In this document: piece by piece, positions 1-64,000 of the stretch
Layout: each line of letters opens with the position of its first letter
Numbering within the stretch: the stretch's first letter is position 1
Assembly (NCBI GenBank): GCA_026874595.1
Contig: CM049309.1
Coordinates: forward strand, 90,604,723-90,668,722
Origin: Sipunculus nudus
Taxonomy: Eukaryota; Annelida; Sipuncula; Golfingiida; Sipunculidae
DNA length: 64,000 bases
Reading direction: 5' to 3'
The notes under the pieces: generated by a model
Seen by the model: the letters and a program-made list of their open reading frames with translations, nothing else
Database searches by the model: none
What the model was told of the DNA's origin: nothing
Program-made: the position numbers and the translations under genes

Positions 1-838
1 GGGAGGGATAACTACAATGAGACACATTATATAATGAAACCTTTTTAATAACACCACCCGTTGGACTGGCAAAAAGTGGTCTTAATTCACAGGTGGTCTT
101 ATCAGACAGATCAGTTATAACTAATATGAATGCTTTCAGTTCATTCGAGGGTGTTCTAACTGGACAGATGGCCATTGTATTCTCTATTTTATGACAGTGG
201 GCAAGAGAAGCATGCCATCTTAGATTGTCCAAAATAATAGTATGTTCATGCCTTTGCGAGAATTTAAGCTTCTTACTAAAAATTAGTCAAATGTTTAAAA
301 TTAAAATTTTATGTCTTTCCTTGAAGCTACTATGTCACGTTTCAATATGTACATATATTCACCATTGATGAAGAGAAAAATTGCTCTTCCTGCTTTAACC
401 ACAATTATTACTCAACACATTCCATGATGAATGTAAAACAAACGTGTTTAGGAAATCAATATGTCCATTATCTTGAATATTCCCAGATAACATCCCAAAA
501 TTTGTCAAGACCTTTTCATTCCTGTCTGCATATTATAAGCAGTTATGCCTGTGAGACCTCGTGTGTATATTTGAAGGTTGGGGTAAAAAATATTGTCTCA
601 TGTTATCATTGCCTTGCATTTTAGAAATGCGTGGCCTTGTTCTTAATTTTAATGTTCATGTATTTGTATGATATTAAATTCTCATTTATTAAATTTATTT
701 CATACTTCTTGTGTGCTGTTCTTTCTCAATGTTTAATCATTAAATTCACTCTATGAAATTCTGTGATGGGTCAGCATCCACACTCTGTTACCTAATATCT
801 CCACAACACTTGTCATGAAACTTGGAAGATATATAAGG
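1..838. other. Unassigned AT-rich sequence
   Basis: I see no coding exon, RNA gene or recognisable repeat here. Short open frames are interrupted and show no familiar motif. Confidence 0.5.
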
Positions 839-841
839 CCA

Positions 842-1122
842 AAAAAAAGTATGGTTCTCGGGCACCACATCAACATCAATTGTTACCCCTCGCATAAAAA
901 AATTTTATTTGATTTTCATCTTTCAAGAAGTTAAATTTGATAAGAATTCCTTTGTTATTTAGTGCTTTTACCCGTATAGCAAAAAAAATTCTGTCATTAT
1001 CATGTTTTTCCCTGATCATATGACATTTTTATCGAAACCTACAAAAGAAAGGTAAAAAGAAATCGCTGAATTTTAATAAAAGTGCCTGAGAACCATATGT
1101 TTTTTTTTTTTTTTTGGTCTAA
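842..1122. repeat. Inverted-motif pair, possible MITE
   Basis: A motif reading TATGGTTCTCGGGCAC after an A-run at about 850-877 is repeated in inverse orientation as GTGCCTGAGAACCATA followed by a T-run at about 1083-1115. A nearby GGCC/GGTC lies on the outer side of each arm. The same motif recurs singly at about 21650 and, diverged, at about 56840, so it is dispersed. The roughly 280-bp spacing fits a small non-autonomous DNA element, but no target-site duplication could be fixed. Confidence 0.35.
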
Positions 1123-1876
1123 AAGCAAATATTTTGTTTTACCATCCATGTTGACCTAACAAAATGGCGTATTTCTCCAAGACGGCCATGAAATGTTGAT
1201 ATTTATGGATTTCATTACATAATCAGTTCTTTGAAAGGAAGTGAAAAAAGGGTTTTCTATTTGCACTGTGAGTTGAGGTACATTAAAGTTAAACTCTGCA
1301 GCCTATCAACTAGAACAAACGGGATGTTATCTTTCATGTAATTAATGCATACACTATCATTCATTGTGTAATATTGAAAAAAAAAATTATAATAGCACAT
1401 AGCAATAAGAAGTCAACATTTCTTTAAACCAAGAGTTCTTTCAAATGTAAACCAAAATATAATTCATCTGTGGGTAATAATTAGAGGACTGACCTGTATC
1501 CCCCTTTTAATAAAAGATTTTACAAAGTGTATGTTTTTACAAAGTCCATACCAAGACGACCAGGGGCGTCAATATAAGGGTGGGGTGGGGGTATATATAC
1601 CTATGTGTGTGTGCGTGCGTGTATATAAATATACACAAAGTCATCCCCCCCCCCCAGCCAACCCTAAAAAAACTGACGCCACTGAAGACGACGTATTTGT
1701 TTAAAAGGTGTGCATGCTTCATGCCTAACAGTTCGGGTACAAAGGCAGACCACCATGCGGTAACTGCTGCAAGTGCACCTTCAAAAACCTGGAATGAATA
1801 GCAGCTATTACTGTGATACTAAATTTGGGCTTGAAACCCTGTGATGAAGAGGCTTGATAAAAGAATTCAGCGTATT

Positions 1877-1878
<2 letters not shown>

Positions 1879-1929
<51 letters not shown>
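1879..1929. repeat. (AT)n microsatellite
   Basis: Uninterrupted TA dinucleotide run of about 50 bp. Confidence 0.95.
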
Positions 1930-1930
<1 letters not shown>

Positions 1931-2236
1931 ATGAAATCATGCAACTTCTGCACTGTGGAAACTTTCACACATGACTATACATTGCCATTTGTTGGTTGCA
2001 CAAACACGGTTTCATTAATGTCAATGAGAGTGTTCATAGAGTCCTAAATAAGAACACTTCGTGTCAAGTTCTTACCAAGCATTTAGGTCTGGAAGGTATG
2101 CCTTCGTGTCCCAAACTGCTAGGACATGAAGCACCCGAAAAGCAAATTTAAATAAATTTAACGACATATCACACCCTAATATTTAACCAATACAGGTACT
2201 TGTAGATCATAATTATTTTGTTTTTCTGTGTGTTTT

Positions 2237-2470
2237 AATATTAAGGCCCATTTTCCATGCGCCAAAAACGCGCGTGCTGAAAAAAATCGCGCTAGTGTAA
2301 AAATCAGGTATACCTTTTCCATGCAGGCTGAAACGCGCGCGTGTGAAATGATCATCGTGCGATGCACGCTTTTTCAGCGCGCAAACGGAAAAATCGCACC
2401 AGTGTAAATCATGTGTCCCTATTCCATGCACGCGGAAACGCGCCCGGGTGAGCCTTCTTGTAGATGTCAA
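2237..2470. mobile_element. CG-rich palindromic MITE-like repeat, copy 1
   Basis: Starts with TTAAGGCCCATTTTCCATGC and then carries several diverged internal blocks pairing TTTCCATGC with strings such as AACGCGCG and AATCGC. The base composition is far more CG-rich than its surroundings. A second copy starts the same way at about 2994. The leading TTAA could be a target-site duplication of a piggyBac-type element, but I did not find the matching right end. Confidence 0.45.
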
Positions 2471-2569
2471 GGACGCGAATGCAGTCTGCTTCAGGACGCC
2501 TCAGCAAAGGCCTATATCATGCATGGCGACAAACCACACCTCACTGCTGCTCTGTTTGTCTACTTTAAA

Positions 2570-2675
<106 letters not shown>

Positions 2676-2879
2676 CGAGCGTGTTAAATATCATATTACC
2701 GACTGCGGTAGTAAATATATTAATCTTCTCTTATAAAGCCTATATATAAACGGCCCCGACGCGCTTGTCAATAGCACACTACCGTATTAAAAACGGTACA
2801 TTCCTGCAAATACCGGTATAACAAAATTTTAAATGTATACATGCAAAAAGTGAACTGTACATATCAGACATATGCTCGA

Positions 2880-3075
2880 CATGTTGCCGGGAAGGCTTTT
2901 GGACGGGGAATCCCGTGTGAAAACACGTCACGCGAAGGGGGGATTCCGCGGCGTGCGTTTCCGCGCAAATGAAAAAGCTCAATTCAGCGCGATTAAGGCC
3001 CGTTTTCCATGTACGCTTTTCTGTGCGATTTTCATCGCGAAAAGTTGAGACAGTTCAGACAAGTTGAAGCATATC
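2880..3075. mobile_element. CG-rich palindromic MITE-like repeat, copy 2
   Basis: Contains TTAAGGCCCGTTTTCCATG at about 2994, matching the start of the element at 2237, and is flanked on the left by CG-rich sequence with short palindromes. The boundaries are not resolved. It may be two partial copies side by side. Confidence 0.35.
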
Positions 3076-3189
3076 CATGTAAGCTTTTCATCGCACTTGC
3101 ATTCATCGTGATAAAAAAATTCGATTCCTGTTCGACTTTTCTGCTCGTGAAGAGCGTAATAAGCGTAAAGAGCTGTCTTTATTTTGTTA

Positions 3190-4246
3190 GATAACTAGAA
3201 TAAGGATAGACGACAAGCGAAAACAGGTATCCACTTTATCACATAGGCATGGATAAAGTGAGGCATGGAAACTCTCCTAACGTGACAGCCCTATAGAAAT
3301 ATTTGGCATCAGAGATGCAAAGTTATCCCAAGACACATCCATGGATGGACGAAACTAAAGATTAATGTAGGTGTCACCACCAGTCGTGTGCACAAGATAA
3401 TGCCATCCCAGATCTCTGGACATGCAAATTTCGTGCCGATACGTCAAGCCACTCCTGAGACCAAGCCATTAAAATGTATTTTACAAAAACATGATTGTAG
3501 GTGGCGCCTTCAGTCTTGTGTACAAGTTGGAGGTATCCAAGATCTATGGACATGCAAAATTTAAGTCCGACATGGCAAACCACTCCTGAGAAAAGAGCAC
3601 CAGTTTATTCTACTAAAACAGAACGGTAGGTTGCGCCACCTGTCTGACCTACGACAAAGCTATCCATGATGGATAAACATGCCGAGTTTCAGAGCAATAC
3701 ATTGGACCACTCCTCATATGTGTGTGATTTTAACCCAAAGCAAACGCACGGACGCTAAGCAAAAAAAAAAAAAAAAAGATGGCACCAGTGGTCTTGAGTG
3801 TAAGATGGAAGTATCGAAGATCTATGGATACGCACAATTTCAGCCCAGTACACTGAACCACTGCGGAGATATGGGTTATTATCACCAAGACAAACAAATG
3901 GCAAATGTAAGGATGGACAACACGCAAAAACGATAACAGATGGCGCAACCAGTCTTGCGTACGAGATGGAGGGATCCAAGATCTATGCAAATACACAATG
4001 TCAGCCTCATGCCTTGACCTATTCATGAGATATGGTCTATAATTACTAAGATGCACAGGTAGATACTGCGCGCAAAAGAAGTAAAGGTGGCGCCACCAAT
4101 ATTTTTAGGCACGAGTTCACATGTGACCCAATAATTATATCAGGTTTCAGAAAGATCGGTCCAAGGTTCTCAGAGTGCAGAGGAGTTTTTCGTAGACAAA
4201 CCTGTGTGAAAACAGTATCCGCAAAACTTTGGTGGATACAATTACA
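3190..4246 (+). mobile_element. Family B element with ~130-155-bp core repeats
   Basis: Starts near an AACTAGAATA...GACAAGCGA block that also begins the copy at 25446. It continues as about six diverged core repeats, each containing a version of GTAGGTGGCGCCACC, then 'AGTCTTG..TACAAG', then a 'TATGGACATGCA' block and 'CCACTCCTGAGA'. The GGTGGCGCC marks fall at about 3366, 3498, 3628, 3778, 3935 and 4086. Tandem core repeats are typical of bivalve pearl-like or Helentron-derived elements. The right side abuts the inverted family A copy. Confidence 0.6.
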
Positions 4247-6060
4247 AACAATGGAGCCATGGGTCACGTCGCTCAGCTGATTTTTGGAAAATTTTAGCAA
4301 ATGCAAAATATACTTATGTTTTATTTTTGGTTTTTCATATATACTAGCATTTGATAAGCTAAGAGGAAATGGCCCTGCTAAAATTAAACCCTGTTAAATT
4401 ATAGAATTATGGATATGAGCAAAGTATAATACTTTGTATAATACAAAGTATAATAATAAACATAAATTTATTTATTTACTGCATAAAAATGCTGTAAAAA
4501 ATTAAAAATGAGCATAAACAAAATTTAATAAGCATGTTAAAACAAGCCAATTAGGTGTAAATCGCATTTGCACTGTGTAATAAATGAAACTTATGGCCTG
4601 AACCCATCTAATGATGCAATAAGGAAAAAATGGGCCTAAGTGTTCTATAAAAGGATACATTTCATGAACAAAAAATGTGTGAATGTAATTAAGTTTTCAA
4701 TAGTTAAATATATGGCCATATGGGCTAAAAATTAATCCAACGAAAGTTTGCCAATATTCCTGATTAACTAAGTTTAACAGTGTTATTCATATCATGGCCC
4801 AGCCAACTTTAAGAGATATTCTATGAATGAAATATAAATTATTTATATCTTATTAAATCTTAACATGTCAATGAGCACTTACATTATATCCTAAAATATA
4901 ACATTTGAATATTAGGATTCAAATCCTGAAAAATGTTGTTAAAAATAACTGTTTAAAATTGATCAAGTTTCCACAACAAATGAATTTAACATTGAAATAA
5001 TAAGATTCATCTTTTTCATTAGTCCTGTGCGTTACTGGTGTCTCTGCATGTGTTTACTGGTGGTTGCTTAAAAGATGTGAAATTATAAGATTTATCTTGT
5101 TTATTCTACAGGTCTGTCGACAGAATGGGATGAAGGATGGGGGGGGGGGGGGGGGGGGGTAGGGGAGAGATAGATAGAGAGAGGCTCTCTGTGATAGTTA
5201 CTCCAGACAGCCTGACTCAACTCACCTAGACAGAATTCACAGAAGGAGCTGGCCAGGAATAGAGCGATTACATAACAGCCTGGCGAGCTGAGAGATAGCG
5301 CTAGCATAATGCATACCACTGGCCTGATGTAAAAAATACGTGACATGGTGCTTAAAAACCTAAATACAATCTACAGTTCTTGATCAATTGGTTTCACATT
5401 TCAGATTTTAACAGAAGTAATGCATATGTAAACATGCTGTGAAAATTAAATCCACAGCACTTACAGGAAAATAAATGTGCCATGTTCAAATTTTGGCAAA
5501 TCTTAAGGTACTGATTTTATATTTATGCTAAAAACTTATAAAATTGACAAAATTCAGATCTAATTTTTGATGTACAATTTTATCTTAATTAATTAAAATG
5601 TAAAATCCCTAAAAAAAGTCTCCAGCTTCAACAATTCTCATGTTAGAGAGTAAATATATTTCCTAATTTTTGTCAAATTCAATTATGTTTTGGCATATAA
5701 CTTCAAGAAATTTCTTAATACTGAATAATTTCTGGAATGTACAAAGAAAGTATATTGAGAAATATATATTTTAAATATGATCAAAACAGATAATGGTTTT
5801 GATATTAGGCAGTCCTGAAGTGTTATAATAGGTTTTTAATGGAAATTTGATAATTTTCCTTAATTTTCTCGGAGGAACGAAGTCCAGTGACCCAGTTTTG
5901 GATTTGGTAGGAGATTTTAGGGACATTTAACAGTATGCCGAATTTCGGATTCGTACGTCCAACAGTTGCAAAACGTGCCCTGTTAACGGACGTCGGCTAG
6001 ACGTGCGGACAAAGGACCATGACTATAGCTCAGATGACTTATAGTCAGCTGTGCTAAAAA
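4247..6060 (-). mobile_element. Family A element, minus strand, near full length
   Basis: Read on the minus strand, it begins at about 6060 with AGCACAGCTGACTATAAGTC, passes a TGTCCG-rich block and an ACGTTTTG block, and ends at about 4247 with TCAGCTGAGC followed by the palindrome CCATGG. Internal blocks, including a homopolymer G tract at 5140-5158 next to CTGTCGACAGAAT, match the copy at 49226-50813. No transposase is visible, so it is non-autonomous. Ends with subterminal inverted repeats and a 3' palindrome suggest a Helentron/HINE type. Confidence 0.6.
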
Positions 6061-6393
6061 AAGGGAAATGGTAGGGTTAGTGACTTTTTGGGTAACTGGC
6101 TCTCTGGACGAGTGCTCCATTACTGTTGTCGATCCCTGATCAACTGAGACCTTCAGACCTGGGACAAAGGGAGATTGACTAGCCATGAATACTCGGTATT
6201 TAAAATGAGCTCATGGACCAACTTGACCAAAGAGTCATGAAAAGTCATACAGGAAAATGCTCCGCAATAGTCATTTATCCTAGGGCTTTAATATACACAT
6301 GTTACACGTAGTAGTGAAAAGCTGATGCATGTAATCATAAACGGTATCTGCGGGTCCATGAAAATCTGTAAATCATGAAATTAGAGGGTTTTA

Positions 6394-6939
6394 TTTAGCT
6401 CAGCTGACTGATAGTCAACTGAGGTATAGGTAAGGCTCTTTAATTGTCGTCTGTCCGGCCGTCAGTCCGTCCGTTAGCAGGGTAGAAATCGTAACCGATG
6501 GACCTAGAAACTTGTGTAAAAGTGTTTATCCAGAGAGGTCAATAAAAAAAAACCTGAAATGAAGTCACTGGGAAATATATCATCCGAGCCATTGGGCTTT
6601 TAAGTACCCCCCCCCCCCCCTGTATAATTAAAATTTTGATACAAAATATCTTGTTAATTAATGTATGCATTGCCATTAATCTTGCCTTGAATATTGACAA
6701 TGACTAGTTTTGATAGTTCCTGAAAACTGGTGGCGCAACCTGTATTTTTTCAAATTTTTACGATTTTTTTTCTGTTTTTGAGACCGTCAAATGACAGCAA
6801 TTATGTCATTTATCAGCTGTTGTTCCATCCAGTTTCCTGAACCCGGTATGTTTATTGATTATGATTGGTTTATTCAGTTCCTTAAGACTAGTGGCGCCAC
6901 CTGTATTATTTTCTATTTTTTTATGCATTTTTAGCATTT
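6394..6939 (+). mobile_element. Family A-related 5' fragment
   Basis: Begins TTTAGCTCAGCTGACTGATA and continues into a TGTCCGGCCGTCAGTCCGT-type block, then diverges from the other family A copies. Two later sub-blocks carry GGTGGCGCAACCTG and GTGGCGCCACCTG. It stops where the next family A copy starts. Confidence 0.5.
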
Positions 6940-8826
6940 ATATAAGTCAACTGAGCTTAAGCAATGGTCCTTTGTCCGTCGGCTGTCCGTCCGTCCGTCA
7001 GCTGGCACGTTTTGAAACCGTTGGACCTACGAATCTGAAATTCGGCATACAGTTTTTGCCCACTTAACACGAGCGTTGTTGTAGCTAGAGACTTTTTTTT
7101 TCAAGGATATAACTTAATATAATCAAGATCCAATTGTATAACAAAACTAAGATTTGAAATATGCAATTTTTAAAGTTATTAGCATAATTATTAAATCAAT
7201 ACTTTGAATTTTGGCCATGGAACTTCTTTTTTTTTTCCTGTAAGTACTTTTGATTTAATTTTCACAGCATATACACACAAGGATTCAATCTGTTAAAATC
7301 TCGACTTTGAAAATAAAAGCTAGAAAATAAGGCTAGTTATTGAATTTTTTTGGAGGCTCTTATTTTATTCCCTCCTTTTTAGGTAGGGTACCTGATTTAT
7401 TAAGGGCCACCGCATGGGGGAGATCCCTGCTGTGTCAGGTGTACAAGCAGATATTATCGTACCCACCCACCAAGTGTTAAGCAATAATTGTTAATGTTTG
7501 AACTGTATTTCCTGAATTGTAATTGTGTTTCCACTCCAATATACAAAACTTTTCTTGAAATAATAATTTATGGGTAATCCAGAAGATGCCATGTGGTAAC
7601 ATATGTAGCATTGTAAGAGAAATAAATTTCCTTTCAAATAATTTTAGGGAATCAAAATCTAAATAAACCTAACAGTATGCATAATTTGATATATGTGAGC
7701 CAAGTTATGGATATATAGTGGTGCAAATAAAAATGTTGAAATCTAAATAAAATGTTATTTTCAGATATTTGTTGTTTTGCAAATTTATAAAATTTATGTC
7801 CTAAAAAAATAAATGCATCTGTGTGCATCATGTGATGTTATCTGACGAAATTTTGAATAAATGTTAATGCTCTTTAGAATTGTGAATCAACTAATATATT
7901 CAGTTATAAATGTTATATTGCAAATGTATAAAATGTATAAACTTGATAAACAATGTGATCTTATGCAAAAATATTGCTAATTATTTTCCTGCTTCAGCAG
8001 AATATGAAATTAAGTGATTGGCTTCGTTTGTCTATCTTTCTGTCTATTTTTAAATATTTATTTATTATGAATACACATTTTTTCTTAATAGCACTGTTGA
8101 ATTAAATTGTTTATCCTGTGTGTATATACATGTATATGTTACTCCCACCATTAACACCCCCCCCCACCCCCGCCATTGAGCCCGTGCACCTGTGGATTTG
8201 GTGATAAGTTTATTGCAACATTTATCAGCATATAAAGTAAAATAATGATCCTCAAAATTACTCACCTTTAGCCAGGGCTCCTTTTTCTCACGTTAGCTAT
8301 GTTGATTTAATTTTCACGTGATGCACCTAAGGTTTTAAACTTTTATAATATGAAATTTGAAAGCAGTTAATAAAAATGTGCAGCTTTTTTCCAAGTTTTA
8401 GAAGAACATCACTTTTTTTCCTTATTGCTTATTAAATAGTTTCAGGCCCCAATATTCATGTATTACACAATACACAGTACAATATATACTTATCAGATTT
8501 AGTTCAAGCTCATTTGAAAATATCCTTATTTTCATTCTGCCAAACTTAAGTATGCTGTCATTGCCTTAATAATTCCTCATGTTATACCCCTCCATGATTA
8601 ATCAATAATACATCTTAAAAGCTCCATATTAATCCTTCAATCAGGTTACTCCATATTACTTTCACACATATATTACACTTTATTCCTTAACCATAGCCCA
8701 CCATATCCATGATGCTCATAAGTTTATTGTTTCGATATATATATATATAAAATATAGTACCACAATGGTGATGCATTTATAGTCTGTCACAATCAGCTGA
8801 GCGCCGTGACCCATGGGTCCCTTGTT
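6940..8826 (+). mobile_element. Family A element, plus strand, near full length
   Basis: Starts with ATAAGTCAACTGAGCTTAAG and a GTCCGTCCGTCCGTC tract, then GGCACGTTTTGAAACCGTTG. It shares internal blocks with 46981-49225 and 49226-50813, and ends at AATCAGCTGAGCGCCGTGAC followed by CCATGGGTCCCTTGTT. At about 1.89 kb it is one of the two best-preserved copies here. No protein is encoded. Confidence 0.65.
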
Positions 8827-8934
8827 TTTATTTTAAGACTGCCAAATTATATCGATACTATCAGATTTTGAACTGTGGTTTCTTCTGTGTCCTGAAACCT
8901 TGTGTTGTTTATTAAAGCCCCTCTTGAATAAGCT

Positions 8935-9800
8935 GATGCCCTGTATTAATCACCCTGTCCGTCCGTCTGTATTTCCGTCAAATTTGTTTCCTGATGATAA
9001 CTCCAGTTTGGATTGACATATTGGTTACAAACTTGCCTTATATATGACCGACAAAAATTTTAGAACCCTTTTGATTTTAGGGTCATGAGGTCAAGGAGCA
9101 AGGTCAAAGGACCCACTTCTTTAAAAGATTGTGAATGTATTTTAAGCTAAACCTTTCTTCCCAAACCCTTCCATCTTAAAGATTCTGCTCACCTGCCTAT
9201 ATAGTTGAAGAAACTTATGGATTTTGGGGTCATAAGGTCAAAGGGGCCATTTGTCCACATATTAGTTTTCTAAAGATAACTCTAGTTTGGATTGAAATAT
9301 CGGTGTCAACCTTGACTTATTTATGACCGACAAAAATTTTAGAACCCTTTTGATTTTAGGGTCATGAGGTCAAGGAGCAAGGTCAAAGGACCCACTTCTT
9401 TAAAAGATTGTGAATGTATTTTAAGCTAAACCTTTCATCCCAAACCCTTCCATCAGTCCACATATTAGTTTACAAATGATAACTCTAGTTTGGATTGAAA
9501 TATCGGTGTCAAACTTGACTTATATATCCCCCCCCCCCCCCACGAAAGTAAGAACTCTATTGGATTTTGGGGTCATGCGGTCAAGGTCACAGGACCCACT
9601 TCTGTAGAATTTTGTGGATGCATCTTAAGCCAAACTTTTCATCACAAACCTACCGTCTTCCACGTGGTGCGCCTACCAATAGGGGAAGGTTCCTTTTAAT
9701 TTCAGGGTCACTGTATCAAAGGTCAAGGAGCCCATCCATTCAAAAATTAGTTTATGAATGATAACTCAAGTTTTGGTAGACGGGTTGGCGTCAAACTGAT
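8935..9800 (+). repeat. Family E repeat with ~280-bp internal duplications
   Basis: A CCGTCCGTCTGT start is followed by repeated blocks of 'GATAACTC.AGTTTGGATTGA' and 'GGGTCATGAGGTCAAGG'. A stretch of about 128 bp at 9046-9174 recurs almost unchanged at 9325-9453, an offset of 279 bp. Two further diverged copies follow. A related start is seen near 52690. Confidence 0.6.
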
Positions 9801-9829
9801 TACAGGACCCATATTTTGAGCAAAGCTTA

Positions 9830-10600
9830 CAGGCCTAATGCGAACCTGTGCAATGGGATATACACCAGGTATAATGCTTCAATGCTGGACCATTACTTTC
9901 AGGTACATGTGTAACATGAAAATGAACAATGCAAGCACTAAACATTTTGAACAAGAACCAATTACACAAAAATCTGTGCTGAAATACTGGCATGGGTGCA
10001 CACAACACAAAAATTATTGTTAGTGGCACCACCAGTCTTGTATACGACAAACCTATCCGAGATGTATACATATGCCAAATTTCAGGCTGATATATCAAAC
10101 CCTCCTAAGAAATAAGCAGGGACATACACAGTGCAAAAATTATTGTGGATGACGCGCCAGCAGTCTTGTATACGACAAAGCTGTCCGATATGTATAAATA
10201 TGCACAATTTCAGGCTGTCATATCAACTCCCTCCTGAGAAATAAGCAGGCACATACGACAGGCCAATACATCAAACTTCTCTTGAGTCAGGTGCACTGGG
10301 TAAACCAGGCTTAGGTGAAAAAGGCAGTTGCCCCGTGTGAACCGGAACGAATTGCTAGCTCCACTGCACTGAGTGAACTCTTGACCTGCACCAGGCTGCA
10401 CTAAGTGAACTCTTGACCTATACCTGGCTGCACTGAGTGAACTCTTGACCTGTTGCATTATCTGACACAGTTGGCAGTCCACAAAAGCTATAAATAGATA
10501 CAGACTGACCTTTGTCTGTTGCCAAATCTGAAATAGTTGGCAGACTGCTAAGCTATTTATATATACAGACTTAACCTGTAGGTAAATCTGTTTCCACATA
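9830..10600 (+). mobile_element. Family B' element, plus copy
   Basis: Two core repeats (about 10020-10240) with 'AGTCTTGTATACGACAAA' and 'ATATCAA.CCCTCCT.AGAAA' lead into a terminal block at 10255-10600. That block contains three ~33-bp direct repeats of the type CTGCACTGAGTGAACTCTTG. An inverted copy of the same composite lies at 59104-59860, almost 50 kb away. Confidence 0.6.
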
Positions 10601-10799
10601 CTGAAAGTCTTTGGCTACAATGCTTTTTTCCAAGATATATCTATAAGATTTTTTTTTAAATGTTAGAATAATAAAAGATGTAGTCCTTTCATTGCCAAAG
10701 GTCCAATAATTCTGCCAACCATTTAAGAAACTTGATCAAAGGCCTCCTAAAAAAATATGTGTGCAATGTTACAGAAGTTGAAACAACAGTTTTGCAGAA

Positions 10800-11352
10800 G
10801 AAGACTATTGCAACCCTCATTTTGAAATTGGCTTACTAATGGCGGCAAAAACAACTTCAGCTTTCTCTTACTCCAATCAATCTATTCTGATACAATTGAA
10901 AATAAAACCTTCCATAGGATAATTCCTGTGAAAAATTAAACGATTCCACCTGACAGTTTCATCATAAAACATATTTAAGCTGAAATAGGCTAAAACTACG
11001 CGGTTTTTGTCCGTAAAGAAGATGTTGATGTAGGTGGCGCCACAAAAACTGCAACTTCAAACATGAATCATGAGACAAACCAATATTTGCACATAATTTG
11101 GTGATGCTAGCTCCTGTCGTTTCTTACTTGGCTAAATGAATAAGTTCAAATTCCTGTTACTCTGCCAAAATTCATCAATCCCTAACCATTTGAACAAACT
11201 AGAGAAAGCTCGTCCCTGGGATCATTTCTGTGAAATACTGAACAATTCAGCTGAATGCTTTAAGTGAAGAAGATTTAGTTTATTTTAGCCTTTTCCCTGT
11301 AAAATGTACGTAATGCAGTTGGGGTCACAAAAAGCTCAATCCCACAACATTT
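10800..11352. repeat. Family D repeat, upstream diverged units
   Basis: Contains GTAGGTGGCGCCACA at about 11031 and GGTGATGCTAGCTCCTG at about 11098, the same landmarks as the tandem duplication that follows and a fragment near 23790. Confidence 0.45.
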
Positions 11353-11815
11353 GATATGTCTCAGATTTTTGCATAAAATTTGATGCTAGCTCACGCTATT
11401 CTTGAGAAATTATTGATAAATGCACTGATGACCGATGATCCCCGTAAAAAAAAGGTCGATGCAGGTGGCACCACCAATACCTCAATTTCAAATACGAGCC
11501 ATATGACCAACATTTGCATAAAGATAGCGCCATGCTTTCCTTATATTGTAATATTGGTATCCTTTTTTTTTGGCAAATTGACAAATGATATGTCTCAGAC
11601 TTTTGCATAAAATTTGATGCTAGCTCACGCTATTCTTGAGAAATTATTGATAAATGCACTGATGACCGAGGATCCCCGTAGAAAAGGTCGATGCAGGCGG
11701 CACCACCAATACCTCAGTTTCAAATACGAGCCATGTGACCAATATTTGCGTAAAGATTGCGCCACCCTTTTCTGATACTGTAATATTGGTATCCTTTTTG
11801 GCAAAATGACAAGGT
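11353..11815 (+). repeat. Tandem duplication of ~234 bp (family D)
   Basis: The block starting ATATGTCTCAGATTTTTGCA at about 11354 recurs at about 11588. TGATGCTAGCTCACGCTATT occurs at 11381 and again at 11615. The two units are near-identical over most of their length and both include GTCGATGCAGG.GGCACCACC. Confidence 0.8.
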
Positions 11816-11984
11816 TACGCGCCCTGCAACTCGGCCAAAATCTTACTGGAACCATTCGACCAAACTTAAAGGAGATTGTTTCAGAGATTGTTTCTGTGAA
11901 ATATTAAACCATAAGCTGGACAGTTTTGAAGAAAAAAAATGAATGTTTAAAGTTTTTTTCATATTAAGGATTTGCCAGTTTTTG

Positions 11985-12380
11985 GCCACTTGACGAGTGA
12001 TTTGCGACTCGCCTAGTGGGCAAAAACGAGTCGTTATCAGTCGTCAAGATGCAAATACGAGTGCCCACGTTATGACTGGACGAGTGATTTACGCCTCGTT
12101 TAGTGGTCAATTACGAGTCGCTAGCGTGTATAAACGAGCCGGAACCAGTCGTCAAGATCCAAATACGAGTTACCACATGACAAGTACTGCTCGTCGATTG
12201 GTCAATTACGACTCGTCATTTCATATTTACGAGTCGCAAACGTGTAAAAACGAGTCGGAACCAGTCGTCAAAATGAAAATACGAGTTACCACATTAAGAG
12301 TACTGCTCGTCGAGTGGTCAATAACGACTCGTCATTTCTTATTAACGAGTCGCGAATCGAACGTCTATAAAAGAGTAAAA
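11985..12380. repeat. ~116-bp tandem repeat packed with ACGAGTCG/CGACTCG
   Basis: About 3.3 copies. Landmark ACGAGTCG.. starts at about 12114, 12229 and 12345. Each unit includes CCAGTCGTCAA, ACGAGTTACCACAT and TACTGCTCGTCGA. CGAGTC or its complement occurs many times, on both strands. A 129-codon frame runs through the array, but this looks like a by-product of the repeat rather than a gene. Confidence 0.8.
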
Positions 12381-12399
12381 AAATAGTCTCGTGAAGTGG

Positions 12400-13360
12400 T
12401 TATAATAGCTATACTTGCTACAAGAGTCTTCAGGACACAGAAGAATCGCCAGTATACAAAATGGAGTCCGTGCATGATTTTTAATAAGAACAAAATATAT
12501 TGTAGATTGTATTGTGATCAACAGCGAGTCGTTATGTATTATTTGAGAGTTATCAAGATACAAAGCAAAAAAAAAAAATTAAATAAAATAGAAAAAAAGA
12601 TCAATTCCAATTCAGTTAAATCAATTTATTAAGTTCAAGTTCAGCTCACAATTCTGAAAGTTGTTTATCTAATACTTATAAAAGGAATTTGGTTCACGTC
12701 TGTTTGCAATGTTCTCTAAAACCGCGTTGTGTACAATATTGTGCCATACATCATATGAAAGGTTATTATCCCCGGAGTGACATAGGCGAAATGAAAATAA
12801 ATAATTTTTAATGTACATATAATTTTGAGTGATTTTTCCGTTTTTTTTTTACCGAGAACAGCCGAACTGCCTTCGGCAATCACCGGAATGCATGCATTGT
12901 GGTCACTTATCCTCTAACACTAAGGACTTTTGTTCATATGAATAACGCTTTCTTTCAATGAGGGATTTGACCCACGTGCGTGGTCAGTAAAAAAGAAAAA
13001 CACATGATTCTCGCTATATGAAATGGAGAGTTCAACCCAGGAGGATTAATGACAAAACCAAATTCAAGGTCCCAATTTCAGGAACAGGGCTGGGGTGGGG
13101 ACGGGGTTGAGTGGTGGCGGGTGTTTCAGGCCTCAAAAGTTGTCTGTTACGATGAAAGAAAGCTTGCGGGTCCGCTTCTGCAACTTACGATGTATGCATA
13201 TTTCTGTTTTCTTCTTCAGGAACAGTTTCCTTGCAACGTACATTTAATTAATCATTCATATGTTCCTCACATCAATTTATTTTTTATACGTCCAACGATA
13301 GAAACCAGTCAAATATCAACGAAACACTGTATGCGTCCGCGTCTCATTCCGGTTCGCAAT
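12400..13360. other. Unassigned stretch
   Basis: Mixed AT-rich DNA with no convincing coding or repeat signal. The 163-codon open frame from 13049 shows no domain, and its second half runs through the palindromic cluster that follows. Confidence 0.45.
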
Positions 13361-13364
13361 GTAA

Positions 13365-13910
13365 AGCCGGCCATACACGAGGCGACATGTCGCGCGACAT
13401 GTCGCAGAACACGAATTTTCTGCGACATGTTGCACAACAAGAACATTCCATACACACAGCGACATGTTCTGCAACATGTCCTGCAAATCTATGATAAAAC
13501 TACATGCATCAAACATAACTTCCAGGTTTCAACGAAATAACACAATTTATCAATATAAGTGCGATTGACGAAAAATGTATTCTGCCTAGGACATATTTCG
13601 TCTTGTTTGTCTTTATTAATATAGATATATAGGAAAAATAGGGATAGGTATTCTGGGATAGCTACACAATTTCTTCTGAGTTTCCTGTTGACCGCGCAAA
13701 CACACACATATATATAGCACCCTAATCAAACACATTGAAACCATGGACGGTCACATTATCAATGGATAACATGATCAATCGTTATATATATAACTGTTAT
13801 TTGTTGGCTTTTCCCAACACTTGGCCTGATGTCGCGCGACAAGTCGAAGGAAAAAGAAACATGTTCCTTCTTCTGCGACATGTCGCGCAAAGCATGAAAA
13901 CGTGCGACTA
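13365..13910. repeat. Cluster of GCGACATGTCGC palindromes
   Basis: At 13378-13480, the motif CGACATGTCG or a one-step variant occurs repeatedly after GCCGGCCATACACG. A second cluster at 13832-13905 has TGTCGCGCGACA and GCGACATGTCGCGC. Such self-complementary motifs near a 'GGCCATACACG' start resemble palindromic MITE termini. I did not find the mirror-image outer end. Confidence 0.5.
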
Positions 13911-14299
13911 AACCATCACTGACCAGGTCTGCAAGGTAAACATACCGGGGTATGAGTTTTGCCACGAGCACAGCGCCACAAAATAACAGTAAAAAAATAT
14001 TTGTACATATCGTATTTCGAGAGTATCCCACTAAAAATCTATATTTTCTTTTAACTTTTATAATAAATAATGAGCCAACATTCATTATCTCAGTAATTAT
14101 ATCTCCAAAACCCCAGTAAAAAGCAGCCCGGTATACCGGGTTTATTAGCTAGTTACATAATAAGGCGATGCGACCTCACGAGCCATATGTTAAAGGATGT
14201 AGGAAAGCCATGGTGAGCTTTTTTTATCATAAGCGTCATAAAGTGCAGGGACAAATGCAGGACGACCATACGCCAAATTAGCTAACAATTTTTACAAAT

Positions 14300-14428
14300 A
14301 TATATATATATATATAACTCTGAAGAAAAACAACACTGTTAATTCACAACAGACTGTTTCACGGGATGCGACCCGATCATCAGGTGAATGTGGTTAGAAT
14401 CCACAATTAAATATATATATATATATAT
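14300..14428. repeat. (AT)n microsatellites flanking the hammerhead segment
   Basis: TA runs at about 14299-14316 and 14405-14428 bracket an about 85-bp non-repetitive segment that contains the ribozyme fold. Confidence 0.85.
14342..14389 (-). ncRNA. Hammerhead ribozyme (type I, compact)
   Basis: Read on the minus strand from 14389: stem I 5' strand ATTCAC (14389-14384); core CTGATGA (14383-14377); stem II CGGG with CCCG closed by a six-base loop TCGCAT; core GAA (14360-14358); stem III ACA with TGT around a 3-nt loop GTC; cleavage-site residue T at 14348; then stem I 3' strand GTGAAT (14347-14342). All invariant core bases are present and stem I pairs six for six. A U-U mismatch lies at the base of stem II, and stem III is only 3 bp. 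Hammerheads of this compact type are known from Penelope-like elements and animal retrozymes. I see no reverse transcriptase here, so this would be a remnant or an RNA-only element. Confidence 0.72.
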
Positions 14429-14927
14429 ACATGTAACAATTGAACGCACAGACACACGCATTAATATATTAAGGTAATTCTAACCTATTTTTTACAGACG
14501 TTTGTATTGTCATTACTTATAAAAATAGTTTCAATTTATCATATAGAATATTCCACATACGGTGACAATTAACTTAATTACACTGGACACATCATATATG
14601 TATATAACCGTAACCGGTGCTTCACCAATGGGTCCATGTATACCGTGCCACATTTACAGAAATGATGCACCAAAATTAGGTAATCCACTGCAGGGCACGG
14701 ACTGAAAAATAATGTAATATAAATATAAATATGACATAAAAAGTAATATAATTTATATATTTAAATAAAAATGTGTGTCTAAGTTAAAGTGGATTCCTGT
14801 CCGAATAATCTTTTGTTTTGTGGGTTTATGCACACAATGTGGTGAGAACAAACAGTTAGAGGAAATGTTATAATTTCTTAAATTTGAGGCTAAATTTGTA
14901 TATTAAGGAAAAAAAACACACACACAC

Positions 14928-14929
14928 AT

Positions 14930-14997
<68 letters not shown>
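14928..14997. repeat. (AT)n microsatellite
   Basis: About 70 bp of TA repeat preceded by a short CA run. Confidence 0.95.
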
Positions 14998-14998
<1 letters not shown>

Positions 14999-14999
14999 G

Positions 15000-17120
15000 A
15001 AAGATTAATGTTCAGTTTCACATTTCCAGGCCTATAAGTGAGAAAAGACCGCTGTTTTAAAAAGACATGTAGTCATAATTAACAAAATAATCATATTTAC
15101 ATTATTTTTTATTGTTCGTATTTAAATTAATGGATCAATGTTTCTTGGCATGTGGAGTTGAAGGTGTCGTTACTAAATGCGGGCTCCCTCGATTGATGCA
15201 TACAGTCTTCTTTAAGAAACTGCATGGGTAGTACGAAACAGACTACCATAATAAATATGAGTTTTTATTAATCATTTTTGGATAATAAATAAATTGTTTA
15301 TACATGTTTACAGACACTGGAGTTATTTTGCCAATTAGATAAGGCAACAACGTTTGTACATCCGTACTTTATAGTAACACTTTCTTTCTATATAAACTGT
15401 TCGTGATGATGATTTTCTGATTAAACGCAACGTAATATTATTTACATGAATCACTTTAGCTAGTGCATGTATATATGTGAAACAGTATATACATACTGGT
15501 GCTTGGAATAATAATCGTAGTTGAACACCAATAATATGGTATCATTAGTCATCAAGCAATCGGGTCAATGTCAACAATAGCATGTCTACTGATCGGACAT
15601 GTGTGTATAAAAAGGGGCAATTTTGTTTACGAAAAAATACAAATATGTAGTATAACACACTATGAGGTATCATATAAGAGCGAAAGAGGTACAAACGATC
15701 ACGCCACGCATTCGCGCTGCACTTAAAAGCAGCCTCTGGTGCGGGAACGGGGGCAAATAAATACACAAGGGCAACAATTGGAAATATATTATGTTGGTAT
15801 TTTATAACTTTATAAATCTTGGCTTGCGCGCATGACTAATATGATCAAGCTTATTTAATTACATGACAATATTAGCAGTATGCTTCTCTGGGTTGTAGAA
15901 GAAAAGCATTAATTATAAAAAAAAAAATATGAAAATTGACACACAAAAATTTATAAGAAAAGTATAAATTCACGACAACTTACCTGATCAGTAAACAGTG
16001 CTACCTTCTTTTTTTTTCAGGAATGATATGTACTGTGTTGTGTGGAGTTTGTGACTGTAGGGCCCTATTTTTGATAATTTCAGCACACTGCAGGCATTCG
16101 GCCAGCTAACTAATGAAGGATTACCTTAAACTCCACCAAACACAGAACACACATACCTGAAAAGACAAGAAGGAAACACATTGTAGGACCAATTGCTGGT
16201 TTATCTTGCATTTGTTAAACATGACTAACACTGGTGATGCAGACAGTAGTATACCATCACTTTTTAACTGTGAGGATAGATATATTATTGCACTTACAGC
16301 GAATTTTTACGCTATATATTTGCCATACGTAACATGTACTTAGATACACTCATAACTATCATGACCACAGTAGCTTGAGTTACGTAAACAGCTGCATTTA
16401 TAACGCTTATTAATTTTCAAACATGTATGAGGCCTAGAAATTTACATGAGAAAGTAATTCGGGTATAGATATTTATACCCTGGGTATATTTGGGTACCCA
16501 GTGTAATATCATGTTTTAAGAGGGTATGCAAGGATAGTAGTGGAAAGCCCTTCGGAATTGCCCACAGAAACTGTACCAAATAAGAAATGGACATTTTTCT
16601 ATCATGAACAATTTTAATTCTTGTATAATTGTAAAACGGCGAGGTGTGCATCTATAGCGATTTCTGCATCTGACAAGAGTAAAATGATAGTCATATTAAC
16701 TATAGTATACTATAGTATATGACCAAAAGGTAAACTAGGTGACCTGACCTTAGGTCGTTTGCGCACCTACAAGTGTATAAATGAATACAAATCCCAGCGA
16801 AGGGTTGGCTGCGTGTGCACAACCTAGACGATAAGGTGTTATCACATCTGCATATCACTAACCGCTGATGCATTCATTAATTAGTCGGGCCGGGAGTAAA
16901 TACACGTGCAAAGATCTGCTCTTCTGATTCAATATATTATTTTCAGATGGTAAAATTTTCATATGTAGAAACAATCCGATAAAACGGTTTAATTTCGGTT
17001 CTCAACTTTAAATTAAGGATGAACTGTTTTACGGATTAATAGTGTTCGGATTAACGGCGCTCCACTGTATATTGTAAGGTTTTCTTAACCTTATAAAGTT
17101 TTAGTCACAAATTAATTCAT
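15000..17120. other. Unassigned stretch
   Basis: No supported gene or repeat family. Short frames lack domain motifs. Confidence 0.4.
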
Positions 17121-17654
17121 TTTTATAGCTCAGCCGACAATAAGTCATCTTAGCTATAGTCGTGGTCCATTGTCCGTCGTCCGTCCGTCCATCCGCCCGT
17201 TTGACTGGCACGTTTTGAAACCGTTAGGCATACTGTCAGAAGTCCCTGGGTCTCCTATCAAACCCAAAACTTGGTTAATGCGACATTGTTCCTTTGAAAG
17301 ATTAAGGAAAAACCTCGATTTTCCATTAAATACCTAGTATCACACTTCAGTACATCCTAATGTCGAAACCTCTCATTTTTTTCTTCAGATTTACCATAAA
17401 TATTTCTATATATAGCTTCTATGTGCATGTAGGAAAATAAGTCAGTATTACTTAATTTATAAAAATTATTGGGCTAAATATAATGCCCTTTGTAAAAAAT
17501 CAGGAAAAATATTTACTCACTTACCTTAGTAAGTGTTGAAGCTAGAGATTTTGTTAATTTTTTAAGTTGTTAGAATTAATATAAAATCAGTACCTTAAAT
17601 TTTTTCCAGCTGTGACCTTGGCACGTTTTTTTTTCTGTAAGAACATTTAATTTT
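17121..17654 (+). mobile_element. Family A element, left part (split by insertion)
   Basis: Begins TATAGCTCAGCCGACAATAA, with GTCCGTCCGTCC and GGCACGTTTTGAAACCGTTA as in the other family A copies. It follows the family consensus to 'TTTAATTTT' at 17654, where the inserted element starts. The continuation resumes at 20162. Confidence 0.7.
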
Positions 17655-18308
17655 CACTGTGAAAAATATGCGTTAAAATACGAGACAACGTCGCGTAAAT
17701 TTAACGTGCCATTTTCCCGTGTTCACTATTATACAGGAATACGCGACTTAGAGGCGTGACATCACGTGTATGTGTCGAGTTATCATGGTTTATAGCCCAT
17801 ACCATATCACTTTGCTCGAGATTGAAGCGGTAATTAACTCCTCCGTGGAGACTGCTAATGACACATACATCCCTTGACCATGAGCCCCCCGCCCCGGGAT
17901 ACCAGCATGTCCGTGCAGCAGCGCCCGGCAGGAGACCACAGACAAAGCCCTGGTTGATAAGAGAGCTGACCGCACAGAACTGGACGGGCCACTAGATAGG
18001 TTCAAATTCTCCCGCCTGCAACACCAGTTCACACAAAGGACCAGGCTCTTCGTGCATGTATGCAGTGTTATGATTCGAGGTGAGTAAAACAGCTTAAAGA
18101 TATTTCAATGAAATTCAGTTGTAAAACCAGCGCAATCCAGTTTCTGTACGATGTCATGAATGGTAAATTCAATAAACTATGTAATTTATAGTCATATGAA
18201 TCAACATAGAACTGCATCGGCAGTATTTGTATATATAATTATTATGCCTCTTTGGGATTTATTTATTATCAGTGGGGTCAGGCAAGGAATGGCCCAGCCT
18301 GCTCATGT

Positions 18309-18313
<5 letters not shown>

Positions 18314-18381
<68 letters not shown>
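18314..18381. repeat. (AT)n microsatellite inside the TIR element
   Basis: TA run of about 68 bp. Confidence 0.95.
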
Positions 18382-18383
<2 letters not shown>

Positions 18384-18853
18384 TATCATCTCAAACAATC
18401 ATATTCTGTTCTGCAATTTTTATATACAATGAAATGTTATACAGAACATTCTATGTTTTCCTCTCGACAGGAAGCCACTACAGCATATGAAATTGAAGAT
18501 GAAGTGCACCTATCTCATGCACCACCCACATGTCATATTCGCAGGTAGGTAAAAAGAAAACAGGTTTATTTCTTAAGAGACTTCTAAGAATATCTGATGT
18601 TGAATTTCATGACTCACTAAAATACATCTAGGCATAACTAAATAACATCAAGGTTTGACAATTATAATGTGGACCAATGGTCATGTTTTATACACAAACA
18701 ATCATGTTTTGCTCTTTCATTGCTTCCAGGATGCAGTTGTGGAAGGATACATCTTAGACCAGAATGACAGCCTTTGAGCATATATATACGGAGCTTTCTT
18801 GGCCTGGTCTTTGAAGCCTATAATACCTTCAACTTTCACTCTCCAAGTTCAGT

Positions 18854-19493
18854 GGGTCAGATGTTTAAATTCATCCAAAGGTATGTATCACTGAATATAT
18901 GCTGTTATTTGTGCATGTGGGAATTTACGCTAAAAATTTCAGTAGTTGTTAAACAAGTGATGGGGAAAGGTAATATTAATTAATCTATTACTTTGGATTT
19001 TATTATTGTTATTATTATTATTTCAGCAATTATTAATACTGTAAACATATTTTAACCATTACTTTGAAAAGCTGTAATGTTCTATAACTGTGACCTTACA
19101 TATTACTATTCCTTCATCCTTGGTTAGAATTAATTTCACGCTATATACTGGATTATCATTTCCGTATAAAAATATATTTCATACACCGTGATAATATATT
19201 CAAATCAGTTAAGCATTAAGGCCAGCTTCATCTTGGTATTTCAAAATTTGGTATAATGACCTTATAAATGCCATAATAACCTTACAATTACGCTAAAAAA
19301 GTGATTTTCTATGTTACAGGAAATAAAAGAAATATAAGTTAATACAAGATGTAGAGATAATTTTATATTAATTGAAATATTTTGATATTTTACAGAGTCT
19401 TGGCTGGCATCAACCCGATCAGGGGATCGAAGGTCAAACACAGAAGAAACAAAAGAGACCAGTTACCAGCAGCAAGGTCTGGAAGTTGTGTAA
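18854..19493 (+). CDS. Possible two 3' exons of an unknown gene inside the TIR element
   Basis: A short candidate exon (about 18854-18881, after a CTTTCACTCTCCAAGTTCAG acceptor and before GTATGT) joins in phase to a candidate terminal exon at 19396-19493, after TATTTTACAG and ending in TAA. The terminal piece reads SWLASTRSGDRR and then a Q/E/T-rich tail ending GLEVV. I do not recognise the product. The splice signals are decent but the coding stretch is tiny, so this could be chance. If real, it would be cargo or a transposase tail of the element. Confidence 0.18.
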
Positions 19494-20161
19494 CTGCGTC
19501 TGTGACTTCGATAATAAATGGACAAATTGAGGAAAAACCAAAAGACTGCGTGTCGGTGAAGCTGATGGGGGCTTCAACTTGTTGCATATTTCCATGTACA
19601 CAAATGTATCAGACACTATCATATTCTATTTATTGCCAAACTCTGAAATCTTGCTGTAATGTTTACAGTGTTATAGAGGATAGGAATGTTATAAAAACCT
19701 TATTTTGTTTGCTGTAGAGGTTTATAAATACTGCATATATGTTTGATATAGATTCTTTTCAGAGCTATTGACTGCCATTTTAATTCTATATATTCTTTTC
19801 TGATCCATCAATTAATGTTTGTATCGATCTTTTTGCATCTATCGATATATCGTGGCTCCCTGCTTGGTGTAATAAAATGTTTGTATACATGGACAAGATT
19901 AAGTGTCTTCTTTTCCATCAGTTAGGCCATGATAATGTCAAATGACGTAATAAAAACGTAACATTAAATGTAAAATTACGATCTTAATCACGTAAAATTA
20001 CGCTATATATCTAAATGCCAAATAAGCGTAAAATCACGCACTTGGTCGCGTAAAATTACGCGAATAAGATGATCAAATGTGCGTAAAATAACGCGACTAT
20101 GCAGCGTCAACTTTGCTGCCACGACATTGTCGCGTAAAATAACGCACAATTTTTCACAGTG

Positions 20162-20265
20162 TTCACAGCAGGTATACATAAGTAATTAATCTAATAAAAT
20201 TCTTAAATTTGAAAATAAAAGCTAAACAATTAAGCTAGTCATTTGAATAAAGGAGACTTCATAAT
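20162..20265 (+). mobile_element. Family A element, right part after the insertion
   Basis: Resumes with TTCACAGCAGGTATACATAA and AAATTTGAAAATAAAAGCTA, exactly where other family A copies continue, and fades out shortly before the KDZ remnant. Confidence 0.65.
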
Positions 20266-20304
20266 GGTCAATATGCTGCAGGGATGTGTGTAATTACAGG
20301 TGAT

Positions 20305-20960
20305 TTAGAATTGCCAAAAAACAGCAGTGTGACGTATTAAATTGGAAGGGGGTATGTACGTAACCTGAGTTTGCATCCGTCTCAAAGCTGCGTCTGCTTG
20401 TTCGTTGATCCTTGTGTTAATTTTCAAAACATATTTATCCGCTTTGCTAGTGTCTATATTATATCCTCCAGTACAGCTGGTATGTCCTACACGGTATAGA
20501 AGCCTGTAAACTAAAAACTTTGTATTCTTAAAGCCGCGCGGTTCATGGTTAAGTGCAAACACGTGCAGTTTACACGCATTGTCATAAATCACATTTGTGG
20601 GCATTTTTGGAAACCGGCGGACAAAGATGTCGAACGCTGTCCGTGGAGGCTCCGCAGACGACATAACCTGGAACCCAAGGCAAACTCCATGGTGACAGAA
20701 AATAGTGAATAAGCCGGGTGTAAGCCTTGAATATCTCATTCTGACTTTTCGGCAGCCACCCTCAGAGAATTGGGTGGACTTGTCCTTAATTGTCAGCGGC
20801 ATAGGATGCATTACGACATAGTGGCATGGTCAACTTTGAAAAATTCCAGCAGCTCGTGGACTGAAGCAGGTGTCGGATATTCCATTTCACGAGGAGCTTC
20901 ATGCCTGAAGGGGCGTTCTAAGGACTCTAGCATTGCCGTTATCAAAGCTCATTTGAGTTT
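20305..20960 (-). pseudogene. KDZ-type transposase remnant
   Basis: A 168-codon minus-strand frame (20811-20305) contains the hallmark run SRLTPGLFTIFC, HHGVCLGF, YDNACKLH, FLVYRLLYRVGH and CTGGYN, then an EQADAALRRMQTQ helix. This is the catalytic and zinc-chelating C-terminal part of Kyakuja-Dileera-Zisupton transposases (also annotated as 'HMG domain-containing protein 3'-like in invertebrates). About 45 further codons of plausible upstream protein, including VHELLEFFKVDHATMS, lie in another frame at about 20960-20815, so the copy has at least one frameshift as well as lacking its N-terminal half. A DNA-transposon fossil, unlikely to be active. Confidence 0.8.
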
Positions 20961-21069
20961 CATTTGTTTTAGGCAGTGATATCACATATAGATAACAAGA
21001 GTATTCAGTGGATCCGTTGAATGGTCAATAAAATATCAGTACAAGCAAATATACATAATCTGTAGGATT

Positions 21070-21325
21070 TAGGAATTGAGACCTGCTCACAAATAAGGAA
21101 ACTGCATGAGAAGGAAAGGCACTGCATGTATATAACCCCATGGGGTCTTTGTGTGCTTTATGGTCACTGATGGGTACTAATTGCTCACAGCAGGGGTCAA
21201 GGAGGAGCGATCAGCATCACAGCCCTGCGAGGAAGTCGCTGGCCTCACCGGGCCGCTTGCGTAATCCAGCCGGAAATGCATGGACCAGTGCCGACAATCA
21301 CCGGACTGGACATTAAGCAGGCTTT
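21070..21325 (+). repeat. Dispersed repeat, copy 1 of a direct pair
   Basis: Shares an ordered series of blocks with 21890-22160: ACCTGCTCAC, GTGTGC(C/T)TTAT, GGTCAAGG.. then CAGCATCAC, GGCCGCTT.CGTAATC and GACATTAAG. Diverged by eye by roughly a quarter. Possibly a SINE or MITE; no tRNA-like head was seen. Confidence 0.5.
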
Positions 21326-21497
21326 CCATTCATACGCTGACAAACGGGTACCAATACGGGTACCTATATATGACCGGGGATACGAATACGTTTAGTGTTT
21401 TCACTTAACTATGTTCGTCAAAGAAGTTAACTGGACCTAAACACAGTAAATTTAAGTATAAATAACCATGTATAAGCGTATTTGTTTTATTTCAAAT

Positions 21498-21507
21498 CTC
21501 TCTCTCT

Positions 21508-21558
<51 letters not shown>
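21498..21558. repeat. (CT)n microsatellite
   Basis: About 60 bp of CT dinucleotide repeat with one TTT interruption, between the two repeat copies. Confidence 0.95.
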
Positions 21559-21563
<5 letters not shown>

Positions 21564-21889
21564 ATTTTATCTTCTTAAAAGTTGAAAATCAAAATAAACA
21601 TTTTTGATGCGGGGGTGGGGGGAGGGGGGTGGGTTAAATTGACGCGGGCGGTGCCTGAGAACCATGCCTTTTTCGGCCTTAATTTGTGCAAGTACAATGC
21701 AATCTCTCATTACACTTAATAATTAAACTAACTGTGAAGTAATTACTGGGTATGGTAAACTTAAAGTTGAATTGAACTTGGAGCGTAAATATGGTGAATT
21801 TATTAACTGAATCACTTAACAACTGGAGAATGCAATGACGGCACACATGTACAAAAGGAGGACGACGGGGCCCCCCTTATGACCTGTTG

Positions 21890-22160
21890 CCACAAGAGTT
21901 ATAGAAGTTGTACCTGCTCACCAACGAGGAATATCCTTGAGTAGAAAGCACGCTGAATATATAACTATCAGGGGTATTAGTGTGCCTTATTGGTCAATAA
22001 CCCTTAGTGGTAGTCAAGGGGTCAGCATCACTGCGCAGACGTTTGGCTGGTGACATCACCTGGCCGCTTACGTAATCGGACCAGAGCTACAGGGACCAAA
22101 GCTTACGATTACCCGGCCTGACATCAAGGATACGCCTAAACCATATATCCACCAGTCATA
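21890..22160 (+). repeat. Dispersed repeat, copy 2 of a direct pair
   Basis: Second copy of the block series described at 21070, in the same orientation, about 820 bp further on. Confidence 0.5.
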
Positions 22161-22169
22161 GGCCTAAGT

Positions 22170-23440
22170 ACAAAATATACTAGTAATTGAATTGGGTTAT
22201 TCCAGGGCATGCAGTTATATTCCATATTTGTGAAAAGGCTCTAATCCTAAATTCACGAGATATATATCTTGTCAGGTGGCCTCCGTATACTTAATTATAT
22301 GCCTTTTTAGTTGCCTTATACTTCCCGTTTAGTTGTTCAGTGTTTAAATGAGATTCATCTGGAAAAGTATGTTATCCATAAACCGTAATTACTTTACGTA
22401 TAGTACCGTGGTCATGTGTAATTGATGAAAATCGAGAGATATTGTATCTCAACGTGTACGAGTTTTGGAATTGATCATAGATAAGCTCTGATTAAATAAG
22501 GTACGCGGGATCAGTGCCAGACCAGCACCCGATGTTTCGGTCAGGTTCTTACTCTTGTCCTTAGTATACGTAAAGAAACATTACATGTGTATAACACCCT
22601 ACGTGAAATACATCTGTTTACGGAGTCAGATACAACATCTCAGATCGAAATATATGATTTAACCTCAAACCAGTGGAGTTTAATTCATTGTTCTCTGCTC
22701 GTTCCTTGTGTCTTGTAGTTAAATGTTTCTTTTGATTCAGCAATGAACTTAGCTTCGGCTGAACCTCTCCGACGAAATGCCTTGTTATTCATTTTACAAA
22801 ACAATGGCTTTACTCAGTTTCCATATGCATGCATGCGGATTGCAGAACGCGGAATACGTGTTGAGAGAACTCTTATATATATCTTATATTGAGCGGTGCG
22901 GTGAAGCAGCTGTCGGATCCGGTATGCCACCGGGAACCGGCAAAAATTGGGGCATGAAGCGATTCGTTATGCCAGAAATATTTGAAGGCCTCATGCCGGA
23001 TACCTGCACATGGGATCTCACTTTAATTACGATTGATTTTCATCTGCATACATACAGCATGCTGGTTCTGCATTTTGTGCATATATGGAACCGTATATAT
23101 AGCTTGAATTTCATTTTAATTATAGGAAAAACATGTAGAAACCATGAAACAGCGAATCCTCTATAAAAATGAATCTACAAAAAAGTCTAGTTATTGAAAG
23201 CTTGTTCTTCCTTTAGAAGTATATATAAGTTACAAGTAAAATATCCACGCTTGCAATGCTAGCTTATATTATAATCATGATAATGCAATATAAGCGAGTA
23301 AAACACGTCTGGCCAAAGACCTCTGAAATCATCCATTAAGCTTTATAACAATTAAAGGGGCAAAAAGCCCTTAATTTTAAAATCAGTCCTAAAATTGTTT
23401 CTAATGTAATTATTAAGTTCCCATTTGCAAATATATAAGC
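22170..23440. other. Unassigned stretch
   Basis: Contains a 129-codon open frame (22777-23166, plus) with no domain I recognise and no supporting splice or promoter context. Nothing else was seen. Confidence 0.35.
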
Positions 23441-23458
23441 TAAAAAATTTGCCCTGTT

Positions 23459-23645
23459 CACGACTCGCAAAATTATTTAGCGACTCGCAAATGACTACTT
23501 CACGACTCGCAAAATCATTTAGCGACTCGCAAATGACCACTTCACGACTCGCAAAATCATTTAGCGACTCGCAATTAACCTCTTCACGACTCGCAAAATC
23601 ATTTAGCGACTCGCAAATGGCCACTTCATGCACGACTCGCAAAGC
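23459..23645. repeat. 42-bp minisatellite made of two CGACTCGCAAA half-units
   Basis: About 4.5 copies alternate CGACTCGCAAAATCATTTAG with CGACTCGCAAATGACCACTT. Because 42 is a multiple of three, both strands stay open and encode 14-residue repeats (SRLAKSFSDSQMTT on plus). That is an effect of the period, not evidence for a gene. The CGACTCG core is shared with the array at 12.0-12.4 kb. Confidence 0.9.
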
Positions 23646-23759
23646 GCTCATGAAACGGTCATTTTTTGGCAAATCATACAGCTCTTTTTTTTAGCTCTTT
23701 TCCCCCAATAAAATCTAAAGTAAATGCAGACAGCAATAAAGTAAGCAAAATCCGATAGA

Positions 23760-23840
23760 GTTTTATAGACGACTGATTTTTTACATAAAAATTTGGTGAT
23801 GCTAGCTCCTGACGTTTTCGAGATAGTGTGGGTTAACGTA
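23760..23840. repeat. Family D fragment
   Basis: TTTGGTGATGCTAGCTCCTG followed by ACGTTTTCGAGA matches the landmarks at 11098 and 11381. Confidence 0.4.
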
Positions 23841-24792
23841 CAGACGACGCAACACCATTGCATAAGCTCACGGGTCTGCTAAAAAGATCATAAACCTATC
23901 ATTAAAGACGATTTCAGCTCCCCTCTGGTGATTGAAAAATGAGGAATTTTGGCCTGAACTGTATACAGATTTGACATTTTGCGAATTCGCTTGCTCATGG
24001 GGCCTCCTACAGAACTGCCAATAACAATATATGTAGAAACGCTGATGTTTAAATACGAGTCTGCAGGGTCATGCCTAGAGCGCACTTCACGGGAATTAAG
24101 CAAATAATTTATAGTTTATACTCATTCCTTTGCGCATTTCTTGGCATCCATTTGTTAATTAAGTGAAGTCGTATAACCCTTTGCTTGTATTTATTAGAAA
24201 GGCGGTTGCGTGACCAATGGTTACATTATCTAGTTGATTCCCTTTGAGCGATCCCAGTATGAACTGTCTGGATGCACTTTTAAACAGGTCGGTTTGACTA
24301 CATCATCGACAAATTCAGTGTCGGCCGGGCACTGTAAGTCGAGGACAATAAGTGACATTATTTGAAAAAAATTGTCATATTTCAGATATAACCGCCGCCT
24401 TCTGCCAAATACATACAAAAATAAAAAAGGAAATACGTCTTCCTTTGTCTGCTCTGTTCTTTCTTTTCTTTGGTTCACTTTTCTGCCATATCATTCCGGA
24501 TGATATTTATGCAAACGTTATACCCAGAGGGCATTTCCTTACAATTTTTCTCACAATGTTAAAAACTTAAAATATTGTGAAACCTATTTGCTTAAGTTAA
24601 ACAAGCATATTCGTGGAATTTGTCCTCCTCTTCCACCTCTTGTTGTCTCCTGCTTGCCTTCTGAATACGTTCAAGTTTTTAATTTTTTTCCTGAATATGT
24701 CTCCCCTTGTCATAGTGGCTGTGTTTTAGTTTTCATTGTCCCCTGAAGATGTCTCTGTCATAAGTTTGGTTGTGTATTGGGACAAAACGGAA

Positions 24793-24796
24793 TTTT

Positions 24797-24827
<31 letters not shown>

Positions 24828-24829
24828 GT
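24793..24829. repeat. Homopolymer block T(14)G(22)
   Basis: Fourteen T directly followed by about twenty-two G on the plus strand. The long G tract could form a quadruplex and is also a likely sequencing-length uncertainty. Confidence 0.9.
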
Positions 24830-24990
24830 TGGAGCTTCTGATAATAAATTTACAGACAGACACTCCAAAACCAATCCCAACAAAGGTGATTGCATGAGAT
24901 CAGTCACTGAGTAAACTTTGATGAAATCAGATAATATTTAGGGTAGTTATCGCAAGGAAACGGACGGACAGATTGAACAGAAAACACAAA

Positions 24991-25028
24991 TCATTGTCGC
25001 CCCGTTTCGCGGAAGCGTGGGACAATGA
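24991..25028. other. Short perfect hairpin
   Basis: TCATTGTC at 24991-24998 pairs with GACAATGA at 25021-25028, with further C/G pairing inside. The surroundings look like the end of a repeat, but no family was assigned. Confidence 0.4.
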
Positions 25029-25445
25029 CAAAAGGTGGGTCCACCATCCTAATGAAGCAGTAACACATCACGATTTGAAAGCATACAGTAATTCATAATA
25101 ACCCATCCAATATACTCACAAATTGTTTTTCTATAAATATTAAGTATATATATAATAGTAGGTAATGTTCTCAACTTGACGAAGATTTTGTTGATATATA
25201 CTTTGCCAGAAGAAACAAAGTACCTCAAGAATTATTCTTGAAAAAAAAACAACTAACAAGGTAGACGGTGACAGTCAGGACAGCATAGGTTATGGCAATA
25301 ACACAGGCTTTATAGGCCAAGGCCTAAAAGGCTGAACCAGATGGCTAGAACTACGTCTGGATGCGGTGTATTAATAAAGAGAAGGTGATCCTGCTGTGCA
25401 TTGCAGACAAGAGAAAAGGCTCCCAGTGGCAGCTCGTAAATAACT

Positions 25446-26100
25446 AGAATACGGGTAGTCGACAAGCGACTACGTGTGACAAGCGACTACGTGTGACAAT
25501 CTACTATGTGTATCTGCCGAAATCAGAGTGGGATGGGTGAACCGAGGCATGAATTGAGTGGCAAGAGGAAATAGTTATTTGTTATTTGAAAGAGAAAGCT
25601 ATGCAAGATGTAAACATATGCAAACTTTTATGTGGATAAGTCAAACCACTGCTGAGATATGTGATATTTACCCTAGGCAGCTGCACAGATGGACACCATG
25701 CAAAAATGGTTGTAAGTTGGGCCACCAAATTTGTACTAGCTGTAGAGCTATGCAAGATTTATTCTCATGCTAAATTTTAGGCCAATACGTCAAACCAGTC
25801 CCGAGATATTAGCATGGAAGTCTGCAGTGTAAACGTCAATGTAGGTGGCCCTACCTGCCAAAAACTAAGAAAGTTATCCAAGGTGTATATATATGCAAAA
25901 TTTTAGGCATTCACGTCTAAACCACTATCCAGATACGAGTGATTTTATCCCACGGTAGACAAACAGAAGGACGCCGTGCAAAAATGGTTGCAGGTAGCGC
26001 CACCAGTTTTTTTTTGTCTGATATAAAGCTATCCAAGAGCTACACTCATGCACAATTTACGCCCGATTGGTAAAAAGAGTCCGAAGATATGTGGAATAAT
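25446..26100 (+). mobile_element. Family B element, plus copy
   Basis: Starts ACTAGAATACGGGTAGTCGA with a duplicated GACAAGCGACTACGTGTGA block, then GATTTCGGCAGATAC-type sequence in complement, then four core repeats carrying GTAGGTGGC or GTAGCGCCACC and 'TATGCAAA.TTTTAGGC'. The same head sequence, inverted, ends the copy at 47361-47905, which fixes the family boundary. Confidence 0.65.
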
Positions 26101-26313
26101 GTGGTAAATTTACTTTGGCTTGGTTACCCTAACGGCAAAAGTTCACAGGATGTTAAACTAATATTTTAAATAATAATCATCACGTAAATTTTTAACCAGC
26201 AATTCTATTCTTAAGATTGCTCACAAATACAGAAGCTGGCCAGTGAAATGTCTGCAAATGCTGTACACAGAAATTATATTCAGGAAGGTACCTTTGGAGA
26301 TTGTAAACGAATG

Positions 26314-27798
26314 ATCAGGCCCAACATATAAACATCGCATGTACAATCATGGGTGGTCTCAGGCCGTAAACAACATACAAACTTCACGTACTATTATGGG
26401 AATGATCAGGCCCAACACATCATACAAACATCACATACTATCATAGGAATGATCAGGCTCAACAACAAACAAACATCACATACTATCATGGGAATGATCA
26501 GGCCCAGCAACATACAAACATCACATACTATCATGGGAATGATCAGGCCCAACAACATACAAACATCACATACTATCATGGGAATGATCAGGCCCAACAC
26601 AGCATACAAACATCACATACTATCATGGGAATGATCAGGCCAAACACAACATACAAACATCACATACTATCATGGGAATGATCAGGCCCAACACAACATA
26701 CAAACATCACATACTATTATAGGAATGATCAGGCCCAACACATCATACAAACATCACATACTATTATGGGAATGATCAGGCCCAACACATCATACAAACA
26801 TCACATACTATCATGGGAATGATCAGGCTCAACAACATGCAAACATCACATACTATCATGGGAATGATCAGGTTCATCAACATACAAACATATACTATCA
26901 TGGGAATGATCAGGCCCAACACATCATTCAAACATCACATACTATCATGGGAATGATCAGGCCCAACACAACATACAATCATCACATACTATCATGGGAA
27001 TGATCAAGCCCAACACAACATACAAACATCACATACTATCATGGGAATGATCAGGCGCAACACAATACAAACATCACATTCTATTATGGGAATGATCAGG
27101 CCCAACATATAAACATCGCATGTACAATCATCGGTGGTCTCAGGCCGTAAACAACATACAGACTTCACGTACTATTTTGGGAATGATCAGGCCCAACACA
27201 TCATACAAACATCACATACTATCATGGGAATGATCAGGCCCAACACAACATACAAACATCACATACTATCATGGGAATGATCAGGCTCAACAACATACAA
27301 ACATCACATACTATCATGGGAATGATCAGGCCCAACAACATACAAACATCACATACTATCATGGGAATGATCAGGCCCAACAACATACAAACATCACATA
27401 CTATCATGGGAATGATCAGGCCCAACACAGCACAAACATCACATTCTATCATGGGAATGATCAGGCTCAACAACAAACAAACATCACATACTATAATGGG
27501 AATGATCAGGCCCAACACAACATACAAACATCACATACTATTATGGGAATGATCAGGCCCAACACGACATACAAACATCACATACTATTATGGGAATGAT
27601 TAGGCCCAACACATCATACAAACATCACATACTATCAGGGGAATGATCAGGCTCAACAACATACAAACATCACATACTATCATGGGAATGATCAGGGTCA
27701 ACAACATACAAACAGCATATACTATCATGGAAATGATCAGGCCCAACACATCACACAAACATCACATACTATCATGGGAATGATCAGGCCCAACATAG
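26314..27798. repeat. ~46-bp satellite array, about 32 copies
   Basis: The unit is 45-47 bp, for example ACAAACATCACATACTATCA followed by TGGGAATGATCAGGCCCAAC. A distinctive variant pair (CATATAAACATCGCATGTAC and GTGGTCTCAGGCCGTAAACA) occurs at about 26321 and again at about 27102, so about 17 units (781 bp) were duplicated as a block. The 15-residue open repeats on both strands arise from the 45-bp spacing. Confidence 0.95.
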
Positions 27799-28072
27799 AA
27801 TTTAAGTTAGCAGACTCCTCATACAATTCCAGATGGCACATGCAAAACTCTGAACCTTGATACATGTCCAGATGGGATAAGCAAGACTGACGTTAACACA
27901 GTGAATCGCAGAACACAAATACAATTTCCTATTTAACCTTTCATTAATTAATCATGTGTTATCCATTTATTGTCACATCACACACATGCCAACCATTTCA
28001 CTTTTTATTTATGCATCCCTTCATCTGCTACCTTTCACAAACAGCCAACTCGTATTTTATGGTGTTACACTT

Positions 28073-28078
28073 TTTATT
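28073..28078 (-). terminator. Poly(A) signal of RPS20
   Basis: AATAAA on the minus strand, 34 bp past the RPS20 stop codon, in the expected place for cleavage and polyadenylation. Confidence 0.8.
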
Positions 28079-28111
28079 GAATGACAGTTACATGTAAATG
28101 CAAGTCACTTC

Positions 28112-28168
28112 TTATGCGTCAGCGATGGTAACTTCTACCTCCACTCCTGGTTCAATGCTGATTGATGT
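28112..28168 (-). CDS. RPS20: RPS20 terminal exon
   Basis: Starts after CCACAGACAG and encodes [18 protein letters not shown] plus TAA. The two AGs four bases apart leave one in-frame choice that restores the conserved KQITSI sequence. Confidence 0.95.
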   Translation of the reverse strand, partial: TSISIEPGVEVEVTIADA

Positions 28169-31100
28169 CTGTCTGTGGGTCAAGGTCAACACATTATCAG
28201 TTACATTAACCAACATCTGAAATCTTTTTCTATGATAAATAAATGCTTGAGATACTCTGAAGATTGTGTTTACCAAAACAGAAAAAACAACTTGCAGCTA
28301 TAGTGAAGCTGCTGCTGTGCAATTCACTGAGGAATAGTGTAAAAACTAAAATATGCATTAAATCCAAAAGGAACATGAAAGCTTTACAGACGGGACAAAA
28401 CTATTAATACTGGTAATAATAAAGGCAAAGCTATAGAGTCATAATGTAGCAAGGCATAAATAATACTTACTTCATGCGTACTTACCACAAATATAAGAAT
28501 TTATACCTTTTTTATGTGAATTCTTAGTTTTGAACATTACTGAATGAAGGATACAATCTGCTTGACGATCTCAGACGGACTGTGGAGGTCAATGAGGCGC
28601 TTGTGGATCCTCATCTGGTATCTGTCCCATGTCTTGGAGCCCTCTCCACATGGTGTCTTACGGGTGGTAATGCGGAGAATCTTGGTGGGCATACGTACTG
28701 GACCCTTCACCTTCAAATGCTTGTCCTTGGCACCACGGATCAGATCGGCGCAAACTGAAACAATTGTAACATGCTCCAGAAACTCGGCCAAGATGCTAGC
28801 AATAAGAGGCTCTGCATTGTTCACTATTCTTACCCATTTATCATGTAATATTACTGTGCTTCAGTAAAGTGCCATATTTCTGTGTTAATCAAAATTTTAT
28901 GTTAATGAGATTTCCCACAAAATGTTATTTGCAGTGTTCTCTTAGTTAGGTGTCATCAATTAGCCTTGATTAGACAACCCTACTAAATGAGGAGGCTTAC
29001 ATAGTCAAAACCCCTGCATAATCCTAATTTAGTATCAGACTACATGACGACCAGTAGCACACAATTATCCTGGTGTCAACAAGGTCAAACTGTGGATTTA
29101 ATCATCCAGTCATACAAACCCCTAAATGGCAGACATGGGGTCTATTACAGTTGTTCTATTACTATTACTTTTACTTTCAATTTCTGATATTACTATTACT
29201 ATTACCACATTTTATCTTCTATTACTATTACTATTACTATTACTGGGGTATCTATTACTATTACTATTACATAAACTGATGGGAGGATTCTCAACTTTGC
29301 GCAGCCATGAGTGCTATAAACTAGCACTGCAATCACATTTTTATATTATATATTAATATTAGAAGCACCTATATCATCCTGTTACCTACACAATTTTCTT
29401 ATACAGTGTCTGTCATTAACAATAAGCCTAATGATACTGGAGATCTTAATTATTTCAGCTTCTTTAATTCTGTTTATATATATATATATATATTTTGAAA
29501 CCTCAATGATTATTGGGGCGTTTCAAGTTGAAATTATAAGATAATTGTATGAACTCTTGAATACATGTAATTTTAAAGCAACCCATTGTAAAGACCCTGG
29601 CATATGTAAAATATTGATTTATAATTATATGCATACTTGTACATTTTTTATTATTTTCATATATATTTCACATAAATTTATTTTATAGTACATACTTCTG
29701 TTAAGATTTAATCTTCTTTCGCATGATTAATAAATAAAGTTTTCAGTGTAACTAAAAATGGTCTCCAAAGGAATTATTCATGATTATGTCATATTAATAT
29801 TTAGTATCAAAGCTGACAATTTAGTCCTTTATGTATGTATCAGGAGAGGAATTTTGGTAGGGCTGTCTCCTGTTTCTACTGTTTACATCAAGATTCTGGA
29901 CAGATTCTAAACTGGAGACAAAAGTACCCCATCTTCTCAAGTGTATATATGTTCATTTGGATATGATGCCATGTTTTATTTTATCACATAGTACATCTTG
30001 AGAGTGAACAGAGAGGTGGTAAACTTTACAATAATGGTAGCATGCATGGCTTTTATTCTTCAGGCATGCCTTTCTTCATTGCAGCCAAACCAGCATAGGA
30101 TAATTTAGGAATATGGAGAGTGATTTAAACTTATATCAATTTAAAAAAACAAATAAAATATTATTTATATCACTTTCACAATTAATTTGGTATTCAACAA
30201 TCTTATACTTTAAATTTTGTACATAACAGGATCTAATTATTTGATATCAAAATTTCAGATATTAAATAATAAAATATTAACAGTTACTTATATTCTCATA
30301 TTATATAATCAAATAAATTAATATCTTTAAAAAAAATTGTTCATTTAATTTTCAAAATATAAATTAACATAATTTTAGATACTGAATGAAGGTCTGCAAA
30401 ATTGGTACTATGAAATAACAGACAAGTATTAAAAGAATTATTTTAAAAGAATATTTATATAAATTAAATAGATAATAGTATAAATACATGTGCCTGCAGT
30501 ATGACTTTATCAAAGTGATTGTAGTACTGGTATGAGTTTATATAGCATTGTAGGCTTCCATACGTTATAGGTAGTGAAAACATCATAAGCTTATCATGAA
30601 CATTTTGGGTCTGCACTGCAACTACATCTGGTTCCATATTCTATTTTTCTTAAATGTGTGTTATTGCAATCTGTATGATTAAAATGCAAACTGGCTTGTG
30701 AAAATAAATCTAGGTACATTTCAGAATATGCATATGGATTGATGGATGTGAGATAAGATGTACATGTCAATATAATAATACACAATTGATCTGTCTCATA
30801 ACATCAAACATTCCACTGTTTATCCATGGTTTACTAATCAAAGGTCAGATTGTGCCAGGTTACCTATTTGGCTGTGACCTGCTCTGTCCAGTACTCTTAT
30901 GTAATTAGCACCAGTGGTCACCAGCAGTGTGGCAGCTAGCCCATGCTTGCCTCAACAATAGGCACTTCCTGGGCAATTGCTGGACAAGAATTGAGTGTGT
31001 TCAGCATTATTTGCTGATATGCTTCATGATCAAGGGGCTCACAGGAAGTAATAGAAAGTAATATGTATTACTCTATTACTTTGCCTTCTGTTTCTATTAC

Positions 31101-31654
31101 TATTACTATTACAGCTAAAATTTTTGAGTCTATTACTATTACTATAACATGGAAAAAGCTGTAATAGTCTATTACTATTACTATTACTTATTACTATTAC
31201 CCCATGTCTGCTAAATGGCACACTATTTTCAGAGTGACACACTACCATGGCAAATGTTTGCTTAAAACAGAAAATTAAAATGTATAAAAACGAAAAAGGG
31301 AGCTCTACAAATGGCCAGAAGAAAAGGAGTCACTTTAGTGAGCCAGACATGACAAATAGACAAGGAATTTATCCATAACCAATAAGCCAATTTCTCCCAT
31401 GACAGCAGGCTGATGATACAGAATTGAGATTGGCTATCTAATTTGTTAATTTGCTAAAAATGTTTATTATCAGGCAGAAGAGAATTTAATACATCAAACA
31501 GGGTCATTCATTTTGTCACAATAATGGACTGAAATGACATATTATACTGACCTTTCTCAAGACTCTTCACATTGCGACTGGTCAGAGTAATACGGATGCG
31601 GTGGATTGGTGTTTCGTCACCAGACGGTGCCTTGCCAGTTTCCTTGTAGTGGGA
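28112..31654 (-). CDS. RPS20: 40S ribosomal protein S20 (all but the first exon)
   Basis: Component of the small ribosomal subunit (uS10 family), in the head of the 40S particle. Three coding exons on the minus strand, 31654-31552, 28754-28555 and 28168-28112, join in phase into 119 residues ending VEVTIADA. Diagnostic stretches are [53 protein letters not shown] and [18 protein letters not shown]. The length equals the metazoan protein once the initiator methionine is added. The first exon, probably 5'UTR plus ATG as in many ribosomal-protein genes, was not located; it must lie upstream of 31654. The 2.8-kb intron between the first two exons listed holds two CTATTAC-repeat blocks. The gene is head to head with TM9SF4. 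Confidence 0.96.
28555..28754 (-). CDS. RPS20: RPS20 central exon
   Basis: Acceptor TTGTTTCAG, 200 nt, donor GTATCC, which is weak beyond the GT. Carries the core of the uS10 fold, from VCADLIRG through SEIVKQI. Both ends are fixed by conservation of the protein. Confidence 0.95.
29140..29274. repeat. CTATTAC repeat block 1 (RPS20 intron)
   Basis: Irregular runs of CTATTAC/TATTAC separated by short unique pieces, preceded by CAGACATGGGG at 29130-29140. A mirrored CCCCATGTCTG follows the second block at about 31204. Confidence 0.85.
29275..31060. other. RPS20 intron sequence between the CTATTAC blocks
   Basis: AT-rich, with a small AT microsatellite at about 29466. No coding or RNA gene could be supported. 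A box C/D small nucleolar RNA was looked for throughout the RPS20 introns and not found with confidence. Confidence 0.4.
31061..31215. repeat. CTATTAC repeat block 2 (RPS20 intron)
   Basis: Begins with a hairpin (AAGTAATAGA against TCTATTACTT), continues with CTATTAC runs in the same orientation as block 1, and ends with CCCCATGTCTG, the inverse of the motif preceding block 1. Confidence 0.85.
31552..31654 (-). CDS. RPS20: RPS20 exon encoding residues ~2-35
   Basis: Acceptor TTCATTATAG just before the exon (minus strand) and donor GTCAGT at 31551-31546. It encodes [16 protein letters not shown] and then the conserved [10 protein letters not shown]. It ends one base into the valine codon. Confidence 0.95.
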
Positions 31655-32329
31655 CTATAATGAATACAGAGAATGTTATTCAATGGGAACTCAAAAAGAC
31701 AACCTGTACGCTTTTAGAATGAGGAATGTTATTCAGGTGAGAAACTGTATTGGTTAATACTCATCGGGAGTTATATGAAAATCCATTAGATATTTGAGAA
31801 GTCTATTGATAAATATGTATAATGAGTTCGATGAAAATCCATAGGCTTTTTGGTAAGTCAGTAACAGAGTCACCACAGTGCATACAAACTGCAGTGACCT
31901 CTGACCTTTTTAAATGTGCATGGATTTTGCTGGAAATCAAACTTTGGCAAGATACTTTAACATTTGTTGAGTTTTATCAAATTCCATAATATTCCTCATA
32001 AGTTATCTTGGTGACACCACAAAGTAGCATAATGACCTGTGACATTATTAGGCTGTTGCTATAGGTTTAGACACTGATCATACAGGCTTAAGTTCCTGCA
32101 CTTTCTATGAGCATGCACACTGACACTGCCAGACACATCCATAAAAGCTATTTCTCCTGCACCAACTATCAGACCTACCAGAACATTTGCTATTGTTCTG
32201 GCATTTAGTAATAAATATAAATTTTATCTAATTTTCATTGTAGCACTATATGTAGGACTTTCTACAACTTGGAGAATATGCATAGACCTGGAGATCTGCA
32301 AAATTCCCAAAGATTTTTCATCATTTGTG

Positions 32330-34200
32330 ACAAAAGCAGACTGCTTGATTTTAAATTGACCATGGCCTATATAAATAAATGTTCATTGTTCATAGGTTTG
32401 AGATGAAGTCCATATATGATTTTTAATAAAAATAAAATTAGGCCTTTTCCCAGTTTAACATGTTAAAATATTAAGGAAAACTGATTAATATAATGGGCTC
32501 TATTTATAAATTTCTATTTGCATGTAGGCCTACAACTTTCAAAGATTATCCAAAAATTGCACAGAATATTACTGTAGATATGGTATACCTATGTTAGTAT
32601 GTACTAACAGTTCTTCATATAACTGCACAAGTGCAAACTAGAAAAAGTCTGGACCTTAAGCTCTGGGGCAATGTGGTCCGGGGCTCTAGACACTTTGTAT
32701 TAAATATGCCCAGATTTCCTCTATAGTTGAATCAAGGCGAGATAATCTATTTGTAAGTACAGAAGTGTGCCGTATTTCCGAATACCAAATTTCCGAAAAT
32801 TCGTTTTACCTGAAAATTTATTCATATTTCCGAAATATATTTCAAGTATGTAAAAACCTAAAATGAGTATTGTAATTACGAATCACAAGGCCTGCAGTCA
32901 TGTGTTAAGTCCAGTGTTGACCCGAATTAATTAGTTCTGGGCCAATGTCACCAGGGCAGAGGTGTGAAAACCACTGCTAGCTCCTAAACGCTCGGCCCCC
33001 TGTACCCCTAGCAAGCGACTGAGCAGTTTATCCAAGAGCACTTGTGTGTTATCAACTACATCTCGTTTGTACTCGTGCAAGCAGAGTTCGTCGGCTTGTG
33101 ACAGGATGTCATGCCAAATAACTGAACAGTTTACTCCCATCAGCATTGGTGAGGTATAATCATTAATGCTTGTGCTTGAGCAGCTTTTCAATGTCCCAGT
33201 CTTCAATTACGTAGATCGATAGGAAACACCATGTTCCTTGGCAATGTTATTTGACCTTTCCCTCCAGTGAATTTGATAAAAAAAAGAACACGCACGTCTC
33301 CTTACAGCAGGTTAGACTGATCTTTGCCAATTATGCTTAGCAATAATCCAATATTTTTAAAACGTCCAGGTCGTCGATTACGAATATCAAAAAGAAACAT
33401 CGTGTTCCTCAGGTAAAATGGTGCCAAGTTAATCTTTAACTGTCGTACTAACTTGCCGCTAGACCACTGTCTGCATTTCCGAATGTTCGTTTTTACAAAC
33501 AAAAAGCTTGCCCCCTGACGCTTTTGGAAAAACAGCGCTCTACTGTGGTTATGGTGGGTTTTGAGAAAATCTATCAAAGCCCTGGTTAGTTATCGCGGCA
33601 ACAATAAAGGTTAACAGACGGACAGTATACCATAATATTCTGTAAATCCTAAAAAAGACCTATTTTAAAGAGTGAATTGACAGGCCTTCATCTATTAGTC
33701 AACTGTATGGCTACCAATCATTGTGTAGCCTTCTGTCAGCAATTTACATTCATTTTGTCACAGGTCACTCCATGGTTCACCTGGCATTTGAGCTGCTAAT
33801 AAAGTCCATAAAATTTAAACAAAGTGTCTAAAGCTCTGGACCCAGTCATTGCCCCAGAGCTAAAGGTCGAGAATACTGAAGAGCTGCAAGTACATGTAAA
33901 CATGAGCATTATGAGTAATACTCATACATTACAATTATAGGCCTACATGCAAAAAGAAACTTATTAATGAAGCCCATCATAGTTATCAATCTTCAATAAT
34001 TTCTTATTGACCTAGGAGTAGGCCAAATTATATTTTCGTTAAAATCATATTTGGACCATCTCAAGCCTAGTTATAAACAATGAACATATGTTTACATGTC
34101 TTTTGTTTAAGTTTTCTGCATTAATTCTGAATTTATATTTTAAACTTGCTTAGGTCCTGGTCAATTTAAAATCAAGCAGTTCGCTTCCATCACATTTTAA
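32330..34200. repeat. Large imperfect inverted repeat (foldback element)
   Basis: The left arm (32330-32720) and the complement of the right arm (34200-33810) share ordered blocks: CTGCTTGATTTTAAATTGAC, ATGTTCATTGTT, GATATGATTTTTAA-like, TTGCATGTAGGCCTA, CTCTGGGGCAATG and TAGACACTTTGT. Arms of about 390 bp enclose about 1.1 kb. Two minus-strand frames of 91 codons each (33206-32931 and 33577-33302) sit in the loop and look distantly alike around a 'GGAACA..GTTTC' block. I do not recognise them. Old, non-autonomous DNA element suspected. Confidence 0.65.
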
Positions 34201-34209
34201 GAAAATTCA

Positions 34210-37200
34210 TTGGTACGGCATGTGCACATATAATTCATTTTCCTGCAGAAACCACGTAACTTCATACATGAAATATGATTTATTTCAGTTATTAGCAGTA
34301 TTAGGAACATCTCTGCCAAAATCCAGCTCAGATAACTTCTTTCCTAGCTAATACTCAAAATACAGTCAGGAGCCAAAGTGAACAGTTACAGTTAATAAGT
34401 TAAAACTCCATGTTGCCCAGTAACGCCCTCTGGTATTTAAAGTGGAACCCAGTCTTTAATTGTATACTTTTCATTTGTGAATATTTTAGTGCAAACTGCA
34501 AATTTTAAATTACATTTGCAGGAAAATAACACCTATAACATTTTTTGTTTCTAGCTTTCATATTAAATTAAATAAATACCAGTTGCAATTTTCTAACTCA
34601 CTCTTGTAATATTACTTATAAATATTATTATTAAATATTATATTAAAGTGGCTATACACAACTGGTGATTTAAACTCATACTCACGTTTTACTTTTTAAA
34701 TACTTTATGAATAGTGCACATTTTTGCCGTGATATCACAATTTTACCTCTAAGAGCAATGTCTCTATTTTTTTTAAACCTTCTACTATATAGTACTTTGT
34801 TCTAGGGTTCTCAACTTCTCACAAAGCGTGGCGCACGGAGAGAGCACGGGTGCTTTGGCCAGGGGAGTGACGGAACCAACTTGTTATCACTGATAATAAA
34901 GCTATCTAGACCAAAAATCATAAAGGACTTCGATCACTTGTAACCAACCATGATTTAGTTGGATTCTGGCCGACTTATTCTCCGGATATAAGGATGAACA
35001 GCGGTGAGCCAGGAGCTTGCACGTGGGAATACGTCTGGTCGACTCTCCCTCAGCTTCCAAAAAGGACGTCTTCCGTTTCCGCCGTGAAGTCTGTTCCTGG
35101 CACCAGGCGGCGCCACCGAAAAAAACTCGCACCCTTCCGCCAGATGTCGTTTCTCAGAACTCAGAACTTTATTCCACTCGCGAATCATGAAACATACCGG
35201 CTTTCACACAGAGTACCGTGGAAACAATATGTAATTATTATTGTTACCCATAGTTAACTATAAACATAACTATAATCATGTTATAAATAAAAAATATATA
35301 AATAATGCATAACACCCTACACAATGCTATCATTTAAAATAAATAGGCCTTACCACCTTTGTGCCAGACAGTGCATAACAAAATGAATGGTGAACAATAC
35401 ATGTAAGTGTCCATAACACTTAAACATGAATGAATTTTATTCATGTCTTTTTTTTTTTAATAAATTTAGCAGAATAGCTTATCTGCCTATGATTTGGGAT
35501 ATACATGAGTTGCTTATATCTTATTATCTTAGGATCAATTGAGTTGTAACATTAAACCGAAAATAATAAATTAATCCCCTAACACATTGCACAAGTCACT
35601 TACTCTTCTATCACCATTAAAAAGTCGACCTCTGTGAACTGGTGATCATGATTCCTCAGTTTGCATTTATACAATGTTTTTTTTTTTTTATTTATAGTTG
35701 TGGTAGTCAAAATAAATATTTCTAAATTTCTAGTTCATTTTTAAACATTCTAGTGTTATTCATACAAATTTGACATTCAGCTAATATCCTTTCCATTAAG
35801 CTAGATCATTCTGATACAACATTTTAAGAAGTGGTTTTAAAACTCTTTAAATTGTGATTTTTTAAAACCAGTATATATGAGAACATCTGACATTCATTAA
35901 AGCTGCCCATTCACCTACTTTTTAAAAAATAGAATTTGTGTAATTTCTAGATTCCTATGTGTATATATTTATGATCTAGGGGTAATTCTTGTTATGAAAA
36001 GTTCTTATAACGCCTCCGTGAAGGATGTATGAACTTGTTTATCAACGTGTCTGTAAACACAGCAATGTTGACGAACGAAAAAAAAAAACAAAAAAAAACG
36101 TGTGACCTAAGGTGGTAGGTTGCATGTATGCGGAGGTAGAAAGGTCACTTGTTGCAAAACGCCATTTGCAAAGCTCTGGCTTATGTTACTTGCTGCCCTT
36201 GTTAAATTTGTTTTGATTATTTTGGCGGGCTCCCACATATTATTAAAAAGTTGATATAAACAAAACAAGCAGATTGTGTGCGGTGATATCCACATTTTCA
36301 GGCATATTTTATATGAGCTCCAACGGATTACCTTTAGTTTATAAAGGTCATATAGGTGATTGGGCCCCTTTATTAATATTTTCGACAAATATTATCCATT
36401 TGTCTATTTGATATAGTGTATCATAGAACCAATTATCGAACTAACAATCTCTCTTGAAAAGTAACTTATCCCAATATGAATTTATGCGGCCGGTATAAAG
36501 TTTGATCTCTATTTGCAATGGGTATCTCTCAAATCACCAAGCACCATGGCTTTGGTGTTGAAATAATAACATTCAAGACAATTCTGCAATTTTTTTATTG
36601 AATCCTTTTAACACAATCCTTTACATTAGAAGGGAGAAAGCATTTAAACAAATAGAACACCTCGCCTCATCTTCCGGTGTTCATGGTATATGGGCCCGAA
36701 AAAAAGGGTTTCTTTGCCCTCTTCCCTGCCTTCCTTTTGCTTTAAGAAAAATGCATTTGTCGGCTATTGCGATGAAAAACTCTTTTTGAGAAATGTGTTA
36801 TTTTTACACAAATTTAATGTTTTTTAAGCCAACCGAGCTAACATACATGCAGGTAATTGCTGATATTATTATAAAATCATTAATATTTCCATTAATGGGT
36901 ATATTTAAATGCATGGTTAAATTTGTTTTGAAAAAGGGTTTTGTATAAATGACAGTCCAGAAGGTAGGAGCTAACATTAATATTTAATAACAAGTAGTTG
37001 CTGATATCAAATTCAGTTTGAGAAACAGCGTGATAAAATTTAGATTTAAAAATACAAAAACTCTTCAATCCCATTATAAGGAGGTTTAGTTTCATACATT
37101 GGTTATAATATTCAATTATTAAATTAAAACATTTCAATGTATATTATATTCCAGATGCTATTTAAATATAACCGTTAAAGTTTTTTTTACGAAATTATTT

Positions 37201-38100
37201 GATTTTAAAATGTTTTGTTTTATACGTAAAATCAGAAGTGCTATTAACAGGCACGCAGTTGCTGATATTTAAATCATTTATATTGTCATATAAAGCTTTA
37301 TTAAGAAACCGAATGATGTTCACAGGAGCTAAATATAGTTGCTGATATTAATATAATTGCCTTTGTCATCAAAGCTCTTCTTATAGAAATGGAATTTAAG
37401 TTTCATTTTGTTTTAAGTTTTAAGTCACAGTCCCATGCAGGAGCTGGTGTATACAGGGTTGCAGATATTTAAATCACTTTGAGAATAAAGTGTGATATTT
37501 TTTTCCTATACAAAAGTCCGTCAACCAATAATATATAGTTTTATACTTTATATAGACTATATAGTTGAAAGAAAAATCTGCATGAATTATTAAATCTCCA
37601 TCAGTGTGTATACCAGATTCCAGATGAATATACAACTTCATCAGATAAAATATTCAACCATTATTTTCCCCGTCGAAAGGATAACCTTAGTTACTGCTAT
37701 AAAAAGTGCCAGGGACTTTTTTTGGTTTTATCATTGACAACTTTATACACAAAGCGCTTAATAATGATGATAGTGTAAAAACTATCATTGTCAAATGCCC
37801 TGTATGTGAGTAAATTCATATTGTATATCTCAGTTTCTTTAATTTATCATTAGTATCATAAACATTTTAACTCGCTGTAGAGAATGGAGTGTTTACCTGG
37901 TGTAAATGCTGTCAAATCCTAGCTGCATGTGCCTGCAGAGGAGAAATCCACTTTTAATTCTAATAAATAACTAATTAATTACCTATTAACATACCATATA
38001 CGTATTAGCCAGTCACAAATGGGACATGTTATAATGTGATATGTTACTTAGAGAAATCATTGCATTGGGGACATGTCCCATATTGACTCACGAAAACATA
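34210..38100. other. Intergenic sequence between RPS20 and TM9SF4
   Basis: Mostly AT-rich and featureless. A CpG-richer island at about 34985-35190 is a candidate for the missing RPS20 promoter and first exon, but no ATG followed by a donor could be fixed there. At about 36840-37480 a loose repeat (AGGAGCT.. then GTTGCTGATATTTAAATCA) recurs four or five times with irregular spacing. Confidence 0.4.
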
Positions 38101-38101
38101 A

Positions 38102-38102
<1 letters not shown>

Positions 38103-38145
<43 letters not shown>

Positions 38146-38146
38146 T
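38103..38146. repeat. (CA)n(TA)n microsatellite
   Basis: CA run passing directly into a TA run. Confidence 0.95.
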
Positions 38147-38279
38147 ATGTGTGCGTTTGATTGATTCCTGAAAGTAAGACATATTTTTTTCAATGTCACG
38201 GTTAAAGAAAAACTGGTTATAAAAACTGTATATAAACTGTATATACCAGGGGGTAGGCCTAATTATTGTTACCAAGAAT

Positions 38280-38760
38280 CAGGCTGACAGACTGAAAATG
38301 TTTTTCGCTTTGTCGAGCACCTACAGGTTGCTGTGGTCAAGACCCCAGCTCCTTAAGCATAGTTCTCAAAGCCAATAGACGTGATGCCACCAAGCCAAGC
38401 AGAGAGCTGCGAGAGACCGCCAACGTTTTACCCGCACCGGTGACTTAACAGGAAAGCCACAGCACCCACAGCCACAAAGGCAAAATTTAAGCAGCATACA
38501 TTCCCTCCACCGATCCCAGCAGCGAAGACCCAGCCATGCCAATCGAGAGCCGAACTCGATCTGTGAAACGACAGAGCTTTGAGACGAGAGCCATTTTATA
38601 CTTGCAGTTTCCTCCGTTTAGACGATTTTAGCCAGTTTTTTCTTCATAAGCATCAGGCCATGCATCAAATTTATATGCATGTCTATGTGTGTTTCGTAAG
38701 TGGTGGCAGGGGCTATACGGACCTACTTTAGACTTGGTCCAGTGTTTGTAAATAAACGAT
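38280..38760. other. CpG-richer block upstream of TM9SF4
   Basis: Less AT-rich than its surroundings. It contains a minus-strand TATAAAA at about 38594 and a short plus-strand frame beginning MPIESRTRSVKRQ that I cannot identify. Possibly regulatory, not assignable. Confidence 0.25.
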
Positions 38761-38907
38761 TTTAAATGAACACAGATTTCACGAATAACACCTATATAGT
38801 ATTCAGACTTGAATAAATATGTTCTGTAATTATAAAATCATGAATAAAATCAAATGTAGCTGTTTTATTAATGTTTCGCAATTGGCAGGTTTGAGATTAT
38901 TCCATGG

Positions 38908-38956
38908 AATCGGAAGTGACACAACACGGCCGGGCTTCCACGTTTGGACAGATAAC
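38908..38956 (+). promoter_or_regulatory. Putative TM9SF4 5'UTR/promoter with ETS-like site
   Basis: CGGAAGTG at 38911-38918 matches the ETS-factor consensus common in housekeeping promoters. It lies 39 bp before the proposed start codon in a locally CpG-richer segment (ACACGGCCGGGCTTCCACG). The transcription start was not fixed. Confidence 0.4.
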
Positions 38957-38968
38957 ATGGCTACCAGG
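38957..38968 (+). CDS. TM9SF4: TM9SF4 exon 1, coding part (MATR)
   Basis: ATGGCTACCAGG directly before GTAGGT. Joined to the next exon it gives MATRM, matching the vertebrate start MATAM. A tiny coding exon, so the call rests on that match, the phase-0 join and the promoter-like context. Confidence 0.65.
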
Positions 38969-41900
38969 GTAGGTTCTGTCGTTGGAAACATATCGCCAAT
39001 CTCCTTAAAATATGTCAAAATGTTACCCTTCACTGTTTAAAAACCTCTATTAATTGCTCTTTCGTTATTTAGAAATGGTTTCACTATGACATAAAGAGAA
39101 ATTGCAAGTACTTGCATATTTATTTAAGTGCGATTTTGCATGACTTCGTGTGTCCAAATGCATTGAAAGTGACGCGTTTGACAGGACGGCAGGGTTTGGT
39201 CTGAATGGGCGGGTCCCCTTAGTAAGAGCGTAAATGTCATTCACTGTTATTATATGTGTTGCATGAGTCTGTTTACAAATCTTAGGGGTATCATAATCAT
39301 TCTGGAGATATAGTACCACCGAAAGAGTAACCGTCAAACTAAATAATTAAACTGTCCAAATTGATATTATTATATAAATGCTATACTTGCTATAAATGCC
39401 TTAACTTGCTTTTGATTTTGTATATGAGAAATAATCCAGTATATGACAAAACAGGTTACAGTGTTTACAAATTTTTCATTGCTGGAGAACTGATTATGAA
39501 CAAGCCAGGCAAACTGCCGACATCAGTCAGTTGAAGGTGATGTGCGACCAATCATTGTAACATCTTTGTGACGCCACTGTAGTTTAACAAACACCACATG
39601 CAGCCATGGACATGGAAAGTGTACCATGGTGGAATGTACTGTCCAGCAGTGCCAGAAAGAGGCAACCCACTGTCCATCAGCATACATACATAGTGTCACA
39701 AAGTAAATAATTTTAACATGATGTATTACTACTTTACATAAAATCTGTTATTATCGCGAAAAAACATGAGGACAAGGGTTTTTGGGAAAGACTAGAAGTA
39801 ATAGTCCTAGATGCCTTATTATATCAATATTTCTTAATAACAATATTTTTGTAATAATGTTAATATTAACCGAGTAATTATCTTGCCATGACTTGTCAAT
39901 ATTGCAAGTAATCATATATTTATATTTTAAAGTCAAGGATTATTTTCAAAATAAAAAAACAATGCAAGCCTCAGTACCACTTCTTCAAGGTACTTTGTAT
40001 TTCTTATAACTTCCCCCTCCTCCCGTGCCCCCTGTGTGGGTCTCTGTGGGAATATGTATGAATATATTTTGATACAGGGATCATTATGCTTTGAAATTTT
40101 CACCTTTTCCAAGAAATTTTTGCCTTTCCATTAATGATTAATCCTACCATCTTATCAAACTTTAAGTCACACTTTGCTCACTCTATAAGAAATCATAGAC
40201 CATTTTATGGGAAAATATAGGAAATTGGGTAGTTGGTGAAACACCGTCTGTAAAATATTTAGTTTTTGTGTCATGTTGGTTACTATTTTCAGCTTCTAAC
40301 GTGTAAAATATCTAAGTGACCACATATCCAACAGATTGGTACAAAATGTAAAATGCCTTTCTGTGCACGTTTGCTTGTCTGAGACAGACGGAAAGGTGTT
40401 ATTACGACCCCTGTTGATATACACTTACAAATATCCGTTTTGATAATGTCAGTATATATGTATATTTCCCATATTATTTAATTATGTGTTTGTGTGTATG
40501 TAATTAAAAAATATTCCAGTTATTATATTTATAGCATTTGCATCTATGATATTTATTGTATCCCCAGACAAGGTGGGGGGGGGGGGTACTATGGTTTAAG
40601 CACAGTACCACCTCCGCCAAAGAAAAAGCTTGTGAGGGAGATAACTGAAAAATATTCAACGGATCTTTATCAAACTTTACATGTGTATAGATATGGGGCA
40701 GAGAAGTCAGAGGACGAAGCCTCATGAAGGGTCATGAACTTTAAAAGGATTGTGACCTTGACCTTATATAGGTCCATTTTTGGTGTAAATCCCAAAATAT
40801 CTTAAAAATCTCAAGAAAGTTTGCATGGATTGGTCCAAAAATCAAGTAGACTGAAGATCTTGATAGCCTTGTCATATACTGGAAACTGTTTATGCCACTT
40901 ATCATCCTTTTCTTGTTTTCACACCTTTTAATACTCTATCATTGCCACTTGACAGTACTGTGAGGCTGTGAGCATTATAAGTCAAAAACTAATGGTAAGA
41001 TTTCTTTCATATTTTGCACATGCATAGATATGGGTCATGGGGTGAGGTCTATTTAAATTTGAGTCATGACCCTTTCTATGAGAATGACCTTGACCTTTAA
41101 TATTTCCATATTTGGTTAAAATCACACAAATAACAACCAGATTTAAGTCAGTTAGTGTAAAGTGCATTTGTTTCACCCAGTTCCAACTCTTCTTATTCAT
41201 ACAGGGTTCCTTTTTTTTTGACAGCATTTCCTTTTCAAGGCCGTCTTCTGCCTGTCCCCAAGAGGACCAGCCTAGAGCCAGTGTTGTTACATTTTGTTTA
41301 AACTGACAGCTCACTGGCTGGTACCCCTCTTGCATAAGCCCATGTGCTGGTGGGTTGTAAGCAAAATGTATCAACATGTGCTGGCAGGTTGTAAGAAAAA
41401 TGTAACAACATTAGCTCTAGGGCGGTCCTCGTAGGGCTAGTATCCGTTTTGCTGGCAGAGGGAACATGGCCATGATAAAATAATCTTAATGTTATAATAG
41501 GTCGATGAAGTGGCACCATAATATGACCTGTTATTTAATAAGAGTAACCTCAAGGAAGCCTGCAGTCTCCGTAGCTCTGTCCTAAGACATATATATGTTC
41601 TCATTGCATGAAGTTCAACCATACAGTCCACCTGAATAAATGAATTAATCATAACTTTGCTTATTCAGTGAAAAACAAACATGGGGTGGGGAAGTCTTAC
41701 TAAGTATCCTTTACTACCACCCCTAATTATTTCTAAAAAAAAATCACCCCAGTCATTGAATGCCAGTGGAGCATCTAATAGTATGTAGTAGGCTAACAAA
41801 TTATTATTTTCAATGATCATTCATTGTTTTCAATTTATTAATTTTTTTTCCTCTCAAAAGACATGAAAAATCTTTCCCCATAGATCAGAAGTGGTGCCCC

Positions 41901-44900
41901 CCAAACCAGTGCAGCCAGGACTACTGTGTTGTAATATTATTAATATATCTGGGTTTAGGATTTAGTAATATTTTTGGAATTCTGACCTTGGAATGAATTT
42001 AATAAATTTCCAGGTCCTTCATGCAAATAAAACTTGATGCTGCCTTCCTCTAGAATAAGCAATGTATTTTGGTAACTCATGGTGGTTAAAGCAAATATTC
42101 TTTAAATTTTGAATTTTATTTTCTACTGTGATATGAAAATTTTGCTTACTAATATCGCGGTTGTAAAAGAAAAAAAATTATATCCAGAAGTCGCTGTTTT
42201 TACAGTTATCCTTGCTTTTACATCAAGTACATATTACTCAACCAAATAAGTTTTGTCTTGATTTGTTTAATACCTTGTTTGTTCCTCAACACTATTTGTA
42301 TTATAAATAGCATGTCTGTCCACAGAATATTTGTTTGGTTTCACCAATGAGAGTGATGCATTGAATCTTGTACATATTGATCATAACTTGATTTACGATC
42401 TGTTGGTATATCTTTATTTGAGGCAGCTTTAAGATTGAATTAATCATGTGTTGTACACAGTCACAAAAAGGATCTGTGAATACTGAGATGATGGATGCAT
42501 GATCAAGTATTGAGCGTGGGATGTTGTATATTCAGATGGCGGTACATCTCTGTTAATGATCAAGTGTTAAGTGTAGGATGTTGTATATTCAGATGGCGGT
42601 ACATCCTCTGTTCGTGATCAAGTGTTAAGTGTAGGATGTTGTATATTCAGATGGCGGTACATCCTCTGTTCATGATCAAGTGTTGAGTGTAGGATGTTGT
42701 ATATTCAGATAGCGGTACATCCTCTGTTCATGATCAAGTGTTAAGTGCAGGATGTTGAATATTCAGATGGCGGTACATCTCTGTTCATGATCAAGTGTTG
42801 AGTGTAGGATGTTGTATATTCAGATGGCGGTACATCCTCTGTTCATGATCAAGTGTTGAGTGTAGGATGTTGTATATTCAGATGGCGGTACATCCTCTGT
42901 TCATGATCAAGAGTTAAGTGTAGGATGTTGTATATTCAGATGGCGGTACATCCTCTGTTCATGCTCAAGTGTTAAGTGTAGGATGTATATTCAGATGGCG
43001 GTACATCTATGGTCATGATCAAGTGTTAAGTGTAGGATGTTGTATATTCAGATAGCGGTACATCTCTGTTCATGATCAAGTGTTAAGTGTAGGATGTTGT
43101 ATATTCAGATAGCGGTACATCTCTGTTCATGATCAAGTGTTAAGTGTAGGATGTTGTATATTCAGATGGCGGTACATCCTCTGTTCATGATCAAGTGTTA
43201 AGTGTAGGATGTTGTATATTCTGATGGCGGTACATCCTCTGTTCATGATCAAGTGTTAAGTGTAGGATGTTGTATATTCAGATGGCGGTATATCCTCTGT
43301 TCATGATCAAGTGTTAAGTGTAGGATGTTGTAAATTCAGATGGCGGTACATCCTCTGGTCATGACCAAGTGTTAAGTGTAGGATGTTGTATATTCAGATG
43401 GCGGTACATATCTGTTCATGATCAAGTGTTAAGTGTAGGATGTTTTATTTTCTGATGGTGGTACATCCTCTGTTCATGATCAAGTGTTAAGTGTAGGATG
43501 TTGTATATTCAGATAGCGGTACATCTCTGTTCATGATCAAGTGTTAAGTGTAGGATGTTGTATATTCAGATGGCGGTACATCCTCTGTTCATGATCAAGT
43601 GTTAAGTGTAGGATGTTGTATATTCTGATGGCGGTACATCCTCTGTTCATGATCAAGTGTTAAGTGTAGGATGTTGTATATTCAGATGGCGGTATATCCT
43701 CTGTTCATGATCAAGTGTTAAGTTTAGGATGTTGTAAATTCAGATGGCGGTACATCCTCTGGTCATGACCAAGTGTTAAGTGTAGGATGTTGTATATTCA
43801 GATGGCGGTACATATCTGTTCATGATCAAGTGTTAAGTGTAGGATGTTTTATTTTCTGATGGTGGTACATCCTCTGTTCATGATCAAGTGTTAAGTGTAG
43901 GATGTTGTATATTCTGATGGCTGTACATCTCTGTTCATGATCAAGTGTTAAGTGTTGGATGTTGTATATTCTGATGGCGGTTCATCTCTGTTCATGATCA
44001 AGTGTTAAGTGTAGGATGTTGTATATTCAGATGGCGGTACATCTCTGTTCATGATCAAGTGTTAAGTATAGGATGTTGTATATTCAGATGGCGGTACATC
44101 CTCTGTTCATGATCAAGTGTTAAGTGTAGGATGTTGTATATTCTGATGGTGGTACATCTCTGTTCATTATCAAGTGTTAAGTGCAGGATGTTTTATTTTC
44201 AGATGGCGGTACATCCTCTGTTCAGCCTTGTAGTGGTGATATTGATGTGTGGAGCTGATGCATTTTATGTGCCAGGTGTTGCACCCATTGATTTCAAAAA
44301 GGGACAGAATGTAGATATTAAGGTGAGTTTTAATTTTAACTTTGTATTTATTAAGTCTGAAAAGCTATAGAAAACAATTAAAATACATTGTTCAGATAAC
44401 CACACATTCAATATCTTTATATGGATGAACTTTAAGCTCTGGACCCAGGGGTCAAAATGTTGGAAAAAAGTTAAATTCCCTTGGGGGAATTCAAGTATTG
44501 GAACTAAGTTCCCTTCGAAGAAAATGCACTCCCTCAGGGTTTTTAATTTTTTCCAATGTAGGAATTTAACATAGCCATTGTCATTGGTGTTTAGGTTACC
44601 CACCAAAGAAAATGTTTCCCTACCTTATGAAATGTGGTGCAACTGCTGATCTAGAATTTTATAAATAAATACAGTTCTTATTGTGCTACTAGTTTAAATT
44701 TGTAGTTTAGTGTTTTTACCCAGTGTCATAAGGTAAACTTACAATGAAAACAAAAAAAAAATGTGATATAATGTTTAAATATTACCATAAAATAACTTTT
44801 TTAATCATGTGGCATTATTAAAATTATTTTATCAGACATAAGGACAGATCTGGTAGATTTAGTGTTGTTATGAAGTTGGCATTTTCAATAAAATTCCTCA

Positions 44901-47900
44901 CTTGTTTTCTCTTTTGTAGTGGCATTTATACTCTAACTCTTATTTCTTTAAATTAAAAAAAAAAAACAGTTTTTTTAGAAAACCAGTTGATTACAGTGGC
45001 ACTGAGAAATTGCTTGCTCTTCTGCATTAAAAACTGCAAAAGCCCTTTTACAATCCAATCCGAATGATGTAAGAATAAAATGGCAAAACAGATTGAATGT
45101 GCTTAGGGGCCATTGTCAAGGTTACCAGAACCAGGGCACACTATGTGCCCGCCATGAGGGTTAGGAGATTTTGTGTACCCCACTTGAATCACATGAGCTT
45201 CTGGCGAATCTTTCTACAAGGCATTAATCAATTATTTCTGTCCAAGTTCTATTAATTTCTAGCTAATTTTTTTCTGTATCTTTAATAAAACAAGTATCCT
45301 GGTCGGCAGAACAGAGATAAGGTTGGTCAGAAACTGGAAGCAGAAGTAATTTTATTGGCACATCTTTCCATTGAAAATGAAGATAATTGAAATGATTTTC
45401 TCTGAGATATAATAAAAAAGGGAAAAGATGAAGTATTTGGTATAAGTGGGAAAGTGACCAGCACCACTGATTTTCCATCAGAGATCGGGAATTCTAAGGC
45501 ACATTTTTACATACCTTGTCGGGAACTGGGTCAGGCATTTAGAATTCCCGTCATCAAAATCAAGTCCCTGGGGAACTGGGCAGTTCATACATTTTGACCC
45601 CTGCAGTGGAGCTACAAATGTGTAAGTATGTGTGCATTTATCAGATGATATGAAAATACGTCATTTTGACCTAAATTCTCCAAGCTGTCTGCCAAGTCTG
45701 GTCTTACCTTTCTCCATGCAAAGGGTTCCCAGATAAGTGTATGCTATATTAAGCATTCTCATATATCTTTGTTTTATGTGAAAAGTCATGTATTTTCAGA
45801 AAGCTTTGCTTGTTTACAGGCTGTTAAGCTAACCAGTACAAAGACACAGCTGCCTTACGAGTATTATTCTTTACCTTTCTGCACCCCAGAATCCGGCATC
45901 GCATACAAACCAGAAAATCTGGGTAAGTCCAATATAACCTGCCTTACAAATAATAAATTTTTGAATGATCCCTTTGGAGACAGAAGGCATCGCATACAAA
46001 CCAGAAAATCTGGGTTAGTCCCATATAACCTGCCAGAGTGCCATACATATAGTAAAATTATAAGTTATCACTTGTGAGACACAGCTCTCTTTGAGGATTG
46101 GAAGATTGTATTATCAACTCTACATTCACTGCAGGCATCACAACACCCAGGTACCACAATATCTGTCGGCCTTAGAAAATGTCACTTTGGTTTTCTGGCA
46201 GGTTATTAAAGCCAGTGTATCATTCTTTTAGTACGCTTGGCTTTTTTTATAGTTCACTCCATTTTATATTGCTGAATGTCAGTTGTAGAAACATATTTTT
46301 TCAAGAAATAACTGTTATGACTAATCATAGTTTCAAGTAGTCTTTAAATATGATTGTCCCTAAAAAATGTTACACAATTAATCATGCTGATGTGGAATTG
46401 CCTTTTTAATATGTTTTTGGGATGTCAAATGTGGCAACTTAGTAGAGTGTTTTAAATGATAGTGAATTTTAAGTGTGTTAAAATGGCTATTTTATTCAAT
46501 GGAAGAACGTTTTGTTTAATTATATATTGTAGTCAGTTATATCAAACAGTGTTATATTACAATGGATTTCTTAGTAAATCTTCTTGTAAACTAAAAATTA
46601 GGCCACCGTGACCTGAATTCTGCAAGTTTTGTGCGTTTTTGTGTGTTTTAGCACTAAGAAAATCAGACTTGTGTTTGTGTTCTTGGCTTCAAAACAAAAC
46701 TTTGCACTCAGCTGGAAAAATTAAGCATTGTGCATCATCTGCACATATAACTAAACATTGTTGCCATGTAAAACATGAAGAAAATCAGCCCAGCCAATTA
46801 TTCAGAACTGTTCCTTACAATTGTTAAATTTCAACATTTTAGCCTGTTGATGTATGAAATTCATGCTTTAGATATCTCAGTAATTATTGCAATAATCTTT
46901 TTGAAATTTGGTAAGCTTATTGATTGAGCCCTTTCAGCTTGTATCAGACTGGTGGCACCACCGTGCAATTTTAATAATATTTTTAGCTCAGATGACTTGT
47001 AGTCATCTGAGCTATAGTTTTGGTTGATTGTCTGTTGTCTGTCTGTCCGTCAGTTTGTCCCTCCGTCTGTTAGACTGGCATGTTTTGAAACCGTTTGACC
47101 TATGAATCCAAAATTTGGCATACTGTTAGATGTCCCCAGGATCTACCAAACCAAAAACTGGGTCACTGAGACTTCTTTCCTTTTGAGAAATTAATGAAAA
47201 ACCTCAATTTTCCTTCAAAAACCTATTATCACACTTCAGGAATGCCTAATTTCAAAACCACTCATCTGTATTTCTTCATATTTACAATAAATATTCCCCT
47301 ATATAGTTTCTATGTACATGTCACAAAAAAGTCAGTATTAGTTCATTGTATCTGCCAAAACAGAGTTTGGATAAAATCACTCAGCAGTTGTTTTGACATA
47401 TCTGCCTAAAATTTTGCATGTTTATACATCTTGTATAGCTTTCTCAATTTTGTGGCAGGTGGCACCACCTACATTTATGTTTACCTTGCAGACATTCAGG
47501 TTTATATCTCAGGACTGGTTTGACTTATCCCCCTGAAATTTTGCATATATATAGATCTCACATAGCTCTTAATCATACACAAAATTGGTGGGGCCACCTG
47601 CCACAATTTTTGCACAGTGGCCTTCTGTTTGTCTGCTGTGGGATAAAATCACTCATATGCAAGTAGTGGTTTAACTTATCTGCCTAAAATTTTGCATATG
47701 TATACAACTTGGACAGCTTTCTGGATTTTGTGGTAGGTGGCACAACCAACATACACAATTTGGCTGCAGGCATCCATGCTAATATGCAACACACCTCACT
47801 CTATTTCCCCTTGCCACTCAATCCATGCCTAACTTCACCCGTCCCACTCTGATTTTGGCGGATACACATAGACATGCAACTACCCGTATTCTAGTTTATA

Positions 47901-50900
47901 AAAGTTATGAGCCCAAATATAATGCACTTTGTAAAAATCAGGAAAGATATTTACTCACATAACTTGATAAGCATTAAAGCTAGAGACTATTTTAGGTATA
48001 TAAATTTATTTAATCAAAATTTAATTGTATACCCAAAATTAGATCTGAATTTTGTAATTTTTTAAAGATATTAGCATTAATATAAAATCAGTACCTTAAA
48101 TTTTGTCCAACTCTGACCATGGCACCTTTTTTTTCCTGAGAGTACATTTGATTTAATTTTCACAGCAGGTACACATAAGTAATTAATCTGTGAAATTCTG
48201 AATTTGAAAATAAAAAGCTAAAAAAAATAGGCTGGTTATTGAAGTTTCATTCAGAGGCTTTGTTGTTTTATTTACTTCTCCAGGCTGCCCACTTCTGGTC
48301 ACTACAGCCATTCCTGAGTAACCTCATTACTATTAGTGATGCAACCCTGGTCCATCAACCCTGCTGTCTCAGGTGTGCAGTTATTCTCATGTCACACCCC
48401 TCCCCCACCACCAAGTTTATTGCAATAATTGTTATTGTTCGAACTGTATTTCTTTAATGGTAAAGTTGTTTCCACTCCAATGTACAAAACTTTCTTTGAG
48501 TACTCCAGACGATGCCATGTTGTGGTGATGAAGCATTTTTAAAGAAATTAATTTCCATTTTAATCATTTAATAAAAATATAATTTTACGCATCAATAGAC
48601 ATAATTTGAAAATATATGAGCCAAATCATGGAAAAATGAAAGTGCAATTTAGAACTGTGAATTCTAAATCAAGTGTTGTTTTCAAATATATTGTTTTGCA
48701 AATTCAAATAATATATTTTATAAAAAATCAATACATCTGTGTGCATAATGTGATGTTACCTGATCAAATTAGTCATAGATTCTGATGCAGTTTAGAATTG
48801 TGAATCAACTTTAATTTTAAAAATATATATGTTATACGGTAAATGCAAAGTAAATTTATAAACATGAAAAAAAAATTAATGAAATAAAAAATGAGGATCT
48901 AGTGCAAACATTCGTTCATTATTCTACTGCCTCAGTGGCATTGGAATTTGCTTTGTTTTTCCATCAATCTGCCTGTTTTTATATAGTTAATAATTATGAA
49001 TACTTTTTTTCTGTTACACTGTTGAATTAAATTTTATATCCTGTATGTATATGCAAAGGTGTTGTAACTCTACCATGCCTACATGCTTCAGTTTCAACAT
49101 AGGAAACATATGGTCAGATCACAAAATATTATTTGCAACAATATCTTCAATCTTATCAACCATCCATGGCCTATATTACCTGTTCCTCTCCGACTTTATC
49201 TCCATTTGATATTATTTTAAGATTTTTAGCTCAGCTGACTATAAGTCATCTGAGCTATAGTCGTGGTCCATTGTCCGTCGTCCGTCCGTCTGTCCGTAGA
49301 TGTGGCACGTTTTGAAACCGTAAGACCTAGGAATCCAAAGTTCGCCATAATGTTAGATGTCCATAAGATTTCCTACCAAGCCAAAAACTGGGTCTTTGCG
49401 ACTTCATTCTCCTTTGAGAAAATAAGGAAAAACCTCATTTTTTTATTAAAAACCTATTTTCACACTTCAGGACCACCTAATATCAAAACCACTCATCTGT
49501 TTTTCCTCATATTTGCCATAAATATTCCTCTATATAGTTCCTAAGTACATGCCAGAAATTCGGTCTGTATTATATAATTTTAAAAAGTTATGGGCTCAAA
49601 CATGATGCATTTTGTAAAAAATCAGAAAGATATTTAAACGCTTAACACAAAACATGTTAAAGCTAAGGACTTTTTTCCAGTAATATCACTTTTATTAAAA
49701 AAAATTAAATTGTATACCCAAAATTAGATCAAATTCTTTCAAATTTTTTAAAATAGTAGCAAAAATAAAAAAATGGTACCTTTTATGGATTTAATTTTCA
49801 CTGCATGTACACATAAGGATTTAATCTGTGAAAAATCCGAAATTTGAAAATAAAAGCTTCAAAATTAGGCTAGTTATTGAATTTTTTGTAGGCTCCTGTT
49901 GTATTCCCTTACATTGTCAAGCAGTCCACTTTGGTCACTGTAGGTCATTCAGTGCACCTCTCTATGCTCCCCAGGCTGTTGGCATAATGTTATGCAATCC
50001 CATCACTAGGGCAAGCCCTCTCTCCACTGAGTTGAGCTTGATCAGGCTGTCTGCAGTAAATACCAAACCACAGGGAGCCTTTTTCTCCCCCCCCCCCCCC
50101 CCACCCCCACCCTATTCTGTTGACAGACCTGTACTATGAACTAGATGAATCTTTAAATTAACATTTTTCAGCAACGAGCAGTAAACAACAGAGACCCCTC
50201 CCCCCACCCACCCCTTCAATACACAGGACTAATAAACAAGATGAATCTTATAATTTTAATGTTAAATTAATTCTTTTTGATGAGACTTGGACAATTTTGA
50301 TTTTTTAAAGAAAAAATTTTCAGAAATTTAATCCTAATGTTCAGATGTGATAAAATATTAGGATCTAATGTAAGTGCTAACTGACAAGATTTAAGAAGAT
50401 AAAAATACTTTGTAGCATTTTATTCATATCTCTTAAAGTTGGCCAGGCCTAGGTGTGAATAACACTGTTAACTTAGTATTAAAATTATGAATATTGGTCA
50501 AACTTTGTAGGATTAATTTTTAACTCTTATGGCCATATATTTAACTTATGAAAACATAATTACCTTCACACATTATTTGTTTATGAAATGTTACTTTTAT
50601 ATAACACTTACAGTAGGCCTATTTGTTCCCTTGGTGCATCACTAAATAGTTTAGCTCATGTCCATTTTTCTATAGTTTCATTTTAGCAGGGCCATTTTCT
50701 CATAGCTTTTCTAATGATAATATACATGAAAAACCAAAAGAAATAAAAATATTTTGCAGTTACTTATATTTTTCAAAATTCAGCTGAGCAATGTGACCCA
50801 TGGGTCCCTTGTTAACTTCAAGGTCAACTTCAGCTGAGCACAGTGACCCATGGGTCCCCTGTTCAGACTTGTACACAAATTTAAAGAACCTGCATCATTT

Positions 50901-53900
50901 GCACATATATATCTGTCACCACGGAAAATGTTGAAAATCCATTCGAAAAGTTCTTCAAACTACTTGCTTTTGCAAACACAATTGAAAATACTAAAATGGC
51001 AGCAATCTAAGTTGATCTAGAATTTCTGTGTCAGAGATCAACTGAGCATTATGACCCATGGTCACTTGTTTTCAGGTTACTGGTAAAAAGTCTTTCTTTA
51101 AAAAACACAGAAATTAGAATTAGCATGTTAGCATTGTTAGACTCAAGGTTTGTGACTTATTGCTGAATACGCTTATGATACTGTGTTCCTGCTGCATTAT
51201 GTATGTGTTATATCTCAGTGTGTAGTCAGTCCTTGTACATCTGATAAAATGCCTCTGTGCATCTACAGCAGGTGCGATGCAGCCATCAACTGATTCTTCA
51301 CATTCCTGTATTGCCTGCAGTGTTCATACTGATTTAGATCACAGATATCTCTGCCTGTGACTGTTGTAGTTATCTAAAAAAATATTATCAAACAATATAT
51401 TGTACATATACCACAGCTAATTGGTCATCACATATATATAGACTCTGCCACAGTACAAGGTGAAGACATTAAAAGTTCACCAGGAGTTTTTGTTTTACGC
51501 ATTGCACACATTGTGGCACAAATTTATTAGTGGAGAAAGGTTTCTGTGACACTGGTGGTGGGTTTATGGTTGATGTAGTTCATAGATGTATCTATGGATA
51601 CAAGAGAATCGATTCATACATCAGTAGCTCTGAAATATGTCTGTGAATCTGAACATTTTTGATACATGGATACATTTCAGAGCTATTGGAAAAAGTATAC
51701 AGACCTGATGAAATAGCAAAACTAGCAGAACAAGTTTTTAGGTAATTCTAAATCAGTTTCATATATAAAGTATTGTGATTCCTGATTGTGAGACTTTGTG
51801 AGGCAAGCAGAGGATGTTACAACGTGCTATGAACATCTGACATGGTCACCTGGCTACATAAGCACAGCGTACATTTTCTTCATATGGCACATTTTCATAG
51901 TGCTTCATCACCCATGACAAACTCTAAATGTCATTATGTCTGCCCTCTCATGAGGGGAGACATATAGTGTTTGGTCTGTGGTCAGCATCAGTTGTTGGTG
52001 TAATCATCCATTGTTGTCTTTGTCATTACTCATGAATGCAATAACTTTTGAATGACCCAACATTTTTTCATTAAATTTTGAATTTAAACTGGTTCTACCA
52101 ATATCTCAGACTAGTTCGAAAGCAAGTGACCTTGCCTATCATTAGGGTCAAACAGGCCAGATAGGCATGTGAGGCTAAGTTTATCACATCAACAACCTGC
52201 GGTCGGCTACTCAGTTACAGTCTGTTGTGATATTTTGTTTGAACAGGTTAATTACCCCGGCCTGGGCATTCTGATTAAAGTGAACGAGATCAACACCGGC
52301 CGGCGGGGCGGTGTTTTCACACCTACTGCCTATGCTTGGGTGCACTGTTGGCACTCTGTATCAACATTCATCTGGCTACTTTTGTTTTGAATCGGGCGAT
52401 CTTTAATACCATTTTTATTCTGGATTTTTTTGTCATTGTTAAGATTTTGGATGAATGTTCAAATTTCGGATCTCCGTTTTCTTTTGTTATTTCAGATGGA
52501 TAAATGGTCTTTGGATATTCAGTTTCTACTGTATTTTAGATTTTTAAGTTCAAGGTCAACTTCAGCTGAGCACAGTGACCCATGGGTCCCTTGTTTTACT
52601 ATAAAATGACAAGAATCATGTCATGTTCTCAGCTGTGATTCCATCTAGTATCCCAAAAAGTGGTGTGCTTATTGAACACAAATGGATGCCCTGTAGTCTT
52701 CAGCCTGTCTGTCTGTTCATCTGTCTGTCTTTCTGTCTATCAGTCCATCCAAACAAATTTGTATCCATATGATAACTCCAGGTTGGATTGACATGTAGAT
52801 TTCAAACATGACTTATACATGCCCACCACTAAAGAAAGAACCTACAAGACCTTTATTCTGAAAAAAATTCATAAAAAATATCCTTATTGACAAATTTAGC
52901 TTAGTGTCGAGACCTCTGGGTCCCTAGTTGGAATTTGTGCTTTGTAAGTGTGTTAGAATTGCACTGTTAGTATTGACTATTAAAGAATTGGGACTATATA
53001 AATACTATCTATTATTTTATTATTTGGTCTATGCAAAAAATGACCTCAGAAAGTTATAAGATATCCAAGGAGTTCTTAAGAAAGATGGAACTCATGGTGT
53101 AGATTGGCTTATTGAAATTGTGCTAAGCTTGAGCATCCATTAGCAAGGCATGTTTTGTAACTGTTTCTGTTCCAATTTTGACAGCCAAGTGGATAAGAGG
53201 GAAAACTCCTACCAGACCTGAAACCTTTGCTCTCTAACTAGCTGTGTATTTAACTGTTAATGTCATACTTTGTTTGTTAAGAAAATGGTCATACAAACCC
53301 TGTGTGTTTACTGAAAAAACTGCTCTTTTTCTTTCCAGGTGAGGTCCTAAGAGGGGACAGAATTGTCAATACACCCTTTGTGGTAAGCCCAAATTCATCC
53401 CAACAGTCCTGGTATTTAACTCGTTGAAGAATCATGGTCGTGTCTCTTTAGTACTTTGATAGTTCTTTATTGTCCCAAGTAGACTTTACTTGAAATTTAG
53501 TTTCTTAAGGTTTTTGGAGGTTATGAGTGCTCTCATGAAGGCCAGTGCTGTCACTATTTTGTATTATTATATTAAAATGTATTATGCTTTTCAGGAAATA
53601 CCTTTTATTTTTTCAAGTGTAGATACTTTTTCTTTGACCTGAAACAGTCGGAAAGATTGTGAAAGATTGAATCTTCACACATATAAAAGACTTGGTGATA
53701 AGTACTTAGTGATATGTTTATTAAGTGTTTTAGAACAGCTCATCTTGTTTTGTAAGTTTTTGTCATGTTTTAATCAGTGTGTGAGGAACTGAGTGAAATA
53801 TGTTGAGGATGGGCAATTTTATGTCTTCACAGCATTACAGGAATCATTGATGAAGTGGTGTATCTAAATATCACACATTTAGACAGATGTTGTTCAGATG

Positions 53901-56900
53901 AGCATCATTTAGCATGGATTTCTATGTATATGATACACAAATATTATCATGTGAAGTTTTCATATAAGGCTTAGTTTGTGACTTACCCATGCTTGACAGA
54001 GATTTAAACAAACCAGAACAAATATTTGACCATGAAGCAGGTTACTTTCAAATTTCTAAAATCAGTGTGCTAAATATGTAATGGTGACTTTATCTGTTAC
54101 TGTTTACAGGTCCACATGGCTGAAGGCAAGGGCTGTCAAGTCCTGTGTAACTCTCAGGAGAAACCTTCAACATTTTCAAAAGAAGATTCAGCAAATGTAG
54201 CCAGCAAAATCCGTGAGGCCTACAGTGTCCATTTGTAAGTAAATTGAAAATGGTAGATTATCAACTAACCCTGTGTGTCAGAGGGATCTTGAGGCACTGT
54301 TGGAGCCTGGATATATAAAATGATGAGCTCCAGGAACTCCCAAAAACAAATACATGTTGGTTTGATAATAGGGTTACTTGGAACTGCCAAGATGTATTCT
54401 ACTAGTCTCATCTTCTGATGGGATTTTCATATTATTGACATGAAATGCAAATTATGAACTGGCCCAGTTCGAGGCCTACCAGTTCTGACAAGTTGCAATA
54501 CAAGTGTCACTTCCTAATCTGCATTACTATTGTATTAAGAGTCAATATGCCAGTCTTTAATGTAACATTTTTTTCCTTTTAATCTGTATGGGTAAGCATG
54601 TCATCATGAAAAACTCGGGGTTTGATAGCGGTTTATACAGGTAAAGCTACATTACATTAAAATTTGCTCCACTTAAGAGATGTCATGAATTCTATTGCCT
54701 GAGTGGTTGATTTCCGGGTACTAGCTGACCTTTGAAGCTGTGTAGTGTAAGTTAAAGCCCCGGGTCACTTGTGCAATGACCTTTACAGCCCACAGGTCTA
54801 CTAAGCCTTCCGTGATGATATCCACAGTTGTAAACTCCCATATTTATTGAGAACCATTAGCTTGAGATTTCAAGCGTTTTGAATAACAATGTTCTAACAT
54901 TACACGTGAGCTGTGAATTCTTTAATGAGATGGCCACATATGCACCTAAATTCCACAGGAACAGACATTGTTTGGTGTCATGACAGATCTGGTTTAACAA
55001 AGCTTAGGTTGCTAGACATCCAAGCCATTTGAACATAATCACTGATAACAATGAAAATTGGACTTTCCAAATATAATCACAGAATAAAAATCATTAGTCT
55101 CAGTAGATATAATATCAGTAAATTTAATGTTGTGTGTATTTTTCTTTTAACTGACTGGTCAATAAAGCGTTCATTATCCCCTTGTTGACTGATCAGTTTC
55201 TGTCCTTTCAGTAACACTGCATGTGCCGCGCCTTGATGTTCAGTTATAACAATTAATTCCAGGGTTACTTTATTCAATTTGAGAGCCCATTTCAATATTT
55301 TCTTGAGAGAAATAGAAATACATTCAAACTAAATTATTCTTTCCATCTTTCAGTGGTCTTTTGTCAGTTCAAAATATGCACAATGTGGCGGATTTGGACG
55401 CATCGAGCGTGCACAAACTAATGAATCCAGTCTACTTTTGGCGATCTTAAAGCATTTAAATAGCTGCTCTAGTGTGATATTATTTTGTTTCAGACTGTTA
55501 ATTATATTCATACAGTCATTTAACTTGATATTAGTATTTCTAATCTTCCTTAAAGTACTAGGAAACAGCAATAATGACATCGTTTCACAGCACAAAGTGT
55601 TATCACATGTAACTGACACTGGGACTCCAATCCACTCTTCAAATCTTACCTTACAATTGAACCCTGACTTTAAATGAAATGATACTGTTGTTTTTTCCTT
55701 ATATAGAAGGATTTTATTTAAACTGTTTTTATGTTTAAATAGTTTATAAACCACGATAGTAATATGGGGACATTGGCTGTACTGCAGGAAGCCATGATAC
55801 TTGAATTCCATAAGTACCAGGTAGTTTGGATGCCTTTTGATTTTGGGTGCAACTTATGCCCCCCAAAAAATTAATTATTTGTCTCTCACACACCGCCAGC
55901 ATCACTTTAAACCCCCGCGTCAAATGTTTTATTGCCCAAGTGATGGGGTGTTCAGGTAATATTGTTGATCCCTACTAAAAGAAAAGTTTGTGACTTTGCG
56001 TCAGTCTTTTTCCCTCCTAATGATACTTGGAACATTCTTACCCATAAAAATACTTTAGAACAGAAGTTTCTACAAAACTTTTGACCAGTTTGACCTTAAC
56101 ATCATTCAGTTATGATTATTATATCTCATATTCCATCTTTGTGAATATTTTCTTAAGCGGCCGTATGCGGTGCCAGTGCCCAAGGCTTATGATGTGTTAA
56201 TATGCTTGGTTTCCGTAGAAAAAAAAGTCAATCTTTAAATAAACAGAATTGGTATTCAAGTGTATAATTTTGTCAAATAATGTGAATATAATGCCTGCTT
56301 TCACTGTCATGCTTTGTGAATGTTTGATGAGAATAAACATGGCTACCATTGCGGCCCATCCGTAGAGATTATGTTTTGATGAACTTTCAATATACTTATT
56401 TTGCAATTAAAATTTAAATAAAAAATCAACAAAGATAATATTATATTGAAATAAATTTCTATTGTTTTTCCTTATTAAATGACCTTGGGTCTTGTTTTAA
56501 CTCAGAGTGACTATCTTGCATTTCAATGAAAAGTGCCCCATGTCATGACTGTTGGCATGGCCCGTCTGTTCAGGATTCACCGTGAGATTTTGACACTGGT
56601 AGTCCAATATAATCTGGTTTGCATGTTAATATTGCAAGTTAAAGAAATAACAATGTCCCATATTTTGAAAATTCTGTCAAACTTTTGACTAATTGGACAT
56701 ATAGATTGTTTATTTTCTTACATTTTAACCATTGGATGTCATTTCTGTGCCAGTGCATGAGAAATAACAATATTTTATGCTATTTTCATTGGGAAAAAAA
56801 TAAAAATAAAAAGCTACCTGCCGACATCATTTAGAAAAAGATGCCTGAGAAATATTTTTTTTGGCCTTATATTATGAATTTCCTGAAAAAAACTTTTACG

Positions 56901-59900
56901 GCTATTTCTCAAGTGAACCTTAATGTCAGGGTATGACTTGTAATATGGATGCGACTTCTGCAAGGAATTTCTGGTAACTCGGAACAATTATACCTGGAGT
57001 CTATATACCTCATCCAAATACTGGTTCCAGTTATACTTTCTTCTGACTTAACCCAGGTCATAGACAGGCATCAGATCTAGCATGATTTGGGGATATGACA
57101 TTTGATGTCAAAGAAATGGTACATTTTCTGATGGCTCTGACAATCCATTTGAAAACTTATCAAGATATATTTGCCAGATATAGTGCAGTTGGACCAGTTT
57201 ACTCTTTTGGTGGGTTCCTTGAGACAGTGCTTTATTTTTAATTATAAATATCCAACCTCTGCTGCATTCATGTCAGATGTAGTATCAATTGTGCTAACTT
57301 CCTCCAAGCTTACATTTTGGTCATAACTGCGGTATGTGCATGTATGTGAATAAAGTAAACTTAGCTGTATTTATCACTCATTTTTTACATCTAATACTTA
57401 ATGTTATTGAGACAGACTAATAAACCACAAATGTTCATCCAGTTTAGTATACATAGTTATATTATTACAAAGTATGATGGTGTCCTGTTCTAGGCTGACT
57501 GACAATTTGCCCTGTGCCACCAAGTTCACCATGCCGGAGACAAATGAGGTCCAGTATGAGCATGGATACAAGCTGGGCTATGTCAAAGATGATAAGGTGA
57601 GACACATTTAAAAAACAGACCACTGCTGTAACAATGCTAGCATTTATAGCTTGTTCATTCATTTACAAACACTTCTAAATGTGTTGTTTTTTTATAAGGA
57701 TCAATTTTGGCAAATGACAGCACCTCAGTTTTCATCAGTAAAAGAGATATACCTGTAATGTAGAGGTTATAACCACTGTAATTTTCACTAAGACTATTTC
57801 TAAGAAACTGGTTCCATAATTGAGGAGTGTTTGTTATTGATAGGTGCATGTAAACAAAGGTTTTCCTGTAGTTTCTTGGATTTACAAATCCCCCTGCCCT
57901 TGTAAAATTTTTGTGAACCTCATAAATTTTGCAGTATTGCATATTTTGTCCCTAAATTTTAAACACAAGTTTTTTCAACCAAGTTCTAAGACAATTTTGA
58001 AATCTGGTGACCTTGGCCTTGTTCTTCAAGTTAAATCTGCCAAATTATTCTTCTATCTCTTGGATTTCTTGTAAATGTGATAATTATTGCATATTATTCT
58101 CACATATTCATCACATCAGCTATTTCCATCCAGATTTTTTGAAAGAACTAAAAACTTAGTGACCTTGACCCTGATCTTCTAGGTCAAATCTGGGATCATT
58201 AAGACCCCTGTAACATTTGAAATACTGCAGATTCAGCTCATCCAAGTTATTTCTTTTGATTCAGTATTCAGAAGAATTTGTGTACATTAAATGGGGTCAA
58301 AGGTCTTTGTGATTGCCATATTTTGCATTATTGTGGTGTCCTTTGTTTGTATTTATAAAACATGGGTTTGTATTTTAAGATTGCACAAAAGTTATTTTGA
58401 GAATTATGGTGCATCTATTGTACTATAAGATTCTGAAGACTTTTCATCTATGCTTTAATGTAATCTTATTCATTTGTTTCAGACTTATATCAACAACCAT
58501 CTGAAGTTGTATTTAAAATACCACACAGAAACAGCGTAAGTAACAAGGTCCAAATCTCCAGCTTGTCATTTGTTCCCTGAGATTACTGTCTTGTTTTCCT
58601 TGAACTCTTTGACACTCATGTGGTTAGACCCTTTTTGTAAGACTTTATACATAAGTTTAGCTCTTAGGCCAAAAGCTAGTCAGGCTTTTCTCCCAATCAG
58701 CTGTAAACAACAGGTATATATGGAAGAGTAGTTCAGCTTTCACTTTTGATGTTTTCTTTCAGCTTTGCTTGGTTAAACTGTGACATTTTTAGTGAACCTG
58801 TGAGCTTATGTGATGGTGTGGTGGCATTAGTTTAATAATGAAAGGACTTAAAGATACTTTTGTAAACAAAGCTAGTAGATTTATTGTATGAACAGACTGA
58901 GCTCATTGGGTACATAAGCATAGGTGTTCAGGTAACATACATAATTGGTGTCCATATCTTGTTTATGTGCAAGATATATCCATGAATAAAATGTAGCTGT
59001 ATTCTGATTTTGCTTTCAATAGACATCTGTCATTTTTCTAACATTTTGATAAAAAAAATCTGATGAAAATGCAGCTTAAAAAAGCATTGTAGCCAAAGTC
59101 ATTCAGTATGTATAAGCAGATTTGGCAGCATGCCAAAGTTTTGTCTGTACCTGTTAATAGCTTGGCAAACTGCCAACTATTTCAGATTTGGCAACAGGCC
59201 AAGTTTCAGTCTGCCAACTGTATCAGAATTAACAACAGGTCTTGAATTCACTCAGTGCAGCCAGGTAAAGGTCAAGAGTTCACTCAGTGCAGTGGCTTCA
59301 GCTTGCAATTTATTCCGGATCACTCAAGGCAACTGCCATTCTCACCTGAGATTAGTCAGCCCAGTGCACCTGACTCAAGAGAAGTTTGATGTATTGGCCT
59401 GACTTTTTGACTTGTTCATGCATCTTTGATGCATTTGTCCTACACAAGAATGGTGTCGCCACCTACAATGATTTTTGCACAGTGAACTTTCTTGCTTATT
59501 TCTCAGGAAGGATTTGATAAATCAGCTTGAAATGGTGCATATCTATAGTAATCAGATAGTTTTGTTGAATACAAGACTTTAGACACCACCTACAATAAAT
59601 TTTGCACAGTGTATGACCGTATGCCCCAACTTATTTCTCAGGAGTGATTTGACATTTCAGCCAGATATTATGCATGTACATACCTCTTGGATACTTTTTT
59701 GTATATAAGTCCTGAGGCGCCACCTAAAATTGTTATTGGGTTTCAACTTTCATCCACATAGCTCATGAGTGATTTGAAATAACTGCCTGGAATTTTGCAT
59801 GTCCATACATCTTTGTTGGCTTTCTCGTACACAAGATTGGTTTCGCCACCAGCAATCACCTTTTTATGTTGTGTACATTCTGAGTAAAATTTATATAAAA

Positions 59901-60761
59901 ATGACATATTCCTTTAATGACATCATTGATTTCCTTGAAATTTTATTTATTCAAAGTCCTAGTTCTTAAAAAACGAGGAACAACAGACTTTAATTAGAAT
60001 CTGTGCTGGATTCCTCTGTTGCTACTGCTTGTATATATATATATATATATGGTCAGTCTTATGGTGTACTATTTAATATTCATTTAAATGTCACTGTTCG
60101 GTCTGTTATGTTGTAGAGATGACTACAGGGTGGTTGGCTTTGAAGTTGTACCTATGAGGTAAGCAGTTTCCAAACTTGTGAAGTTCATCATATAGCTGAT
60201 ACCTGTTCTTATTTATGACAGAGCAGTTTGATATTTATGTGACATTAACAGTACAGGTCATTATTCTCCTCCTCCTTGTAACTTTTTTACTTTAACAAAA
60301 CCATTTACATCATCATTCCTTTTTTTTTAGAATTTTTCTTTATTTTTGATAATTATTTCAAATGTTCTTGAATCTGTCCCCCCTGAAATTATAGTCCCTG
60401 AGAAAAATTTTTTATATCTATATTTACTTAGCAATAGTAGTAAAGTGGTAATTGTACGTAGGAATTGACTGCTCTTCTTACAGTACTAAACCGTATCTGT
60501 TTAAAACTGTTATATCAACAAGAAATGAATACATGTAAATGCATGCATTTAGTAAAGCCCCCTTTGTGTTACCTATTTGTTAAGTGGACACAATTATGGA
60601 TACCTTACTTATGTCTGTGCAAGTCTTAGATCTGTTTCAGTGTGTTTATACTGTATATCTTTCTAGCATTGCATTTGGAGAACTGGAGATGAAAAATAAA
60701 ACCTCATGTGCATTGAACCCACCAGATAAAAAGTACAAAGCTCAAGAAGTATATGCTGATA
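38957..60761 (+). CDS. TM9SF4: Transmembrane 9 superfamily member 4, N-terminal part (runs off window)
   Basis: TM9SF4 is a multi-pass endomembrane (Golgi/endosome) protein implicated in sorting of membrane proteins, phagocytosis and cell adhesion. Coding exons are 38957-38968, 44203-44322, 45820-45922, 53339-53382, 54110-54234, 57494-57596, 58483-58535, 60117-60158 and 60667-60761. They join in phase to 232 codons plus one base. The product opens [12 protein letters not shown] with a hydrophobic signal peptide to about residue 24, then the family hallmark [47 protein letters not shown], and [11 protein letters not shown] of the lumenal domain. The nine membrane spans lie beyond the window. 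The intact MAT start, [11 protein letters not shown] and RVV.FEV.P favour TM9SF4 over TM9SF2. Introns range from 0.5 to 7.4 kb. Three exon boundaries carry locally duplicated copies. Confidence 0.95.
39000..40490. other. TM9SF4 intron 1, left part
   Basis: No exon or clear repeat recognised. Confidence 0.4.
40560..41415. repeat. Dispersed repeat in TM9SF4 intron 1
   Basis: Repeated phrases such as 'TGACCTTGACCTT', 'ATAGATATGGG.CA' and 'GGTCATGA' resemble bivalve dispersed repeats, starting near a G-run at 40574. Two short direct copies of ATGTGCTGGCAGGTTGTAAG-type sequence (about 36 bp) lie at 41341-41413. Confidence 0.4.
41420..42490. other. TM9SF4 intron 1, right part before the array
   Basis: AT-rich, no supported feature. 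Confidence 0.4.
42498..44224 (+). repeat. 57-58-bp tandem array copying the intron 1/exon 2 boundary of TM9SF4
   Basis: About 30 units. Each contains TATATTCAG or a variant followed by ATGGCGGTACATCCTCTGTT, the start of TM9SF4 exon 2, plus about 36 bp of intron (TCATGATCAAGTGTTAAG and TGTAGGATGT). The 57-bp units have CATCTCT and the 58-bp units CATCCTCT. Only the last unit combines the T-rich TTTTATTTT tract with an intact CAG; two other T-tract units read CTG. A seven-unit block of 404 bp is itself duplicated (43108 and 43512). Confidence 0.95.
44203..44322 (+). CDS. TM9SF4: TM9SF4 exon 2: signal peptide and FYVPGVAP motif
   Basis: Acceptor TTTTATTTTCAG, 120 nt, donor GTGAGT. The first 22 nt belong to the last unit of the 57-58-bp tandem array. 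If exon 1 is not used, its own ATG (MAVHPLFS) is an alternative start. Confidence 0.95.
44435..45613. mobile_element. 1.2-kb terminal-inverted-repeat element in TM9SF4 intron 2
   Basis: The left end AGCTCTGGACCCAGGGGTCA and the complement of the right end, AGCTCCACTGCAGGGGTCA, both continue into AAAATGT. Further inward each side has AATTCCC/GGGAATTC palindromes and AACTTAGTTCCC/GGGAACTGGG-like blocks. No coding capacity seen. MITE-like; target duplication not settled. Confidence 0.6.
45820..45922 (+). CDS. TM9SF4: TM9SF4 exon 3
   Basis: Acceptor TGTTTACAG, donor GTAAGT. Encodes [20 protein letters not shown] and then [12 protein letters not shown]. The last 28 nt plus the donor are duplicated 91 bp downstream. 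Confidence 0.95.
45895..46035 (+). repeat. Duplicated exon 3 / donor junction
   Basis: A 49-bp segment at 45895-45943 (28 nt of exon, then GTAAGT and intron) recurs at 45986-46034 with two differences. One changes the donor to GTTAGT. The two are 91 bp apart. Confidence 0.95.
46981..49225 (+). mobile_element. Family A element carrying a nested family B insertion
   Basis: Starts TTTTAGCTCAGATGACTTGT, with the TGTCCGTC tract and the ACTGGCATGTTTTGAAACCG landmark, and follows the family order to about 49080. It is interrupted at about 47361-47905 by family B and stops without its 3' palindrome where the next family A copy begins. Confidence 0.65.
47361..47905 (-). mobile_element. Family B element nested in family A
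   Basis: Core repeats with GCAGGTGGCACCACCTACA-type sequence run in the inverse direction. The inverted head (GCAACTACCCGTATTCTAGT) ends at about 47905. Flanking bases on each side join to the uninterrupted family A sequence seen at about 17445-17475 and 49560-49590, so it inserted later than family A. Confidence 0.7.
49226..50813 (+). mobile_element. Family A element, near full length
   Basis: Starts TTTAGCTCAGCTGACTATAA, with TCATCTGAGCTATAGT, TCCGTCCGTCTGTCCG and GGCACGTTTTGAAACCGT, and ends AATTCAGCTGAGCAATGTGA followed by CCATGGGTCCCTTGTT. It contains a poly-C tract at 50086-50102 matching the poly-G of the minus copy at 5140. Confidence 0.7.
50814..51072 (+). mobile_element. Stacked family A 3' ends
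   Basis: TCAGCTGAGCACAGTGACCC with the ATGGGTCC palindrome at 50830-50864 and a diverged CAACTGAGCATTATGACCCA at about 51040-51072 follow the element above, without matching 5' parts. Confidence 0.55.
51935..52830 (+). repeat. Mixed dispersed repeats including family A 3' end and family E
   Basis: CCCTCTCATGAGGGGAGACA at about 51940, a family A 3' end (TCAGCTGAGCACAGTGACCC) at 52565-52597, and a family E start (CTGTCTGTCTGT.. then GATAACTCCAGGTTGGATTG) at about 52690-52800. A CG-rich piece with CACCGGCCGGCGGGGCGG at about 52295 is unassigned. Confidence 0.5.
53339..53382 (+). CDS. TM9SF4: TM9SF4 exon 4
   Basis: 44 nt after TTTCTTTCCAG, donor GTAAGC. Encodes [15 protein letters not shown], one of the most conserved stretches of the family. 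It follows a 7.4-kb intron filled with family A and B elements. Confidence 0.95.
54110..54234 (+). CDS. TM9SF4: TM9SF4 exon 5
   Basis: Acceptor CTGTTTACAG, donor GTAAGT. Encodes [18 protein letters not shown] and then an acidic/serine stretch ending IREAYSVHL. The CQVLC cysteine pair is conserved in the lumenal domain. Confidence 0.93.
55350..55811 (-). other. 153-codon minus-strand open frame in TM9SF4 intron 5
   Basis: The longest intronic frame outside the tandem arrays. It reads [13 protein letters not shown] at the start and has leucine- and asparagine-rich helical-looking text ([17 protein letters not shown]) near the end. A second frame of 72 codons follows at 55295-55077. No family is recognised and no promoter or splice context was found. 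Could be a transposon fragment or chance. Confidence 0.2.
57494..57596 (+). CDS. TM9SF4: TM9SF4 exon 6
   Basis: Acceptor TGTTCTAG, donor GTGAGA. Encodes [11 protein letters not shown] and then [16 protein letters not shown], aligning with the family's DNLPVA and EHGYRLG. Confidence 0.93.
57600..59100. other. TM9SF4 introns 6 and 7 (part)
   Basis: AT-rich intron sequence with short 'GTGACCTTG.CC' phrases. No further feature supported beyond exon 7. Confidence 0.4.
58483..58535 (+). CDS. TM9SF4: TM9SF4 exon 7
   Basis: Acceptor TTTGTTTCAG, donor GTAAGT. Encodes [17 protein letters not shown], matching the family's 'YLHNHLSFILYYH' strand. Confidence 0.92.
59104..59860 (-). mobile_element. Family B' element, minus copy in TM9SF4 intron 7
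   Basis: Inverse of the composite at 9830-10600. Terminal block with repeated AGTTCACTCAGTGCAGTGGC-type sequence at 59220-59310 and GACTCAAGAGAAGTTTGATG at about 59370, then four core repeats (landmarks at about 59455, 59585, 59708 and 59843) with GGTGTCGCCACCTACAATGA or variants. Confidence 0.65.
60117..60158 (+). CDS. TM9SF4: TM9SF4 exon 8
   Basis: 42-nt exon after GTTATGTTGTAG, donor GTAAGC. Encodes [13 protein letters not shown]. Confidence 0.92.
60667..60761 (+). CDS. TM9SF4: TM9SF4 exon 9 (last in window)
   Basis: Acceptor CTTTCTAG, donor GTAAGT at 60762. Encodes [18 protein letters not shown] and then a lysine-rich stretch to VYAD. It is immediately followed by the 54-bp array that repeats its donor. 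The next exon, expected to read like YFTYSV, was not found before 64000. Confidence 0.92.
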
Positions 60762-61613
60762 GTAAGTATACATTATGTCATTAACCTGTCTAATTCAAGT
60801 GATTCCCGTGTGATAGTGAGTATATATTGTCATTGACCTAATTCAGGTGATTCCCTTAAGATAGTAATTATACATTATGTCATTGACCAATCTAATTCAA
60901 TTTATTCCCTTATGATAGTGAGTATACATTATGTCATTGACCCGCCTTATTCAAGTGTTTCCCTTATGATAGTGAGTATACATTATGTCATTGATCCGTC
61001 TATTTCAAGTGTTTCCCTTATGATAGTGAGTATACATTATGTCATTGACCCGCCTTATTCACGCGTTTCCTTATGATAGTGAATATACATTATGTCATTG
61101 ACCTGTCTAATTCAATTTATTCCCTTATGATAGTGAGTATACATTATGTCATTGACCTGTCTAATTCAATTTATTCCCTCATGATAGTAAGTATACATTA
61201 TGTCATTGACCTGCCTTTTTCAAGTGATTCCCTTATGATAGTGAGTATACATCATGTCATTGACCTGTCTAATTCAAGTGTTTCCCTTATGATAGTGAGT
61301 GAACATTATGTCATTGACCCCTCTAATTCAGGTGATTTCCTTATGATAGTGAGTATACATTATGTCATTGACCCGCCATATTTAAGTGATTTCCTTTTGA
61401 TAGTGAGTATACATTATGTCATTGACCCATCAAATTCAAGTGATTCCCTTAAGATAGTTATTATAAATTATGTCATTGACCAATCTAATTCAATTTATTC
61501 CCTTATGATAGTGAGTATACATTATGTCATGGACCCACCTTATTCAAGTGGTTCCCTTATGATAGTGAGTATACATTATGTCATTGACCAGTCTGATTTA
61601 ACTGATTCTCTCA
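60752..61613 (+). repeat. 54-bp tandem array copying the exon 9/intron 9 donor of TM9SF4
   Basis: About 16 units. The first includes the real junction GCTGATA followed by GTAAGTATACATTATGTCAT. Later units read TATGATAGTGAGTATACATT and then ATGTCATTGACC and TCTAATTCAAGTGATT. Most keep a good 5' splice-site hexamer (GTGAGT or GTAAGT); units near 60862, 61077 and 61455 have lost it. The period of 18 codons leaves a 190-codon frame open (61073-61645), not in the exon's frame. Confidence 0.95.
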
Positions 61614-61885
61614 TGATTAATTCATTTCCTAGTCTACTAGATTAGTCCCATTTGTTATATTAGAAGAGACTGACTTAGGTAGCTATGGCTATTAAAGGAC
61701 ATGACCAGCGTAAATAAAACTGCAATTTGATCATATTATACCGTAGATGAATTGTTTTTGTAACTGTTGGCTCTGTGTGTAGTCGTTACTAACGGTCTAA
61801 AGTAATTAAAACCGCGTCTAATAAGAGCACTGAGATGCTTGGTTTCACCCTGCCCGTGTTCGGCAATGATCGGTTCCGTGCCTCA

Positions 61886-61911
61886 TGACGTCAGCTCAGG
61901 ACGTCAGCTCA
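61886..61911 (+). promoter_or_regulatory. CRE-like site pair upstream of the THAP fragment
   Basis: A perfect TGACGTCA at 61886-61893 is followed by a repeated GACGTCAGCTCAGG. The region 61780-61930 is richer in CpG than its surroundings. It lies about 110 bp before the THAP start codon, so it may be its former promoter. Binding is inferred from the motif only. Confidence 0.4.
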
Positions 61912-62007
61912 GGAACGGCAGTCGGTCATAACAAAGCCACATGTGTGAATTCATGACAATAGGTGTACCGTTTTCTGTATTGCGTTCGATCGTTAATAGT
62001 TAAAATA

Positions 62008-62175
62008 ATGCCAAATAGTTGTGTAGCGGGTGGCTGCAGTAACACAAACCGTGATGGTGTGAGTTTACGCAGGTTTCCTTTAAGCCAGACAGAACGTTTG
62101 AAGAAATGGGTCAACTTTGTTTGCGTGAGGCGGGCAAGCTGGGAGGGCCATAGGCTCGTTCTGTTTTGTGCTTAG
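62008..62175 (+). pseudogene. THAP-type zinc-finger domain fragment
   Basis: THAP domains are C2CH zinc fingers that bind DNA, found in P-element-type transposases and in host regulators. The frame starts MPNSCVAGGCSNTNRDGVSL, with RRFPL, then W at residue 34 and VRRASWEG. The first cysteine pair (C5, C10), the proline-containing FP and the tryptophan are in place. The frame stops right after LVLFCA, before the C..H and AVPTIF tail that complete the finger, and SLHY-like text continues in another frame just beyond. It lies in TM9SF4 intron 9. Either a decayed P-like element end or a pseudogene; a real first exon with a downstream splice cannot be excluded. Confidence 0.65.
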
Positions 62176-62179
62176 CCTT

Positions 62180-64000
62180 CACATTACGTTAAAATTGAGG
62201 GATTGTCAGCATATTATCACACAGGCAACATCAACTTTATGTTAGAATGAAGAATTGATTATTATCTGAACGAAATTCGGATAGTTAATTAAAATTATAT
62301 TGCCAATTTAAAAGCAATCCACTGTTCCCATTGCTTGTAAGTTGCATTTAGTAGCTTACTTAACACACATGTACACATCTATAACACCCTGCAAGCATTC
62401 CTTAAATAATCAATAAAAATTGAACCCCCTCGTACAAATTATGTAAAATTATATATATTAAGATATGGTTGTCAGGTATATTTTGAGGAAATTACTTTAT
62501 TTGTGTGTTTAATAAATCCAATAATATTATAAATATATAACTTTGATATGTAGGCCTAGGCCTACTGGTGATGTACAGCGTTTTTTGCCGATTTTAAGCA
62601 ATCCATTGTTTCTCCATTGCTTGTAAGTTGTATATAGTCGCGTGCTAAAATAGAAGTACGCCTCTAGATAACTTACCAAAAGTATGTCTTCCTTCCAATA
62701 TTAGTGAAAGGAAATTCCCAGACACTCATATTAACATATGGATTTCATATAGAAATCATTCGTGTCATAATTAAACGAATAAATATCTGGATATATTTCA
62801 TTTTGAAGTGCGCCTATAAAATAATGCAAGTATGACTATACCAAGAATTGACATAGCATTTTTTTTTACAAAACATCAAAACGTGTCTTTGTGTTCAATT
62901 TTGCATGAATAAAAGGATTAGTTCATTGTATATACAAGTTCTGCTGAAGAATTTGACTTAAGAATTAAACTTTTACAGCAAAATGAGTACATCATGTGAG
63001 GTACAAAGGCTCCACGGCAGATTAAACTGGAAAAGGGCTTTCTTATATTCTTTCTTAAAGCGATTTTTATGTATATTTTAAAATATACGGTAATTTACTA
63101 GACTTGTGTAATTAATCAAAACATGATTAAAATTGGCAACATTTGTTTTTTGCAATGTTCATTTATAGAAGACCTAAAATTATAAAAATATATTCATAAA
63201 AATCATTATTCCTATATGTCTCTTTGTTTGCAGATTTTATGCCAGAATTAATAAAGCCAATTGATGACACATCTTGTTTAATTTTTCAATCATGTGATAT
63301 ATAAACACCTGAAATGTTGAATAAAAATCAATTGAACCTCTTCACAATGATGTTGTATTTTATTATCAGAAACATAAAAATATGAAAAACACAACACAAA
63401 TGGATTTAATGTATGATGAATAACCGTGATTTAAAAGATCTGACGTGTGAACTGGAGTTCATTGGAAGGCCGGAGACATGCAAAAATTGCACATTAAGGT
63501 TTGCTGCTGGACCACAGCTGTGAAGATGCATAGCTGTTATCATCTGTTCCTGCAGGATAAATATAACCCATTACAAATAAAAATAAATATATAAATATAT
63601 TTATATGTGTTTGCGCATGACAGAGAAGTGTGGAGCGTAAATTATAGATGGTCATCAATTTATTTCCTTGTTGAATTTTGGTACATACAATTTCGTTGAA
63701 ACACAAGCTTAAAATTATGCCTTGGTCACTCAACAAAATTGCACATTTTAGAGAACATATCCATATGACTTGGTTAAAAACACCTTAGTTTTAATTTGTG
63801 AATGTCCAAAATGGACATTGTGATGGCATGTAATTCGTTTTTTATTTTGTAGAAAATAAATGTATTTTAAGTACAAATTTCCTGCATGAGTACATTAATT
63901 CATTTGTACAGTTTTATTTTTTTAAATATACAAGTATTTTTTACAATATATCATTTATAACTAAATTTGAATAAACAACCAGAACAGTTAACTGACATTT
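62180..64000. other. TM9SF4 intron 9 continuation
   Basis: AT-rich. No further TM9SF4 exon, gene or known repeat recognised before the edge. Confidence 0.45.

Follow-up and report, generated by a model that had tools for sequence, protein, structure and literature searches.

What becomes of a gene when the 3′ splice site in front of its start codon is repeated 30 times, which of the copies serves as acceptor, and do the others do anything? These questions are raised by a 64,000-nucleotide stretch of the Sipunculus nudus genome (here called the window), in which the TM9SF4 exon that carries the presumed start codon is preceded by a long array of copies of its own intron/exon boundary. Our analysis favors, with good confidence, the reading that this array is a ‘mirage’, a mostly neutral minisatellite that arose by tandem duplication across the 3′ splice site and of which the last acceptor is the one used.

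The exon in question (44203..44322, + strand) is 120 nt long, encodes 40 amino acids ending in ...DIK, and leads into the donor AAG/GTGAGT. The next TM9SF4 exon was read at 45820..45922, followed by exons at 53339..53382, 54110..54234 and 57494..57596 (all +), with further exons outside the window. Joined with the next two exons, the start-codon exon matches the EMP70/TM9SF family in Pfam (PF02990, E 1.4e-8); the 40-residue piece alone had no Pfam match, and a 71-residue TM9SF4 piece, compared with PDB sequences at E up to 1, had none there. The genome has further EMP70 matches on C9, C5 and C2. We take the gene to be TM9SF4 rather than another TM9SF from its resemblance to other animals' sequences, and the paralogues are named on the same footing. 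Six-frame comparison with these paralogues was swamped by repeats and was replaced by exon reading around the family matches. Reading on through the window and the following 30 kb gave thirteen further exons, the last closing with KID and a stop; some internal exons were not located, and as far as read the gene therefore looks intact.

TRF reported one minisatellite array on the + strand at 42498..44224, with a consensus of 58 bp, 30.0 copies, 93% matches and a score of 2985. Cut in register, it consists of 30 head-to-tail units, one of 54 bp and the rest of 57 or 58 bp. A full unit comprises 36 bp of intron end, closing in most units with AG, and then the first 22 nt of the start-codon exon, the boundary having been placed by acceptor score. 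The last unit, unit 30 (44165..44224, +, coordinates that include two extra bases shared in the unit listing), carries the T-tract TTTTATTTT followed by CAG/ATG, and it is contiguous with the real exon, continuing into ATGGCGGTACATCCTCTGTTCAGCC...; the real exon is the final member of the series. The array thus agrees, to the nucleotide in its limits, with the first-pass annotation of this DNA, which had described a unit amplified about 30-fold, a composition of some 36 bp of intron plus 22 nt of exon copied from the TM9SF4 boundary, and the real exon as the last unit. Two other large minisatellites, at 26322-27795 (47 bp × 32) and, in a TM9SF4 intron, at 60757-61617 (54 bp × 16), do not lie at a visible boundary.

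The repeat is confined to this place. With up to 3 mismatches allowed, a 34-mer of the unit had 27 matches in the 1.43-Gb genome and a 25-mer had 29, all inside the array, and reversed-pattern controls of both had 0. A query with the whole array likewise returned this locus alone, which is present once in the assembly; this search skips very common words, and the pattern searches are therefore the stronger evidence for a single locus. Dispersed satellite DNA, for which many loci would be expected, was rejected on finding one. Genome-wide dispersal, which the first-pass annotation had named beforehand as an observation that would speak against it, was not seen.

To compare the copies as splice sites, a 23-column acceptor matrix was built on 34 curated sites from TM9SF4 and three related genes of the TM9SF family, unit 30 excluded, and a donor matrix on 12 curated donors, all from TM9SF4 and including that of the start-codon exon; one acceptor string and one donor string were dropped before scoring. 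Scored leave-one-out, the real acceptors had a median of 9.2 (range 2.3 to 14.9, n = 34), and 910 AGs in two intronic stretches of TM9SF4 had a median of −2.4 and a 95th percentile of 6.5. The first-pass annotation had proposed that all units be scored with a splice-site model: the last unit reaches 8.7, which equals or exceeds 17 of the 34 real sites (leave-one-out) and places it among the top 2% of the 910 intronic AGs, and the 29 decoys range from −2.1 to 4.4. Their commonest score, 4.2, equals or exceeds those of 6 of the 34 real acceptors; the TM9SF4 decoys are weak, not dead. Among donors, the best GT within the array scores 4.3 and none comes near the 11.5 of the exon's own donor, so that a decoy would most likely define only a longer exon with all later units. 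Ten of the 12 curated donors score at least 7.3, and since the other two score just 2.5 and 4.0, the array could conceivably contain a weak donor.

Two further arrays of this kind were found in the same genome, both on the minus strand, both at acceptors of internal coding exons and both with the real exon as last unit. The first, in a TM9SF3-like gene (L053 4696-5351, G000:C2; exon reading and TRF), has a 78-bp unit in 8.4 copies, made of an intron end and some 48 nt of exon, and an open frame runs through its last decoy and the exon. The other, in an SNF transporter gene (L058, G000:C16:60091700-60092900), first appeared as three successive matches, 117 bp apart, that start at an identical position of the profile; its sequence resolves into 3.3 copies of a 117-bp unit (39 codons) made of an intron end plus 80-90 nt of exon, with the frame open across complete units. 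Seven decoys of the TM9SF3-like array score 8.7-10.4 versus 8.8 for the real acceptor, which was in the matrix training set, and both SNF decoys score 10.6 versus 10.6, the SNF acceptors lying outside that set. Since the decoys of the sister arrays are comparable in strength to the real site, the choice of exon need not be decided by acceptor strength alone, and a single strong acceptor is no general rule for boundary arrays in this genome. What the three arrays have in common is a real acceptor beside the best donor: in the stretches scanned, this was the exon's own donor in the TM9SF3-like gene (6.3, modest) and in the SNF gene (11.8), other GTs scoring at most 5.4 and 6.0, respectively, and no GT within any of the three arrays comes up to the donor of the respective exon. 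Elsewhere in the TM9SF3-like locus L053 and in the C9 paralogue L047, arrays of 23 bp × 2, 21 bp × 20 and 47 bp × 4 end 3, 4 and 21 bp before acceptors, and these are without clear exon copies.

The placement of the TM9SF4 array at an acceptor presupposes an intron before the start-codon exon, and the strength of the acceptor suggests one; the array would then sit in the first intron and be spliced out. An intron 1/exon 2 boundary, as the first-pass annotation had named it, would need an exon 1, and none could be singled out among several candidate sites, with 12 donor-like GTs scoring at least 8.5 between 30001 and 42497. CpG-rich stretches occur at about 33, 35, 36 and 38-39 kb (400-base windows, 30001-46200 only), and the one at 38201..39400 (observed/expected 0.68-0.97) is one of several candidate places for the promoter or a non-coding exon 1. 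Further upstream, one of ten reading frames tested against Pfam proved to be a piece of ribosomal protein S10p/S20e (28540-28860, minus strand; PF00338, E 6.6e-23), the other nine having no Pfam match, and we presume from their resemblance that frames at 31508-31654 and 28112-28297 are other exons of that gene. Its strand suggests that it is probably arranged head-to-head with TM9SF4, with the promoter region between the two.

It might be argued instead that there is no intron here, and that the amplified element is a promoter or start region, with a YY1- or TISU-type motif round ATGGCGG and transcription from the last unit. Of the 23 occurrences of ATGGCGG on the window's + strand, 22 do fall inside the array. 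The fuller TISU/YY1 motifs, which we assume to be AAGATGGCGGC, AANATGGCGGC and CAAGATGGCGGC, are nevertheless without a match on that strand. TISU is described, in the portions of the literature available, as an element that surrounds the start codon and fits the YY1 consensus, which would suit this reading, yet the same descriptions give AAG before AUG and stress a purine at −3, whereas the base at −3 here is C. Nor does CpG content rise at the exon (44.2 kb), the CpG-rich stretches lying 5-11 kb upstream; the AG scores like a real acceptor, as do 2% of the 910 intronic AGs; and both sister arrays lie at acceptors of internal coding exons. A start-region origin is thus very improbable, and membership of the TISU/YY1 class was rejected as a candidate for the unit on the missing AAGATGGCGGC-type motif (+ strand) and the C at −3.

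If the array is instead a row of duplicated acceptors, variation among the units should tell how the decoys have fared. The 29 upstream units read CAG in 22 cases and CTG in 7, and ATG in 25 and ATA in 4; both CAG and ATG are intact in 18, and no unit lacks both. Most upstream units therefore carry a decoy 3′ splice site and a start codon, as the first-pass annotation had stated. It had also remarked that the T-tract is coupled to CAG in the last unit alone, which the unit listing corroborates: TTTTATTTT occurs in units 17, 24 and 30, paired with CTG, CTG and CAG, respectively.

From this pairing the annotation had gone on to suggest selection or drift toward a single usable acceptor; under selection, exactly one acceptor would be preserved and all others weakened. 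Indeed, the last unit is the sole one to combine the T-tract with CAG and has by far the strongest score. Unit 17 (43417..43474, +), in which the acceptor is lost, is however identical to unit 24 (43821..43878, +), because units 11-17 (43071..43474, +) and units 18-24 (43475..43878, +) are one duplicated seven-unit block. Unit by unit the two copies show 0, 0, 0, 0, 1, 0 and 0 differences, that is, 1 differing position in 404 bp, and the duplication is recent. The two T-tract/CTG units are therefore one lineage. When units 18-24 are set aside, the single remaining T-tract unit is CTG in a set in which 5 of 22 upstream units are CTG, a chance of about 0.23. On the same basis, loss of the AG is somewhat commoner in the five units adjoining the exon (3 of 5 versus 2 of 17), a difference in the direction expected under selection, with a one-sided p of about 0.055 in a post hoc comparison.

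The distinctness of the last unit can moreover come about in another way. Units 1 and 30 each differ at 4 positions from their nearest relative, and 27 of the 28 inner units differ at 0-3, the exception being unit 9, with a 3-bp deletion and 6 differences; divergence at the two ends would be anticipated if array edges escape homogenization, and such escape would also produce the uniqueness of unit 30. Together with the full-strength decoys retained in both sister arrays, this makes selection for one usable acceptor unlikely. The first-pass interpretation thus stands with respect to the boundary unit, the exon as last member, the single locus and the best acceptor in last place, and is not supported with respect to selection.

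Substitutions in the decoys affect 17 of 568 cells in exon columns (0.030) and 31 of 1,099 cells in intron columns (0.028), the first 38 columns being counted as intron plus two exon bases and the last 20 as exon. The two parts thus diverge at about the same rate, and the start codons and coding bases of the decoys show no sign of constraint; the decoys are taken as largely neutral on an absent signal in a small sample.

What would follow if a decoy were used can be read from the units themselves. Unit 28 (44050..44107, +), the nearest decoy with CAG/ATG, would produce an exon of 235 nt that begins with a short ORF of 11 residues, and unit 27 a 292-nt exon whose first ORF is MAVHLCS. For all 22 CAG decoys the first ORF would stop early, and the number of upstream ATGs before the true start would range from 5 (unit 28) to 82 (unit 1). 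In each of these cases an ATG in unit 29 opens a frame that runs on into TM9SF4 with no intervening stop, and it would add 24 amino acids if reached. It could be supposed from these predictions that the upstream units are tissue-specific alternative acceptors whose short uORFs in the leader let copy number tune TM9SF4 output. CAG is kept in 22 of 29 units and ATG in 25 of 29, any of the 22 would place its 5 to 82 upstream ATGs and short first ORF in the leader, and the exons made by units 27 and 28 would be just 292 and 235 nt long. All decoys score no more than 4.4, however, and their exon and intron parts diverge at about the same rate without a sign of constraint; such regulation seems to us quite improbable, and a function of the decoys is probably absent. 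We likewise give very little credence to a wider version, in which this genome repeatedly makes minisatellites of its 3′ splice sites and the TM9SF4 array acts as a rheostat, its decoys sometimes being used and its copy number setting uORFs and protein.

How common such arrays are bears on whether the present one needs a special cause. Arrays of period at least 10 that overlap a 49-kb stretch from 44001 make up 11.7 kb, 1.7 kb of it being the TM9SF4 array, which lies mostly upstream of that stretch; with tandem repeats so plentiful, it is hardly unexpected that one was seeded at a boundary. Of the 36 acceptors in four TM9SF genes, 4 lay no more than 10 bp from a tandem array (TRF score at least 50, period at least 10), one of the four being the TM9SF4 array, as against 0 of 30 located donors, two donor strings that were not found having been dropped. 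Random array placement, a weak null that lets arrays fall within exons, gave means of 4.1 for acceptors and 3.8 for donors, so that acceptors in these four genes are not enriched for arrays (4 versus 4.1) and donors look depleted of them, none being reached in 2.5% of random draws. At 0 bp the counts were 2 acceptors and 0 donors, and at 30 bp 5 and 0.

Other gene families were covered less evenly. For myosin, the first 39 of 75 rows were scanned over stretches reaching from 260 bases ahead of the match start to 60 bases past it (TRF score at least 36, period at least 8); none of the arrays detected covered an acceptor, and two lay upstream in the intron (L082, L095). At a TRF score of 30, applied to 19 stretches, weak two-copy repeats appeared near boundaries, such as the 10-bp repeats of L071 at the end of the match and just before the acceptor (scores 33), and we take these for chance. 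In L071, which belongs to a myosin gene on G000:C8, the 10-bp AGGTTAGTCA occurs as two adjacent copies where the exon match ends (about 497-516, gene direction), a possible doubled donor at a weak TRF score of 33. Successive matches at G000:C2:44848559-44852248 to approximately the same myosin-head segment (109-153) are as expected of mutually exclusive alternative exons. Reading the SNF (120), kinesin (128) and ABC_membrane (79) rows by eye, which detects only units with long exon parts and in which many SNF and ABC rows come from bacterial-looking contigs, we recognized one boundary array, that in SNF. Many small contigs (C61, C62, C66, C72, C75, C89 and C102 among them) carry long uninterrupted ABC and SNF transporter genes, partly with identical scores, and the assembly therefore seems to hold bacterial contigs, from a symbiont or a contaminant.

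The origin of the TM9SF4 mirage can be sketched as follows. A single segment of about 58 bp spanning the 3′ splice site would have been duplicated in tandem as the seed, and unequal exchange or slippage would have brought it to 30 units, the recent seven-unit duplication included. The flanks point to such a tandem duplication, the two ends of the duplicated TM9SF4 segment sharing CA only; both ends of the TM9SF3-like array share GTGTA, its first unit being without a short stretch present in the others, and both ends of the SNF array share a TCATGATGATGAT-like stretch. Slippage or microhomology repair would require just such short direct repeats flanking an acceptor. By exon definition, the last acceptor would be chosen because no other has a strong donor one exon length (120 nt) away, helped additionally by its better pyrimidine tract, and the decoys would be carried along as largely neutral passengers. 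The gene probably still works, since a proper exon is formed by the last copy alone. Any use of a decoy would lengthen the 5′ leader with short uORFs, and re-initiation could add up to 24 amino acids at the N terminus.

Repeats across splice boundaries have been reported before, although among open-licence papers we recognized none on molluscan or other acceptor arrays beyond those cited here, and found none on YY1 arrays in Peg3. In human CBS, the 844ins68 allele duplicates the intron 7/exon 8 junction, and normal mRNA is made from the more distal site (PMC2630376); the passage concerned calls the sites ‘donor’, and the title of the work that it cites, Romano 2002, says 3′ splice site. This resembles the present locus in its duplicated boundary and in the normal message from the more distal site in CBS, and differs in having one extra copy rather than 29 and in being a human polymorphism in coding sequence. 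The 31-bp VNTR of the same gene, c.1444_1467+7(16_21), is similar in crossing, by its notation, an exon/intron boundary and in having 16-21 copies with unit variants (PMC2630376), yet by the same notation it lies at the end of an exon, on the donor side. In human segmental duplications, internal tandem repeats are ascribed, in the excerpted text, to minisatellite expansion, some at an exon-intron boundary as here, and are linked to new splice sites and introns (PMC2812944); unlike the present array, they concern recent primate paralogues and were deduced from gene-transcript comparison.

The closest parallel is provided by the mirages of amphioxus, described, in the sections available, for the globins BflGb6 and BflGb9, Adh3, TnC and PGBD5, where RT-PCR suggested undisturbed splicing and concerted evolution was seen inside the cluster, the boundary excluded (PMC3087553, PMC3902484). 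Like these, the TM9SF4 array is a minisatellite-like tandem duplication across an intron/exon boundary in which the splice signal is kept in many, not all, units (here CAG in 22 of 29), the authentic exon is a member of the series (here unit 30), and a homogenized interior is flanked by divergent edge units (here units 1 and 30). It differs from them in its 30 units, as against 6 and 3 in two BflGb6 haplotypes (PMC3087553, PMC3902484), in an exon that carries the presumed start codon, in the animal, and in that splicing here is read from the sequence alone. Boundary-spanning minisatellites have been proposed as a route to new introns (PMC3087553), and they are natural experiments on how the spliceosome chooses among near-identical 3′ splice sites, with a contrast here within one genome between the weak decoys of TM9SF4 and the near-equal decoys of the TM9SF3-like and SNF transporter genes. 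Under the name of mirages they are described, in the portions of these papers at hand, from amphioxus; the finding of three in one other genome, within a limited sample, suggests that such arrays could be commoner than that and easily overlooked. The TM9SF4 array is thus a mirage of the amphioxus type, unusual in its copy number, its presumed start codon and its two or more companions in the same genome.
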